IMG/VR virus record: IMGVR_UViG_3300024265_000080 | Location: 1 to 48,308 of that record | Strand: one strand, 5' to 3' | DNA length: 48,308 nucleotides | Origin: a virus | Shown: piece by piece, positions 1-48,308 of the stretch | Layout of the letters: every line of letters starts with the position of its first letter | Numbering within the stretch: the first letter of the stretch is position 1 | The notes under the pieces: generated by a model | What the model saw: the letters and a program-made list of their open reading frames with translations, nothing else | Databases searched by the model: none | Told to the model about the DNA's origin: nothing | Position numbers and translations under genes: made by a program

Positions 1-69
1 TTGCTCCCACCGGTTAGTAAGAACAACGTATTCTGTGTTGGCTGTATGCTCAGTTACAAAAGCAGGGGA
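1..69. repeat. terminal direct repeat, left copy
   Basis: Bases 1-69 match bases 48240-48308 except for one position: A at 61 against G at 48300. Merging the copies gives a circle of about 48,239 bp and restores one uninterrupted reading frame across the join. The difference is synonymous (GCT against GCC, Ala) in the minus-strand gene. This indicates a circularly permuted or terminally redundant genome, or assembler overlap between two strain variants. Confidence 0.9.
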
Positions 70-1128
70 TACAGTAACATATCCATCTGAACCCGCTGCT
101 GAAGCAGAACGCCAAGGCTGGTCGTCGCCCGACCCGGGACCTGCTACAATTTTTACCAAGTCTCCAGCAACTACATCGTACACAGTGGAACTAAAGTTCT
201 TTGAAGAATCTTTTAGTTGTGTGAGTGCGCCATTATTTGAATCAGCTAACCCTCTTGTTCCTAATTGATATAATCCTGAAGTACCTCTATCTGCTGGTTG
301 AGTAACACAATAGAACCCGCCCCTGTATTCAAAAGGAATTACATTGAAATCACCTGTATTGTCAAGTACTCTATAATATGGGGCTGATGTAGATTGTACG
401 CAAAGAGCACTAATATAAGCTGAACTTGTACCACCCGTTGAATAAGCAATAGTGACTTTGTAAGTGGTTGCATCGGAAAGGGTTTTGTTTGTTATATCAA
501 ATTCAACTGCAAACGGGGCAGCCACGGATACGCTTGCAGCAGCATAGGTTTGAGCTTGGGGGTTGCCACCACCTTCGTCAGCAAGGGTGACGGTTACGTT
601 TCCGGTAGGTGAACCAGTCTTTTTGAGATAAACATTTAGTTTATCGGCAGCGTAACTTGAACCATCTATTGCATCAGCAACAAATGTGGTAGTAACTGAT
701 GTGGTTCCACCAGTATACATAGCAACCCAAGCAGACCTTGTTGAACCAGAGGGCATAACTTCATTGAAGTCTCTAATGCCTTTGGTGTAACGTTCGCGCC
801 CACCAAGCAATACTCTACCTGGTTGGGAGGTATCCATTCGCAACCCTTCCAGATACCTGCTTGCATCTTCGTCGTGGTGTAGGATAGGGAATCCGCCTGA
901 GAAGTCAGATAGCGGGATGTCCTCAAATGGAGGAACCCTGTCTGACTCTTTGCCCCTACCTTGTCTGAGTTGAGAAGCATAACCAGCGTGAGGAGTAACA
1001 CCAACGATAGGTAATACTTTCCCTCTATTGTTGCAACATTTCAACCCTAGTTCGGTAGCATCAGCATCGGTTAGTTTAAGGTGGTGGGTATTCTCACTTC
1101 CTGATTCTGGAGATACGGTTATTGTCAT
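1..1128 (-). CDS. large tail/virion protein, N-terminal part (continues at 48308)
   Basis: This is the start of a virion protein that is cut by the window ends. I translated it without a stop from ATG 1128 to base 1, and it continues in frame into the gene read from 48308 to 46236. The whole protein is about 1043 aa. The N-terminal third has a motif around FEDIPLSDFSGGF followed by beta-rich, Thr/Ser/Gly-rich repeats. A motif of this kind occurs in stabilisation or tail-nozzle-like proteins of short-tailed phages, but I recognise the family only loosely. The gene starts with an ATGA overlap on the connector-like gene, so the two are translationally coupled. It lies in the late operon between connector and fibre genes. 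A tail nozzle, tail tube or receptor-binding role is inferred from position and size. Confidence 0.75.
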   Translation of the reverse strand, partial: MTITVSPESGSENTHHLKLTDADATELGLKCCNNRGKVLPIVGVTPHAGYASQLRQGRGKESDRVPPFEDIPLSDFSGGFPILHHDEDASRYLEGLRMDTSQPGRVLLGGRERYTKGIRDFNEVMPSGSTRSAWVAMYTGGTTSVTTTFVADAIDGSSYAADKLNVYLKKTGSPTGNVTVTLADEGGGNPQAQTYAAASVSVAAPFAVEFDITNKTLSDATTYKVTIAYSTGGTSSAYISALCVQSTSAPYYRVLDNTGDFNVIPFEYRGGFYCVTQPADRGTSGLYQLGTRGLADSNNGALTQLKDSSKNFSSTVYDVVAGDLVKIVAGPGSGDDQPWRSASAAGSDGYVTVSPAFVTEHTANTEYVVLTNRWEQ

Positions 1129-1952
1129 GAAACCTCAGTGATTGTGCCACGCATAGCAGGTCGTCTAATTGGATTGTCACGTTTCATTTCTCTTGCTTCA
1201 TCTCTATAGAATTGGAGCATTGCAATATCAAGCTCGTCACCGCTGTCATAAGTTCTCATTCGCACCACCTCGCAGTGAGCAGCAGCGGAAGGTAAGATTC
1301 TTTCAATAGGGACAATAGGATCAATCGTATCACTTGCAAGATACAGCGGAGAAAGTTGTGCCATGTACTCCAATGTAATGTTATTCCCTGCTGTAGTCTT
1401 TCCGGTGTCAATAACAACAGTGTGTTGAGTCCCTGTTGCAGCTTCTTGAACCCAGAAGTTTAATTTAATCGGTTTGCTGTCAGTTGTAGTTGTGGATGTT
1501 TCTTCGTAAACGTTTACAAGGTTATCACCCGTGATGCCAGTAGGAAGCGTGTATTCTGATTGCTCTGAAACGATGTCCAATGAAGTCCTGTCATAGCGCG
1601 GTTGCTGGTATTTAATTATTTCGTTGTTGATTGCAGACTTGAGAACATCAAGTGGGTACCTTCCAGCAGCTATGCCGTAGGTGTCTCCGCTCGCAGGAGC
1701 AACGGTAAACGTAGCAGTAATCACTCCACCCGTGTTTGCGAAGTCCGTAACCGCAGGCCATTCGCCTTCTGGGGCAGCAGATTCGCCACCTGCGTCAGTT
1801 ATAAGGAGACATGTACCTCCATTGTATGTGTCATCCTTTTCCGTTCTTTTGGTATCCAAAAGTGTAGAAGTTGTACCTCCAGTTGCTGTACTCACACGCA
1901 ACACACCTAATAGATTAGTTAATCGCAACACCGCATCAAACATAGTCGTCAT
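1125..1952 (-). CDS. putative head-tail connector/adaptor protein
   Basis: This 275-aa late protein starts at ATG 1952 behind a TAGGAGA ribosome-binding site. The N-terminal ~100 residues are Thr/Gly-rich and beta-like. The rest has a helix (LKSAINNEIIKYQQPRY), then beta strands, and ends with a helical region containing AMLQFYRDEAREM. A mixed fold of this size just upstream of the large tail gene resembles phage neck or adaptor proteins that bind the portal. No catalytic motif is visible. Its start overlaps the GIY-YIG gene stop (ATGA), and its stop overlaps the tail gene start (ATGA). The assignment is by position and general character, not by a specific motif. Confidence 0.55.
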   Translation of the reverse strand: MTTMFDAVLRLTNLLGVLRVSTATGGTTSTLLDTKRTEKDDTYNGGTCLLITDAGGESAAPEGEWPAVTDFANTGGVITATFTVAPASGDTYGIAAGRYPLDVLKSAINNEIIKYQQPRYDRTSLDIVSEQSEYTLPTGITGDNLVNVYEETSTTTTDSKPIKLNFWVQEAATGTQHTVVIDTGKTTAGNNITLEYMAQLSPLYLASDTIDPIVPIERILPSAAAHCEVVRMRTYDSGDELDIAMLQFYRDEAREMKRDNPIRRPAMRGTITEVS

Positions 1953-2608
1953 AGATTGTCTCCTAAGTGTGTCCAGCTTACGCCACGGACGGCTCTGCTT
2001 ATTGTAATGTCACTTACTCCAAAAAAATTGCCGAGAGTTTCATACTTAATCCCCCATGCTTTTCGCAGAAATTTAGCAAAGCGTATTTGTTTAGCAGTAA
2101 GTTTTGAGCGAGAGTTATTTTCTCCAATACTTGCTTGGCTTATTTTTGAACATGTTTCTTGTGAGTGATGCTTTCTGTAATTCCAATGCTTTTCGCCAGC
2201 GTGTGCTTTTCCTATTTTTGCTTTAGCTTCTTTTGAATGATGTTTGCCATAAAAAGGATTATGCTTTCCAGTGTTTACTTTTCGCAGTTTCGCTATATGT
2301 TCTTCTGAGAATTTTACACCGCGTGCGGGGGCTATCACATCTTTGGCAATATTATATTCAGGAAGCAATACATCTAAACACCATTGTTCGTGAGGATATA
2401 ATTCTTCCTCTGCATTTACTGTATATACTACAGAGAACTCGAAAACATCTTCCCCGTGCTTGTTCCACGCATTTTGGAGATAAGTGTTGCGGTGGCGGTT
2501 TCCACGCAAGCATTTTTTGTGCTCACGAAATCTACGTTCTACGTTATTTGACGAGCCAATATAAATCTTGTCGCTCTCTATATTCTTTATCTGATATATA
2601 CCAAGCAT
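1949..2608 (-). CDS. GIY-YIG homing endonuclease (copy 1)
   Basis: This 219-aa protein opens with GIYQIKN...KIYIGSS, the GIY and YIG halves of the catalytic domain. R26 and the conserved acidic region further on are also present, within the first ~95 residues. Residues ~100-160 carry repeated Lys/His-rich NUMOD3-type DNA-binding segments (for example GKHHSKEAKAKIGKAH). The C-terminal ~50 residues look like a helix-turn-helix (ISRAVRGVSWTHL). The gene is wedged into the late operon between two structural genes: TAG-ATG at its 5' side and ATGA at its 3' side. Homing endonucleases cut intron-less or endonuclease-less alleles and spread by repair. It resembles the copies at 7.4 and 38.5 kb. Confidence 0.92.
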   Translation of the reverse strand: MLGIYQIKNIESDKIYIGSSNNVERRFREHKKCLRGNRHRNTYLQNAWNKHGEDVFEFSVVYTVNAEEELYPHEQWCLDVLLPEYNIAKDVIAPARGVKFSEEHIAKLRKVNTGKHNPFYGKHHSKEAKAKIGKAHAGEKHWNYRKHHSQETCSKISQASIGENNSRSKLTAKQIRFAKFLRKAWGIKYETLGNFFGVSDITISRAVRGVSWTHLGDNL

Positions 2609-2929
2609 CTAGCTCCACCAAACGTAACCGATGGCTGCTGTGCCTGTAAGTTCAGCCCACATACCAATACTAGCGTCAATTCCGCCAAGTTCTAGTAAAC
2701 TGACAAAAACTGTGGCTTGCTCGCTGTTGTTAGCCACTTTAGAAGGTGCAACGATGGAATATAAAACAGTTCCGTGTGCGCTGTCAATGTCATTGTAGAA
2801 CAGTAGCGAACTAGCGTCTGTTCCGCCGTCTAATTGAACAGCCCAAATTTTACCTGGGCTTGCCTTGATAGCTACAGATTGAGTTACTCTTGTTGGGTTT
2901 CCAAATAAAGGTGTTGAAGGTACTGCCAT
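2609..2929 (-). CDS. small virion protein (decoration/neck candidate)
   Basis: This 106-aa protein of unknown family is rich in Ala, Ser, Val and Gly with alternating hydrophobic residues that suggest a beta sandwich (IWAVQLDGGTDASSLLFYND, then VFVSLLELGGID). The start overlaps the preceding stop as TAATG, with GGGAG 8-10 bases upstream. It sits in the late operon between glycan enzymes and the first GIY-YIG gene. Small beta proteins here are often capsid decorations or neck fibres, but nothing in the sequence fixes the role. Confidence 0.6.
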   Translation of the reverse strand: MAVPSTPLFGNPTRVTQSVAIKASPGKIWAVQLDGGTDASSLLFYNDIDSAHGTVLYSIVAPSKVANNSEQATVFVSLLELGGIDASIGMWAELTGTAAIGYVWWS

Positions 2930-3582
2930 TATATTACTCCCTTTTCAAATACGTGCAATTTACTTCCTTTGGTATAGTTGATAACTTTTACTCCTGCTTG
3001 GTCAAAGAACTCTTTTGCTAGCTTGTAGGCAGAAGTTGTGTCCTCTGGCCTGTTATATTTTTCACCTGGTTTGAAGTAGGGCTCTCCATCTTCACAGACA
3101 AAATGGTCTGGGTCTTTACCGTTTGCGGTAAATGTCTCAGTCTCCCCTGTCATTGACTTGGGATAATAATGGTCAACCCCTACTAAATATATATCGTCAA
3201 ACCCCATGAAGTTTGCTATCTGCATCATTGCATAAGTGACAGTACCACCCATGACAATAAAATTAGTAACGTCACGGCTAAACCCCGAAAGCACCACAGG
3301 ATAAATTGAATAATTATCTTCAATGCAAGCCTCCGCTCGTAAGAACATCTGCTTCTTTGGTCGCCAACCACTTTGTAGCTTTGGTAAGCAGTTACAAAGC
3401 ATATCCTCATCTATGATGCAATAGTAGTCAGGGACATAAGGCAATCCATAAATCTTGTTGGATCCAAACGTGATGTATTTGTCAAGCCATCCTTTCGGTA
3501 CATCACTAAGGCTTGGACCATTCCCCATGATGACACAGGTTTCGCCTTGGTGGATATTGAGGAATCTACTTTTATCTCTCAT
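2929..3582 (-). CDS. MptE/DUF115-like glycan-associated enzyme
   Basis: This protein of ~217 aa has an N-terminal nucleotide-binding-like loop, CVIMGNGPSL, followed by FGSNKIYGLPYVPDYYCIID. The GNGPSL pattern is typical of DUF115/MptE-like proteins and of GT42-type sialyltransferases, which act on surface or flagellar glycans. A second conserved patch is DIYLVGVDHYYP near the middle. I chose ATG 3582, just after the glycosyltransferase stop. A TTG at 3612 would add ten residues that overlap that gene. It is co-transcribed and adjacent to a GT-A enzyme, so a joint role in making a glycan is inferred. The substrate is unknown. Confidence 0.6.
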   Translation of the reverse strand: MRDKSRFLNIHQGETCVIMGNGPSLSDVPKGWLDKYITFGSNKIYGLPYVPDYYCIIDEDMLCNCLPKLQSGWRPKKQMFLRAEACIEDNYSIYPVVLSGFSRDVTNFIVMGGTVTYAMMQIANFMGFDDIYLVGVDHYYPKSMTGETETFTANGKDPDHFVCEDGEPYFKPGEKYNRPEDTTSAYKLAKEFFDQAGVKVINYTKGSKLHVFEKGVI

Positions 3583-3583
3583 A

Positions 3584-4327
3584 TCAACACCATGAAACTC
3601 CCATGTGGGCAAGAGCTAAGTCCCAATCACACCACATTTCGTATCCCAGGTCCCTGACTTTCTTACTCAGCCACAGATCCTCGCCACCTTTCTCCATAGA
3701 GTAGGGGTTTTCTCCGAGTGCTTCTGCCAGTTTTCTTGACATCAACCAGCATCCAGCACCCATGCCGTCTACCTTTTCCAGTCCCTCTCCTGGTTCCCTT
3801 CTAGCAACAAAGTTGTTCCTAGCTGAACTCTCGCTGTGGAAATCATAAACGATGGGATGAGCTTCTACAAAACTATTCTTGTTTTTGTACCACCCACCCA
3901 CCAAATGTTTGTCGTGTTTCAATAATGAATCTACAATACCAGGTGGTGCTAAAATGTCACTGTCCATCATCATAAGGTACGGAGATGAAGCATCTTCTAA
4001 ATACTTATTGTGGATAGTGTTTCGTGCTTCTGGAAGATAAGTAGCTTCCGTTGTGGTAAATTCATCCCAAGGCATTACGCCTTGTCTATTAAAGGTTACA
4101 AAGAACTTGCTATACATTACCTCGTCACAAGGAATACCCCAACAAACGGGCGTAGTTCTGAGGTTGTAGTGTTCCCGCATTTTCTCACTTTCTCCTCTTG
4201 AAAGGTGTGAGATGGTGCGTTCCCCTATAAGTTCTTGTTTCAATTCGTCGGATAAAAGTTCTAAGTACCTATTGGAACGAGGTAGCTTCCCCCTAGGAAC
4301 CTTATTCCTTTTATTCCGTTTAGCCAT
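3584..4327 (-). CDS. GT-A family glycosyltransferase
   Basis: This 247-aa protein has a basic N-terminus and then a GT2-like catalytic core. The metal-binding DxD is MMMDSDI at about residues 119-125, and the acceptor-side segment GAGCWLMSR...KGGEDLWLSKKVRDLGY occupies about residues 190-225. Such enzymes move sugar from a nucleotide sugar to an acceptor. The start chosen is ATG 4327, about 8 bases after AAAGGA; an in-frame ATG lies two codons upstream. Because it sits within the late structural operon, beside the MptE-like gene, it may glycosylate a virion protein. That is inference. Confidence 0.8.
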   Translation of the reverse strand: MAKRNKRNKVPRGKLPRSNRYLELLSDELKQELIGERTISHLSRGESEKMREHYNLRTTPVCWGIPCDEVMYSKFFVTFNRQGVMPWDEFTTTEATYLPEARNTIHNKYLEDASSPYLMMMDSDILAPPGIVDSLLKHDKHLVGGWYKNKNSFVEAHPIVYDFHSESSARNNFVARREPGEGLEKVDGMGAGCWLMSRKLAEALGENPYSMEKGGEDLWLSKKVRDLGYEMWCDWDLALAHMGVSWC

Positions 4328-4338
4328 GTACATCCTTT

Positions 4339-4358
4339 AGGGGAGCTTTCACTCCCCT
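4339..4358 (-). other. hairpin in the leader of the glycosyltransferase gene
   Basis: There is a perfect 7-bp stem, AGGGGAG/CTCCCCT, with a 6-base loop. It lies between the beta-helix gene and the glycosyltransferase start, directly before its ribosome-binding site. No T-run follows on the minus strand. It therefore looks like an mRNA processing or translation-control hairpin, not a strong terminator. Confidence 0.5.
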
Positions 4359-4386
4359 AAGATAAGTTTATCTACTACTTCATTCT

Positions 4387-5382
4387 CTAAGCATTAGCTG
4401 CAACAAAATCATTGATTTCGTAGTTGCCAATGCAACGTGGCCCGCCATCGGTTTCAAGATCAAAAGCGATCCCGGAGGCTCGGACATAGTTGCCAGCATA
4501 GACAGTGTGGAAGCCCCCAACCGCGTTAGTGTCATCATTCACGCAGATTGTCATAGCCTGACTAGCGTCGCCTATGAAGTTATTTTTGAACATTGATCCC
4601 TGGGCTGCTATAACGGTTGACGCAATCGTAACGCCTTGGAGACCACTAATAAAGCAGTCCTCAACAAGGCAGTTGTGGAAGTGTGTTCCTTCAATCTTAA
4701 AGCCAATGTCTGGCTCTGTATCAACACTACAGTTAGAACCAAAGTGACAGTCCTTAAAGACAACGCCACCAAGTGCAGCACTAGAATAGAACGCTGCTGT
4801 TGGATTTCCGGTGGCTGCACCATTAGTCATAAAGGTGCAGTTCTCAAACCTGCACCGGAACATAGCTGTGCATTGGAAGGGGTACTTATTAATGCCTGCC
4901 TGGAACTGAATGTTATAAACATTTAGTCCTCGAACAGTGACAGAACTTACAACAGCACTTTCAGCAACGGTGTCTGAGCCTATACGGGCAATGCCAGCAC
5001 CGTTACCACGTGGGTCTGCGCCAATTCCAATGAGGTCGCAGTAGTGAGGAAGCACGGTGAGCTTGGTGTAAGCTGTTCCGGTTCCCTGAACGAAGATGAT
5101 ATTTCGTTGATAGTCGTTGGTAGTTCCAGAAGGTAACGCCCTGAAAGTTTCTGAGGCTGTAATAGCTTCGGACACTTGAGCGAAGGGTGTTTCCCAACTC
5201 AACCCATCGTAAGCCGAGTTTCCAGAGATGTTATTGACAAAATAGATTCTACCTGGATAATCGCCAGGATATCCGTATGCGCCTGCTCCATCAGCTAAAT
5301 CAGCTAAAACAGATACGCCCTTAATCATCCTGAAGGGACGTTTACTTGCTTGTCGTGGTGCTTTTGCTTGTGATACTCCCAT
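4387..5382 (-). CDS. right-handed beta-helix virion protein (head fibre/spike-like)
   Basis: This 331-aa protein has a short basic N-terminus (residues 1-20), then a segment GRIYFVNNISGNSAYDGLSW that is typical of pectate-lyase-like beta-helix starts. Short strands with repeated polar turns follow (for example FRCRFENCTF, VVFKDCHFGSNC, FHNCLVEDCFISG). The stacking pattern of small residues, Cys and Asn fits a parallel beta-helix. It lies directly after the capsid gene, so a capsid-attached fibre or a spike with polysaccharide-binding or degrading ability is inferred. No catalytic site can be assigned. Confidence 0.65.
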   Translation of the reverse strand: MGVSQAKAPRQASKRPFRMIKGVSVLADLADGAGAYGYPGDYPGRIYFVNNISGNSAYDGLSWETPFAQVSEAITASETFRALPSGTTNDYQRNIIFVQGTGTAYTKLTVLPHYCDLIGIGADPRGNGAGIARIGSDTVAESAVVSSVTVRGLNVYNIQFQAGINKYPFQCTAMFRCRFENCTFMTNGAATGNPTAAFYSSAALGGVVFKDCHFGSNCSVDTEPDIGFKIEGTHFHNCLVEDCFISGLQGVTIASTVIAAQGSMFKNNFIGDASQAMTICVNDDTNAVGGFHTVYAGNYVRASGIAFDLETDGGPRCIGNYEINDFVAANA

Positions 5383-5402
5383 TTTATTCTCCTTTGCCTA
5401 GC

Positions 5403-5424
5403 AGGTGGGGATGGTTCCCCACCT
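5403..5424 (-). terminator. hairpin after the capsid gene
   Basis: There is a perfect 8-bp stem, AGGTGGGG/CCCCACCT, with a 6-base loop, about 19 bases after the capsid stop on the minus strand. No T-run follows, so it may act as a 3' stabiliser or partial terminator that raises capsid mRNA relative to downstream genes. Confidence 0.5.
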
Positions 5425-5442
5425 GTGTCCAGCAATCTAAGT

Positions 5443-6576
5443 TTAGCTTGATGTACTGAAGGAGTGTAAGAAGCCGTGATGTGCGTCATTTGCACACACG
5501 AATCCATACTCTCCTACAATCTGACCTAATACAGCGTCACCCATCTTCCCCAAATCCTCATAGAAGAAAGGGTCGAATGGGTAGAAGGCAATCATTTCAC
5601 TGTCAAGAACCCACATTTCGTCGGTTGGGCAATCTCTATCAACTACGACAGAGAGAACGCTTCCTGAAATTGGATTCATGAGTTTGGTAATCATATTGCC
5701 ACCGAGAGATTCAGACCGATCTGTGGTGATGAACCCTTCATAGAAGGCATTGATCTTCCGCTGTGTGAAAGCACCAGTTAGAATCAAGTTAGGATCTCCC
5801 CCGTCCAGATGGATAGCTTGTAGTAAGTCATCAATGTGGTCTCGGGTAAGAGCTGCGCTTGATACGTCGGTTGAGTTATTACTGATGAAGGACCTAAATC
5901 CACCAGCCATACGAGCTAATCCAGCTTCGCCAGCATATGCTTTTCCACGATAAGGAATCTTGTTTAGAAGCATGGAAAGTTCTTCCATCTTTTTGTTGAT
6001 CTCGTATTCCTTTGCGTCGGGGATTCCGTACTGAGCTACCTTCATTCGAGAACGGGCGATATTAATTGTCCGTTGCAGAATTTGGGTATAGTTATAGGAT
6101 GACGTAACTTCAGTCATCGGGCTGTCATCCGCAGCGTCGCCGTCAATCCTGGCTCTACTGTAAATGTAGACCGTTGAAGAAGCAGCGTGGTTGGTTGCGT
6201 CGGTTGAGCCGTAACCTCGGGTAAAGGTTGGTACTCCAGTAGTAGCTGCGACAGCACTTACCCACATCATTTCGCTGTCAACCAGAAGAACATCACCTGG
6301 CTGATACAGAGTAGTGCTTGTTGGGGTAAAGGTAGTAGCAGTAGTGCTTGCAGTCAGAGCATTGCCACTAATGGTTCCTGACTCTGGTACGTAGGTATCA
6401 TTCAACCACTCGTAAGAGGTTTGGTCACGATTGACCATGTTGAATTTTCCTACATCCATTCCTAAGACTGAGAGGGTCGCGATTTTCAGAGGATTAACAT
6501 TAAAAATCCTATCTGAAACCATCCTCTTATCGGGAACGGTATTCTCATAAGTATTGTGTTGGCCTGAATAAGCCAT
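5443..6576 (-). CDS. major capsid protein (SU10/DUF5309-like)
   Basis: This 377-aa protein starts at ATG 6576 behind AAGGAG. It matches the SU10-type capsid family in outline. The N-terminal arm contains VGKFNMVNRDQTSYEWLND. An inserted beta domain covers about residues 60-140 (TTFTPTSTTLYQPGDVLLVD). The helix-rich core contains NYTQILQRTINIARSRM and an EINKKMEELSMLLNK spine helix. The C-terminal P-domain-like region has DPNLILTGAFTQRKINAF. It follows a scaffold-like gene, as is usual, and is served by its own internal late promoter. A self-assembling HK97-fold shell subunit is the likely role. Confidence 0.85.
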   Translation of the reverse strand: MAYSGQHNTYENTVPDKRMVSDRIFNVNPLKIATLSVLGMDVGKFNMVNRDQTSYEWLNDTYVPESGTISGNALTASTTATTFTPTSTTLYQPGDVLLVDSEMMWVSAVAATTGVPTFTRGYGSTDATNHAASSTVYIYSRARIDGDAADDSPMTEVTSSYNYTQILQRTINIARSRMKVAQYGIPDAKEYEINKKMEELSMLLNKIPYRGKAYAGEAGLARMAGGFRSFISNNSTDVSSAALTRDHIDDLLQAIHLDGGDPNLILTGAFTQRKINAFYEGFITTDRSESLGGNMITKLMNPISGSVLSVVVDRDCPTDEMWVLDSEMIAFYPFDPFFYEDLGKMGDAVLGQIVGEYGFVCANDAHHGFLHSFSTSS

Positions 6577-6601
6577 TTTTTCTCCTTATGTTGCAAGGAG
6601 G

Positions 6602-7330
6602 TTACATGTTAATGGTGATTCTGTCTGGATCAAGTCCGTCAGCTATAGCCTTAGCCTTGATTGCAGCTATCTCACTCTTTTTTCCCCTTGCAGCAATCAT
6701 GTCCTCTACATACTTGTCGGTGGTATAGTCATCACTTCCCGTAGGAACTGAAGGAACTACATTTGCCACGGAAGTTGCAGAAGGTTGTGGTTTCTGTGCG
6801 TTGGCTTGCTTCCATAAAAATGCTTCGGCATCCAGAGCTTCAATGTATTCATCGTGACTCTCGAAAGTGTTAGCCTTCAAGAACTCCGTAAGCCTTGCAT
6901 CATCAGGTTGCACTCCAGCGTCTTTGAGTATAGCTTGCTGTCGTTCACCCCATGGTTTCTCACCACCCCCCGGTGATGGAACTACCACGTTACCAGCCAG
7001 TAAAGAAGCTAGTTGATCTTTTATATCCCCTAGTTCTTTGTCTCCCTGCATTTGCGTCAAGGCTTGCTCTTTAGACAATCCCTGGTCCTGCAAAGATTCA
7101 TACCGTCTGACAGCACCCTCCAGATCAGTGAGTTTCGTTTCCAATTTTCCGAGCCTTGTGTCCTTCATGCTCTGGAATTTCCGGTCAAGAAGTTCCTCAA
7201 CTGCTTTAAGGGTTACAGCCGAATCGCCAGCTTGATCTAAAGGTTGTCCCGCCGAAGGATCCGAAATTTGAGGCTTGGGTTGCTCCTCAATCTGGGGTTC
7301 CGGGTTAACAACGTCTGTATCTTTAGCCAT
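6602..7330 (-). CDS. putative scaffolding protein
   Basis: This 242-aa acidic, low-complexity protein has a Pro/Glu/Gln-rich N-terminus (residues 1-35). A long predicted coiled coil follows (LEELLDRKFQSM through RRYESLQDQG, about residues 45-85), then a linker with PSPGGGEKPWGERQ. The end is helical and basic, with a run KKSEIAAIKAKAIADGLDPD. Scaffolds that precede the capsid gene have this composition and size. It starts at ATG 7330 after GGAG and is the first gene after the internal late promoter. Confidence 0.7.
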   Translation of the reverse strand: MAKDTDVVNPEPQIEEQPKPQISDPSAGQPLDQAGDSAVTLKAVEELLDRKFQSMKDTRLGKLETKLTDLEGAVRRYESLQDQGLSKEQALTQMQGDKELGDIKDQLASLLAGNVVVPSPGGGEKPWGERQQAILKDAGVQPDDARLTEFLKANTFESHDEYIEALDAEAFLWKQANAQKPQPSATSVANVVPSVPTGSDDYTTDKYVEDMIAARGKKSEIAAIKAKAIADGLDPDRITINM

Positions 7331-7346
7331 TGTTCTCCTTTATGTG

Positions 7347-7363
7347 TCGAACTAATTGTTCGA
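7347..7363 (-). other. 5' leader hairpin of scaffold-capsid mRNA
   Basis: There is a 6-bp perfect inverted repeat, TCGAAC/GTTCGA, with a 5-base loop. It lies between the internal late promoter and the scaffold ribosome-binding site. It could stabilise the 5' end of the abundant capsid message. No equivalent sits in the other late leader. Confidence 0.4.
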
Positions 7364-7373
7364 GTTATTATGA

Positions 7374-7403
7374 ATTTTATCATACATATCATAGTTTTGT
7401 CAA
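7374..7403 (-). promoter_or_regulatory. internal late promoter (copy 2)
   Basis: On the minus strand, TTGACA and TAAAAT are separated by 18 bases, with an extended TG before the -10 (TGATAAAAT). About 38 bases here are almost identical to the promoter at 20678-20707, differing at only two positions. It faces the scaffold and capsid genes and lies just downstream of the second GIY-YIG gene. Confidence 0.8.
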
Positions 7404-7409
7404 GGGTTA

Positions 7410-7976
7410 CTAAAGATGCTTCCAGCTTTTCATGTTGACAATGTTGCCAACGTGATGCCTATTTATTTTGAACATTTTACTCAACATTGTCTGTGTCACC
7501 CTCTCAGTAGAGTGAAGCCTTCTTATTTCCAGAACCTCACACTCTTTCAATTTAGAGTTTGAGTTGCTTTCGCCAGCCCTTCGCCCTTTCATATATTCTG
7601 ATAATTTCTTTTTTGTTTCCTCTGAAAAAACCCTGCCTGTCGCAGTAACAGACATCTTCTTTTTTGCTTCTTTAGAGTGCTTCAAGCCAAGTGTAGGGGC
7701 AGTAGCACACGTTGAGATATTGTACTCTGGTTCCCAATTATCTAAATACCATTGTTCAAGCCATAGTAAATCAGAGTTCTTTTTCCAACACAACAATACT
7801 TCAAACTCAAAACTGTCTTTGCTGTATTTGTTCCAAGCTGATTGCAAGTGAGGGTTAAAATGTTTGTTATGGTTTAGTCTTGTTTTGTGGTCGCGCCACC
7901 TTCTCTCTATATCAACAGCAGAACCAATATAATTTTTCCCGTTCTCTGTATTTAGTATTTGGTATATTCCTTTCAT
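7410..7976 (-). CDS. GIY-YIG homing endonuclease (copy 2)
   Basis: This 188-aa protein begins GIYQILNTENGKNYIGSAV, the GIY-YIG catalytic start, with the R/H-containing helix ERRWRDHKTRLNH. A NUMOD3-like basic segment lies around residues 100-130. A C-terminal helix-turn-helix domain (KLKECEVLEIRRLHS...MKSWKHL) is nearly the same as that of the nuclease at 38.5 kb. The start overlaps the giant gene's stop (ATGA), and the gene ends a few bases before the internal late promoter. Insertion between giant protein and scaffold may be why a second promoter is kept here. That link is inference. Confidence 0.92.
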   Translation of the reverse strand: MKGIYQILNTENGKNYIGSAVDIERRWRDHKTRLNHNKHFNPHLQSAWNKYSKDSFEFEVLLCWKKNSDLLWLEQWYLDNWEPEYNISTCATAPTLGLKHSKEAKKKMSVTATGRVFSEETKKKLSEYMKGRRAGESNSNSKLKECEVLEIRRLHSTERVTQTMLSKMFKINRHHVGNIVNMKSWKHL

Positions 7977-10900
7977 CGAGAGGTGCCAACACTCAAGACT
8001 AATTCGTCGTAACTCATTCCAAGCTCAGCAGCCATGTCTTGTACATGAGGTAGCAAGTCTTTAGGGAATTCATCACCTAATTCCCAAGCCAAAAGCACCA
8101 TTTCCGTTTCTTTTGATTTCAGTATGCCGACCCACTCATCTCTTGTATATGACTTGGTATCTGGTGCTTCAATGTAACCAGCTATATCAACTTCTCCAGT
8201 TGAGGCTACGTCTAATCCCCAATCATCCCGAAGCCTGGTATCCTGCCCTTCTGGTAACTTCTCTCCGTAATCAACCATAGCCTGTGTAAGGTCCGGGATG
8301 TAAACATCATTCTTCTTGTCCCAATAATTTTGCAGTTGAGGATATTTTTTCTTCCAGGCTTTTGCTTCGTCCTTCTGTCCAGTATCAGTGTATATAAAGT
8401 ACTGTGTTTGAATATCCCATATTTCTGATCCAAACTCATCCTCTAGTTTCTGGTACATAATGCCTTTCCAGAAGTTACGGAGTCTGTCAATTGAACCATA
8501 GTAGGGACTTAGAACTTTATCATTAATAATATATCCAGCCTTCCAACTCATTGCCTCGTTTACTTCTGGGTGTTCTTCTAAGTAGTCATACCAGGCATCT
8601 TGACTATTAAGACTCTCCCCTTTCAAGTTGTATCCAGCATCTACCTTGTCCCAAATAGTTTCTCCAAACATTTTTTGCCCTTCTTCTAGCATTTCGCTGT
8701 ATCTTATTCCAGCTTCCATCCATTCGCCTTTAGTGGCCTTGTCTGGAATAGCAATAGTGGCACCTACTTCGGCAAAGAATGTCATCAATTTGTCTTGATC
8801 GTTTTGCGGAAGTTCTGATATATCGCCATTGTTGTCGTAGAAATAAGAGATAATATCGTATTTGAAACCGGCTGCTTTTGATATGTCGTCCGTTTCCCCT
8901 GGCGCTATTCTACTTAGGACTGAATACCCATAAGCGATATTTCTTTCTTCGGTACCCTTTCTTCCAAGTAACATAGTCTCTGCAAACGGGTACTTATCCA
9001 TTAATTTTTGTCTTTCTATTTTCCATTCGTCTTTATCGTAGTCATCCATTCGGACTACCAGTGAGATATACTCGCTCCAGAACTGATTAGCAACAAGGTC
9101 GTCTCTTGATCTGGCTCTGGCATTGATTCCTGTAAAGAAGGATACAACATTCCCGTAAGCACCCTGATTTGCGACTATTCCTACTGCTTCGTCCCACAAT
9201 GGTCCCTGATGTTTCTTTGCTTGTTCAAGTAATTCTTCTGGTATATCTGGGTATTTGTCGATTAAATATCCGAGAGCAACCGCTACTCGCTTCTCATCAT
9301 ATGGTCCAAGCGAACGACCAGAAACAAAACTATCCCAATCGTTATTGGCTGAGAAGTACCCCACTGATGGGTCTAAGTCAATTCCTCTGCCCTCGTTCAC
9401 TCCAACTATTGACGTTAACCCTTTGATAGTATTGGTGACTGGTATCATTCTGCCACCCCACTTCGCGGCGGCTTCATCCTCACCGGCTGCTTTCAATCCA
9501 ATCGCCATGGCATACTGCTGAATCATTCCCATGCTCCCCGGGATTTTATTGCTGAGTTGGTCTACTATAGAGCTGAACCAAGTTGCCCTTCTATCCTCAT
9601 CCTCAAATCCACCACCAAGATTTTCAAAGACATCGAGGATCCCGGCCAACGAAAGATATAGTGGGTTCTCTGCGTCTAAACCAAATATCTCATTTGTGCT
9701 CCAAGATTGTCGTAACCACTCAGGCCAACTAGCGTGATGTTTGTCCATTGCTTCACGGTAGTTCATGTAAGCCTGAATTAAATCCAAGTAATAAGGTGCG
9801 CGTTTAGCCCACTGATACAACGTTCTTGTAGGCCAGAAGTGGAAGTTCCTAACCATTCCAAGTGCGCCATCCATACCAAACCTATTAGCGTAATCATGTA
9901 GAATTCTATCTCGTTGAGCCTGACCGTATTGGGCGGCAGCATTTTTGATATGAACCATTCGCTTCTTGACTTCTTTCAAAAACGCTTTGATTGGCTTGAG
10001 AGATTTTTTAGGTATATTTGGAGTAGTGTCTGTCCAAACTGGTTCAAGAGAAGTCTTTACTTTTCTAATTGCAGCTTCTAATATATCTCTCTGCTCATAG
10101 ATATTTCTGCCTTCTGAAACTGCTAGGCTCCCGTCATGCGGAGGAATGATTGGTTCAATGTCGTCAGCTATGCTAGGAACAAGCTCCTCAAGATTTCTAA
10201 TTGTTGCGCCTTCTCCCACTATGTCTGAAACAACTTGGAGCGATATTCCTGCTTTTTCTTCTCCGCCGAGAGTCTCAATAACCTTTTTCATACTATCTAT
10301 TTGCGCTTGTGTTGGCTGGTGGACCATTGTTACAGAGTAAACGTGCCTTCCCGCCCCGGCACTTTTTCTAACAAAGGTCAAACCAAAACCAGTATCCTCT
10401 AAAAATTTAGGAGCTTCTGAAACATCACCTTTGTATCCGAATTTGCTCCAACGCGACATTGCACCAGAGTGATTCTTTCCATAAAGTAGTGTTCCATCAG
10501 GAGCCAGGAATAACGCGTTCTCTACTGATTTTTCTGTAATGTCCTCGATTGGAATACCAGCGTCGATTATTTCCCGTATTTCGTCTGGAGACTTCGGATA
10601 CCTGTTTGGTATAATCCCGGCAACTGTTTCTGTCGGTTGCGGTGCTTCTGGCAATGCGCCCGATTCGCCAGTTCCTTCGGATGTATATATCTTTTCACCG
10701 GCAGTTTCAATTTTGCCAAGGACAAGTTCTTCCGTTTTGTCTCTCATTCCGTTAATCAGTTCTTGAGCATACTCAGTAAGAGCTATGTTCTGCTCTATCA
10801 CGCTGCCTGATTCTTCTATCAGTGGGGTGATTTTATCAATTTCCCCATAACGCACGATGAACTTTCTAAGTTCTCGCGAATCAGTTAGGTCAAGGTCGCC

Positions 10901-13900
10901 TTTGTATGTCTTAGCTCTGCGGACAATGTTCTGAGCCGGTACTGCTTCAGGCACTCTTACTTCTAGTTTGTAGCCAATAATTTCATCGTATGATTCTTCT
11001 GGTACTGGAAATTCGTTCTCTATTCCAAGTTTAACGTAAGACTCAAAAGCAACTTGAGGGTCAACTTCATCTATTGAATTATACGAAACACCAGAGTATT
11101 TCTTAATTACATCAAGTATCTCACCATCAAAAGCGGTGTTATCTACTCGGAATATTTCGATGTAAGGGTTCAAGTAAGCAGAAATAGCTCTTGCAGCATT
11201 GGCACTATCATTCATTCCTGCATGACCCTGAACAAGACTCTGTATTGGACGAAGTTTCCCATCGTAAATCACGGCGTTATCTAATCCAGTTGCTACTCTT
11301 TCGTTTGCTAATACAGCTTTGTATTCTGCCAAGTTATAGATGCTGTCTCGTATTGGACTATCCGGAAGTGCCTCTACAATGCCGTCAACCCAGGCTTGAA
11401 ACTCAACTACTGCTATCTTTCTGGCATCAGAGAACTTTTTAATATAGTCAGCAAATACATACGTCCACATCCTGTCTTTTGCTAACCATTGATCCTCAGG
11501 AATGTCGCCCGGGACAGAAAGTCGTGATTGAATTTCTGCCCATATTCCAGGCAATTCTTCAAGTTTTAATTTAAGTAACCTTTTCCCAAAGTCACGGGCA
11601 TAAGCCATTGCTTCCCTTGACTCCCCAGTTACTTCTATAAACTTATCCTTCGGGTTTCCAAGTGCCTTGTATATAGGCTTAAGTCCATCTAAGACCGTGT
11701 TTGCTGTTGCAAGGTTTGGGCTCGTATGCCTTACTGCTTCATTAATGTATTCTTTAATCTCGATTATGCCATGAGATATTCTATCTGTAACATTTACATT
11801 GGCTTGGATTCTATTGATTCCAGTATTGTAAATATCAAGAGGAAGGTTATATACTTCTGTTTTCTCACCGTCTATCTTGATAGAAACAGGAGCGTCATTT
11901 CTGGCTACATGGGCATCTTCTAAAATATGCCCGATGTCATCTTCTAAATTAATCGGGTCGCGCTGCGGAGCTGGGAACTGTCCCTCAATATCTTGTATTA
12001 AGGATAATTGAGCTTCCAATAGTGCGTCTATTTGCTGCTCTGCTTCTTCCCACGTTGAAGCATTGACAGCAATTTGTTCTACTTCTTGAAGAACACCAAT
12101 CCTTCTAAGTTCTTGTTTGGTTTGGTCATCCATCCATTCCATTAAGTCTTTAGTTCTGAGTGGCTCTCCATTAGAAACACGCTCAATGATTTGCGCTCCA
12201 GCCTTGTCAGCGTCACCATAATGGTTAATTAATAACTGGTAGAAATTTCTAACGACTTCTTCTGGAACTCCAGCAGCAAGCATCTCTGCTGAATCTGGCA
12301 TAGTCTTTGATATTAGATCACGCATTGCTTCTTGAATAGCAGAACCAATAATCTTCTGACCGTTCTTTTGTTCGATAAAGACCATTGACCTACCACTAAA
12401 GTTCGTTACCTTCTCAATCAAATCAATATCGGCATTACCGCCTACTACTGCATTTAATAAGGAACCCATTGTTTCGTAACTACCGCCAGTCGCCTTTGAC
12501 ACATCTTTGTTTATTGCGGTAATTTCACTTCCACCAAAACCTTGTAGGTATCCAGGGTGTTCAAAACCTATCCATTTTCCCCCAATCTCTGCCCATCCGA
12601 ATCCAGTATAAAGCTGGCTTGAAGGCTGAACAGCAGCAGAAGTTAACAAGTCTGTAAGTGCACCGCGAGTTGCAACGGGGAAGTTCATTCCCACTAAAAC
12701 GGTGCTGGAAACATTCTTTTGTAATCTATGCGCTGCCCCATATTTTCCTGCCAATCCCTTCTCTGCCGTAGTCATGGCAATCATTCTCTGGAACGGGCCT
12801 AATTTCCCGCCCTGATCCCAAAATCTTTGAACTGCTACAGGCACCTTTGCTGTTGGGTCTAGCTTCAAGGCGTTCTCAGTATCTATAATTTGTCGCTTGG
12901 TTGCATAGATGCGTTTGATAATTTTGTTTGCTTCATTAATAGCGAAATCAACTGGGTCTGTTCCAGCTTCAATAGCCTTCTCCATTCTATTCTTAAACTT
13001 TACTGGATTAATAGTTCCATCTTCATCAGACAAGAGTTCTTTCAGGTAAATTGAAGTATCTATTGCTGGGTCTGTTAGTGCTAGTTCTGGAGCATGTAAC
13101 ATGCTATTCAAGTTCAACCAACCAACTCTCTGTTCTACTTCATCTAAAGAGTTAAGCCTTGCCATATTAACTAAAGCATCTGTAACATCGTCGGCATTTT
13201 TAAGATTCTGATTAAGTATTTGAAGGTTGAGTTTCGCGCCTACAAGAGCATTGTGTTGTTTAGATGCACCATCTGTAAACCACATTCCAAACGAAGTCAA
13301 GTCTTTATTCATACCGGCAAGATGTCGCGCCGAAGCTGCTGAATAACCAGCTAGTATTTCGTTGCTCCAAGCAATCTCTCCAGTAGGAAGTATTGATTGT
13401 CCAGGAAGGCTTTGAGCTGCGGTAATCCACGCGGCTTCGCTTGCAGCAGCAGTAGCTTCAGTAGTAGCGGTGGCAACAGCACCAGGGAGTGCCGCTTGGG
13501 ATCCAGTAACAACTGCTCCCTCGCCAATTATTTCACTAGCCTGGTTTAGTAACATGTAATCTGCTGTACCTGTCCCGGTTTTAGTAAAAATTACATTTCC
13601 GTACTTTTTATAAACTGCGGCTACCTCGTCGGCTGGAGAGTTTATATATTTATAAGCACTATTTATTACAAGTTTCCCTTTAATCATCCTTGAGATAGGG
13701 CCTACGACTATCGTTGGATTAATGAGCGTGTAGCCAAGAGCTTGTGAAAAAGGTTGCTCCATAGAAAGTGCCACAAGGTCTGGGTTCTGTCCTCCAGTTA
13801 CTCGATCTTCAAACTCTTTTATAGCATCCGTGTCTCGATAAGCTAAAGAGTAGGCAAATCTTGATAGCTCCTTTGACCTAGCTCGATATTCTGGTACTTC

Positions 13901-14983
13901 GCTAAGTTTTACATCACCCCTTGCTAGTCTGACAAGTGAAAGAAACATGTTCCCGTAAAATTTTTGTGGTTGAATCCTATCAAAATAATCATATAACCAA
14001 TGATCTTTGAGTTTTTCTTCTCTAAACGCTTTTGACGGAGGCATAAATCCATGTTCTTGCTCAAATAACAATTCGGCTTCTTCGCGATTTTGCTCTGTTT
14101 TTTGCCAAAGCAAAGGATCTCCTGTTTCAGCTATAAGTTGAAATGCGAGGTTTGTTGGCATATACAATCTTTGCATAAGTTTCCCAATACCCGTCGTTGC
14201 ATAATCGTAACCAAGGGCAAACTTAGCTTGTCCGTATGAACCTTCACCTATACCAAACTGTTTTGTACTGTATGCTAAAACATATTCTTTATCTGCGTCG
14301 TAATCTTCACCAAGTTCTTCTGCTAAAGCAGCTTGTACCTTTATTTCTTCTCGTATCTCTGCGTCAATTGCATCAAGGTTGTCGGAATATTTTCGCATTG
14401 GGGCAAGGCTATCATTTCCATAATAAGGAGTTTCTCCATCATATTGCCAGCCAGAGGCTTGCCCTGGCAAAGATTCTCCGTACTTGTTTAATAGTTTACC
14501 GTCGTCGCCTTTGGGTAAAGTCGTTTCGTCCCAAGCAGTATTCGCCGAGCCTCTCCCAAAAGTAGCTGGATCAGTTCTGTAATATGACATCATTTGCGGA
14601 TTAACTTTTTCTGTAATTTTTCTTTCATAATGCGACCAATCAACAGAAGTAAGTGGTTCTCCACCTGGAATAACGCTACCTTGCTCAAGTATTTTCTTTT
14701 CGTAGAAGTGTCGGTCTAATCCAGCATAAGGTATTTCGGTCTGGCTATTTTTCCTTTTTTCTTCCGAAGCCCAATATGCTTCTAGCTTTAATCTGTTATT
14801 GTTCTGCCACTTAGCGTCCCTTTTCTCAATCTCGGTACGATACCATTGCTGTAATACTGGATCGCCACGCTTCTTACGCGCATCTTTCTTTTGCTGATCG
14901 CGTATTCTATCGCCCATGCTAGGCTTATCTTCTTCTGTTGCCTTTGGAGGTTTACCACCAAATATATCTGTTGGGAATACCAT
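7973..14983 (-). CDS. giant virion-associated protein, polyvalent-like
   Basis: This 2336-aa protein occupies 15% of the genome. The N-terminus (residues 1-110) is charged and helical (RIRDQQKKDARKKRGDPVLQ). The middle is a mosaic of helical and mixed segments, including an Ala/Thr-rich linker near residue 510. A mixed alpha/beta segment lies near 1550-1650 (FLAPDGTLLYGKNHSG, then RHVYSVTMVHQPTQAQIDSM) and resembles modules found in large polyvalent phage proteins. Near residue 1750 a Trp/Tyr-rich helical region begins (VRNFHFWPTRTLYQWAKR) and runs to the C-terminus. I see no signal peptide or clear catalytic motif. Between the portal-side genes and the scaffold, a protein of this size could be an ejected internal protein. 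A polyvalent enzyme delivered with the DNA is the alternative. Confidence 0.7.
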   Translation of the reverse strand: MVFPTDIFGGKPPKATEEDKPSMGDRIRDQQKKDARKKRGDPVLQQWYRTEIEKRDAKWQNNNRLKLEAYWASEEKRKNSQTEIPYAGLDRHFYEKKILEQGSVIPGGEPLTSVDWSHYERKITEKVNPQMMSYYRTDPATFGRGSANTAWDETTLPKGDDGKLLNKYGESLPGQASGWQYDGETPYYGNDSLAPMRKYSDNLDAIDAEIREEIKVQAALAEELGEDYDADKEYVLAYSTKQFGIGEGSYGQAKFALGYDYATTGIGKLMQRLYMPTNLAFQLIAETGDPLLWQKTEQNREEAELLFEQEHGFMPPSKAFREEKLKDHWLYDYFDRIQPQKFYGNMFLSLVRLARGDVKLSEVPEYRARSKELSRFAYSLAYRDTDAIKEFEDRVTGGQNPDLVALSMEQPFSQALGYTLINPTIVVGPISRMIKGKLVINSAYKYINSPADEVAAVYKKYGNVIFTKTGTGTADYMLLNQASEIIGEGAVVTGSQAALPGAVATATTEATAAASEAAWITAAQSLPGQSILPTGEIAWSNEILAGYSAASARHLAGMNKDLTSFGMWFTDGASKQHNALVGAKLNLQILNQNLKNADDVTDALVNMARLNSLDEVEQRVGWLNLNSMLHAPELALTDPAIDTSIYLKELLSDEDGTINPVKFKNRMEKAIEAGTDPVDFAINEANKIIKRIYATKRQIIDTENALKLDPTAKVPVAVQRFWDQGGKLGPFQRMIAMTTAEKGLAGKYGAAHRLQKNVSSTVLVGMNFPVATRGALTDLLTSAAVQPSSQLYTGFGWAEIGGKWIGFEHPGYLQGFGGSEITAINKDVSKATGGSYETMGSLLNAVVGGNADIDLIEKVTNFSGRSMVFIEQKNGQKIIGSAIQEAMRDLISKTMPDSAEMLAAGVPEEVVRNFYQLLINHYGDADKAGAQIIERVSNGEPLRTKDLMEWMDDQTKQELRRIGVLQEVEQIAVNASTWEEAEQQIDALLEAQLSLIQDIEGQFPAPQRDPINLEDDIGHILEDAHVARNDAPVSIKIDGEKTEVYNLPLDIYNTGINRIQANVNVTDRISHGIIEIKEYINEAVRHTSPNLATANTVLDGLKPIYKALGNPKDKFIEVTGESREAMAYARDFGKRLLKLKLEELPGIWAEIQSRLSVPGDIPEDQWLAKDRMWTYVFADYIKKFSDARKIAVVEFQAWVDGIVEALPDSPIRDSIYNLAEYKAVLANERVATGLDNAVIYDGKLRPIQSLVQGHAGMNDSANAARAISAYLNPYIEIFRVDNTAFDGEILDVIKKYSGVSYNSIDEVDPQVAFESYVKLGIENEFPVPEESYDEIIGYKLEVRVPEAVPAQNIVRRAKTYKGDLDLTDSRELRKFIVRYGEIDKITPLIEESGSVIEQNIALTEYAQELINGMRDKTEELVLGKIETAGEKIYTSEGTGESGALPEAPQPTETVAGIIPNRYPKSPDEIREIIDAGIPIEDITEKSVENALFLAPDGTLLYGKNHSGAMSRWSKFGYKGDVSEAPKFLEDTGFGLTFVRKSAGAGRHVYSVTMVHQPTQAQIDSMKKVIETLGGEEKAGISLQVVSDIVGEGATIRNLEELVPSIADDIEPIIPPHDGSLAVSEGRNIYEQRDILEAAIRKVKTSLEPVWTDTTPNIPKKSLKPIKAFLKEVKKRMVHIKNAAAQYGQAQRDRILHDYANRFGMDGALGMVRNFHFWPTRTLYQWAKRAPYYLDLIQAYMNYREAMDKHHASWPEWLRQSWSTNEIFGLDAENPLYLSLAGILDVFENLGGGFEDEDRRATWFSSIVDQLSNKIPGSMGMIQQYAMAIGLKAAGEDEAAAKWGGRMIPVTNTIKGLTSIVGVNEGRGIDLDPSVGYFSANNDWDSFVSGRSLGPYDEKRVAVALGYLIDKYPDIPEELLEQAKKHQGPLWDEAVGIVANQGAYGNVVSFFTGINARARSRDDLVANQFWSEYISLVVRMDDYDKDEWKIERQKLMDKYPFAETMLLGRKGTEERNIAYGYSVLSRIAPGETDDISKAAGFKYDIISYFYDNNGDISELPQNDQDKLMTFFAEVGATIAIPDKATKGEWMEAGIRYSEMLEEGQKMFGETIWDKVDAGYNLKGESLNSQDAWYDYLEEHPEVNEAMSWKAGYIINDKVLSPYYGSIDRLRNFWKGIMYQKLEDEFGSEIWDIQTQYFIYTDTGQKDEAKAWKKKYPQLQNYWDKKNDVYIPDLTQAMVDYGEKLPEGQDTRLRDDWGLDVASTGEVDIAGYIEAPDTKSYTRDEWVGILKSKETEMVLLAWELGDEFPKDLLPHVQDMAAELGMSYDELVLSVGTSR

Positions 14984-16063
14984 TTATATACTCCAGCTTG
15001 TTAATCCAAAATAAGATGCTCTTTCACCACTCGCAGGTTTTTGACTTGGACTCCTATATCCACCGCCGCCGTATTCGTACTGAGGATATTCATAACCGCC
15101 GCCATATCCACCATATCCGCCAGTTCCAGTAGGCCATTCAATCACATCAAAAAATTCGCCAGTGAATAAAGCAGAGTCATCTACCATTGCCCAAAAAGCC
15201 TGTACTTCGCCAGGATTTCTTGGATCAATTTCATTAATCTCGTACAGGGAATCAAAATAATTCACTTTACCCCTGTCTACCCATTGGTCGCTTTCATCAA
15301 GAGCCCATCTATCGTGAAGGGGCACACCAGGCATTTCGTACATACCTCGTTGCCCATACTTCCCTATGTCTTTCTCGGCTTGCACTTCAGGATCATAGTA
15401 ATCAGCCCCAAACTTGGACATTTGGTATGAGTAGTTTTTTCTTTTGCTCAATTCGATATTCTTTTCAGTAACGAGAGCATTTAATTTTTCGTCCATATCC
15501 TCAATAGGGGTATCCCAGACTTCGGCAAATCTTGGGTCTTGCCAATATGGATTAACTTGTGCTGGATTCCATGCGCCAGCAGGAGTTTCTATACTGTAAT
15601 CTTCTGTACCCATGGTAGCGATAAACTCAGTAAATTGAGGCATATTCCAATCTCGGGGGGACTTCATACCACCTTCGGTTTCTTCAGCAGTTCCATACCC
15701 GGGATCAAAGTATTTAGGAGGAATATTTACCGAAGCACCCGCTGGAGGTTTTTGTGTTGTATTAACTTTAGCCGTACTGCCTGGTGGTAAATCATATTTC
15801 TCGTCAAGAGATGCCCAACTATCGCCAACGCTGGCAACAGCAGTATACTTGGTAGGAACTTTCCCACCTTGAATTTGCGTTCCGATACGACGATCAGTTA
15901 TTGTTGCTGCTGCTTTTCTCTTTGCGTTTGCTCTCCTTGCTTCTTGTTTATCAAGTTGTCGCCGAGTTAATGCAGAACCGCCCCGTTGCCTTCTTTTGGC
16001 TGCTGATTTTGACCCATATTTTGATTGTTGGTACGAACCAACTCGACGATCACCTATCGCCAT
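14984..16063 (-). CDS. LysM-like domain virion protein
   Basis: This 359-aa protein has a strongly basic N-terminal ~55 residues (KSAAKRRQRGGSALTRRQLD). A LysM-like module covers about residues 75-115: KYTAVASVGDSWASLDEKYD, then N and a VNIPP ending, matching the Vxx-GDs-x-L-y-N-G-iP layout. The middle is acidic and the C-terminus Gly/Tyr-rich (GGYGGYGGGYEYPQYEYGGG). LysM binds peptidoglycan or chitin-like glycans, so this may be a virion protein that touches the cell wall during entry. It directly abuts the giant gene (TAA-ATG) and overlaps the preceding small gene. Confidence 0.65.
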   Translation of the reverse strand: MAIGDRRVGSYQQSKYGSKSAAKRRQRGGSALTRRQLDKQEARRANAKRKAAATITDRRIGTQIQGGKVPTKYTAVASVGDSWASLDEKYDLPPGSTAKVNTTQKPPAGASVNIPPKYFDPGYGTAEETEGGMKSPRDWNMPQFTEFIATMGTEDYSIETPAGAWNPAQVNPYWQDPRFAEVWDTPIEDMDEKLNALVTEKNIELSKRKNYSYQMSKFGADYYDPEVQAEKDIGKYGQRGMYEMPGVPLHDRWALDESDQWVDRGKVNYFDSLYEINEIDPRNPGEVQAFWAMVDDSALFTGEFFDVIEWPTGTGGYGGYGGGYEYPQYEYGGGGYRSPSQKPASGERASYFGLTSWSI

Positions 16064-16205
16064 CTTCCTCCTCCTTTGCCCACTCTGATTCTTTTATTTC
16101 TTTAGCCTCCACTCCACCCCAAGCAGCTTCGTATTTCGCTATAGCTTCATCAGCGTATATATCTGCCCTTGTAACCATGACTTCTAGTTCTTGCGATTTG
16201 TTCAT
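16050..16205 (-). CDS. 51-aa coupled virion-operon protein
   Basis: This short acidic protein (MNKSQELEVMVTRADIYADE..., ending EWAKEEEDGDR) is predicted all helix. The start overlaps the portal stop as ATGA and the end overlaps the LysM gene by 14 bases. It fills an otherwise empty gap exactly. The tight coupling is the main support. The function is unknown; a small head-joining or chaperone peptide is possible. Confidence 0.65.
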   Translation of the reverse strand: MNKSQELEVMVTRADIYADEAIAKYEAAWGGVEAKEIKESEWAKEEEDGDR

Positions 16206-18091
16206 ATTCCTCCACCGCCTCTGTCAACTCCGGTAGATCCTTCTTTTGTTAATCCTGATGGGTTTACTATATTTGGACTTTCTCCTCCTAATGCCGGGTT
16301 GTTCCCCGCCCCTCCCGTTGCCCTAGATGGAATTGTTTTACGTTCTCCACCAGTTTTGGAAGGAGCAAGATCGCTAGCTCCTGCTGTTCGTGATTGACTC
16401 ATTGACTCCTCGTTCATTCCACCTTGGGCGTTCTGTATTATTTCCATTTGCTGTTGTCGTTGAGCCTGTTGCGCACCCATTTGTAATTGCATCTGCTTGG
16501 CTTGAATTTTCAAATCCGATTCTGCATCCATTTCTCTAATTCGTCTTTCAATGGCAGCTTGGTTTAGTCTCTCCTGATTGGCTCTTGCCAGCATTTCCTC
16601 TGGGTTAGAGATATCAAGTTTCTTGGCTGCGTCAACAAATGAAATTCCTAAGTCTCGCATCAACATAGTTGCTGCATTTATCTGTTGTAGTTCGTCTGTT
16701 GGAATGTGGTGAGATAGACTTACATTGACATATATATCTTGTGGGTCAATGTGTTCTTTCTTCTGTACAAGTTCTTTTCCCATACTGGCATCTTGGAAAC
16801 CGTATCCAACAAGGTCATCACCTGTATGAGCTGTCCACCGAAGAATATTCTCTCCAATAGTACTCAATGCTCTTTCTGCAAGGCGCTTTGGAGGATCCAA
16901 CGCTGTAGTAGCTTGTTTTATCTGAGCGTTCACAGTAGCAAAAGCAGTACCGGAAGGTGAGTCTAGTTCGGTCAATGCTTTCAATCCTGTAAGTTGGTTG
17001 AAAGTTCCTTCAAGTCTATCGTGAACAAGTAGCAAGTTATCATCAATGCTAGGTGGATCCAGCTTTTCGTACTTCTCGCCGGGTTTCAAAATAATATTTT
17101 GGTTTATATCGCCGTAATCAACCCTTACTGTTTCACCACTCGGGGATGTTATGATGCCTCTAGGGGCTGCTCTGTAAGCAGTTACTTCGGAGAACGCCAT
17201 ACTTTGAAGAAGACACATCAGTTCCCATTGTTCTGTGTGAACGAGAGGACCAAGGATAGGTCGTACTTTATGATCTTCCTCGGTAGCAAGGGCTGTCCCA
17301 CCTTCGACGATAGTCCAGGGAAGGAACGGTAATTCCATTTCTCCCTGTTCGATTATCCACCCACCAGCCGTAGGGCTTGCTAATACATCATCTGTAGTAG
17401 GTTTAGATATTCTTACAATACGCTCGTCGTAACTCCAGTAATCAAAGACACTCACGTATTGTTCTGTTGGTGATCCTTCTATCGCTTGCTGTAATTTCTT
17501 GGCTTTACTCCCAAAGAAAATAGCAGCATCTTTAGCTCTCATTACTTTAGCACTAAGAACACTCTCTAATCCGAGTGGAGAGAACCTTGAGTGGATATTC
17601 TTCGGGTTCTCAATCAGTGTCATAAACCCGTCTTGGTTCAAGGCTGCCTTATATTGAGCAGAGGTATTTCCTTCCATCTGCCATTTTATCGGAACAGTAA
17701 AGGCTGCAATGGAATCATATCTAAGAGCGGATTCAACCAGTTCGAGGATGAATGAATTTTTACCGCGCTTATCCATTTGCTGAAATTGCCAAGCAAGGTT
17801 CTGTTCTAGCGCGTTTGCTCTCTTGATAGTTTCGGGCTCATCGTTGAGCGGTTGAATAAAGAAACTTGGCTCAATGGTAGTCAACACCTTTTTGCCAGTA
17901 ACGATAACAGTAAGTGGTATACTGGAAACGATATTCCTCATCCATTTCTGGTTCTTCATCTTTGCGGGAAGTTCATAATCAAGCTGAACCGCCTTGTCGA
18001 TATTCTTCCAGTGTTTTATTTTATCATCGTCATTGGTAATCATTTCTTCCCAAAGACTTGTGTAATATCCTATGTTCTTTTTCTTCGCCAT
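16202..18091 (-). CDS. portal protein
   Basis: This 629-aa protein lies directly downstream of the large terminase, as portals do. The N-terminal half is mixed alpha/beta with a helical KRANALEQNLAWQFQQMDKR segment, then barrel-like strands (VSVFDYWSYDERIVRIS). A long helical stem follows around LTGLKALTELDSPSGTAFAT. Residues ~520-580 form a Gln/Met-rich helix (QAKQMQLQMGAQQAQRQQQM), typical of the portal crown. The tail of the protein is disordered and Gly-rich. The ring forms the DNA channel and terminase dock. The ATG at 18091 lies behind GGAG and overlaps the terminase end by 62 bases. Confidence 0.85.
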   Translation of the reverse strand: MAKKKNIGYYTSLWEEMITNDDDKIKHWKNIDKAVQLDYELPAKMKNQKWMRNIVSSIPLTVIVTGKKVLTTIEPSFFIQPLNDEPETIKRANALEQNLAWQFQQMDKRGKNSFILELVESALRYDSIAAFTVPIKWQMEGNTSAQYKAALNQDGFMTLIENPKNIHSRFSPLGLESVLSAKVMRAKDAAIFFGSKAKKLQQAIEGSPTEQYVSVFDYWSYDERIVRISKPTTDDVLASPTAGGWIIEQGEMELPFLPWTIVEGGTALATEEDHKVRPILGPLVHTEQWELMCLLQSMAFSEVTAYRAAPRGIITSPSGETVRVDYGDINQNIILKPGEKYEKLDPPSIDDNLLLVHDRLEGTFNQLTGLKALTELDSPSGTAFATVNAQIKQATTALDPPKRLAERALSTIGENILRWTAHTGDDLVGYGFQDASMGKELVQKKEHIDPQDIYVNVSLSHHIPTDELQQINAATMLMRDLGISFVDAAKKLDISNPEEMLARANQERLNQAAIERRIREMDAESDLKIQAKQMQLQMGAQQAQRQQQMEIIQNAQGGMNEESMSQSRTAGASDLAPSKTGGERKTIPSRATGGAGNNPALGGESPNIVNPSGLTKEGSTGVDRGGGGI

Positions 18092-19682
18092 TAGTTACTC
18101 CTACTGCGTACCAATAGTTATCGTTTTCTCTTTGTTTTTGAATTGCTTCTGGCAATCTAGTTCTCGGTTTATTAAGTACCATCACTTCAGGCATCAATCT
18201 TGCTGCCCAATACAGAGCGTCTATTGGATCTTTGTGCCATTGTGGGTACTTCCTCAAACATTTTCTAAGGAAATTCAGGAATGGAGTATCTTCGTCTGAT
18301 ATTAGTATTTGTCCATTCTCTAGCCAAGGTCCTAACTGCTTCTCAAGTCTCTCTGGTTTTCCCTGTCCTTCTGTTCTCATGGGGATAAGAGTAAGGTGAG
18401 GATTACGCATAAAATATTGCAATGCCTCCTCTCCCTTTCCGTCGCTTTCAAATGCGGTTCCTCTATGCCCATGAAATGCCTGTGGTTGTTCCAATCTCTG
18501 TTCAGCTTCTAACTGAGTCGGCCTATCGTGCCAGCCACCGCCTACTACTGCCCTGCCGTCAGGAAGTTTGAATAAATACGCTTGAGCATAAAAAGATCTG
18601 TATCTTAGGTCTATGTTTTTATCTTTCTCCATACTCATATAGTCTACACCGCAAGTCATCTGAGCAGTAAGGTCAATCTTTTCGTGAGGATATGTAAAGT
18701 ATATAAGTCCTTCCCCTTCCATTGTTACAGAAGGATCAAGCATGTACATCCTCATAAATTCTTTATGACCAGAACGTTTATAAAGCCTTATAACAGAGTC
18801 AATAGAATGTCTCTTTGGATCAGTTAGTTTGTACCACCCGTACAGTTTTTTGTGGTCTATGAATATTCCCTCTCCTGGCTCACACTCTCTCATAATTGGA
18901 ACCTTAGAAGAAATAAATTCCTCCGTATCTTTCAAATCCTGATAAACATCATCCTCTTGCCAAGGCGTTCCAATTACAACAGTCTTGGTAATAACCTGCT
19001 GTCCCTTCGGCCTAGCATCATCCTCGACAATAAAAGGAAGAATAGTTCCCGTAACTTTAGTTGCTACTCCTGCCATCTGTCTCATAGAAGAAGTATTATC
19101 TTCGTCAAGAATATCGTCCATCAACAAAAACCCATCAGGATGCTTGCCAATCAGAGTCTTAGATCCAATTCCCAATCCAAGAATCGAAGGATCGCCCCTT
19201 GCAGAGTTCATTGCTTTCCATCTGTTATATTCAATGTCAGTTCGTTTGATTTCGTATCCGTTTTCCCCCCATCCTTTTTCTTTATCAAATGTTACATCAG
19301 GGAAACATTCTCTCCACGCATCTGAATGTTCTACGATACTTGTGATAGCTTCTGTGATTTTATTAGCTGATTGTCCAGAAGAACTAATAACAAGGTTAGC
19401 TCTCTCGGGGTGATGCCCCATAAAAAAAGAACCCCATGTTATTGAGACTGTGGTTGTTTTCCAGCTACCGCGGAAAGCCTCAATCATTATGCCTTTATCG
19501 TGAATGTCCATCCCAAAGATAGGGACAAGCCACTCATCTATTTGATACTGAGGTACTTTGTTCCCATGATATCTCTCATAAAACGCACACATCCCTGAGA
19601 TACCATACGAACCTGCCCTGGCTATTAGCGCATCTTTCCGTAGTGCCCCTAATTCTTGTCGGGTTAGATTCAGTTGATCCAA
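18030..19682 (-). CDS. terL: terminase large subunit
   Basis: This ~550-aa packaging ATPase/nuclease has a Walker-A-like EAFRGSWKTTT at about residue 70 and a Walker-B region GFLLMDDILDED near residue 170. A coupling segment follows (TKTVVIGTPWQEDDVYQDL). The C-terminal RNase-H-type nuclease starts at CGVDYMSMEKDKN, and another acidic site lies near the end (DPIDALYWAARLMPE). I prefer TTG 19682 because AGGAG sits five bases upstream. The GTG at 19688 would lie inside that ribosome-binding site. The small terminase subunit is not obvious. The N-terminus overlaps the zinc-ribbon gene. Confidence 0.9.
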   Translation of the reverse strand: MDQLNLTRQELGALRKDALIARAGSYGISGMCAFYERYHGNKVPQYQIDEWLVPIFGMDIHDKGIMIEAFRGSWKTTTVSITWGSFFMGHHPERANLVISSSGQSANKITEAITSIVEHSDAWRECFPDVTFDKEKGWGENGYEIKRTDIEYNRWKAMNSARGDPSILGLGIGSKTLIGKHPDGFLLMDDILDEDNTSSMRQMAGVATKVTGTILPFIVEDDARPKGQQVITKTVVIGTPWQEDDVYQDLKDTEEFISSKVPIMRECEPGEGIFIDHKKLYGWYKLTDPKRHSIDSVIRLYKRSGHKEFMRMYMLDPSVTMEGEGLIYFTYPHEKIDLTAQMTCGVDYMSMEKDKNIDLRYRSFYAQAYLFKLPDGRAVVGGGWHDRPTQLEAEQRLEQPQAFHGHRGTAFESDGKGEEALQYFMRNPHLTLIPMRTEGQGKPERLEKQLGPWLENGQILISDEDTPFLNFLRKCLRKYPQWHKDPIDALYWAARLMPEVMVLNKPRTRLPEAIQKQRENDNYWYAVGVTNGEEKEHRILHKSLGRNDYQ

Positions 19683-19794
19683 ACGCACTCCTAACGCACG
19701 ACATCACCCTGCCACAAGTACATTTTGGAGCAAGGTGGGTGTCGGTAGTTTTTGATTTCCCACACCCATAACAGTAAAAGGTGTGTAGATACAT
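19576..19794 (-). CDS. zinc-ribbon protein
   Basis: This 72-aa protein has the N-terminal motif FYCYGCGKSKTTDTHLAPKC with CTCG after it: paired CxxC and CxC, a short zinc ribbon. Beyond residue ~40 it overlaps the terminase start by more than 100 bases and the sequence is probably only weakly constrained. It starts four bases after the holin gene's stop and has no clear ribosome-binding site, so it may be read by coupling. The function is unknown; a packaging accessory is possible from position. Confidence 0.55.
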   Translation of the reverse strand: MYLHTFYCYGCGKSKTTDTHLAPKCTCGRVMSCVRSAFGSTESNPTRIRGTTERCANSQGRFVWYLRDVCVL

Positions 19795-19798
19795 TAGT

Positions 19799-20071
19799 TT
19801 ATTTGCTTACACTTTTAATTGTGTAGTGTGTTCCGAACATACTGAACAGCAAAGCTACAAGAGCTAATACTGACTGAGCTACTTCTTGTTTGTCAGAATC
19901 GACTAAACTTAAAAGTCCTTCTGCAAAAAATATAACGGATCCAACAAGCACGGCAACAGCAGCCGCACCCTTTCCGCCAATATCTTTTCCAAATAGGTTA
20001 GCTACAGCTTTGATTCCTTGTGTCACTAAGAAAGCGACTAATACTTTGATTTCTTCTGGTAATGCGAACAT
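19799..20071 (-). CDS. holin-like membrane protein
   Basis: This 90-aa protein has three hydrophobic helices at about residues 8-25, 36-56 and 66-84 and a basic end (YTIKSVSK). That is the usual form of a class I holin. I chose ATG 20071 because GGAG sits seven bases upstream; a longer reading would add eight residues. It would form membrane lesions to release the GH25 endolysin, which is encoded far away at 40.5 kb. It lies in a membrane/lysis cassette at the head of the late operon. Confidence 0.65.
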   Translation of the reverse strand: MFALPEEIKVLVAFLVTQGIKAVANLFGKDIGGKGAAAVAVLVGSVIFFAEGLLSLVDSDKQEVAQSVLALVALLFSMFGTHYTIKSVSK

Positions 20072-20081
20072 TTGTTCTCCT

Positions 20082-20399
20082 TCATAAATTTGCAAGTTCT
20101 TTCAACATTTCGCCATACTTTGCAATTACTTCCTCTAAATTTCGTTTTAGTTCATCGGACTCCTGCTCTATCTCTTCTATTCCTTCTGGAGTCAAGAGCT
20201 TGATAATTTTGTCGAGCTTTTCCTCAATCCCTGACATATCAGGGTAACTAGGATATGTATAGGTGTGATAGGGTTGAGGGTAATAAGTATACTGATTGCA
20301 AATACATGGGTTGCAATAACAAGTCCAACATGGTTGGGTATGAATATAATTACCGCTAACAGTTGCAGTAGTTGCGCCATTGCTTGTTGTCGTTAACAT
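20082..20399 (-). CDS. Cys/Tyr-rich coiled-coil protein
   Basis: This 105-aa protein starts at ATG 20399 after AAGGAG. Residues ~22-55 are crowded with Cys and Tyr (QPCWTCYCNPCICNQYTYYP), and residues ~60-105 form a charged amphipathic helix (EEKLDKIIKLLTPEGIEEIE...). The Cys spacing could bind metal or form disulfides outside the cell. It sits between two membrane proteins of the lysis cassette, so an envelope-facing accessory or spanin-like role is possible but not shown. Confidence 0.6.
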   Translation of the reverse strand: MLTTTSNGATTATVSGNYIHTQPCWTCYCNPCICNQYTYYPQPYHTYTYPSYPDMSGIEEKLDKIIKLLTPEGIEEIEQESDELKRNLEEVIAKYGEMLKELANL

Positions 20400-20410
20400 A
20401 TTTTTTCTCC

Positions 20411-20620
20411 TTATGATAAACTTGCTATTCCTAATCCAATCAATATAGTAAAGAAAACCGAACCAACCCATAAAGTTAACTTGCTTCTGTCAGATAAAAC
20501 TGCTAGCTTACTATCAATATGGGGTAAGTCATTAGTCAAAATTTTTTTAACATCTGTTTTTAGTTCTGATACGTCGCCTTCGAGTTGTCCTATTCTGTAT
20601 TCCACGTTGTCATCCGCCAT
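20411..20620 (-). CDS. XhlA-like coiled-coil/membrane protein
   Basis: This 69-aa protein has an N-terminal coiled coil (QLEGDVSELKTDVKKIL, residues ~12-28), the segment LPHIDSKLAVLSDRSK, and one C-terminal membrane helix (LWVGSVFFTILIGLGIASL, residues ~50-68). This layout matches haemolysin XhlA-type lysis accessories of phages. It is the first gene after the main late promoter, and the AAGGATG just before the ATG can serve as ribosome-binding site. Confidence 0.65.
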   Translation of the reverse strand: MADDNVEYRIGQLEGDVSELKTDVKKILTNDLPHIDSKLAVLSDRSKLTLWVGSVFFTILIGLGIASLS

Positions 20621-20677
20621 TTAGCATCCTTGATATATCATGTACCTCCGGGGGTAGGACATTTTCTATTTATATGA

Positions 20678-20707
20678 ATTTTATCATACATATCATGCTT
20701 TTGTCAA
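20678..20707 (-). promoter_or_regulatory. main late promoter (copy 1)
   Basis: The minus strand shows TTGACA, an 18-base spacer and TAAAAT preceded by TGA (extended -10), all duplicated almost exactly at 7374-7403. It is the only promoter-like element ahead of the lysis and packaging genes. It overlaps back-to-back with the plus-strand promoter of the sulfotransferase cassette. Confidence 0.8.
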
Positions 20708-20713
20708 GGGTAT

Positions 20714-20723
20714 GTGGTATAAT
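20714..20723 (+). promoter_or_regulatory. extended -10 promoter, leaderless sulfotransferase message
   Basis: GTGGTATAAT gives a consensus -10 with an upstream TG; no good -35 is present. TATAAT ends six bases before the ATG at 20730, so the transcript probably starts at or next to the start codon. The same TATGTGGTATAATG string occurs in front of the HNH gene on the other strand near 25.2 kb. Confidence 0.65.
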
Positions 20724-20729
20724 GAAAAT

Positions 20730-21299
20730 ATGATAATATCTAAAAAGAAGAAGTTTGTATTTGCGTCTATTCCCAAGACAGGGACTACCTCAATAGAACG
20801 CACCTTGATGAAATACGAGGATGCGTTTGCAACAGTATCCTCTAAAAAACACACTCCATTCTTGCAAGTAGAACATTTACCACTCCCATATTTCAAGTTC
20901 TGTTTCTTCAGGAACCCATGGGATCAGTTCGTTTCCCTGTATGAGTACCGTAAAGAGAGAAGGAAATTTGAAAAGCTACCTTTCAATGCGTGTTTTGATG
21001 AGTGGGTAGAAAATGCGATACTCTGTTTTGAGTACAAGATAGAAACAGAATACGGGTTCATATTGGACGCTAGTGGATTTCCTATTCCCGGTATAAAGGT
21101 TTACAAATATGAGGAGATATATGATGCTTGGGGGGATATTTGCAACAGACTAAATATTACAGACAAGCTCCCCCACTATAACTACACTAAACGCCGTCAC
21201 TACTCCACCTACTACACAAATAAAACCAAGCACATCATAGCGAGAAAGTGCTGGCGTGAAATAGAAATGATGCAGTATCAATTCAAGGAGAGTGAGTAA
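20730..21299 (+). CDS. sulfotransferase family protein
   Basis: This 189-aa protein carries the PAPS-binding loop SIPKTGTTS at residues 13-21. The 3'-phosphate-binding segment FFRNPWDQFVSLYEY follows at about 59-73. The C-terminal YTNKTKHIIARKCWREIE segment, ending in QYQF, matches the end of carbohydrate sulfotransferase domains. It would transfer sulfate from PAPS to a hydroxyl of a glycan or small molecule. I start at ATG 20730 because the upstream ATG is part of the promoter. It heads a tightly coupled cassette with two glycosyltransferases and a cytidylyltransferase. The acceptor is unknown. Confidence 0.85.
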   Translation: MIISKKKKFVFASIPKTGTTSIERTLMKYEDAFATVSSKKHTPFLQVEHLPLPYFKFCFFRNPWDQFVSLYEYRKERRKFEKLPFNACFDEWVENAILCFEYKIETEYGFILDASGFPIPGIKVYKYEEIYDAWGDICNRLNITDKLPHYNYTKRRHYSTYYTNKTKHIIARKCWREIEMMQYQFKESE

Positions 21300-21880
21300 T
21301 GGAACTAAATATTCTACTAACAGGATTAGAGGTAAAGGATTATACTACGCAAGCGATAAGTACGATTCGCCAACACAATCCCGAAGTGGATATAATCTGG
21401 ATCCATGCTGGGGAAGAACCCCCTGGTCCAATGGGTTGTAAAGTCCTCCACGCTCCAGGTGCCTCGATGACGGAAGCCTTTAACCAAGGCATCCTGCAAA
21501 ACCCTGCTACATGGCATTTGATAATCAACGATGATGTTATTTGTTGTGGCAGTATGAATGTCAGTAACTTGGATGAGAAGTCACTTTACGCTCCTGGTAT
21601 GGGAAGATCCGACAAGGTTGGAGGAAGGGAATTTCTGTTAGGGTGGGCTTTACTTCTCAGTGATTCCGCTTGGCAAGCAGGAGTACAGTACGACACCAAC
21701 CTAATAAAGTGTAATTGGGAAGATTTTGATATTCACATGCAAGCTAAATCAATGGGGTACGGTACGGTTCCTGACCCAACGTTATTTCCGTTCAGGCATT
21801 TGAAAGCATCTGGGCGAGTCATTGGTTCTGATTTTTGGTGGAAGAACCTAGCATACGTCAAGGAGAAGTGGAACGTATGA
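21299..21880 (+). CDS. GT-A family glycosyltransferase
   Basis: This 193-aa protein has a Rossmann-like start (MELNILLTGLEVKDYTTQAI), an acidic metal site LIINDDV at about residues 74-80, and the downstream segment GWALLLSDSAWQAG...NWEDFDIHMQAKSMGYG. Together these match a short GT2-like fold. The final FPFRHLKASGR includes a basic patch. The start overlaps the sulfotransferase stop (TAATG) and the end overlaps the cytidylyltransferase start (ATGA), so the cassette is made as a unit. The sugar and acceptor cannot be read from sequence. Confidence 0.75.
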   Translation: MELNILLTGLEVKDYTTQAISTIRQHNPEVDIIWIHAGEEPPGPMGCKVLHAPGASMTEAFNQGILQNPATWHLIINDDVICCGSMNVSNLDEKSLYAPGMGRSDKVGGREFLLGWALLLSDSAWQAGVQYDTNLIKCNWEDFDIHMQAKSMGYGTVPDPTLFPFRHLKASGRVIGSDFWWKNLAYVKEKWNV

Positions 21881-22272
21881 AAGTACTTACGATAGGCACG
21901 TTTGACCTTCTGCATGTCGGACACATAGAACTATTCAACTATGGGGCGCAGTTTGGTGAATTAGTCATTGGGCTCAATACAGATGAGTTTGTACTACAAT
22001 ACAAGGGCGAACTACCAGTTCAAAACTACGATAAAAGGTACGACAACATAGTACGCTTTATCGGTATAGAGCCACTGAAGAATGACAGTGCTGGCAGAGA
22101 GCTTGTAGAGTGGGTTGAACCAGATTGTATTGTAGTTGGTATGGACTGGCATGAGGCGGGGTACTTGAAGCAAACAGACTTGACTAATGAGTTTCTAAGT
22201 GATAATAATATCTCAGTGATATATACACCAAGAACATCTGGAATATCTAGCTCTACTTTGAGGAAAAAATGA
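21877..22272 (+). CDS. TagD/GCT-like cytidylyltransferase
   Basis: This 131-aa protein is almost the exact length of glycerol-3-phosphate cytidylyltransferase. It shows the nucleotidyltransferase motif HVGH at residues 13-16, the GTFDLLH start, and the second signature RTSGISSSTL at about 119-128. The reaction expected is CTP plus a polyol-phosphate giving a CDP-polyol and pyrophosphate, a precursor for teichoic-acid-like or glycan phosphate linkages. The start ATG 21877 has AGGAG 12 bases upstream and overlaps the previous stop. Glycerol, ribitol or another alcohol phosphate are all possible. Confidence 0.85.
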   Translation: MKVLTIGTFDLLHVGHIELFNYGAQFGELVIGLNTDEFVLQYKGELPVQNYDKRYDNIVRFIGIEPLKNDSAGRELVEWVEPDCIVVGMDWHEAGYLKQTDLTNEFLSDNNISVIYTPRTSGISSSTLRKK

Positions 22273-22823
22273 AAATAGCTGTAATCTCTACCTCATTCTA
22301 TATGAAGGAATACGGGCAGCCATTCATGGACTCACTTCAAAAAACTAATCCTGAAGTGGATTCAGTGATGATAGACCAATCAGAAAATAGATTTCGCAGC
22401 AAGGCGTGTGCTTGGAACTACGGGGCAAAGCTAGTAGATAATGCGGAAATTTTATTTTTTTGTGATGATGACTTAATCTGGGCAGGTAAGATCATTCTGC
22501 CAGAAGCAGAGTTGTTTGGGCCTACCCTTCTGAAGTCAGGGCATTTCGGGTTTGACGTGGGATGTGATTTCTTAGAAGGTTGGTGTATAGGAGTTACGCG
22601 GAAACTGTATGAGAGGATAGGAGGGTTTGACGAAAAGTTTATCAACTGCGGGATATCAGACTGTGATTTCAGTATCCAGGCTCATAAACTTGGAGTAAGT
22701 GCTGTTAGATGGACGTTCCCCGGGGTGCATCTACGGATTGGTACGAAATTTAAAATCAACTTTAACGAACCCGAAACAAGACTAATGAATATTGCGTATC
22801 TAAAAGGAAAGCATGGATTATGA
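22269..22823 (+). CDS. GT-A family glycosyltransferase
   Basis: This 184-aa protein begins MKIAVISTSFYMKEYGQPFM and has the acidic metal site LFFCDDDLIW near residue 66. The acceptor-side region YERIGGFDEKFINCGISDCD is characteristic of GT2-like enzymes. It ends FNEPETRLMNIAYLKGKHGL, as full-length members do. It is coupled to the cytidylyltransferase (ATGA) and to the following Cys-rich gene (ATGA). A second sugar transfer in the same pathway is inferred. Confidence 0.8.
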   Translation: MKIAVISTSFYMKEYGQPFMDSLQKTNPEVDSVMIDQSENRFRSKACAWNYGAKLVDNAEILFFCDDDLIWAGKIILPEAELFGPTLLKSGHFGFDVGCDFLEGWCIGVTRKLYERIGGFDEKFINCGISDCDFSIQAHKLGVSAVRWTFPGVHLRIGTKFKINFNEPETRLMNIAYLKGKHGL

Positions 22824-23011
22824 GAATATACATATCTAACCACGTACCAGAAAACCAGTTTGATAAAGAACGCTGCAAGACTTGCAAAGCTCACGAAATG
22901 GAAGGGAATAGAGTAGTCTGTACCAACCTTCGTGCAGTTCACTATATAATTGGCAACTCTCTATGCGAGGTATACGATGTTTGTGAGAATAGTATTGCTG
23001 ATGCTGACTAG
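22820..23011 (+). CDS. Cys-rich small protein
   Basis: This 63-aa protein has Cys pairs CKTC at residues ~19-22, then VVC and LCEVYDVC, enough for a small zinc site. It starts with an ATGA overlap on the glycosyltransferase stop, hence is expressed with the glycan cassette. I do not recognise the family. A role as a regulator or partner of the enzymes is only a guess. Confidence 0.6.
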   Translation: MRIYISNHVPENQFDKERCKTCKAHEMEGNRVVCTNLRAVHYIIGNSLCEVYDVCENSIADAD

Positions 23012-23057
23012 TTTTATGATTGGTTTTGTTTGGGGAGCTTTCTGGATGGCTAAATAA
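22977..23057 (+). CDS. 26-aa membrane peptide
   Basis: ATG 22977 follows CGAGG by seven bases and opens a frame encoding FVRIVLLMLTSFMIGFVWGA, one membrane helix with a short basic end. It overlaps the Cys-rich gene by 35 bases and ends just before the minus-strand terminator. The hydrophobic content is far above chance for a random short frame, but expression is unproven. Confidence 0.4.
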   Translation: MFVRIVLLMLTSFMIGFVWGAFWMAK

Positions 23058-23059
23058 AA

Positions 23060-23098
23060 ACCCCCGACATTGCAGCATCGTTGAGAGGCTTCGGGGGT
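23060..23098 (-). terminator. rho-independent terminator of the 25.2-23.1 kb minus operon
   Basis: Stem ACCCCCGA/TCGGGGGT (8 bp) has a 23-base loop. On the minus strand it is followed by TTTTATTTA. It ends the minus-strand genes and can also stop read-through from the plus-strand cassette, because the two units converge here. Confidence 0.7.
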
Positions 23099-23156
23099 AT
23101 ATTGTAGAAGTGACTGGATTTTTATTTCCGCCAGCCCGGAAAGGGGTGTTGAAGAG

Positions 23157-23408
23157 TTATCTTCCACTCCCGCCAGGTGCTTGCTCCTTTACTTCTCTGC
23201 ACCGAGAAGGATATTCTTTCCAATACCATACAACTGATTGGTAAGAATACATTAACTGACACTTTTCGCATGTCACTTTTTCAGCGTCAGTTGTAAAAAA
23301 ATCACTAACGTATTTTGGATGTTTATATACATCCTTTCCAAAAAATCTACACAGAGCAAGCCATCCATCAGCAGTTGACTTTACAGATATCATGTGAATA
23401 AGTTTCAT
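23157..23408 (-). CDS. small protein with CxxC motif
   Basis: This 83-aa protein starts at ATG 23408 (MKLIHMISVKSTADGWLALC). A longer frame to 23480 would run through the tRNA-like RNA and is not credible. It has CEKC near residue 50, then aromatic-rich YSYQSVVWYWKEYPSRC, and a Gly-rich end. It is probably read from the promoter that also makes the tRNA-like RNA. Function unknown. Confidence 0.6.
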   Translation of the reverse strand: MKLIHMISVKSTADGWLALCRFFGKDVYKHPKYVSDFFTTDAEKVTCEKCQLMYSYQSVVWYWKEYPSRCREVKEQAPGGSGR

Positions 23409-23423
23409 AAAACAATCTCGTAG

Positions 23424-23516
23424 TGGACATGCCGGGAATCGAACCCGGGTATTGGGTTGCCTGAAGTTGCCTTTCGGCATTCACCAGAAGCGTACCAATC
23501 GAGGCCTTGCATGCCC
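23424..23516 (-). ncRNA. tRNA-like RNA without a normal anticodon arm
   Basis: The 93-nt minus-strand RNA has a 7-bp acceptor stem (GGGCATG/CATGTCC, one G-U) and a discriminator A. A perfect T arm is present (CCGGG, loop TTCGATT, CCCGG), as is a 4-bp D-like arm with TTGGTA in the loop. I cannot form a standard 5-bp anticodon stem with a 7-base loop. The best fold of that region is a long hairpin, TGAA-TGCC/GGCA-AC-TTCA, closed by a GAAA tetraloop. A weak tRNA-Phe reading (loop GTGAATG) needs a mismatched stem and a 24-nt variable region. A promoter lies just upstream. It could be a real but odd tRNA, a decayed tRNA or a tRNA mimic. Confidence 0.6.
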
Positions 23517-23747
23517 AGAGCAGGTTACTGTTGTTCTTATCTTACAGTATTTTTGTTTATTTGTCAAGTGGCGCGAATTTTTCAAATTTTTCTCAGATTC
23601 AACCAATTCAGTTGAATCTCTTTCCTCCCAATCTTTACATGCAGATAAAAAAGCTACGTCCTCATTTTTTATAACACACCACAACCAATCACCTATTTCA
23701 GCGTCCGGCTTTGCGTACTTACACAAATAGCACCGCTTGTCTTTCAT
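23481..23747 (-). CDS. Cys-rich small protein
   Basis: This 88-aa frame begins MKDKRCYLCKYAKPDAEIGD with CYLC, a single Cys in WLWC and another in SACKDW, compatible with a four-Cys metal site in the first 45 residues. The last ~40 residues overlap the promoter and 5' part of the tRNA-like RNA, so they may be a by-product of that RNA's insertion. The start overlaps the upstream gene's stop (TCATATTAC context), giving a coupled operon. Confidence 0.55.
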   Translation of the reverse strand: MKDKRCYLCKYAKPDAEIGDWLWCVIKNEDVAFLSACKDWEERDSTELVESEKNLKNSRHLTNKQKYCKIRTTVTCSGHARPRLVRFW

Positions 23748-24205
23748 ATTACCTCATCTCCTACTGATGCCCAATTTTCGTTATTTGGTTTCTTGAACCA
23801 AACTCCTCTTTCATCTTTATCCCACTTCTCGGGATGACAAGACCTACAAGTGCATCCATATTCTCTCATAGTTTTGTTGAGTGGTTCACTGGCTCGTTCT
23901 ACATATCCATGCTGTTGACAATCACTATCCCCACATTTTGGACACTCCTCTTCAAAGCTCATGTCATTCTTCCCAACGCATTTCTCGCAATAACATGCTT
24001 TCACTCCAACACCACGACCTTGTACGTATTCCTGCTCACAGACTGACCTTGGAACTCCACAGTCAAACGTTCTCCAATTCTCAGGCAATTTATCCTCAAA
24101 TAGCGCAAGGATTTCATCGGCTAGTTTTATATACCACCTGGTAGAAGACTCTCTGTGAATTTTTAAGTCGTTCTTTTGTAGTATCTCAATTATCTTGGTT
24201 TTCAT
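23744..24205 (-). CDS. Cys-rich protein with repeated N-terminal domain
   Basis: This 153-aa protein starts MKTKIIEILQKND; residues 1-40 are a helical domain that resembles the N-terminus of the next upstream gene (MKDKIIEILENN). After that come many Cys/His residues: CYCEKC, CPKC...DCQQH and CTCRSCH, at least two zinc ribbons. It ends with FKKPNNENWASVGDEVI. Coupled by ATGA overlap. Nucleic-acid binding is plausible; no enzyme motif. Confidence 0.65.
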   Translation of the reverse strand: MKTKIIEILQKNDLKIHRESSTRWYIKLADEILALFEDKLPENWRTFDCGVPRSVCEQEYVQGRGVGVKACYCEKCVGKNDMSFEEECPKCGDSDCQQHGYVERASEPLNKTMREYGCTCRSCHPEKWDKDERGVWFKKPNNENWASVGDEVI

Positions 24206-24462
24206 TCTTTCTCCTCGGTAACAAGAGAGTTGTCGCCTACCTCAATAATAGGTTTCCTAAAAGGTCCAGGCTTCTCCTCTAGCTGTAAACGTATCCTTCG
24301 AGCTTGGGACTTACTTCTCATCTTTACCCAACCATCAGTTTGCAAAAGCTCCATGATTTCGTCGGCTATCATTTCTAGCACAGGTTGAGAGTCGTCACCA
24401 AATCCCTCAATACATATATCAATGCTATTATTTTCCAGTATCTCAATTATTTTGTCTTTCAT
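24202..24462 (-). CDS. small helical protein, paralogous N-terminus
   Basis: This 86-aa protein starts at ATG 24462, where GGAG lies nine bases upstream; the longer open frame would begin in non-coding sequence. The first ~42 residues (KIIEILENN ... LEMIADEIMELL) repeat the domain of the downstream 153-aa gene without its Cys part. A basic stretch follows (RSKSQARRIRLQL). Function unknown. It may bind the same target as its longer relative. Confidence 0.6.
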   Translation of the reverse strand: MKDKIIEILENNSIDICIEGFGDDSQPVLEMIADEIMELLQTDGWVKMRSKSQARRIRLQLEEKPGPFRKPIIEVGDNSLVTEEKE

Positions 24463-24502
24463 TGATTGCTCCTTTTTCAACAAATGGATTGTATGAAATC
24501 TA

Positions 24503-24600
24503 GGAGTTGAACTCCCGTTTTTCTTGACGTTTAGTGTCGTTATGGGGTACAAAACCCCCTGTATCTACACGTAATGTAAACCTGATGGGCCCATCAGGTT
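24503..24600. repeat. cluster of three inverted repeats
   Basis: The interval between two minus genes holds GGAGTT/AACTCC (1-base centre), GGGGT/ACCCC (5-base loop) and a perfect 22-base palindrome with arms AACCTGATGG/CCATCAGGTT around GC. The palindrome touches the HNH stop codon. It could end HNH transcription or bind a dimeric regulator of the next genes. No T-run of note follows. Confidence 0.6.
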
Positions 24601-25198
24601 ATGTCGGTATTCCTTCACAAGCTCTTTCCCACTCAACTACTACTTGCATAAATTCTTCACTTCGATAATCATTACTATTGCGACTACCTTTGCTTAAATT
24701 GCATGGTCCGCAAAGAACCTGGAGATTACTAATCCCATTGTATCCGCCATTAGCAAGTGGGACAATATGATCTATCTGTAAGTTCAAAACCTTTCTGCAT
24801 TTGAGGCACCGGTATTTAGCTAAGTTTAATAGAAATTTTACATCTTCCCCGGTGTGATCTCCGCCGTTGTTTAGTTTCCTGCTTTTACGACGAGCAGTAT
24901 TTGCTCTGCACTTCTCAGGATTATTTTTTTGCCACGCTCTAGTTCGTTCTCTCGCTTTCTCTCTGGCCTTCTTAGGACTGTCTTTCCACCACCACCTTAT
25001 TCGCTTAGTGCTCAATTTTTTGTTGTTTTTGTAATACTTTTTGTAGTATTCTCTCTGATATTCTTGCCGCGCCTCGCTTTTATACCGAAGATTACTGTGA
25101 CATCCTTCACACAGTCCCTTTACTTGGTGATTACTACCAGGAGTAGTACACTCAGGATTCTGGCACTCATCGTATTTCTTGCTCCACATCGGTTTCAT
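24599..25198 (-). CDS. HNH endonuclease
   Basis: This 199-aa protein has an N-terminal zinc motif (CQNPEC...GLCEGCH, residues ~10-35), a long Lys/Arg/Trp-rich helix (residues ~40-105), and the C-terminal HNH core YRCLKC...LQIDHIVPLANGG...NLQVLCGPCNLSKGS. The DH and final N of the core are intact. I start at ATG 25198 because TATAAT lies six bases upstream, which makes upstream ATGs part of the promoter. A free-standing homing nuclease is likely; a packaging-associated HNH is less likely because it is far from terL. Confidence 0.85.
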   Translation of the reverse strand: MKPMWSKKYDECQNPECTTPGSNHQVKGLCEGCHSNLRYKSEARQEYQREYYKKYYKNNKKLSTKRIRWWWKDSPKKAREKARERTRAWQKNNPEKCRANTARRKSRKLNNGGDHTGEDVKFLLNLAKYRCLKCRKVLNLQIDHIVPLANGGYNGISNLQVLCGPCNLSKGSRNSNDYRSEEFMQVVVEWERACEGIPT

Positions 25199-25204
25199 AA
25201 ACCC

Positions 25205-25258
25205 ATTATACCACATAACTATTGCAGTAATTGGTCAAATGTGGCAAATTACTGCAAT
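25205..25258 (-). promoter_or_regulatory. promoter of HNH gene with overlapping operator-like inverted repeat
   Basis: The minus strand carries TGTGGTATAAT ending six bases before the ATG. Directly upstream is a perfect 12-bp inverted repeat (ATTGCAGTAATT/AATTACTGCAAT, 14-base gap) at 25221-25258, where a -35 would normally be. The layout suggests a repressor or activator site controlling a leaderless message. Confidence 0.6.
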
Positions 25259-25726
25259 AAGCAACTTATTGCCTATTAGAGACATTTATGGGACTTAATG
25301 GGCAAGATATTACCTATAAGATATTGTTAGTTAAATCATCTTTCGTTACGTAATCACTAACATATTGTGATTTAGCTAAGTGACGCTAAATGTTACGGTT
25401 AGTATTATCATTAGTAAAAATTACATGTATTGTAGATACTTTACTATATAGCAGCACTTCAATATGTTTTCAAGTTAGTCCATATAGTGAAGTATACGCG
25501 GGCGGTGGAGGGAACCCCAACATACAACAACAACAATAATAACGAACGTGGTGCCCCCCTCACCACTATTTACACGCAAATTTTTACTAGAACATATATT
25601 CTACATCTCACATGCGCTGTCCCTTGATTGTGAAACCTGTCACGAATAGAACAAACGTTCTGTACGGAACGTACACATACGCAACGAAGAGAACAAACAT
25701 GACCTTACAGAATTGTTAGGTTATTC

Positions 25727-25757
25727 TTACACATATTCTTATAGAATTGTGTATAAT
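25727..25757 (+). promoter_or_regulatory. early plus-strand promoter candidate
   Basis: TATAAT at 25752-25757 is a perfect -10. TTACAC 19 bases upstream is a weak -35. The AGAATTGT repeat ends just before the -10 and recurs 34 bases upstream, suggesting a regulator bound beside the polymerase. It would read the small early genes to 29.8 kb. Confidence 0.55.
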
Positions 25758-25855
25758 GAAGTCATAAGTAATTCCCCAGGGATAATGGTTATTCTATAAA
25801 TGGGTTTATGGGGATGGGTAATATTCAGAGGTAAACTAACTAGGAGAGCAAAACA

Positions 25856-26077
25856 ATGAAAAACAAAGACTTGAAATCAAATATTATGACAGGATACGAA
25901 GTAAAAACACGCACAGTTGAAATTCTTGAGCCTGACGGCAGGGGCATTGCCTCTAAGTTTGCTATATACCACGTTTATCAAGACGATGGGAACAATAGAA
26001 CTTATTGTCATGCGTATCCTGACTATCTCAGTATGATTACTGCACATCCTGAACTGAAACCACGAATAAAAGTATAA
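25856..26077 (+). CDS. small early protein, unknown
   Basis: This 73-aa protein has GGAGAG ten bases before ATG. The sequence (VKTRTVEILEPDGRGIASKF, then CHAYPDYLSMI) suggests one beta-hairpin domain. It is the first gene behind the early promoter. I do not recognise it; phage genes in this position often redirect host processes. Confidence 0.7.
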   Translation: MKNKDLKSNIMTGYEVKTRTVEILEPDGRGIASKFAIYHVYQDDGNNRTYCHAYPDYLSMITAHPELKPRIKV

Positions 26078-26126
26078 GGCATACCTTATACTAATCGGCC
26101 TGACTCAGGCCGCACACCTTATACTA
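26071..26126 (+). other. tandem hairpins between early genes
   Basis: AGTATAAGG/CCTTATACT (9 bp, 4-base loop) is followed at once by CGGCCTG/CAGGCCG (7 bp, 3-base loop), then a second ACCTTATACTA. The first stem contains the stop codon of the upstream gene. No T-run follows, so RNA processing or a protein-binding site is more likely than termination. Confidence 0.55.
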
Positions 26127-26143
26127 TAATTGGAGGTAAAACA

Positions 26144-26350
26144 ATGCGAATGACAAGGTATCAATATAAAATACAGACAGTGTACCAACATTTATTCACA
26201 GACGAATATGACATTATATCAATAAATGCCAATAGCGAGGAACTAGCCGAATCAGTACTATCAAGAATGTTATCCGAAAGAGATGACTGTTATAGCAGCG
26301 ACAGCAGTTATCAAACATATCAATTTGAATTAGTAAACATATTCCACTAA
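26144..26350 (+). CDS. small early protein, unknown
   Basis: This 68-aa protein has GGAGG nine bases before ATG. It has beta-like flanks (YQYKIQTVYQHLF, TYQFELVNIF) and an acidic central helix (SEELAESVLSRML), as in small ferredoxin-like folds. Its 21-base translation start region, including AATTGGAGGTAAAACAATG, is repeated exactly in the next gene. Confidence 0.7.
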   Translation: MRMTRYQYKIQTVYQHLFTDEYDIISINANSEELAESVLSRMLSERDDCYSSDSSYQTYQFELVNIFH

Positions 26351-26387
26351 TACTCTTATACCCCTGTATCTATATCAAGCTAGGAGG
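26347..26387 (+). repeat. repeated intergenic leader, copy 1
   Basis: CTAATACTCTTATA, a short variable part, then ATATCAAGC and AGGAG, ahead of the dual-start gene. A second copy at 26662-26702 precedes the next gene. The shared leader implies that gene-plus-leader units were duplicated or swapped. Confidence 0.55.
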
Positions 26388-26392
26388 TAACT

Positions 26393-26659
26393 GTGCAAGT
26401 AGTAAAATTGTTATACATAATTTGCGTAATAGTATTCACAGCTTGTGTGATTTTATTCATAATTGGAGGTAAAACAATGAAAATAATAACAACACCAAGA
26501 GAGTTGATAGATAAAGGCTTATGGGATAGATACTGTGAAATATCTGGGATGTCTGTATATGCAGTAAATGAGGGCTATCCTGACGATACGCCTATATCGC
26601 TAGATCTTCCCAAATATAAACCACTAATCTTGAGACTGTGCTACCTTGAAACTAACTAA
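26393..26659 (+). CDS. dual-start membrane/soluble small protein
   Basis: The long form (88 aa) starts at GTG 26393 behind AGGAGG and opens with a membrane helix (LLYIICVIVFTACVILFIIG). An in-frame ATG at 26477 has its own GGAGG and would give a 60-aa soluble form, MKIITTPRELIDKGLWDRYC onward. Both starts have ideal spacing, so two products are predicted. Function unknown. Confidence 0.6.
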   Translation: MQVVKLLYIICVIVFTACVILFIIGGKTMKIITTPRELIDKGLWDRYCEISGMSVYAVNEGYPDDTPISLDLPKYKPLILRLCYLETN

Positions 26660-26661
26660 TC

Positions 26662-26702
26662 ACTAATACTCTTATATAGGGCATTCATATCAAGCCAGGA
26701 GA
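26662..26702 (+). repeat. repeated intergenic leader, copy 2
   Basis: This has the same order of CTAATACTCTTATA, ATATCAAGC and AGGAG as the copy at 26347-26387, with different middle bases. Confidence 0.55.
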
Positions 26703-26706
26703 AACA

Positions 26707-26973
26707 ATGAACAGAATAGAACGGATAAGAAAAAAGATTGAAGAAAATCCAGAGGGCGCCCTGGCTATATTGGATATGATGAATCAAGTAGCTGTTAGGG
26801 AAGTCGTTATTGAAATATGTAATGACGATAATCTTTCACCTGTTGGGAAAGCAGACAGAGTACTGATTTATCTTGACGTTCCAATGGATAAAGTGTTGGA
26901 AGATATAGAAATCAAAGCGATAAAAGATAGTTTAGAAAATTATAGCCAAGATTGCCTAGACAAGGAGAACTAA
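26707..26973 (+). CDS. small helical early protein
   Basis: This 88-aa acidic protein has AGGAG eight bases before ATG and is mostly helical (IERIRKKIEENPEGALAILD, then VAVREVVIEICND). The middle resembles a short helical bundle. Its stop overlaps the next start (TAATG). Function unknown. Confidence 0.7.
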   Translation: MNRIERIRKKIEENPEGALAILDMMNQVAVREVVIEICNDDNLSPVGKADRVLIYLDVPMDKVLEDIEIKAIKDSLENYSQDCLDKEN

Positions 26974-27098
26974 TGAATATCAAATCAAGAGTAAAGAATC
27001 CACGCTTATACGCTGCATGGCTCATTCAGATATACGATAAAGGACATCAAGCGATTGTATTACGTTCACTATTGGGGATCTATAGCAAGGAGGAGTGA
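26973..27098 (+). CDS. 41-aa early peptide
   Basis: MNIKSRVKNPRLYAAWLIQI continues to SLLGIYSKEE. AAGGAG lies seven bases upstream, and the gene is coupled on both sides (TAATG in, TGATG out). It fills the gap between two genes exactly, which supports expression. A basic N-terminus with a hydrophobic centre; function unknown. Confidence 0.6.
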   Translation: MNIKSRVKNPRLYAAWLIQIYDKGHQAIVLRSLLGIYSKEE

Positions 27099-27298
27099 TG
27101 GAAAACCTTACAAATGAAGAGCTTTTGTTTGACCGTCAAGAAAGTTTCAACGATATAGTTTCCTGTTTAGTCGCTAAGTCTCAGGACAGAGAGGACTATG
27201 AAGAAAGACTGAATGGAAACCTGAGCATTATAAATACAATCTACAAAGAATGCAAACGGCGTGGGTTTGACCCTGCTCAATACAAAGAGCAGCCCTAG
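27098..27298 (+). CDS. small helical early protein
   Basis: This 66-aa acidic helical protein (NEELLFDRQESFNDIVSCLV, then a helix to KRRGFDPAQYKEQP) starts at ATG 27098 behind AGGAGG. The GTG one codon earlier is part of the coupled TGATG junction. Function unknown. Confidence 0.65.
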   Translation: MENLTNEELLFDRQESFNDIVSCLVAKSQDREDYEERLNGNLSIINTIYKECKRRGFDPAQYKEQP

Positions 27299-27312
27299 AT
27301 TCTATAATAGTG

Positions 27313-27342
27313 GATACTCTGGAGTGGTTCCTTCAGGGTATC
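27313..27342 (+). other. 12-bp RNA hairpin in a 126-base leader
   Basis: GATACTCTGGAG pairs with CTTCAGGGTATC over twelve positions (two G-U) with loop TGGTTC. It sits in a gap with no gene, upstream of a small membrane protein. The G-U pairs favour an RNA function over a DNA operator. No T-run follows. Confidence 0.6.
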
Positions 27343-27424
27343 GACTATATTGCAAGTAGCTTGCGAAATCGGGATGGAAATAACTGTTGTAATCACTTAT
27401 AATCTATACCAGGAGGTATTACAG

Positions 27425-27574
27425 ATGCTTACATTATTATTCTGTTTCTGTATCATCATGTGGAGGCCGCCGTTTGTGCCAATAAATATCGCATTGGTAC
27501 TGACAACAATGCTTGCCTTTTTCGCTTGGGATGTGTACGAAATAAGAGATTTTATTTGGAGAAAGCCAAACTAA
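27425..27574 (+). CDS. 49-aa two-helix membrane protein
   Basis: ATG 27425 follows AGGAGG at ideal spacing; a longer open frame upstream lacks any site. Membrane helices cover about residues 1-13 (MLTLLFCFCIIMW) and 18-36 (INIALVLTTMLAFFAWDVY), with a basic end. It could act on the host membrane early in infection. Confidence 0.6.
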   Translation: MLTLLFCFCIIMWRPPFVPINIALVLTTMLAFFAWDVYEIRDFIWRKPN

Positions 27575-27602
27575 CTAACCACTATACAATAGGAGGTAAC
27601 TG

Positions 27603-27821
27603 ATGAACAGAAACGAACATTTAGAATGGTGTAAAAAAAGAGCGTTGGAATATGTTGATGCTAGTGATTTGACAAATGCTTATGCTTCGATGACTTCTGA
27701 TTTAGGAAAACATCCTGAAACATCTGGGCATATAGGAATTGAATTAGGAATGGGATTACTAATGATTGGAAAGCTATCAACAGATGCCGAAATGCGAAAA
27801 TTCATTGAGGGATTCAACTAA
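27603..27821 (+). CDS. conserved phage protein, unknown function
   Basis: This 72-aa protein has the pattern HLEWCKKRALEYVD, then SMTSDLGKHPET and MRKFIEGFN. I recognise this layout from many unrelated phage genomes, where it stays uncharacterised. AGGAGG precedes the ATG. The conserved WCK and IEGFN ends suggest a compact helical protein. Confidence 0.75.
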   Translation: MNRNEHLEWCKKRALEYVDASDLTNAYASMTSDLGKHPETSGHIGIELGMGLLMIGKLSTDAEMRKFIEGFN

Positions 27822-27850
27822 TACAACCACTTACAACTAGGAGGTAACTG

Positions 27851-28018
27851 ATGAATAAGAATGAGAAGATAAAGGTAGCCAAGCAAATGATTGAGGAATT
27901 TGGCGGAAGTCCGCATACAATGAATGAGGGCGAGATACATACCAAGTCAGAAACAGTTTGGATGTTTGAACACTGGCTTGAACAACAAGAGGAGGTAACT
28001 AATGAATGTACAAATTAA
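27851..28018 (+). CDS. 55-aa early protein
   Basis: It starts behind AGGAGGTAACTG, the same leader as the preceding gene. It is helical and charged (KNEKIKVAKQMIEEFGGSPH, then TVWMFEHWLEQQEEV). The stop lies 17 bases inside the next gene. Function unknown. Confidence 0.6.
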   Translation: MNKNEKIKVAKQMIEEFGGSPHTMNEGEIHTKSETVWMFEHWLEQQEEVTNECTN

Positions 28019-28250
28019 TAATTGGGTTGATGACGAATATCATGGGAGAACAGTAACACACGCTACCATAACAGATAGCAACGGTTATATCTGGGAGTAT
28101 GATGCGTATGCGTATCAATCAAATCACCGGGAACTGAGAATACCAGCAGCAGACAAGGAATTTCCAGAGGAACACCAGAACGAAAACGGATACGATGCAC
28201 GATCACTTGATGAAGCTCTACTGACGCTGATGGATGGAGGGTATATCTAA
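28002..28250 (+). CDS. small early protein, unknown
   Basis: This 82-aa protein has AGGAGG upstream inside the previous gene. It has beta-rich INNWVDDEYHGRTVTHATIT and YIWEYDAYAY segments followed by an acidic C-terminus. Its stop overlaps the next start (TAATG). Function unknown. Confidence 0.7.
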   Translation: MNVQINNWVDDEYHGRTVTHATITDSNGYIWEYDAYAYQSNHRELRIPAADKEFPEEHQNENGYDARSLDEALLTLMDGGYI

Positions 28251-28621
28251 TGAATGATATTAGTACTCATAATGATGGGTGGTGGATAAGATTCAATGAC
28301 CCGAAACAAAGCAGTAGTTATACTGGTAACCAAACAGGGAAATACTTATTTTTCTGTAAAAACCAAGAAACATTATTGAAGCTCTGTAAACATGAGATAA
28401 CCGAACATGGATTTATCTATGCAAAGGTATCAACAAACGCCAACGATAATGATTATGTCTGTTGTCTGTATTGGATGGACGACAGCAGAAAGCATGAGCT
28501 TGCTCAGAGGTATAGGCAACGAGAAGATATTAAGTACCGGTATTGGAAATCTAATGCAGATACATTGGCTGGAAAATATAGTAAAAATTATTTAGACAAG
28601 GAGGCAACTAATGACAACTGA
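28250..28621 (+). CDS. conserved phage protein, unknown function
   Basis: This 123-aa protein has the order GKYLFFCKNQETLLKL, HGFIYAKVS, VCCLYWMDDSRKHELAQRY and KYRYWKSNADTLAGKYS. This order recurs in phage genomes without known function. The C-terminal YRYWKS and GKYS parts are the most conserved. Coupled upstream through TAATG. Confidence 0.75.
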   Translation: MNDISTHNDGWWIRFNDPKQSSSYTGNQTGKYLFFCKNQETLLKLCKHEITEHGFIYAKVSTNANDNDYVCCLYWMDDSRKHELAQRYRQREDIKYRYWKSNADTLAGKYSKNYLDKEATNDN

Positions 28622-28772
28622 CACTCACATCCTACATATTGTAGACGCTTACACTACCTGGCCTCTCTTGTGCTGGAACTGTGGAAGTGATAAGGTGGTG
28701 TACTCAAGCCATGTAAACGATAGCCTTTGCCAGTGTTGTAATGAATGGCAACTAAATGAGGAGGAAGAATGA
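28611..28772 (+). CDS. 53-aa zinc-ribbon protein
   Basis: Residues ~21-24 CWNC and 40-43 CQCC form a four-Cys ribbon around KVVYSSHVND. AGGAGG lies seven bases before the ATG. It overlaps the upstream stop by 11 bases and ends EEEE with an ATGA link to the next gene. Nucleic-acid or protein binding is likely. Confidence 0.65.
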   Translation: MTTDTHILHIVDAYTTWPLLCWNCGSDKVVYSSHVNDSLCQCCNEWQLNEEEE

Positions 28773-28894
28773 ATATCAAGCAATGGTTTGCTCTACTAAA
28801 GCAAGACACATTAATAAGTCGTATAACTGATTTCATTTATTACAGAATTACTAGTCGAATGCGCTGGACAATGAGACAATGGAAAAACAAATAA
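28769..28894 (+). CDS. 41-aa basic peptide
   Basis: MNIKQWFALLKQDTLISRIT, then DFIYYRITSRMRWTMRQWKN. Strongly basic with many aromatic residues; coupled by ATGA to the zinc-ribbon gene. It could bind nucleic acid or membrane. Function unknown. Confidence 0.55.
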   Translation: MNIKQWFALLKQDTLISRITDFIYYRITSRMRWTMRQWKNK

Positions 28895-28909
28895 ACGAGG
28901 AGCAACCCA

Positions 28910-29143
28910 ATGACTAACCCTGAAAAAGTAGATTTCTTAGGAGAAGCAAAGAAGTACGCAGTAGGATTTAGAGAAAAGGGATTCCATAATAAAATCTATC
29001 TCATAGAATCTGTGTTGTTCACAGGAATTGCTATTGCTGAACAGCTTGAGAAGATGAACAAGATAAGTGCCTTGAGCTTGCAACAACATCCAAGGTTTGT
29101 CCTGAACAGCGACCTTGCCGGCATATTGCAGAAGGACAAATGA
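28910..29143 (+). CDS. small early protein, unknown
   Basis: This 77-aa protein starts behind GAGGAG. It is mostly helical: EAKKYAVGFREKGFHNKIYL, then VLFTGIAIAEQLEKMNK. The middle is mildly hydrophobic but I would not call a membrane helix. The end overlaps the next start (ATGA). Confidence 0.65.
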   Translation: MTNPEKVDFLGEAKKYAVGFREKGFHNKIYLIESVLFTGIAIAEQLEKMNKISALSLQQHPRFVLNSDLAGILQKDK

Positions 29144-29274
29144 AAGAACTACTCTGTGCAGGAGCCATGTTAGCAAGCGTCACGATAGTACCGATGTTGT
29201 TCTTGATTGCGCTACGTGCTGTGTACCTTGCTGACTTGCGCAACCAAAAATATCCACCTGAATACAAGGAGTAA
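29140..29274 (+). CDS. 44-aa membrane protein
   Basis: One hydrophobic helix (CAGAMLASVTIVPMLFLIAL, residues ~6-25) is followed by a basic tail ending YPPEYKE. Coupled by ATGA to the upstream gene. Function unknown. Confidence 0.6.
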   Translation: MKELLCAGAMLASVTIVPMLFLIALRAVYLADLRNQKYPPEYKE

Positions 29275-29278
29275 TAAA

Positions 29279-29779
29279 ATGGGTAGAGAAATAAGAATGG
29301 TGCCGCCTAATTGGGAACATCCCAAGCAAGACAATGGACATTACGAACCAATGTTTGACGAGGATTTTGACACCGCCCTCAATGAATGGATAGAGGGATA
29401 TGAACTATGGAAAAAGGGAGAACATCCCGAACAACAAGAGGAAGAATGTAACTATCCTTTTTGGGAGTGGATGGGTGGTCCTCCTAATCCAGACTCCTAC
29501 CGACCAGCCTTCACAGAAGATCCAACTTGGTATCAGACGTATGAAAATGTATCAGAAGGAACACCAGTAACACCACCCTTTGCAACCAAAGAGGAGTTAA
29601 TTGAATACCTAGTTGAACATGGTACATTCTGGGACGTACGCAGGGTCGCAGATGGCAGACAAGACAGGGTTGGATGGGATAGAAAAGCAGCCGAGCAATT
29701 TGTCAAGGCTGAATACGCACCTTCAGGCATGATAGTAGGTGGCACTTGCTACTCTCCCCGAGACGGGTTCCCCACCTAA
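29279..29779 (+). CDS. conserved phage protein, unknown function
   Basis: This 166-aa protein starts MGREIRMVPPNWEHPKQ, preceded by AAGGAG. The parts REIR-VPPNWEHP, YRPAFTED, YQTYENVSEGTPVTPPF and YAPSGMIVGG form a pattern seen in many phages and some plasmids with no assigned function. I reject a start at 29207 because it overlaps the membrane gene. It is the last gene before the terminator. Confidence 0.8.
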   Translation: MGREIRMVPPNWEHPKQDNGHYEPMFDEDFDTALNEWIEGYELWKKGEHPEQQEEECNYPFWEWMGGPPNPDSYRPAFTEDPTWYQTYENVSEGTPVTPPFATKEELIEYLVEHGTFWDVRRVADGRQDRVGWDRKAAEQFVKAEYAPSGMIVGGTCYSPRDGFPT

Positions 29780-29809
29780 TCAAGTGACTTGAATATTATA
29801 TAAGCATAT

Positions 29810-29836
29810 AGGAGTGTTGCCAACAACAACACTCCT
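29810..29836 (+). terminator. terminator of the early plus operon
   Basis: AGGAGTGTTG/CAACACTCCT, a perfect 10-bp stem with a 7-base loop, is followed by TTTGC. The short T-run makes it moderate. It separates the plus early genes from convergent minus genes. Confidence 0.65.
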
Positions 29837-29855
29837 TTGCATAACATCTCTTTAT

Positions 29856-30287
29856 CTATTCTGGATCCTCATTCTCTATATCCCCCGTTAGTTTTTCCTC
29901 AGTCCATCCCAATATCTTATCAAGTAAGCCTGGATGTTTAGCAATTAGCTTTGACATGGTATCACCACTCGCACCATCACAAGTAGGGCAGGGCTCACCA
30001 CTGTCAGGGTCCCAAAGCCCAAGCTCCTCCCTTCGAGTAGGGCTTAGTGCAAGTAACTTATTATAAGCACTTACAGTACCGCTCTTGCCTTCTACGAATA
30101 TTCTACCAAGAGTCAAGATGTCAGCCGGAAACGGCTCAGTGAACCCCATGGCAAGCAAGTTCATCTTTAGTTCTATCTCTCCCTTGTTCTCCCGCGCTAC
30201 CTTCCTACCCTCTGCTAGTTTTTCAAGGTGTTCAGGTGATAGCTTATGTCCAGGCTTGAACTGACCAAGCTCATTTCTTTCAGCCAT
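29856..30287 (-). CDS. unknown protein with CxxC
   Basis: This 143-aa protein begins ERNELGQFKPGHKLSPEHLE. The GQFKPGHK string is a short motif seen at the N-terminus of several phage DNA-associated proteins. Helices follow, then GEPCPTCDGASG near residue 100. A small-terminase or regulatory role is conceivable but unsupported. The start overlaps the upstream stop (TAATG). Confidence 0.6.
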   Translation of the reverse strand: MAERNELGQFKPGHKLSPEHLEKLAEGRKVARENKGEIELKMNLLAMGFTEPFPADILTLGRIFVEGKSGTVSAYNKLLALSPTRREELGLWDPDSGEPCPTCDGASGDTMSKLIAKHPGLLDKILGWTEEKLTGDIENEDPE

Positions 30288-30979
30288 TACGCATCCTCAA
30301 CAGCTTTGATATTTTGATACACCTTAGCTGACTTCTTATCCTTCACTCCAACCATGTATAGTTTCACCGCACCAGTTGGAATAGGTGTATGATCCGCGCC
30401 CACTACTGGCACAAACAAGGGGAACATACTTCTAAATATTTTCTCTCCTACCTCAGTAGCGTAGTAATGTCCTGCTGCTGGCTTAGTTCCATTGAAGAAG
30501 TTCACCCATGTTCCATCGTATGAGTAGCAGTTAGCCAACACTTCATAGCTCTGGCCTTCGAGGATGTCATCCATCTTGCTACCTTTCAGCCCAAGATACT
30601 GAGTGCCATCACCAATAGGAGTAGCAACAACAGGTGTACCATCATCAAACGGTACTGCTGGTGCATCAATAACCACACCACCAAGCTCTTTTGCTGTCTC
30701 AACAGTAGATACTACTTGAATCAACTTAGGTACTTCATCAACAGGAGTAACGGGGAGTGGTGCTGGTGCTACTTGTCCTTGCTCAGGATGTTCTGCCTTA
30801 TTGTAAGTACTTATAAAAGGCTTATACCCCTCGTCCTGCATGTAAGCAATTACAGCTTCCAAGTCACTCAACGCATCAAGAGCTGTGTCTTTCCGGGCAG
30901 TAACACTCACCTGCCATCCATTCTTGCTTATTGCACTTGTGAAAGCTACCCCAGAATATTCATGCACATTCTTATTCAT
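30287..30979 (-). CDS. unknown phage protein (230 aa)
   Basis: The N-terminal domain (residues 1-65) is beta-alpha: GVAFTSAISKNGWQVSVTAR, then a helix SDLEAVIAYMQDEGYKPF. A Pro/Val-rich linker (residues ~70-125) joins it to a C-terminal beta-rich half with YEVLANCYSYDGTWVNFFNG. The two-domain layout with a flexible linker resembles phage DNA-binding accessory proteins, but I cannot name the family. It is the largest gene of the minus early block. Confidence 0.65.
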   Translation of the reverse strand: MNKNVHEYSGVAFTSAISKNGWQVSVTARKDTALDALSDLEAVIAYMQDEGYKPFISTYNKAEHPEQGQVAPAPLPVTPVDEVPKLIQVVSTVETAKELGGVVIDAPAVPFDDGTPVVATPIGDGTQYLGLKGSKMDDILEGQSYEVLANCYSYDGTWVNFFNGTKPAAGHYYATEVGEKIFRSMFPLFVPVVGADHTPIPTGAVKLYMVGVKDKKSAKVYQNIKAVEDA

Positions 30980-31177
30980 CTATCCTCCTCTCTCTAAGTT
31001 TAAGTTTTCCATCATCTCGTCTTGATAGTCGTCCTCTTGTGCTTGGAATTGCAAGCCCTTGTCTAGCCAGCTATCATAAGTGTCAAGAAGTACAGCCTCT
31101 ATTGCTGTCAATTCATATCCGCTGCCTGCTAACCAGTCACCAAATCTTTTTAGCCTTTCCCCATCTATCTCTTTCAT
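30980..31177 (-). CDS. small acidic protein A
   Basis: This 65-aa protein starts at ATG 31177 behind GAGGAGG. Its end (LQFQAQEDDYQDEMMENLNL then RGG) resembles the end of protein B at 31357. The terminal Gly-Gly-stop codons double as the ribosome-binding site of the next gene (GGAGGATAG-ATG). Function unknown. Confidence 0.65.
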   Translation of the reverse strand: MKEIDGERLKRFGDWLAGSGYELTAIEAVLLDTYDSWLDKGLQFQAQEDDYQDEMMENLNLERGG

Positions 31178-31356
31178 CACTCCTCCTCGCTCATGATTTG
31201 TATCATTTGTTTCAAGTCATCAACGTCTACTATGCCATCAATAAGTATAGTGTTCTCGCCCTGATACCATCGAATAAAAGGTCCATTATTAGTTTCGTAG
31301 CACACCTTGTCCCTAACAGGATATGATCTCTCGAAAAATTCAAGCGGTTCTTCCAT
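31177..31356 (-). CDS. 59-aa early protein
   Basis: It starts MEEPLEFFERSYPVRDKVCY behind GGAGG. The middle is beta-like (GPFIRWYQGENTILIDG) and the end helical and acidic. TGATG couples it to the next gene. It fills a gap that otherwise holds nothing. Function unknown. Confidence 0.65.
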   Translation of the reverse strand: MEEPLEFFERSYPVRDKVCYETNNGPFIRWYQGENTILIDGIVDVDDLKQMIQIMSEEE

Positions 31357-31563
31357 CTATCCTCCTCTACTTAGTATATCTTCCATTTGCTTTTCGTCTT
31401 TATAGTCTGCTTCTTGTTCTTGTGCTTCAAGTCCTGCATCAAACCCACACTTGTACCCTAATGCAAAGTCAGTCTTTGACTTCTCGTAATTTTTCGCATC
31501 GTAAACGATTGAAATATTTTTCTTGCCATATAACTGTATAAATTTATCATCCATCTCTTTCAT
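31357..31563 (-). CDS. small acidic protein B
   Basis: This 68-aa protein starts MKEMDDKFIQLYGKKNISIV behind GGAGG. A segment FALGYKCGFDAGLEAQEQE leads into the acidic tail shared with protein A and again ends RGG-stop over GGAGG. Partial paralogy with protein A is visible only at the C-terminus. Confidence 0.65.
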   Translation of the reverse strand: MKEMDDKFIQLYGKKNISIVYDAKNYEKSKTDFALGYKCGFDAGLEAQEQEADYKDEKQMEDILSRGG

Positions 31564-31564
31564 G

Positions 31565-31699
31565 TTAGCCTCCAATAAAAAACAAAAGTAACTCTCTTAG
31601 TAATATGTAAGCCAAGGCTACCCCGCCTACCTTCCAGTATCCCAAGATAAGAGACACTACCGCTATAAATGCCATTATTCCTACGTCTATTTGGTTCAT
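31565..31699 (-). CDS. 44-aa two-helix membrane protein
   Basis: It starts at ATG 31699 behind GGGAGG. It has two hydrophobic helices (IMAFIAVVSLILGYW and ALAYILLRELLLFFIGG) with a short basic turn. It is the first gene of the minus early block, behind a structured leader, so its level is probably controlled. Confidence 0.65.
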   Translation of the reverse strand: MNQIDVGIMAFIAVVSLILGYWKVGGVALAYILLRELLLFFIGG

Positions 31700-31703
31700 A
31701 GTT

Positions 31704-31772
31704 CCTCCCAGGTGAGTGGCAGCACCTTTATTTATAATATAGGAGGCGGTACTGCCACTTGAGAATATTATA
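31704..31772 (-). promoter_or_regulatory. promoter and anti-SD leader of the minus early block
   Basis: On the minus strand, TGGTATAAT (31772-31767) gives an extended -10. Transcription would start near 31760, at a 12-bp hairpin AGTGGCAGTACC/GGTGCTGCCACT (one U-G). The loop contains CCTCC (31746-31742), complementary to the GGAGG ribosome-binding site at 31708-31704. Loop-to-site pairing could block translation. This is inferred from sequence alone. Confidence 0.55.
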
Positions 31773-31842
31773 CCACGTTTATTGGGAACATCACTCCCAC
31801 TTTTCATTCTAATACAACGTTAACAATTGCATTTGGAGCGTG

Positions 31843-31851
31843 TGATATAAT
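31843..31851 (+). promoter_or_regulatory. extended -10 promoter, leaderless methyltransferase message
   Basis: TGATATAAT ends seven bases before the ATG at 31859, and there is no ribosome-binding site in between. A leaderless transcript is predicted. No clear -35 is present. Confidence 0.6.
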
Positions 31852-31858
31852 TGTAACC

Positions 31859-32425
31859 ATGAAAACTATACTTGATTTATGCGGAGGGACTGGTGCCTGG
31901 AGCAAGCCTTATGTAGAAGCAGGCTACGACGTCAAGCTAATAACATTGCCAGAATATGATGTGCGATTATATTCTCCGCCAGATAATGTACATGGAATAT
32001 TAGCTGCACCGCCATGTACTGAATTTTCATATGCCAAACATTTTCATGGCAAGGGAAATTATAACCACGACTTCAGAGCAGGGCTTGAGGTAGTAAGCGC
32101 ATGTATGAGAATTATACTAACGGCGAAACCTATGTGGTGGGCATTAGAAAACCCGCGTGGTTATTTGTTGAAATGGCTAGGAAATCCAGTATTAGAATTT
32201 GATCCCTGGCAGTACGGAGATAACTACCAAAAGAAAACCTGCTTATGGGGACACTTCAATACACTAGTGCCAATAGCATCTAAAAAACCAAAGGGTATTA
32301 TAAAGTTTTCAATGCTAAAGAGTAAAGAAATATTTCCCGAATACTATGGCAAACTCACAAGGCAAGAGCGCAGGGCAATTACTCCACCCGGGTTTGCTCA
32401 AGCCTTCTTTGAAGCTAACCAATAG
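31859..32425 (+). CDS. DNA cytosine-5 methyltransferase, short phage type
   Basis: This 188-aa protein shows motif I LDLCGGTGAWSKPY (residues 5-18), motif IV with catalytic C53 in APPCTEFSYA, and motif VI WWALENPRG (residues ~93-101). The family transfers methyl from AdoMet to C5 of cytosine. It is about half the length of standard enzymes and lacks an evident target-recognition domain, as in a compact type I recall from many phages. Specificity therefore cannot be guessed. It heads the middle plus operon behind a leaderless promoter. Self-modification against host restriction is the likely aim. Confidence 0.8.
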   Translation: MKTILDLCGGTGAWSKPYVEAGYDVKLITLPEYDVRLYSPPDNVHGILAAPPCTEFSYAKHFHGKGNYNHDFRAGLEVVSACMRIILTAKPMWWALENPRGYLLKWLGNPVLEFDPWQYGDNYQKKTCLWGHFNTLVPIASKKPKGIIKFSMLKSKEIFPEYYGKLTRQERRAITPPGFAQAFFEANQ

Positions 32426-32433
32426 GAGTTGTA

Positions 32434-32679
32434 ATGAATTACAAAGCTCAAGAACATAGATACATATACCCAGGCAGCACATCCCAAGGCCACATCTTTA
32501 CTACTGGTGCTGATAAAGGATACTGCGGTATCAAGAAAGAAACCCTTTCAAAGAAAGCTAAAGAAATTGATGAGCGACTTGCTACTACGCTTCGGTTCCG
32601 AGATGGACAAGAGTTGTGTAGTGCTTGTCAAAATAAATTGAAGCAAGGGCTTGCTGAAAAATATAACTTAGACTGGTAG
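32434..32679 (+). CDS. small protein with CxxC
   Basis: This 81-aa protein has AGGAG upstream. Sequence EHRYIYPGSTSQGHIFTTG and a late CSACQNKLKQG suggest a half zinc ribbon with an earlier Cys at about residue 31. It lies between the two methyltransferases. Function unknown. Confidence 0.65.
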   Translation: MNYKAQEHRYIYPGSTSQGHIFTTGADKGYCGIKKETLSKKAKEIDERLATTLRFRDGQELCSACQNKLKQGLAEKYNLDW

Positions 32680-32690
32680 TAGGAGAATAG

Positions 32691-33737
32691 ATGACAAATG
32701 AACTTCAAGTGGTAAAGAAACTTAGTGAGAACGTAGCCATAACACCAGTGTCAGCGGTGATTGATTCAAACATCACAAAGGCAGAGCTTGAAAATGCTTT
32801 TGAGTTCTATAGCATGGTGGACAAGGCAAACGCTTTCTACATTGGCGATACCGCCAATGCCCAGAGTGAGAACTACGAACACGAACACGCTGACAAAGTA
32901 GCTGAACAAGTGGGCTTTACAAAAAGAACTATACAAGAGTATAAATATGTTGCAAAGGCTGTTAAATCTTCAATGCGCATTGAAGATTTAGGATTCCAGC
33001 ACCATCAATTAGTAGCACCGCTTGAAGAAGAACAACAAATAAAATGGCTCAACAAGGCAAGCGAAGGTGAATGGACAGTCAGCCGATTGAAAAAAGAAAT
33101 CGCTGATAAAAAAAATCAAGCCTTGATTGATGCGTTCAACGAAGTGCCAGAAGATGACAGGTATAATATTTTTCAAGCTGACATCAGAACAGTTAAACTT
33201 GACCAGCAGTTTGATTTCATCATCACTGACCCGCCGTATCCTAAGGAGTATCTTCCATTATTAGAAACGCTGGCTATTAGAGCTAACGTGTGGTTGAAAC
33301 CTAGTGGCTTATTGGTTGCAATGTGCGCACACTATTGGCTTCCGCAAATATTAGAAATGATGACGAGACACTTAGATTATTATTGGATATGTTCGTATCT
33401 TGTACCTGGTGCATCTGGTAGTAACATCCATAAAAAAGTCAACCCTAACTGGAAGCCAATACTTATATTTGGCAAACCCGATTATAAGGGTAAAGTCTTT
33501 AGCGATGTATTCAAAAGCGAACAACGTGACAAAGATTTTCACGAATGGGGACAATCAATAAGCGGGATGAGTTCAATAATAAGTCAGATATGCAAGCCAG
33601 CTCAAACAATTCTTGACCCATTTCTGGGTGCTGGAACAACTGGCATTAGCGCACTACAAAACCATTGCATATTTACTGGATTTGATATTGACAAAAATGA
33701 AATCAAGAGGTCATTAATGAGGATGAGTGAACTATGA
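32691..33737 (+). CDS. DNA adenine methyltransferase fused to a phage HTH domain
   Basis: This 348-aa protein has residues ~30-140 as a helical DNA-binding domain (AEQVGFTKRTIQEYKYVAKA...), as seen in stand-alone phage proteins. Residues ~155-348 are an N6-adenine methyltransferase with DPPY at 180-183 and LDPFLGAGTTG near residue 310, the order of beta-class enzymes. The reaction is AdoMet-dependent methylation of adenine N6 in DNA. The fused domain probably supplies target choice. It is coupled (ATGA) to the next gene. Restriction evasion or control of replication are both possible. Confidence 0.85.
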   Translation: MTNELQVVKKLSENVAITPVSAVIDSNITKAELENAFEFYSMVDKANAFYIGDTANAQSENYEHEHADKVAEQVGFTKRTIQEYKYVAKAVKSSMRIEDLGFQHHQLVAPLEEEQQIKWLNKASEGEWTVSRLKKEIADKKNQALIDAFNEVPEDDRYNIFQADIRTVKLDQQFDFIITDPPYPKEYLPLLETLAIRANVWLKPSGLLVAMCAHYWLPQILEMMTRHLDYYWICSYLVPGASGSNIHKKVNPNWKPILIFGKPDYKGKVFSDVFKSEQRDKDFHEWGQSISGMSSIISQICKPAQTILDPFLGAGTTGISALQNHCIFTGFDIDKNEIKRSLMRMSEL

Positions 33738-34126
33738 CACATGATAAATTCAAAGCACGTAGAGAAACACACGATGAACTCGAAGGACAAATAATGAATA
33801 TAATTAGACCGCACACAACACGAAAGCATTTACCCGACAGGCTTGTATCTTTCAACGACAGACTCGTTGCGTGGGATGCAAAGGCTAATGTGTTTGTTGA
33901 AGATAATAGCCATGACGAATACTTTAGAATACAAAACGAGAACGACATACCAGTATTTATAGTATATGAAAACGGCACTCTAGCTGAATACATAGACGAA
34001 TTGATATGGAGTGATAAGATGCCAGCTTCGCCAAAGTCTACTACTGGTGATGATTATTATATAATTAGTGGTGGTATACCACTTGAAGAATTTCTAAAAA
34101 GAGAATGCACACCATCATCTTTATAA
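33734..34126 (+). CDS. unknown protein (130 aa)
   Basis: It starts with ATGA on the methyltransferase stop. The first half is polar and helical (KFKARRETHDELEGQIMNII), the second beta-rich and acidic. It includes VFIVYENGTLAEYIDEL and a final IPLEEFLKRE. No family recognised. Expression with the methyltransferase is likely from the overlap. Confidence 0.6.
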   Translation: MTHDKFKARRETHDELEGQIMNIIRPHTTRKHLPDRLVSFNDRLVAWDAKANVFVEDNSHDEYFRIQNENDIPVFIVYENGTLAEYIDELIWSDKMPASPKSTTGDDYYIISGGIPLEEFLKRECTPSSL

Positions 34127-34144
34127 CCACTTACAGGAGAACGA

Positions 34145-34846
34145 ATGGCTAAATTGAAAGGTTTCACACCAGCAGTAGACGCGCTGACTATCAAGTATGG
34201 AATTATTACCTCCTCAATATACGGTAGGATGTGGAGGTTTGCCAAGATGTCTGACTTGAATATCTGTTCTGCATCCCAGGAAAAAATAGGTGAATACCTT
34301 GGACTCGACAGAACCACAGTAAATAGACACATAAAAATACTAAAAGAGAAAGGACTTATCCGGGAGTCAGGACGCTCCGGTGGTGGTACAGTTACTTACA
34401 TTCCTCTTGTTGACATCCATGTATCTGTTGAGATGGATGTAGCAGAGAACGACACCGAAAGTGCGGTAAAACAACAAAGCGATGTGCTTAAAAGCAACAC
34501 AAAGAAAGATAGTAAGAAAGTTCTTAAAAATAATACGGCTGAAGCTATTAAAAGAGGAGCTAAGTTATCTACTGCTATTCAGGTAGACTTTCAGCAGCAT
34601 CTAGGCTTATCCCCGAATTGGGATACCAAGACTAACCAAGTCCACTATCAATTCTTCCGGGCGAGGTATGAGGTAGGAGAGACAGCGAAGGACTTCATCA
34701 AGTGGTGGCGTTCTGATTGGAAGGGCAAGGATGGTAGTATGCCGTCGTCACTCAACCAGGTGCAAACCTTGTGGTTACAAGCGTTTACAAAACCTACCAA
34801 CGACTTAGAAGCAGAGAACCAGAGACTAAAGGAGTTACACGGATGA
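34145..34846 (+). CDS. winged-helix replication initiator-like protein
   Basis: This 233-aa protein has residues ~15-90 as a winged helix: GIITSSIYGRMWRFAKM, then IGEYLGLDRTTVNRHIKILK and a wing ending TVTYIPL. This resembles the N-terminal domain of lambda-O/DnaD-like phage replication proteins. The C-terminal half (residues ~140-233) is helical with conserved Trp/Phe (FIKWWRSDWKG), often the helicase-contact region. It lies upstream of the DnaB-like helicase, as expected. Origin recognition and helicase loading are inferred. Confidence 0.75.
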   Translation: MAKLKGFTPAVDALTIKYGIITSSIYGRMWRFAKMSDLNICSASQEKIGEYLGLDRTTVNRHIKILKEKGLIRESGRSGGGTVTYIPLVDIHVSVEMDVAENDTESAVKQQSDVLKSNTKKDSKKVLKNNTAEAIKRGAKLSTAIQVDFQQHLGLSPNWDTKTNQVHYQFFRARYEVGETAKDFIKWWRSDWKGKDGSMPSSLNQVQTLWLQAFTKPTNDLEAENQRLKELHG

Positions 34847-35211
34847 AACCACTAACACCTGAACAGAGAGATGCGATAATAGCCAAGTGTCCGATACATG
34901 TCAACATCTACTGGCCTGCAAGGGACGAGTTTTTTACATGGCTCAACGAAAACACAGAGGAAGAAAGATGCCCTAAATGCGCCGAGTTTCTTGCTGAATG
35001 TGTTTGCAATATAGACATGGATGAACTAAGAGAAAAATACAAGTCCCAACACCCCTGTCCTGAGACATCGCAAGAAAAGACTTGCTCAGAATGTGGGGAG
35101 GAAATGAAACGGTCTTTGGCAAGGTTAGTTGATAGAGGGCAAACAGGCTATAAATGTACTGATCCAAAATGTGAGGGGTGGATAGAAATGCCCCAACTGC
35201 GGGAGGACTGA
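34843..35211 (+). CDS. zinc-finger protein
   Basis: This 122-aa protein starts MKPLTPEQRDAIIAKCPIHV at ATG 34843 (ATGA overlap). It has CPKCAEFLAECVC at about residues 44-56 and a later CSECGEEM...YKCTDPKCEGW ribbon, so two zinc sites. It lies within the replication block. Single-strand or RNA binding is plausible. Confidence 0.65.
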   Translation: MKPLTPEQRDAIIAKCPIHVNIYWPARDEFFTWLNENTEEERCPKCAEFLAECVCNIDMDELREKYKSQHPCPETSQEKTCSECGEEMKRSLARLVDRGQTGYKCTDPKCEGWIEMPQLRED

Positions 35212-35388
35212 ATGATAACACCTAAAGACAGAGATGTGATACTTGAGTGGTTTCACAACACGCCTTATTCTATCATGCCAGCAATAAAACCAGAGCTTGT
35301 TGAATTTCTCAACTCCCTTGTTAGTGAGGAGGATGAAGAAGATTTAGAGAAAGGCATGTATTGGGATACAGAGGCTAATCAACAATGA
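35212..35388 (+). CDS. 58-aa acidic protein
   Basis: MITPKDRDVILEWFHNTPYS starts one base after the previous stop, behind GGGAGG. The N-terminal DRDVI resembles the start of the preceding protein (QRDAI), hinting at partial duplication. The end is strongly acidic (SEEDEEDLEKG). Function unknown. Confidence 0.6.
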   Translation: MITPKDRDVILEWFHNTPYSIMPAIKPELVEFLNSLVSEEDEEDLEKGMYWDTEANQQ

Positions 35389-35426
35389 ACCTAATACAAG
35401 GTGACTATACATGAAGGAGAGCAAGG

Positions 35427-35882
35427 ATGAGTGAGTTTTGGAATAAGGTGGAACGTGGCGGGATAGATGATTGTTGGGAATGGAAGGCTTGTAAATGGAG
35501 AGGGTATGGGAGGCTGAAGTATAACGGAAAAAGATACCGTGCACATAGACTTTCGTGGATATTTGCAAATGGTCAGCCAGTTCCTGATGGGATGTGTGTT
35601 CTACATTCTTGTGACAATCCAAGCTGTGTAAATCCGGGTCATCTATTTTTAGGAACACAAGCTGATAATATGGCAGACATGGACAATAAAGGAAGGAGAG
35701 GATTTATAAAACGCAAAGGGGAGTCTAACTCACGATCTGTTCTAACGGAAAGACAAGTATTGCGTATTAGAGAAGAATATAAGATCAGCGGGAAAAGCCA
35801 GTCTCAATTAGCTAAAGAGTACAAGGTAAGCCGAGGGGCTATATCTGGAATAGTATCTGGCAAGAATTGGGGATGGTTATGA
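35427..35882 (+). CDS. HNH homing endonuclease
   Basis: This 151-aa protein has an N-terminal FWNKVERGGIDDCWEWKACK and an RAHRLSWIFANG segment. The HNH core follows: CVLHSCDNPSCVNPGHLFLG, then TQADNMADM. These are hallmarks of I-HmuI-like free-standing nucleases. Residues ~95-151 carry a helix-turn-helix (LTERQVLRIREEY...ISGIVSGKNWGWL) similar to the C-termini of the GIY-YIG proteins. Its stop overlaps the helicase start (ATGA). A helicase gene is a common homing target. Confidence 0.92.
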   Translation: MSEFWNKVERGGIDDCWEWKACKWRGYGRLKYNGKRYRAHRLSWIFANGQPVPDGMCVLHSCDNPSCVNPGHLFLGTQADNMADMDNKGRRGFIKRKGESNSRSVLTERQVLRIREEYKISGKSQSQLAKEYKVSRGAISGIVSGKNWGWL

Positions 35883-37198
35883 CGGGACCACAACTTGTGC
35901 CACACAGTAGAGAGTCGGAGGAAGCTCTGCTCGGGGCTATTTTAATTAACCCTTCCGCTTACGATGATGTCAAGCCTATCATTGAACAGAAGGAGTATTT
36001 TTACATTCACCGTAACAGGTGGGTGTGGGAAGCGTTCGGACGTTTAGTTGACAAGGGAGAACCTATTGATTACCTCTTGGTTATTGAAGAACTTGATAAG
36101 ATGAACTACCTTGCTGAAATAGGAGGAGCAGGATACCTTACTAAACTTACCAACAACGTGCCGTCCTCCCTTCATGCAGTAAGTTATGCCAGGACAGTAG
36201 CTGACAAGTGGGAGAGAAGGGAAGGGTTGAGTGATGCCCAGGCTTATACTATTGAATGTTATGATGAGGACAATGACTTCGGTGAAGCTAAGTTAGAGTT
36301 CGCTTCCAAGCTGGCTAAGTCCAGTGTAAAGGGAGAGGGTGCAGTTCACATTGATAATTGGATGACTGATGGATATAATGAGTTGAAGCAGAGGGTAGAG
36401 AACCCGCGTGCTCATGCCGGTATCTCAATGGGGTTAGGAGACTTGGACAGGGTGTTCGGTGACGGCTTGTTATCGGGAGTAAACCTTTTGTTGGGTCCTC
36501 CCAAGCTAGGTAAGACGATGTTAGCGCAGCAGATAACAGTCAACATAGCCAAGGACAAGGTGCCGATAGCTTTCTACTCTGCTGAAATGTTCTGGCTTGA
36601 TATGTGTCTGAGGTTTATGAGTGGCATGTCCAAGCAGAAGGTAAGTGACATGCGTAAAGGAACGGCAGACCTTGACCTTATTGCTAAAGCAATGAGAGAA
36701 ATGCAGAAGTATCCCCTTTGGGTTGACGACCCTAAAGGAATGACTACCGCGGAGTTGAGAGCCGACCTCATCAGATTAAAGTCAGACCATGGTATCAAGG
36801 TGATGGTGTTTGATTACTTAGGCAAGTTGGCAGACCACAGAGGGAAGATGGAAGAATGGAAACGAACCCCATTGATGACTGCATCCCTTCAAGAGACACT
36901 GGTTGAGCTCGATATAGCAGGGCTTGTCATCCACCAGGTAACTAAGGATGGTTACAAGAAGCAGGACATGGCTGGAATTGCAGGTGGCGTTACAGTTGCT
37001 TACGAAGCTGTGTGTGCTGTCCAGATGGAGCAGGATGATGAAGAAAACTTGCGAAAAATTATAAACGTCTTGCCTCCCCGGGGAGTAGAAGGATACTGGA
37101 AGATGTGCAAGCTATGGAAGGACCCACTTTTCCCCAGGTTCGAGCTTGCTAAAGAAGAAGATAATGGATTCGTTCCTCATTACAGTGAGGACATCTAA
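35879..37198 (+). CDS. DnaB-like replicative helicase
   Basis: This 439-aa protein has residues ~8-115 matching the DnaB N-terminal domain (PHSRESEEALLGAILINPSA). The RecA-like motor has Walker A GPPKLGKT at about 206-213. FYSAEMFW follows, then Walker B VMVFDYLG near residue 298, and VIHQVTKDG as a later motor segment. It unwinds the fork as a hexamer using ATP. ATG 35879 is coupled to the HNH gene; earlier in-frame starts lie inside that gene. No primase domain or DNA polymerase is seen, so host factors are probably used. Confidence 0.92.
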   Translation: MTGPQLVPHSRESEEALLGAILINPSAYDDVKPIIEQKEYFYIHRNRWVWEAFGRLVDKGEPIDYLLVIEELDKMNYLAEIGGAGYLTKLTNNVPSSLHAVSYARTVADKWERREGLSDAQAYTIECYDEDNDFGEAKLEFASKLAKSSVKGEGAVHIDNWMTDGYNELKQRVENPRAHAGISMGLGDLDRVFGDGLLSGVNLLLGPPKLGKTMLAQQITVNIAKDKVPIAFYSAEMFWLDMCLRFMSGMSKQKVSDMRKGTADLDLIAKAMREMQKYPLWVDDPKGMTTAELRADLIRLKSDHGIKVMVFDYLGKLADHRGKMEEWKRTPLMTASLQETLVELDIAGLVIHQVTKDGYKKQDMAGIAGGVTVAYEAVCAVQMEQDDEENLRKIINVLPPRGVEGYWKMCKLWKDPLFPRFELAKEEDNGFVPHYSEDI

Positions 37199-37213
37199 AG
37201 GAGATATGGTATA

Positions 37214-37414
37214 ATGGATAAATGGATTTCAGTTGAGGATAGATTGCCGGAGTTCGAGCAGTCTGTGTATGTTTATTATGCTGATTATATTAATGGTCAT
37301 CCATTGGGCATCCCAAGATACGATATTGCTACTTATGGTGGGTCTATCGCAGTTTGGGGTAGAGCACAAATCACTCACTGGATGCCACTACCAGCACCAC
37401 CAAAGGATAACTAA
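37214..37414 (+). CDS. DUF551 domain protein
   Basis: This 66-aa protein matches the DUF551 outline: start KWISVEDRLPEF, internal VYVYYADY, end ITHWMPLPAPP. Full length for the family, which is common in phages and of unknown role. AAAGGAG lies ten bases upstream. It is coupled (TAATG) to the next gene. Confidence 0.85.
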   Translation: MDKWISVEDRLPEFEQSVYVYYADYINGHPLGIPRYDIATYGGSIAVWGRAQITHWMPLPAPPKDN

Positions 37415-37608
37415 TGCTAAAGAGAATAATAGAATCTCCCACTACTATAGACAGAGTGCACGAATCTGGTTTCAAGTCAACGTGCATATTAGAATTTGCT
37501 AAGTATCTGTTAGTACACGACACTTCCGCACAAGTGGTACTTGAACTTATTCGTGAACTAGAAAAATTTGAAGGTGGTTCAGACCCGTTTGACAAGGAAG
37601 ATAACTAA
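37414..37608 (+). CDS. small protein, unknown
   Basis: This 64-aa protein (KRIIESPTTIDRVHESGFKS, then helix VLELIRELEKFEGG) is coupled by TAATG on both sides. Mostly helical; no family recognised. Confidence 0.65.
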   Translation: MLKRIIESPTTIDRVHESGFKSTCILEFAKYLLVHDTSAQVVLELIRELEKFEGGSDPFDKEDN

Positions 37609-37901
37609 TGGGAACACAACACAAAATCGAGGAGCTTATTCGCTGCTGTGACGAATATCCCAAATATCATAGAGCAGATGGTATGACTTGGGTACAATGC
37701 AGTAATGAGAAGTGTAAGAACAGAAGTCAAACGTATCTTACTGCTGGCTTGAGTGCCAACAAAGGTTGGAATGAAAAAAGAAGGAAGCAATTAAAGGTGG
37801 AGAATTTATACAATGGCAAACCCCACTGGTACAAAAAAGACAATTCAACTGAAGAAGATACCGAAGTGGAACTTCCGCTCGCCCCTCAAGGTACTGAATG
37901 A
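37608..37901 (+). CDS. zinc-binding small protein (restriction-alleviation-like)
   Basis: This 97-aa protein has IRCCDEYPKY, then TWVQCSNEKCKNRSQTYLT, with four Cys in a ribbon order (CC...C...C), and SANKGWNEK typical of short Lar-like zinc proteins. The last ~40 residues are charged and overlap the next frame. The Lar-like reading is tentative. Confidence 0.6.
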   Translation: MGTQHKIEELIRCCDEYPKYHRADGMTWVQCSNEKCKNRSQTYLTAGLSANKGWNEKRRKQLKVENLYNGKPHWYKKDNSTEEDTEVELPLAPQGTE

Positions 37902-37980
37902 GGAAGAAGCTATCAAGTGGAGTGGTTGTAAGCAGTTATATTACTGGAAGGAAGGTAAACTATGGATAGTGAAGGCATAA
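37813..37980 (+). CDS. 55-aa basic protein in overlapping frame
   Basis: ATG 37813 follows GGTGGAG. The product has KKTIQLKKIPKWNFRSPLKV and WSGCKQLYYWKEGKLWIVKA, rich in Lys and Trp. The first 89 bases overlap the preceding gene, but the rest is the only frame in that stretch, which supports a real gene. It ends 19 bases inside the next gene. Confidence 0.5.
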   Translation: MANPTGTKKTIQLKKIPKWNFRSPLKVLNEEEAIKWSGCKQLYYWKEGKLWIVKA

Positions 37981-38138
37981 CTTATAACGACATACCACCA
38001 GAGGACAAGACACTATGCAACAATGCAGAGGGATGTGATAATTGCAAATGGAATGTAGTTTGTTTTGCGGAGGAAGAAGTCCACAAAGAGCCTGAAGGAT
38101 ACGAGCGTGATTGGATGGCTTGGGGCGGAACACTATGA
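37962..38138 (+). CDS. 58-aa Cys-rich protein
   Basis: MDSEGITYNDIPPEDKTLCN, then CDNCKWNVVCF: four Cys within ~18 residues, a compact metal site. It starts behind GGAAGG and its stop overlaps the RusA start (ATGA). Function unknown. Confidence 0.6.
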   Translation: MDSEGITYNDIPPEDKTLCNNAEGCDNCKWNVVCFAEEEVHKEPEGYERDWMAWGGTL

Positions 38139-38485
38139 AGTTCGTATTACTTGGTGAGTGGACGACGCAGAATCAATACATTAGCGCAGACCGACAAGGG
38201 TACGGTTGGGTAATAAAGAAGGCTGAGACAAAAAGAGTAAGAGAAGAATTAAAAGAACAATGGGATGGGACATACCCGTCCAAGTCTATCTTCAAGTTCA
38301 CTTGGTATATGTGTAACCGTAGAACCGACCCTGATAATGTTTGTGCCTTTGCTCGGAAAGTAATATTAGACGGGATGCAGAAAGCAGGAATTATAGACAA
38401 CGATGGATGGAAACAAGTAGCCGGGTTTGAAGATTCTTTTTACGTAGATAAGGATAACCCTCGTGTGGAGATAGAGCTGATATGA
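38135..38485 (+). CDS. rusA: RusA-like Holliday junction resolvase
   Basis: This 116-aa protein is the usual RusA length. The catalytic acidic cluster is visible: RRTDPDNVCAFARKVILDGM (D65, D67, D79), then GIIDNDGW (D88, D90), and the final NPRVEIEL strand. It cuts four-way junctions symmetrically, removing branches before packaging. Start ATG 38135 overlaps the upstream stop, and its own stop overlaps the GIY-YIG start. Confidence 0.9.
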   Translation: MKFVLLGEWTTQNQYISADRQGYGWVIKKAETKRVREELKEQWDGTYPSKSIFKFTWYMCNRRTDPDNVCAFARKVILDGMQKAGIIDNDGWKQVAGFEDSFYVDKDNPRVEIELI

Positions 38486-39123
38486 TGGGAATATACCAAA
38501 TCAAAAATGTAGAAAATAATAAAATATACGTTGGTTCTTCTGTCAACCTGAATGAACGGTGGCGATTACACAAATGTAATTTAGTGGCAAACAAACACAA
38601 CAACAGTTATCTGCAAAGATCGTGGAACAAATACGGCGAAGAAAGTTTTTCCTTTTCTGTTCTTTGTAAACTAAATACAACTGAGGAAATATTAAGGATT
38701 ATTGAAAACATGTATATATATAACTTAGCCCCTGTGTATAACTTGGCTAAGTTTGCGACAAAAAGCCCGATGTACAAGAGGCATCATACAGAAAAATCAA
38801 AACAAAAAATGAGCAAGGCCGCAAAAGGGAATACTCGCAACAAGGGGCGTAAGCATTCAGAAGAATCAAAAAAGAATATGTCAATAGCACATTATGGCAT
38901 AACGCATACCAAAGAAACCAGAATGGCAATAAGCAAGACCTTGATGGGTAGAAACGTTGGAGAAAATTGTGGCACATCTAAATTAAAAGAATGTGAAGTG
39001 CTAGAAATCAGAAGGCTGTACGCTACTGATAAATTTTCTCAGACTTTGATTGGTAAAATATTTAATGTGAGCAGACATAATATTGGCGCAATTGTAAATA
39101 GAAAAAGTTGGAAACATATATGA
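38482..39123 (+). CDS. GIY-YIG homing endonuclease (copy 3)
   Basis: This 213-aa protein starts GIYQIKNVENNKIYVGSSV, and the catalytic domain covers residues ~1-95. NUMOD3-like Lys/His repeats follow (KRHHTEKSKQKMSKAAKG, KHSEESKKNMSIAHYG). The C-terminal helix-turn-helix (KLKECEVLEIRRLYATDKFS...NRKSWKHI) is almost identical in outline to copy 2 at 7.4 kb. It is flanked by ATGA overlaps on both sides, wedged between rusA and the next gene. Confidence 0.92.
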   Translation: MMGIYQIKNVENNKIYVGSSVNLNERWRLHKCNLVANKHNNSYLQRSWNKYGEESFSFSVLCKLNTTEEILRIIENMYIYNLAPVYNLAKFATKSPMYKRHHTEKSKQKMSKAAKGNTRNKGRKHSEESKKNMSIAHYGITHTKETRMAISKTLMGRNVGENCGTSKLKECEVLEIRRLYATDKFSQTLIGKIFNVSRHNIGAIVNRKSWKHI

Positions 39124-39725
39124 AATTACCAGACGTTATCATAGACCGCATGACACAGAGAGCAGAGGACGAGAGTGCCTCGAAGATGGCAACTACCAGA
39201 GAGATGGGTATTATTTGGGACGAGTGTAAGTTTGCTCTAGCTTCCGAGCTTGCAAAAGAAAACAAGTGGAACGAGCCTAACATGGGCAAGACTAGAACTT
39301 GGTACATTGAAAGCATGTGTGCAAGCGTGGCAAAATTAGCACACAAATCTGGATATAACAGAATGAGGGTGTGGGACCAAGTACTATCTAGGAAGCTAGA
39401 TGTAAAGTTTGACGAAGGAGAAGTCTTATCTTTCACTGACTATTTGTACTTGTTGCAGAATTTAAAGAAGGATAAGAGGGGATTGATACCGGAGGAAAAG
39501 ATAAAGGAACGAACTGATTGGTACTTTGCCGAGCTAGAGAAGTATGGTAAACCACCAGGTACAAGAGATATTGAAAAACATGTAAAGAAAAACGGAGCGC
39601 AGCCAGAGTGGAAAATATTGTGGAGAAGCATAGTGAGATTAGCAAAGAAACTAAAAAAGCTGGACGACACACCGAACTTATTGAGAATGGCAATATATCA
39701 TATACTGAAGGTAGAGTTAGATTGA
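39120..39725 (+). CDS. unknown middle-operon protein (201 aa)
   Basis: It starts MKLPDVIIDRMTQRAEDESA at ATG 39120 (ATGA). Mostly helical: MGIIWDECKFALASELAKEN, RTWYIESMCASVAKLAHKSG, a central FDEGEVLSFTDYLYLLQNLK, and a basic C-terminus (SIVRLAKKLKKLDDTPN). The helical, basic design suggests DNA or protein binding. No family assigned. Confidence 0.65.
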   Translation: MKLPDVIIDRMTQRAEDESASKMATTREMGIIWDECKFALASELAKENKWNEPNMGKTRTWYIESMCASVAKLAHKSGYNRMRVWDQVLSRKLDVKFDEGEVLSFTDYLYLLQNLKKDKRGLIPEEKIKERTDWYFAELEKYGKPPGTRDIEKHVKKNGAQPEWKILWRSIVRLAKKLKKLDDTPNLLRMAIYHILKVELD

Positions 39726-39796
39726 TTCATTGCAAGTGCGAGCTTTACTGGTGGTACCCACATCAACGTAAGTGCTTATATTGTAAGGAGGAGTGA
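39722..39796 (+). CDS. 24-aa zinc-knuckle-like peptide
   Basis: TTG 39722 opens IHCKCELYWWYPHQRKCLYC, a CxC/CxxC pair with aromatic residues, preceded by GAAGG. It could also be the end of a longer overlapping frame. The Cys order is the only support. Confidence 0.3.
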   Translation: MIHCKCELYWWYPHQRKCLYCKEE

Positions 39797-39851
39797 TGGA
39801 AAAAGAGCAGATACTTACGGAATACTGGATACTATGATATGAGGGGTTAAC

Positions 39852-40157
39852 ATGAAAACTGAATGGGAATGTAACATAAAAACCGAATGGGAATGTATTG
39901 ACTTGAATTGTACTCATTGGGATGGAGATATGTGTCGGCTTGGATTTTGTGAACCGGACACATTAGAGGAGGAAGAAATGGATAACGATAAGTGGGAATG
40001 CATAGAAAACGATGCTGTAATTGAGTACAATGGTAAACAGAAAGAGTTTATTATTCGACACGAAGGGGAGGCAGAAGGAACAGGGATAGTGATTGGATTG
40101 AGTGACATATTATATGCCCTCACAATGGCTGCTCCAGTGCCACTCCATTTGTTGTAA
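39852..40157 (+). CDS. small acidic protein with duplicated N-terminus
   Basis: This 101-aa protein begins MKTEWECNIKTEWECIDLNC: the unit KTEWEC occurs twice through a ~24-base tandem duplication. A Cys cluster follows (CTHWDGDMCRLGFC). An internal ATG at 39978 has GAGGAGG upstream and gives a 59-aa form (MDNDKWECIENDAVIEYNGK). One or two products are possible. Function unknown. Confidence 0.55.
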   Translation: MKTEWECNIKTEWECIDLNCTHWDGDMCRLGFCEPDTLEEEEMDNDKWECIENDAVIEYNGKQKEFIIRHEGEAEGTGIVIGLSDILYALTMAAPVPLHLL

Positions 40158-40186
40158 AATAACGGCGGTTTATCGGAGGAGTAAAC

Positions 40187-40261
40187 CTGATAGACAAAGT
40201 AGCTTTGGTGCGGACAATTGGTCAAGAAAGGCAAATAAAGAGAATGAAAAATGGGAGTTGA
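40187..40261 (+). CDS. possible 24-aa peptide with non-ATG start
   Basis: GGAGGAG lies five bases before CTG 40187, followed by IDKVALVRTIGQERQIKRMK and a stop. It would occupy a gap (40158-40312) that otherwise holds no gene. CTG starts are rare, so this is tentative. Confidence 0.22.
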   Translation: MIDKVALVRTIGQERQIKRMKNGS

Positions 40262-40312
40262 GTTCCCAAATTGCATGCAGTACCTATTCTTTTAGGAAAG
40301 GATTTACATACA

Positions 40313-40495
40313 ATGAAAGAGCATGATTACAAGTGTTCCAAGTGCGATAGAAGAATGACACTTGAAGCAGAGCGCAAGCCAAGGTGGTGCCATGGAAAGA
40401 GAATGACAAGAGTAATTCACGCATCCCCTGTTATATGGAAAACACCAGGATGTACTAGAACAGTACCATTCCCAGATAAAAAGGAGAAGAAATGA
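40313..40495 (+). CDS. zinc-ribbon protein
   Basis: This 60-aa protein starts at ATG 40313 (MKEHDYKCSKCDRRMTLEAE). CSKC pairs with RWCHGKRMTR, and a late CTRTVPF provides another Cys. The layout is like FmdB-type ribbons. Its stop overlaps the endolysin start (ATGA), so both are co-translated. Confidence 0.7.
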   Translation: MKEHDYKCSKCDRRMTLEAERKPRWCHGKRMTRVIHASPVIWKTPGCTRTVPFPDKKEKK

Positions 40496-41685
40496 ATATG
40501 GTAGATAGGCCGCTTTGGATAGATATTTCAGAACATCAAGGATTATTTGACTTTAGCAAGATGGACACAGACAACAGGGTTAGTGGAGTGGTGTCAAGGG
40601 CAGGGGTGGGTCATCGTGTTGATCCTGAGTTTGTAAGGAATTACAGTCAGTCAAAGAAGGCTGACAAGTACCGAACAAGCTATTGGGCTATTGATCCTAA
40701 ACAAATTATCCAACCCCAGCTTGACAAGTGGGTAGACATTCACCCGATACTTGACCGCATCCCAAGGATGTTAGATGCTGAACTGAATGGTTCTTCACCA
40801 CTAGATACAGGCATGGACATCAAGGCATCGTCAGACTACCTTGCCGACTATGACAATGTAAGGCCGTGGCTATACTTTGGTAGATACTTTGCTATGGATA
40901 ATGTTATCCCATTCGTATCTCACGACTGGTTGAATGAACACTATATTGTACTTGCTCAGTACGACATGGGTGATGGCAAGGAATACGAGAGCGTGATTAT
41001 TCCTGATGGCATTGACCCCGAGAGAGTTATCTTCAAGCAAACCTCAGACAAGATGAAACTTTATAGTGGTGGACCAGTCATTGACCGGGATAGATTTTTA
41101 CTTGGTGGACTACCTGAGATGTATGCGTTTATGAACTCTCAACTTGACGGTACAGCTCCACCGATTGAGCCACCTCCTCCGACTGAGGATTGTTGTGAGG
41201 GATTGAGAGAAGCATTGATTGAACTAGAAAATAATACAAGTGCCTATATTCTTGACAATCAAAAAGACATTGATGCCAACACTGACGAGATTGAGAAGTT
41301 GGAAGCATACGTTGAAAGTGAGTTCCTGCTAGCTTATAAAAAGATAAACACCAACACCAACCAGATACACTTAGATGCTGTGAAGTCAATGTCAATGGAC
41401 GCTGCAATGGAAGGGCAAATCAATCAGCACGATGATGACATCACCAAGCTGAGAGCAGAGGTAGACGATTCAGTAGATGCTGGTGCTTTCAATCTTGTAG
41501 TTGACAAGCTCAATGCCCGACTGGATGAGCTGTTAGGAAAGGTTGAGAATACCTATAGCATGGTACAAGTTGAAGAATTATTACAGGCTGCTAATGACCA
41601 CATGCTTGAGGTTATTGATGGGATTACACTTAAAACCAATCACAGTCACCCCGATTGGATGTATAAATGGGGCATAGTAAAATGA
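40492..41685 (+). CDS. GH25 muramidase endolysin with coiled-coil tail
   Basis: This 397-aa protein has residues ~5-205 as a GH25 lysozyme domain. It shows LWIDISEHQGLFDF (D11), then MLDAELNG (D95 and E97, the acidic pair expected for catalysis), and QTSDKMKLYSG near its end. It cuts peptidoglycan between MurNAc and GlcNAc. A Pro linker (PPIEPPPPTED) leads to about 165 residues of coiled-coil-like sequence (NQKDIDANTDEIEKLEAY). This may trimerise or anchor the enzyme. No signal peptide, so a holin is needed. A virion-attached tail lysin is the alternative because of the coiled coil. Confidence 0.85.
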   Translation: MNMVDRPLWIDISEHQGLFDFSKMDTDNRVSGVVSRAGVGHRVDPEFVRNYSQSKKADKYRTSYWAIDPKQIIQPQLDKWVDIHPILDRIPRMLDAELNGSSPLDTGMDIKASSDYLADYDNVRPWLYFGRYFAMDNVIPFVSHDWLNEHYIVLAQYDMGDGKEYESVIIPDGIDPERVIFKQTSDKMKLYSGGPVIDRDRFLLGGLPEMYAFMNSQLDGTAPPIEPPPPTEDCCEGLREALIELENNTSAYILDNQKDIDANTDEIEKLEAYVESEFLLAYKKINTNTNQIHLDAVKSMSMDAAMEGQINQHDDDITKLRAEVDDSVDAGAFNLVVDKLNARLDELLGKVENTYSMVQVEELLQAANDHMLEVIDGITLKTNHSHPDWMYKWGIVK

Positions 41686-41834
41686 ACAAGCACTTCGGAA
41701 GCGACTTCAACGAGTTCTATATCAGCGCACTTGAAGAATATATCAAGATGCTTGAGCAAAAGCTGAAAGATATTGAGTGCAGTGATTGCTATAAAGATAT
41801 GCTAAAATGTAAATGTGATGAGGAGGAACGATGA
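41682..41834 (+). CDS. 50-aa coiled-coil/Cys protein
   Basis: MNKHFGSDFNEFYISALEEY leads into YIKMLEQKLKDIECSDCYKD and CKCDEEER. It has a helix plus a four-Cys end (CSDC, CKC). It is coupled by ATGA on both sides to the endolysin and the next membrane gene. Function unknown. Confidence 0.6.
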   Translation: MNKHFGSDFNEFYISALEEYIKMLEQKLKDIECSDCYKDMLKCKCDEEER

Positions 41835-41971
41835 AAGTTGAATTTGATTCCGGCTGTGCGTGGGCGAACTGGATGTTGATACCTACTATCAACGTGTTCG
41901 TTATGGACGGTGTAGCTATATCATTCTGGTTTCTTTGTTTCTATGTGACAGTAGAAATTTGGAAAGAATGA
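41831..41971 (+). CDS. 46-aa membrane protein
   Basis: One hydrophobic stretch (ANWMLIPTINVFVMDGVAIS then FWFLCFYVTV) could span the membrane once or twice. Coupled by ATGA to its neighbours. Right after the endolysin block it is a possible second holin or antiholin, but nothing more supports that. Confidence 0.55.
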   Translation: MKVEFDSGCAWANWMLIPTINVFVMDGVAISFWFLCFYVTVEIWKE

Positions 41972-42282
41972 GAAAGGAAACTTGGAATGAGATAAGCAAG
42001 AGACTTGTAGGTGCTTACACTATGTGTGTACTATGTAGAAAAGAGAACGCTAAGGAACTTGCTCACATGCCACGACACAAGCGGTACAACAAGCCAAAGA
42101 TGCACAAGTATATCAACGTAGAAGAAAATGCAGTACCGGTTGGGTTCAAGTGTAAAGAGTTTTCAGAAACGTATGAGGGAAGGAAGATTGCCGTACAGTG
42201 GTTACGGGACAAGTTTGGTAGGGAAGAATGGGATGACTGGTACGATACCCTGCCATTCAAGATAAAAGAGGAGTACCCATGA
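41968..42282 (+). CDS. degenerate HNH-like zinc protein
   Basis: This 104-aa protein starts at ATG 41968 (MRKETWNEISKRLVGAYTMC). CVLCRKENAKELAHMPRHKR provides CxxC and a histidine pair. NVEENAVPVGFKC continues as in HNH folds, but the second CxxC is reduced to a single Cys. It may be an inactive or divergent HNH. Coupled to both neighbours. Confidence 0.6.
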   Translation: MRKETWNEISKRLVGAYTMCVLCRKENAKELAHMPRHKRYNKPKMHKYINVEENAVPVGFKCKEFSETYEGRKIAVQWLRDKFGREEWDDWYDTLPFKIKEEYP

Positions 42283-43106
42283 AATGTTTCATCGTAATTA
42301 GCGACAGCCAGACTGGACATAAGCAAGGACTGGTTAACCCTGACTCCAAGTTAGAGGAGGATGTGCCAGTTCCAATATATCCTACTGCTCAAAGTTTGTG
42401 GGATATAACAGAGAATGTACGCACTTACATAGATGAGAACTGCAAGAAGTATGACAAGTGGGTTATCAACTTGGGTGAAGTTACTCAAGGCAACGCACTC
42501 AGGGACGACTTACTTACTGGTGAGATGCACTTACAATTCAAGTGGGCTGCTGAAACTATGTACCCGTTTCTTGACATGAAAGGGGTAAAGGGAGCCCGGT
42601 TCTTGCAAGCAACATCTTGGCATGAGTACGGAGATGGTTCATCTTCTAAGTTGATGGTTGAAATAATGAAAGCTAAGTATCCTAAACTTGATATAAAGCA
42701 AATGAACCAGTCAAGGATGAAAGTTGAAGATACCTTGTTCGAGTGGACACATCACGGATCCGCTACAAGTAAACGAAAGTACTTAGAAGGCAACGCTGCT
42801 TTCTTGGACGCAAAAGACAGAATAATCCATCACATCATAGAAAGGAAGAAATGTCCCGACTTGACATTCACCGCCCACACTCACAAGCCCTCACAGGCCA
42901 CAGCAGCCATTCTAAGCGAAGGAGCGTATATTACCAACACCCAGGTTATTACCCCTCCTATGTGTGGACTAGGAGCTTATTCCAGAAAGGTTGCCAACCC
43001 AAGTATTTACTATATTGGGATGCACCTTGTTCTTACAGATGGACATGGCTTTGAAGTGATACCGTTCTATAAAAGAATGACTGATTATGTGATGGAGGAG
43101 ATATGA
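42279..43106 (+). CDS. calcineurin-like metallophosphoesterase
   Basis: This 275-aa protein has the motif order of metallophosphoesterases: VISDSQTGHK (D9, H14), NLGEVTQGN in place of the usual GD segment, WTHHGSATS near residue 155, and FTAHTHKP near 200. Two metal ions would cleave a phosphodiester or phosphomonoester. Phage members often act as DNA exonucleases or nucleotide phosphatases. The GEV instead of GD is a notable deviation. Coupled by ATGA to both sides. Confidence 0.75.
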   Translation: MKCFIVISDSQTGHKQGLVNPDSKLEEDVPVPIYPTAQSLWDITENVRTYIDENCKKYDKWVINLGEVTQGNALRDDLLTGEMHLQFKWAAETMYPFLDMKGVKGARFLQATSWHEYGDGSSSKLMVEIMKAKYPKLDIKQMNQSRMKVEDTLFEWTHHGSATSKRKYLEGNAAFLDAKDRIIHHIIERKKCPDLTFTAHTHKPSQATAAILSEGAYITNTQVITPPMCGLGAYSRKVANPSIYYIGMHLVLTDGHGFEVIPFYKRMTDYVMEEI

Positions 43107-43306
43107 AAGTACAGAAAATAACTCGCACAGAAAGACTAATGTGGGACATGGGACATGTTGGCGACCCCGACTACCAACACTATTACACTGATGAGACATG
43201 GGAATGGATAGAGGTTCCCAACCTGAGGGCGTGTTGGTTGATACTGATTGGCAAGATAACTAAAGGACAGGGGTGTTGGGTTTTGGAGGACACATGCCAG
43301 AGCTAA
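43103..43306 (+). CDS. small protein, unknown
   Basis: This 67-aa protein has GGAGGAG upstream. It is aromatic and acidic in the middle (HYYTDETWEWIEVPNLRACW), with a hydrophobic LILIGKITKGQ. The end overlaps the next gene by 13 bases. Function unknown. Confidence 0.6.
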   Translation: MKVQKITRTERLMWDMGHVGDPDYQHYYTDETWEWIEVPNLRACWLILIGKITKGQGCWVLEDTCQS

Positions 43307-43554
43307 CAGACAGTAACGAACTAAGGCAAAAGATATTAGAGGAAGCCAAGTCAAGGATACCCCAACCTCCGGGGGAAGATGAAGTTACTGCAAGAATGTT
43401 AATGGATGCAGAAGGATGCACTTGGCAAAGAGCAAGAGATACACTACAAGACATGGTGGAGGAGGGTCTAGCGACAGTTAGGGACAATGGAGTACAGAAC
43501 GGGAAGACTTGCAAGGTTTATAAATACAAAGGAGTAGAAGATGAAAGGGAATAA
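43294..43554 (+). CDS. winged-helix DNA-binding protein
   Basis: This 86-aa protein starts at ATG 43294 behind GGAGG. Residues ~28-70 form a winged helix: TARMLMDAEGCTWQRARDTL, then MVEEGLATVRDN and a wing CKVYKYKG. It probably acts as a regulator. The gene is near the end of the plus operon and could time the switch to late genes. Confidence 0.7.
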   Translation: MPELTDSNELRQKILEEAKSRIPQPPGEDEVTARMLMDAEGCTWQRARDTLQDMVEEGLATVRDNGVQNGKTCKVYKYKGVEDERE

Positions 43555-43945
43555 AGTATTTTGGTTCTTGGTAATATTGTTAATTCTGGCATTTGGGATG
43601 ATGTTGATACCTAAGAAAGCAGGAGCATCGGACGGTATGCCACCGAATGTAATTGCTTGGGAGTATGCAGGTGAGTTGTTTGTTACTGACTATGATGAAG
43701 ATGGTCACCCTCGTACTCAACATATCTGTCCTTGTGAAGATGACTGTAACATAGAGAATGTTATCGTGCAAGAAAATGTTACTGAGAAAGATAAACCCAA
43801 GCCAACGCCCACTGCACCGCCTCCTCCTCCAATCAAGACAGAGAAGCCAGAGAAAGTAAAATGCAATTCAGGTAGAGGGAATGGAAGTGAAGGGTCCCCA
43901 GATTGTGATCCTGGGAATAGTGGAAAGAATAAAGGAGGAGACTAA
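43541..43945 (+). CDS. secreted Pro-rich protein with CNSGRGNGSEG tail
   Basis: This 134-aa protein has a Sec signal peptide: FWFLVILLILAFGMMLIPKK, then AGA before the mature start near residue 30. The mature part has PCEDDC, a Pro/Lys-rich linker (PKPTPTAPPPPPIK), and a C-terminal Gly/Asn/Ser-rich segment from CNSGRGNGSEG to CDPGNSG. Secreted phage proteins can alter the host envelope or exclude other phages. The tail may bind metal or cell wall. Coupled (TAATG) to a lipoprotein gene. Confidence 0.65.
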   Translation: MKGNKVFWFLVILLILAFGMMLIPKKAGASDGMPPNVIAWEYAGELFVTDYDEDGHPRTQHICPCEDDCNIENVIVQENVTEKDKPKPTPTAPPPPPIKTEKPEKVKCNSGRGNGSEGSPDCDPGNSGKNKGGD

Positions 43946-44187
43946 TGAAGAAACTTTTTCTATTGATACTACTGCTTACAATATTATCAGCTTGTACTTG
44001 TGTTACTAAGGACCCACATGACTACCTTCCTGGTTGGGCGGATAACCATTTAGAGTTCGGGAAGTCGTACGATGTACTAACCCTAGTTGGAGAGAATGGG
44101 ATGCCCTCAGTATTCTTTAATACTGCACCTGGATGGTATCAAACAGAGGACTTGGGCAACATAGACTATGTAGTAATGTGTAGGTAA
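43945..44187 (+). CDS. lipoprotein
   Basis: This 80-aa protein has signal MKKLFLLILLLTILSACTC with lipobox LSAC, so Cys17 would be lipidated. The mature part is ~64 aa (DYLPGWADNHLEFGKSYDVL...). It is too unlike the usual Rz1 to call a spanin, although the pair with the preceding secreted gene is suggestive. Superinfection exclusion is another option. Last gene before the terminator. Confidence 0.7.
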   Translation: MKKLFLLILLLTILSACTCVTKDPHDYLPGWADNHLEFGKSYDVLTLVGENGMPSVFFNTAPGWYQTEDLGNIDYVVMCR

Positions 44188-44194
44188 AAGAGGG

Positions 44195-44224
44195 AAGCCC
44201 TTCAAAAAACGAGGGGCTTTTTTT
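44195..44224 (+). terminator. main rho-independent terminator
   Basis: AAGCCCTT/AGGGGCTT (one G-U) with a 9-base loop is followed by seven T's. It ends the middle plus operon. The minus strand also has a T-rich stretch beyond the stem, so it can stop late transcription coming the other way. Confidence 0.9.
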
Positions 44225-45872
44225 ATGCACCAAACCGCATCATACTAAATTCTGGCGAATAATTTCCCGTTGATATAATATCAGTTGCCGCAACGTTGTT
44301 GTGAAATATTTCCACTTCGACATAATCGTCTACGGCCAAATCATAGTGTGTCGAGACAGCGGAATAGAGTGTACTGGCGGTATCCGCCGGATTGACGAAT
44401 ATTGCTATTTGAGTGGTATTGTTTAATTTTATAGCAACTGCAAGCACTTTGTTTACAGCCACAAACATTGCTACTTGGGCAATAATCCCGTATTTTCCAG
44501 CGGTTTTGCATGTCAATCTGCCGGTATTTGACGATGTGCTATGGATGTCGTCAGTATCAAATCTCTCGCTATTGAAAGTCAGTTCGACCCATTCTCCGGT
44601 AGCTGTTTCAATAGCAGTATCATTATATACTCTCGCACCCACGGCTGACCCACCACCGGCATTATCGTCAACGTATTTCTTGATAGCCTGTTGGGTGGAT
44701 AAAGAAACAGCACTATCAGAAGCCATGTTATCTTCGTCAAGGATACCAGTAACCGCTGTTGTAGCACCTAAAGTAATACCAGCACTTGTAATCTTGCCGG
44801 TTGAATCCCACTTATAAGTAGTAGCAACAAGGTACTTGATAGTAGTTGGGGTTGGTGAACCGGGGTCTGATACCCGGTTCCTCACAATTTTTATGTAGTA
44901 TCCTGCTGAACCAGCATCCCCGCCCGGGTCGTAGTCTGACTTCCAGTTAGTAAGGTCTTCAGAAGCCCAACGAATAAGACCGTCTTGAGTAAATCCGTTT
45001 GTATCGTCAGCGGGATAAAACTGTTCCCACGAATCTGCATCGTAAAAATAAAACAAAGGCTTTACATCTTTGATTGCTTTTGTAGCCATTATAACTTCAA
45101 GTTCATCGAATTTGGCTGTATGCCCGATGTAGACAGCATCGGCATTTGCTACGAAGATTTCATGTCCGTCTATCTCATCTGTCCAAGACCCGCCAAAAGG
45201 CCAGCGTGCAGCATATTCTGTTTTGGATGGAGTTGCGAATGTTCCTATGTGTTGGTGAACAGGGTCTACCCCCGGGTGAGTACCAATCGCTGCGACTTCC
45301 CCAGCAGGTGTACCATCACCGATAGCAACGTCAAGCCCATGGAACATTGAAGTAGATTGAAGGTCAGCGTTAGTTTGGTTGACCTTGACATTCATATCAA
45401 TGCCAGTGTAGGTTGCCATTGCTTCGTCGTCAGTTGTATAGTCAACGTGGAGTTCGCCTTCCTCTATGTGGATGGCGTGGTTTTGTGGAGGGACTTCAAC
45501 TACAAGCCCGTCTACGTGAGGGGCATAAGTTTCGTCAACTCCACTCAAGTCAATATCAATTCCGTGAATGTCAGCTTCTACAGCAGATGGGTCAAGATTC
45601 TTTCCGTCAATTTTAATACCATCCCATTCAATACCAGTAACAGCATGAACAGGGGTGATGTTAATAACGTCTTGTTCACCAGAGCTAGATGGATTGAGGT
45701 CAAGTAATGGGGAATCGCCAGAGGTAATAGACAGGCCACCAGACATAGTATCACCAGACTCGGATACCTGTTTCTTAATATCTTCTTTTGCTTTGTCAAG
45801 GTCGTTTTCTAATTGCTCTACCCGACCTACCAAAGCTCTAAGTCGTTGTTCCTCTTGTGCATCAAATGACAT
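44223..45872 (-). CDS. tail fibre/adhesin-like protein
   Basis: This 549-aa protein begins with an N-terminal coiled coil (residues ~5-38, LRALVGRVEQLENDLDKAKE). Then a repetitive middle of Asp/Ile-rich short strands (IDIDLSGVDETYAP) appears, followed by LSTQQAIKKYVDD, a linker common in metagenomic fibre proteins. The C-terminal ~150 residues form a C1q/TNF-like beta domain, as in VGARVYNDTAIETATGEW to FHNNVAATDIISTGNYSPEF. Trimeric fibre with a receptor-binding head is likely. It is the last gene of the late operon. Confidence 0.8.
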   Translation of the reverse strand: MSFDAQEEQRLRALVGRVEQLENDLDKAKEDIKKQVSESGDTMSGGLSITSGDSPLLDLNPSSSGEQDVINITPVHAVTGIEWDGIKIDGKNLDPSAVEADIHGIDIDLSGVDETYAPHVDGLVVEVPPQNHAIHIEEGELHVDYTTDDEAMATYTGIDMNVKVNQTNADLQSTSMFHGLDVAIGDGTPAGEVAAIGTHPGVDPVHQHIGTFATPSKTEYAARWPFGGSWTDEIDGHEIFVANADAVYIGHTAKFDELEVIMATKAIKDVKPLFYFYDADSWEQFYPADDTNGFTQDGLIRWASEDLTNWKSDYDPGGDAGSAGYYIKIVRNRVSDPGSPTPTTIKYLVATTYKWDSTGKITSAGITLGATTAVTGILDEDNMASDSAVSLSTQQAIKKYVDDNAGGGSAVGARVYNDTAIETATGEWVELTFNSERFDTDDIHSTSSNTGRLTCKTAGKYGIIAQVAMFVAVNKVLAVAIKLNNTTQIAIFVNPADTASTLYSAVSTHYDLAVDDYVEVEIFHNNVAATDIISTGNYSPEFSMMRFGA

Positions 45873-46236
45873 TATTCCTCACGAATGAGAATACTTCTTC
45901 TTTAGTTTCTGCATCAGACTCCCACAGAATAGGAATGTTCTCAATGCCTACCCTGAAGTAATCCGCTATCATAATCAGGGCTTTCTTATCCTCTCCTGAC
46001 ATTACGCTCCTGTGCCAGTACTCACCATAAACAGGAAAAGGAGTAGCCATTGGGTTCCAAACTACGAAGTCTACAACCAAGCCACCCCTTCTTGTTTTAC
46101 CACCGAAGATTTCAAACTGGAACATATATGGAATATCGTACTTCTCAAGAGCTAGAGATACCCACCATTCTTCTTTACTGTCGGGCATCACTCCTTTCAC
46201 CAGACCAATCTGTTCTTCTTCTTGAGGCAGAACCAT
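45862..46236 (-). CDS. Vsr/PD-(D/E)XK-like nuclease
   Basis: This 124-aa protein shows FEIFGGKTRRGGLVVDFVVW, then VYGEYWHRS. The D56 and E72 pair plus YWH and a following D/K helix resemble Vsr-type very-short-patch-repair endonucleases. FSFVRNNVI ends it. The start overlaps the tail protein stop (TAATG), and the end overlaps the fibre start. A nuclease in the tail operon is odd; a homing-like or DNA-ejection helper role is open. Confidence 0.6.
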   Translation of the reverse strand: MVLPQEEEQIGLVKGVMPDSKEEWWVSLALEKYDIPYMFQFEIFGGKTRRGGLVVDFVVWNPMATPFPVYGEYWHRSVMSGEDKKALIMIADYFRVGIENIPILWESDAETKEEVFSFVRNNVI

Positions 46237-48308
46237 TACGCTACCTCAATAAGTGTCAGGTCAACTAATCTAACTTCCTTCGATACATCGTCAACCTTCC
46301 GGTACAATGATCTCTTTTTTATTCCTTCGATGAATACTAACTTGTCGTTCTCGAAGAAACTTGTGGTATTGAGAGTCAGTGGCAGAGGCGAGTCAACCCA
46401 TGTTTCTAACTGCGTTAGTTTTTCCACTCCTGTTTGAGACTCTTCTGTATCTTGCATATCTAAACCTTTGTCACCCGTCAATCTAACTGTGTAGGAGTAT
46501 ACATTGTTTACATCCAGTCTTTCCAATGCGTCCAATACTAACGAAACAAGAATAGGAGAATATGTACATACCATTGTTTCAAATCTAATTCTGAATTGGA
46601 TCCACCGGCCTGATACATTGTTAGTGCTTACAAGAGCGTTCCGTTCTCTTGGTATGTCAGAGAAGTCATCGGCTATTGCCACCCAAGTATCAGGACTTTC
46701 AGAAGTTCGGTAGTCCACATAAATGTAAGCGTAGGTGCTTCCTGCTGAGTGAGCTTCCTGAATTGCAGTAACCGCGTGGTAGTACTTTTCCGTTTCTCTA
46801 AGTCCACCGTAGATCCTTGAAGTTATAATCTCACCAAAGTTAGTGTGTTCATAATCGCTATCTGTTTCAGGGTTCAAACTAATAGGAACCCAGAGAACAT
46901 CAGCACCTTCAGAGATAAATACTTGGTCTGCCTGGTCATCCCTTGCAAGAATGTGAATCTTTTTGATTCTCTCGCCAGCTAAAGGAGCACGATAAAACTC
47001 ATGCCATCCGTGGGTTCTGCGGTACATTACAGAAGATGTGCCTGTTCCTGCATCAACGGCTGCCAATACTCTTCCCGGGTAAGAAGCACCGGAGCAAGGA
47101 ATACCCTGTCTTGTAGAAGGCAACCCATAATCAGCATCGGGGCCAACGTTCTTAAGTTGTCCTGAATAATAGCTCTGAATCTTAGGGCCCTGGTTGAAGT
47201 ACAGGTAGACATCATTCACAACCATCATTTCACAGTTGCGCCAGTGTTCTAGCTCCTCAATTTCCTTGAGATAGATGGGCTTTAGCTGTCCATCTTCAAT
47301 GTAGTAAACGTTCTTATTTGTACCAATCCAAGGCTTTCTTGTTACTTGTCCAGCACCACCGCCGTACTCAACCATGTTGTTGACCCATTCTACCAGGCCT
47401 AACTCATGTCTTTCAAAGTTGGGGTCACGAGTAGCAAGCACTAAACCATCTTGTTTTAGCTTTATTTTTATAGCTGCATCCTGGTCTACGGCAACACTAA
47501 TAACCACCTTTACAATTTTGTCCAATTTTATGAAAGCATGGCTAGGAGCCGTATTGAAGGCATGTAAGGCGATTTCGTACCAGAAAACATTATCATGCAT
47601 GTCATCTTCTTTGACAATAGCAGGGAAGTTTAATGATACAGTTGTGCCATCTGCGTCATATAATTTAAGAACTAAGGCATTAGCATCAATGGCTGTATCC
47701 GAGTACATACTAAACAGGATAAGCTCCGCATTACTCATGTCAACATTGACATCTTTTCTGGCTAAATCTCCAGTAGTAAATGTGGCACTCCATGAAATAG
47801 CACATCCTCTATCAGAATAAATTTCAACTTCGTCAGAGAAATCTTCCCCAAGCCAAGAATCTGAAGAAGCAAGTTGTCCTAGGTTGTGATAAGGTGAACC
47901 CCAGAACGTAGCTGTTCTGTATTTCATAATATTATTCAGGTAGTTACGGTCTGAGCTAGAGTCCATTTTCCGACTGATGTACAAGTCATACACCGGGCGT
48001 TCAGGTCCGTGGAAGTCTTGGCGGATAGGCAAGATCTTATCTGCTCTCCAGATTTCTGATGCTTCTGTAGCTGCATCAACGCCACCTTCTACAGTCCAGG
48101 TTCCATCGTTATTCCCAAGCCGTAGTCTGTGGTGGTAATCGTCAGCACCAGCACCAATATGAATTACCCGGTCTGTTACCTTGACATCTGTAACATAGAA
48201 GTCAAAGTTCTTTAGAGAGACAGAGTTGTTTACATCTACTTGCTCCCACCGGTTAGTAAGAACAACGTATTCTGTGTTGGCTGTATGCTCAGTTACAAAG
48301 GCAGGGGA
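46236..48308 (-). CDS. large tail/virion protein, C-terminal part (starts at 1128)
   Basis: These 690 residues are the rest of the 1043-aa protein that begins at 1128. The frame is open to the end of the window, so the TTG at 48032 is not the start. The region is beta-rich with repeated motifs such as FYVTDVKVTDRVIHIGAGAD and LYKL/VDYRT strands. A segment near the middle (GIPCSGASYPGRVLAAVDAG) is followed by YRRTHGWHEFYR, which fits a beta-propeller-like layout. Its C-terminus runs into the nuclease gene. Confidence 0.75.
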   Translation of the reverse strand, partial: SPAFVTEHTANTEYVVLTNRWEQVDVNNSVSLKNFDFYVTDVKVTDRVIHIGAGADDYHHRLRLGNNDGTWTVEGGVDAATEASEIWRADKILPIRQDFHGPERPVYDLYISRKMDSSSDRNYLNNIMKYRTATFWGSPYHNLGQLASSDSWLGEDFSDEVEIYSDRGCAISWSATFTTGDLARKDVNVDMSNAELILFSMYSDTAIDANALVLKLYDADGTTVSLNFPAIVKEDDMHDNVFWYEIALHAFNTAPSHAFIKLDKIVKVVISVAVDQDAAIKIKLKQDGLVLATRDPNFERHELGLVEWVNNMVEYGGGAGQVTRKPWIGTNKNVYYIEDGQLKPIYLKEIEELEHWRNCEMMVVNDVYLYFNQGPKIQSYYSGQLKNVGPDADYGLPSTRQGIPCSGASYPGRVLAAVDAGTGTSSVMYRRTHGWHEFYRAPLAGERIKKIHILARDDQADQVFISEGADVLWVPISLNPETDSDYEHTNFGEIITSRIYGGLRETEKYYHAVTAIQEAHSAGSTYAYIYVDYRTSESPDTWVAIADDFSDIPRERNALVSTNNVSGRWIQFRIRFETMVCTYSPILVSLVLDALERLDVNNVYSYTVRLTGDKGLDMQDTEESQTGVEKLTQLETWVDSPLPLTLNTTSFFENDKLVFIEGIKKRSLYRKVDDVSKEVRLVDLTLIEVA
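48240..48308. repeat. terminal direct repeat, right copy
   Basis: Same 69 bases as positions 1-69 apart from one synonymous change at 48300. Confidence 0.9.

Follow-up and report, generated by a model that had tools for sequence, protein, structure and literature searches.

In the stretch of viral DNA analysed here (the window; 48,308 nucleotides, positions 1 to 48,308 of IMG/VR record IMGVR_UViG_3300024265_000080), three operon-head genes begin a few bases behind a TATAAT box, which raises the question of where their mRNAs start. At site 1 the box at 20718-20723 (+) is followed by 6 nt (GAAAAT) and the ATG at 20730; at site 2, by 6 nt (GGGTTT) between the box at 25210-25205 (-) and the ATG at 25198; and at site 3, by 7 nt (TGTAACC) between the box at 31846-31851 (+) and the ATG at 31859. 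The first T of the box lies 12, 12 and 13 bp upstream of the respective ATG. All three boxes belong to a perfect extended -10 element, TGTGnTATAAT, with the sequence TGTGGTATAAT at site 1 (20713..20723, +) and site 2 (25205..25215, -) and TGTGATATAAT at site 3 (31841..31851, +). A preliminary description of this DNA had located the same boxes and noted a sequence common to two of them; we confirm the coordinates, with spacings of 6, 6 and 7 nt, and identify the common sequence as a 14-mer, TATGTGGTATAATG, in sites 1 and 2. No Shine-Dalgarno (SD) sequence was found before any of the three ATGs, and a -35 hexamer of the form TTGnnn is absent 15-18 bp upstream of all three boxes.

The usual distance from the last T of a -10 box to the transcription start is 6-7 nt. 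This would put +1 on the A of ATG 20730 at site 1, on the A of ATG 25198 at site 2, and at ATG 31859 or one base earlier at site 3. A first-order Markov estimate over 68 curated starts in the window and four spacings gives 0.010 expected TGnTATAAT boxes near starts against three observed (P ~2e-7), and chance placement is rejected on this basis. Promoters fused directly to the start codons, producing mRNAs with no leader, are the likely explanation for all three genes.

Gene 1 (20730..21299, +) encodes a sulfotransferase (PF03567, phrog_3347) and heads a cargo operon that continues with glycosyltransferase-like and cytidylyltransferase genes. Gene 2 (24599..25198, -) encodes an HNH endonuclease (PF01844, PF14279); upstream of it, a 640-nt non-coding region (25217-25855) separates divergent operons. 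Gene 3 (31859..32425, +) encodes a DNA methyltransferase (phrog_757) and heads the replication operon, which includes a DnaB-like helicase. Sites 1 and 3 are divergent from leftward operons whose genes are SD-led. The leftward promoter of the structural operon, TTGACA-18-TAAAAT (20678..20707, -), is interlocked with site 1, whose box lies about 10 bp from its -35 element, so that two polymerases could hardly bind at once. A second copy of this leftward promoter, at 7374..7403 (-), has no leaderless partner in the window. The operon divergent from site 3 provides a contrast case, in which an extended -10 element (31767..31775, -) precedes a first gene, at 31699, that has a long leader with GGGAGG. 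The same leader carries an inverted repeat, AGTGGCAGTACCGCC ... GGTGCTGCCACT (31697-31770, -), that could form a regulatory hairpin.

SD-led initiation dominates elsewhere in the window, although the preliminary description went too far in assigning strong AGGAGG sites to all other genes. An SD core of at least 4 nt precedes 58 of the 68 curated starts and is absent from seven starts besides sites 1-3, several of which are uncertain TTG or GTG starts. One more exact match to TRTGnTATAATN6ATG occurs in the window, at 37205, and was rejected as a leaderless start: it is a decoy, the gene beginning at 37214, inside the motif, with AGGAG.

Two syntenic relatives were found. The first, L004/L263, spans 6.3 kb, and its portal and sulfotransferase are ~59% identical to those of the window. 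Its sulfotransferase gene, which supports the start assigned to gene 1, is internal in its operon and starts at a GTG preceded by GGGAG. At the place corresponding to site 1, L004 has another head gene, at 2470, with a weak Peptidase_M78/IrrE match below the curated cut-off; it is preceded by TTGACA-17-TACACT, 6 nt and ATG, with no SD. This promoter differs from sites 1-3 in that a TTGACA -35 element is present at 17 bp. In the divergent promoter region of L004 (2400-2440), the direct repeat AAGTGGCA occurs twice, about 20 bp apart, possibly as operators.

The second relative, G457 (44.5 kb), is roughly collinear with the window. Its position 15972 carries TATGTGGTATAAT, 6 nt and ATG, with no SD, ahead of a methyltransferase-domain gene. 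This locus, beside a leftward promoter, is the counterpart of the 7.4-kb region where the window has no leaderless partner. At the counterpart of 20.7 kb, G457 has the conserved leftward promoter and no rightward box, and the sulfotransferase was sought in G457 and not found. With a promoter of its own and a patchy presence among relatives, the sulfotransferase cargo at site 1 shares two features with phage morons. The site-3 promoter is homologous in G457 (AACGTTAACAATT...TGATATAAT), where it drives a different cytosine methyltransferase through a 16-nt leader that contains AAGGAG. At the G457 site-2 promoter (TGTGTGGTATAAT), 15 nt separate the box from the ATG, giving a predicted leader of ~9 nt without SD; site 2 was judged through G457 only, because the HNH gene has just a weak relative. 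The leaderless state is thus not kept at the G457 promoters homologous to sites 2 and 3. The preliminary description proposed to look for the extended -10 motif with 6-nt spacing in related phages; it recurs as TATGTGGTATAAT in G457, and the 6-nt spacing recurs behind the TACACT box of L004.

In a Clostridia genome, a relative of the methyltransferase (L253, 74%) has an SD and lies inside an operon behind an SSB-like gene. Site 3 is also carried by a contig 99.9% identical to the window, too close to bear on conservation. Megablast against the phage collection returned no related records, and a TerL peptide scan of viral contigs gave no matches. TerL and portal searches returned only distant Manatee Spring records, whose operon heads are without such promoters.

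The window and G457 also share an RNA gene of 96-103 nt (window 23421-23516, -; L278 2895-2997, -). The match of the two copies to tmRNA (Rfam RF00023) is limited to its tRNA-like ends, an mRNA-like tag region being absent; the scores are 37.8 and 46.7 bits against a gathering score of 47, with E values of 1e-11 and 1e-16, and ARAGORN detected neither copy. In the window the gene has a promoter of its own, TTGACA-17-TAAGAT. The gene possibly encodes a minimal tmRNA-like RNA of this phage group.

We propose that sites 1-3 are vegetative (sigma70/sigmaA-type) extended -10 promoters joined to start codons. No -35 box would be needed for RNA polymerase to recognise TGTGnTATAAT, and the transcript would begin 6-7 nt further on, with the A of the ATG (for site 3, with the ATG or the base ahead of it). 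The first gene would be translated by 5'-AUG (70S-type) initiation and the downstream genes via their SD sites. Comparison with the relatives shows the operon-head promoter to be conserved and the first gene to be replaced together with its leader; now and then the ATG of a newly acquired gene would come to lie precisely where transcription begins, creating a leaderless head. Since these promoters are part of the lineage, with first genes and leaders exchanged and the ATG at times placed at the start, leaderless transcription is likely. It is conceivable, though doubtful, that the bidirectional module of a leftward SD-led promoter and a rightward TATGTGGTATAAT leaderless promoter is a docking site for cargo genes; if so, any ORF with its ATG at the start site would be expressed without a ribosome-binding site.

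The same spacing is found in unrelated DNA. Scans of viral and bacterial collections with TGTGGTATAATN6ATG returned at least 120 viral and at least 118 bacterial stretches. Among the listed matches that were analysed, an ORF of at least 60 aa begins at 42 of 85 viral and 64 of 119 bacterial ones, a minority of these sitting inside longer ORFs. We then took motif-bearing DNA, 1.07 Mb from viruses and 0.86 Mb from bacteria, removed the anchor sites to avoid circularity, and measured the distance from all other TGnTATAAT boxes to the ATGs of ORFs of at least 80 aa. ATGs without SD peak 6-7 nt after the box (16/198 viral and 14/129 bacterial sites, anchors excluded), thin out at 8-9 nt and all but disappear at 10-16 nt. 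SD-led starts first appear at 17 nt and never within 16 nt. Such a distribution would result if the box fixed the start of the mRNA and that start coincided with the ATG. The informative feature is the spacing peak rather than the absence of SD, which is in part forced in the survey: a box only 6-7 nt from an ATG hardly leaves space for an SD. Selecting the surveyed loci by the presence of one such site favours genomes that use leaderless starts.

These data bear on the possibility that transcription starts further upstream, giving leaders without SD, and that the TATAAT boxes are there by coincidence or are used for secondary starts. The 640-nt region upstream of site 2 could hold other promoters, and decoys exist, both at 37205 and in G004 and G006, where extended -10 motifs also lie near ATGs of genes that are truly SD-led further downstream. 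However, coincidence is difficult to reconcile with the probability of the spacing given above, site 1 is only ~100 nt from the divergent gene, SD-led starts in the survey keep their distance from such boxes, and in the relatives other genes show the same spacing. We regard upstream starts as unlikely.

Less probable still is that leaderless heads are a regulatory mark, by which first-expressed genes are translated under conditions favouring 70S initiation. Site 3 does head an operon with a helicase gene, and extended -10 promoters need only the housekeeping holoenzyme, which can be counted in favour of this idea. However, an SD leader follows the G457 homologue of this replication-operon promoter, the operon of small genes from 25856 begins with an SD-led gene, and the other leaderless genes here and in the relatives are accessory (sulfotransferase, HNH, methyltransferase, IrrE-like). 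The preliminary description had combined both ideas, leaderless mRNAs and a mark of the first-expressed genes. The leaderless part is supported by the spacing, the unrelated loci and the relatives, while the early-gene part is not supported, the SD-led homologue and head and the accessory cargo counting against it. As predicted from these sequences, leaderlessness goes with the gene that happens to be fused to the promoter and does not define a class of expression.

We reject as very improbable a coding role for the conserved TATGTGGTATAAT, in which genes 1 and 2 would start at an upstream ATG and encode MWYN...: this ATG is in frame at -18 at both sites, and mechanical ORF lists begin the genes there, inside the promoter (20712 and 25216), but the frame is forced by the 6-nt spacing, neither ATG has a usable SD upstream, the L004 sulfotransferase begins at the residue matching 20730, and the motif recurs ahead of unrelated proteins. 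The ORF-list starts are probably artefacts, a warning that ORF callers can set starts inside leaderless promoters of this type.

For the fused promoters favoured here, it is the host that decides how well leaderless messages are translated. The preliminary description had also suggested searching candidate hosts for the motif, and the outcome depends on the clade. Counts of an ATG 2-14 nt behind TGTGGTATAAT show no preferred spacing in 99 Clostridia genomes (among the matches listed, 11 of 150 at 6 nt) and a peak in 29 genomes from the phylum of a Saccharibacteria bin, with 14 of 30 at 6 nt, nine of those 14 coming from the query genome G008. This suggests that extended -10 leaderless use is strong in the sampled Patescibacteria/Saccharibacteria, with no detectable trend in the sampled Clostridia; if the host is Clostridia-like, the missing 6-nt peak in unselected genomes means that leaderless use is not general there. 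G008 itself (locus L169) contains 27 exact TGTGnTATAATN6ATG sites in ~0.6 Mb and none of the reversed control pattern, an apparently heavy use of leaderless starts. A literature search on leaderless genes in Saccharibacteria found no paper. Relatives of the methyltransferase occur in 4/291 Clostridia genomes versus 0/145 genomes of the Saccharibacteria phylum, and a portal model search for the host matched 0/398 and 0/286 genomes.

Leaderless architecture is already known from other bacteria and phages, and the three heads described here are a new instance of it. They add examples, based on sequence, of leaderless heads of operons from an uncultured phage lineage, and the relatives indicate how such heads can arise: a new first gene takes its place at the start site of a promoter that is retained. 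Site 3 resembles the DpnII operon of S. pneumoniae in having a methyltransferase head gene behind an extended -10 promoter without a -35 hexamer, and the dpnM mRNA is reportedly leaderless. According to two papers that cite Sabelnikov et al. 1995 (J Mol Biol 250:144) on the DpnII operon promoter, the extended -10 element alone suffices, and the head gene encodes a DNA methyltransferase (PMC7745072, PMC8264293). DpnII is a chromosomal restriction-modification cassette, whereas site 3 belongs to a phage operon, and the likeness drawn here is one of architecture. Among phages, the leaderless transcript of lambda is said to be the cI mRNA. Lambda is named as the first leaderless case (PMC3160421). 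Both are phage leaderless transcripts, predicted in our case, but cI is a single regulated lysogeny gene, while the heads found here belong to accessory and replication operons.

Zheng et al. (2011, PMC3160421) place the -10 box of bacterial TA-led leaderless genes ~12 bp upstream of the start and describe a TG peak in genomes of low GC content. Sites 1-3, with their predicted 5' ends, are similar in the position of the -10 box (TANNNT, ~12 bp upstream), the absence of SD and the TG extension. Unlike in that survey of host chromosomes, they are confined to operon heads in a phage otherwise dominated by SD-led genes. In S. pyogenes, a species with extended -10 promoters, 8.6% of mRNAs are leaderless by dRNA-seq (PMC6431027). 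In Deinococcus-Thermus, a -10 motif directly before ORFs leads to leaderless mRNA, and some annotated ORFs contain the -10 motif (PMC12340547), resembling the MWYN artefact of genes 1 and 2. There, the arrangement is genome-wide, affects about a third of genes and uses TANNNT; here, it is seen at three operon heads, each with a perfect extended TATAAT.

Follow-up and report, generated by a model that had tools for sequence, protein, structure and literature searches.

A candidate phage cassette for building and sulfating a glycan, possibly on the virion

The window analysed here, a linear IMG/VR virus record of 48,308 bases that is possibly a fragment, carries at 20730-23011 on the + strand a compact cassette that would build a glycan and sulfate it, most likely on virion proteins and with host PAPS; this interpretation is favoured with modest confidence. 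Its parts differ in strength: glycan assembly by the predicted enzymes is held with high confidence, the virion as target and the sulfation of the same glycan are each held with moderate confidence, and the donor, the acceptor and the benefit to the phage are offered as proposals. What can be read in the sequence are the enzyme families of the sulfotransferase (STF) and of the nucleotidyltransferase (NT), the paralogy of the two glycosyltransferases (GTa and GTb), the gene order, the recurrence of the toolset and the tendency of the NT clade to lie among virion genes.

The cassette comprises five reading frames in the order STF-GTa-NT-GTb-63-aa ORF (in the list, L013 is a 6.3-kb contig, the nearest relative of the window, and L198 is the record IMGVR_UViG_3300028837_002200):

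20730-21299, + strand: STF, predicted PAPS-dependent sulfotransferase (Sulfotransfer_2), 189 aa; PF03567, phrog_3347, L013 homologue
21299-21880, + strand: GTa, small GT-A-like glycosyltransferase, 193 aa; paralogue of GTb, homologue of the L198 GT
21877-22272, + strand: NT, HxGH nucleotidyltransferase of a phage-only clade, 131 aa; PF01467, tree
22269-22823, + strand: GTb, small GT-A-like glycosyltransferase, 184 aa; sub-threshold profiles, homology to the L198 and L183 GTs and to LittleE gp17
22820-23011, + strand: 63-aa ORF overlapping GTb by ATGA; reading frame and overlap

A sequence-only reading had described five genes running together through TAATG or ATGA overlaps, and this layout was confirmed: TAATG at 21297-21301 joins STF and GTa, while ATGA at 21877, 22269 and 22820 joins GTa to NT, NT to GTb and GTb to the 63-aa ORF, and each of GTa, NT, GTb and the 63-aa ORF has a purine-rich, Shine-Dalgarno-like stretch 5' of its start. 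For STF the mechanical reading frame opens at 20712, and the L013 homologue favours a start at 20730. No family was found for the 63-aa ORF in Pfam and PHROG profile searches, and the cassette proteins have no membrane-like segments. The GC content of the cassette (0.416) differs little from that of the contig (0.421) and thus offers no compositional hint of a recent import. The STF-GT-NT-GT run adjoins the structural operon, lying outside it, on the opposite strand and divergent. An extended -10-like element, TGGTATAAT, is found at 20714-20730 of the window, with its end some 8 bases short of the STF start codon; judged by this sequence resemblance, the cassette mRNA might thus be nearly leaderless. 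Past the cassette, a strong GC-rich hairpin at 23059-23098, which has a T-run on its minus-strand side, may be a terminator for convergent genes.

STF matches PF03567 (Sulfotransfer_2) at 2.2e-8, with 35 bits against a cut-off of 22, and phrog_3347 at 3.5e-13, in agreement with the sulfotransferase first recognised from its motifs. Both the PAPS loop PKTGTTS, for the 5'-phosphosulfate, and the 3'-phosphate motif RNPWDQFVS are present in the translation, and the 3'-phosphate site residues R61, N62, P63, V68 and S69 are invariant in an alignment of six phage STFs. The predicted model reaches a pLDDT of 65.6, and sulfotransferases make up almost all of the 24 best PDB matches, with a best E of only 0.025. 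In L013 a homologue 59% identical occupies the same position, divergent from the terminase side, and the two genes, with dN 0.30 and dS 1.36, appear to be under purifying selection; the L013 contig ends within STF, and its genes 5' of STF differ from those of the window. Searches of isolated phages by tblastn with STF and GTa gave no match. With the queries used, such STFs were rare in the isolated-phage collection (Stenotrophomonas phage DLP_6 and two uncultured phages), and they are common in uncultivated phages, where two patterns retrieved 402 IMG/VR stretches, 202 of them confirmed, and 27 of the 78 sulfotransferase loci examined hold more than one such gene; a phage STF on its own is therefore not new.

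NT matches PF01467 (CTP_transf_like) at 1.1e-12, with 48.8 bits against a cut-off of 21, and phrog_7878 at 1.3e-22, so that profile searches are significant for the sulfotransferase and the nucleotidyltransferase families alike. The protein had been called a TagD-like cytidylyltransferase; the nucleotidyltransferase stood, and the TagD identity was rejected. The motifs HVGH and RTSGISSS align with 1COZ, and they are common to the wider superfamily and hence not diagnostic of TagD; the score against TIGR01518, the TagD equivalog, is 56.9 bits against a cut-off of 165.4; and both CDP-glycerol transferase (PF04464) and LicD (PF04991) are absent from the window record, possibly a fragment, in searches whose controls matched. 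The CDP-polyol that had been suggested is unsupported on the same grounds. In the tree, NT belongs to a phage-only clade of 33 rows with support 98/87, outside the TagD (99/97), HldE-like and Fom1-like clades; a first tree without close phage homologues had left it on a long branch with its placement unresolved, and the addition of homologues resolved it. An HldE-type identity was not adopted, the phage clade being weakly sister (88/80) to the HldE-like clade and general family scans of the window ORFs, run without a dedicated PF00294 search, having found no sugar kinase. Fom1-type phosphonate cytidylyltransferases have in common with NT the extra segment before the GIS motif, yet form another clade. 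The best PDB matches of the NT-clade profile are ethanolamine-phosphate and glycerol-3-phosphate cytidylyltransferases, which makes CTP a likely substrate and a fair guess.

Members of the NT clade abound in IMG/VR, where at least 530 stretches were confirmed, and the usual locus runs MCP (major capsid protein), GT (phrog_2170), GT (phrog_29879), NT, head-tail adaptor, tail terminator and major tail protein. Among the 80 best NT loci, many of them from related phages and so not to be counted as 80 separate events, the full order is found in 34, the second GT (GT-A) in 61, the adaptor in 59 and the MCP in 45. One example with NT and two GTs between MCP and head-tail adaptor is L213:1941-6860, among the dozens of phages L188-L267; at the L188 locus, whose NT is 47% identical to that of the window (against 41% for L198), a P22-type coat gene lies upstream, and this locus and L198, with its terminase-like gene downstream, extend the link with virion genes to other surroundings. 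The placement of NT between MCP and head-tail adaptor in uncultivated phages is probably a wider phenomenon than the cassette itself, and the possibility of a virion coat, already raised by the sequence-only reading, is strengthened by it. Matches to NT also occur in 63 Streptomyces phage records.

The two glycosyltransferases are less easily recognised. GTa has no family match in profile searches, and GTb has only sub-threshold ones (PF10111 at 2.7e-4, 21 bits against a cut-off of 27.3; PF02709 at 1.5e-3; phrog_2456 at 3.7e-4). The acidic GT-A motifs are in both translations, as are the other motifs that had been pointed out (PKTGTTS, HVGH, RTSGISSS). By blastp GTa and GTb are 26% identical over 203 aa (4e-13, in a small database), which identifies them as paralogues at the sequence level, and a GT of L198 matches GTa at 2.6e-14 and GTb at 1.5e-15 and itself clears PF00535 (Glycos_transf_2) with 24.5 against 23.3 bits. 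Because of this paralogy and this homologue, two GT-A enzymes can still be proposed, by homology and without a profile match of their own over cut-off. GTb is also homologous to a GT of L183 (1.7e-10) and to the GT domain of LittleE gp17, and such relatives are flanked by terminase-like and portal-like genes in L183/L184 and by MCP and head-tail connector in LittleE. A GTa/GTb profile returned nothing significant against PDB sequences, exact-peptide scans of IMG/VR using GTa, GTb and the portal protein gave no match, and an AlphaFold model of GTa built on an alignment of two sequences was unusable (pLDDT 38).

Further candidate glycan genes lie within the structural operon of the window, flanked by two landmarks:

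1125-1952, - strand: SU10-like adaptor protein, landmark; PF24175 at 1.1e-3, below cut-off
2929-3612, - strand: MptE-like protein, 227 aa, with GT42-sialyltransferase profile similarity; PF01973 at 7.7e-10, over cut-off
3584-4333, - strand: GT-like protein, 249 aa, between MCP and adaptor; phrog_1574 at 2.9e-9, weak Glyco_transf_21
5443-6576, - strand: SU10-type MCP, landmark and putative glycan acceptor; PF17236 at 9.2e-55

The genes at 2929-4333 occupy the MCP-adaptor interval, which in other phages holds GT-GT-NT. The GT-like protein is homologous to the GT beside NT in L188 (3e-6), and the MptE-like protein to both MptE-like proteins of L198 (1e-20 and 1e-9). These homologies and this position suggest that 2929-4333 is a second locus of the cassette's system and that the two loci probably form one system. 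The profile of the MptE-like protein also reaches the GT42 enzyme CstII at a weak 6e-4, which fits glycan transfer as weak evidence; GT42 sialyltransferases use CMP-sugars.

In L198 (positions 1-5922) the order is GT, NT, GT-like, two MptE-like genes, FkbM and a sulfotransferase of PF00685 (3e-12), with a terminase-like gene downstream; a second sulfotransferase gene, broken into two ORFs (4180-4473 and 4520-4792), stands after the first and before the terminase-like gene. The earlier statement that no phage was known with this exact set was too strong, since L198 carries almost the whole toolset and uncultivated phages often have sulfotransferases in the midst of glycan genes. The expectation that the genes stay together held in part: nearly the whole set recurs in L198 and STF is in place in L013, but GT-GT-NT occurs without STF in two inspected Streptomyces phages and STF occurs alone in DLP_6.

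The window also encodes, by profile matches, a large terminase, a DnaB-like helicase and a GH25 endolysin, and it has few relatives, namely L013 (portal 60% identical) and the Manatee Spring phages (portal 28%, terminase 29%), whose annotation has no glyco genes and which gave no PF03567 match. Five endonuclease ORFs (1949-2608, 7410-7976, 38482-39123, 35427-35882 and 24599-25216), three of the GIY-YIG/NUMOD3 homing type and two of the HNH type, are scattered in the window, several amid structural genes. A protein of 2336 aa (7973-14983), with no Pfam match, lies between a GIY-YIG gene and the gene at 14984-16063. Two DNA-methyltransferase-like neighbours, at 31859-32425 (weak C5 methylase) and 32691-33737 (DNA methyltransferase), are separated by a small ORF and are possibly one interrupted gene.

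In the proposed mechanism, NT would attach a nucleotide to a phosphorylated sugar or polyol and so activate it, CTP being likely from the relatives of NT; GTa and GTb, with the MptE/GT42-like and GT-like proteins of 2929-4333, would put together a short glycan; and STF would add sulfate to it. The PAPS would be supplied by the host, because no APS kinase is present in the window record, possibly a fragment. The acceptor would most likely be a virion protein of capsid or tail, so that the phage would coat its own particle, with shielding, altered adsorption or altered recognition as possible benefits. Several lines of evidence point to this virion glycan: STF and NT above curated cut-offs, the translational overlaps, the conservation of STF in L013, the NT clade amid MCP, adaptor and tail genes, the L198 set, the position of 2929-4333, the placement of the GTb relatives and the lack of membrane-like segments in the cassette proteins. 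Against it stand the location of the cassette outside the structural operon and on the opposite strand, the non-independence of the NT loci, a sulfotransferase in just one of 50 NT-clade records, the DNA-metabolism context of GT-GT-NT in the two Streptomyces phages, the missing family match of GTa and the end of L013 inside STF.

An unlikely, though not negligible, alternative is that the cassette alters host surface glycans such as LPS, capsule or teichoic acid in infection, stopping the adsorption of rivals or of progeny to debris. In other phages the immediate neighbours of STF include other STFs, GTs, FkbM methyltransferases, NodZ, epimerases and capsule- and LPS-type genes, and islands of the L003 type, with HldE-like nucleotidyltransferases, GTs, epimerases and sulfotransferases, resemble LPS or capsule pathways; L003 itself (IMGVR_UViG_3300030104_005320) is a phage contig whose large LPS-like island holds four sulfotransferases beside an HldE-like kinase and nucleotidyltransferase, GTs and methyltransferases. 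However, the NT of the window falls into another clade, one confined to phages and linked to virion genes; the cassette proteins are without membrane-like segments, and the window ORFs that were scanned include no flippase-like family.

It is more improbable still that STF is a separate, hitchhiking gene with another target and that the GT-NT-GT unit makes an unsulfated glycan. CTP_transf_like (PF01467) is above cut-off in 19 of 43 STF-bearing phage records and not in the other 24, a raw co-occurrence without a random control set and not an enrichment, and where present it mostly lies kilobases from STF and is of HldE type in the records inspected. The lone STF of DLP_6, the other genes 5' of STF in L013 and the 49 of 50 NT-clade records tested that have no sulfotransferase (L198 being the exception) point the same way, and the last of these indicates that sulfation is an optional addition and not a standard part of the NT unit. 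Yet all four genes of the window are joined by stop/start overlaps, L198 pairs its PF00685 sulfotransferase with homologous GT, NT and MptE proteins, and glycan genes adjoin most other phage STFs, so a sulfated glycan made by one cassette is preferred. That NT and the GTs place a sugar, later sulfated, on the bases of phage DNA is very improbable: phage nucleotide modification based on GTs and sulfotransferases is mentioned in a passage of PMC10829341 citing Iyer et al. 2013, and GT-GT-NT lies amid DNA-metabolism genes in the two Streptomyces phages, but no base hydroxylase, hydroxymethylase or DNA GT was found among the scanned window ORFs (a part of the ORFs of a possible fragment), and the NT clade is mostly amid virion genes.

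If the sulfated virion glycan is right, phage virion glycosylation extends from plain sugars to sulfated glycans with a phage-activated donor, sulfation of the virion would be surface chemistry of a kind new to phages, and such anionic coats could influence particle adsorption, stability and recognition. The phage-only NT clade would then mark virion glycosylation in many uncultivated phages, serving as a sequence marker for probably decorated virions in metagenomes. The broader statement, that some tailed phages sulfate a glycan of their own virion with a largely phage-evolved NT, paired GT-As, a GT42/MptE-like transferase and a PAPS sulfotransferase, is tentative and somewhat doubtful.

Virion glycosylation is known or proposed for phages with GTs beside capsid genes (Corndog/Cluster O, PMC4351075), and for mycobacteriophages it is attributed to Freeman et al. 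2023 in a passage of PMC12619734. A literature search covering few subscription papers found no report of sulfated phage virions, and no description of a sulfotransferase step in a virion glycosylation cassette or of the phage-only NT clade; within that literature, the sulfation step and the phage-specific NT look new and virion glycosylation is already known. As in the mycobacteriophage cassettes, where GT genes lie amid head genes and the GTb homologue LittleE gp17 stands between MCP and head-tail connector, GTs are involved, whereas the window adds the phage-only NT and a sulfotransferase and has its cassette outside the structural operon, and LittleE has no PF03567 match. The Streptomyces phages Targaryen and SparkleGoddess (Stanwilliamsviridae) share the NT clade (34-36% identity) and two overlapping GT genes, but their GTs have no blastp match to GTa or GTb, there is no sulfotransferase and the setting is DNA metabolism. 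TagD (1COZ) is of the same superfamily as NT, with the HxGH and RTxGIS motifs, and is its best single-sequence PDB match (3e-13); NT differs in its score below the equivalog cut-off, its clade, its extra segment before the GIS motif and the lack of a TagF/LicD partner. Likeness to GT42 and MptE/MAF-type proteins is seen in the PF01973 domain and the CstII-type profile similarity of the 2929-3612 protein, a weak similarity, with no CMP-nonulosonate pathway genes among the scanned window ORFs. L198, finally, differs in the family of its sulfotransferase (PF00685, against PF03567 in the window), an extra FkbM methyltransferase, another gene order and no detectable terminase homology, while it shares with the window a GT homologous to GTa and GTb, an NT of the same clade, homologous MptE-like proteins, a sulfotransferase and a terminase-like neighbour.
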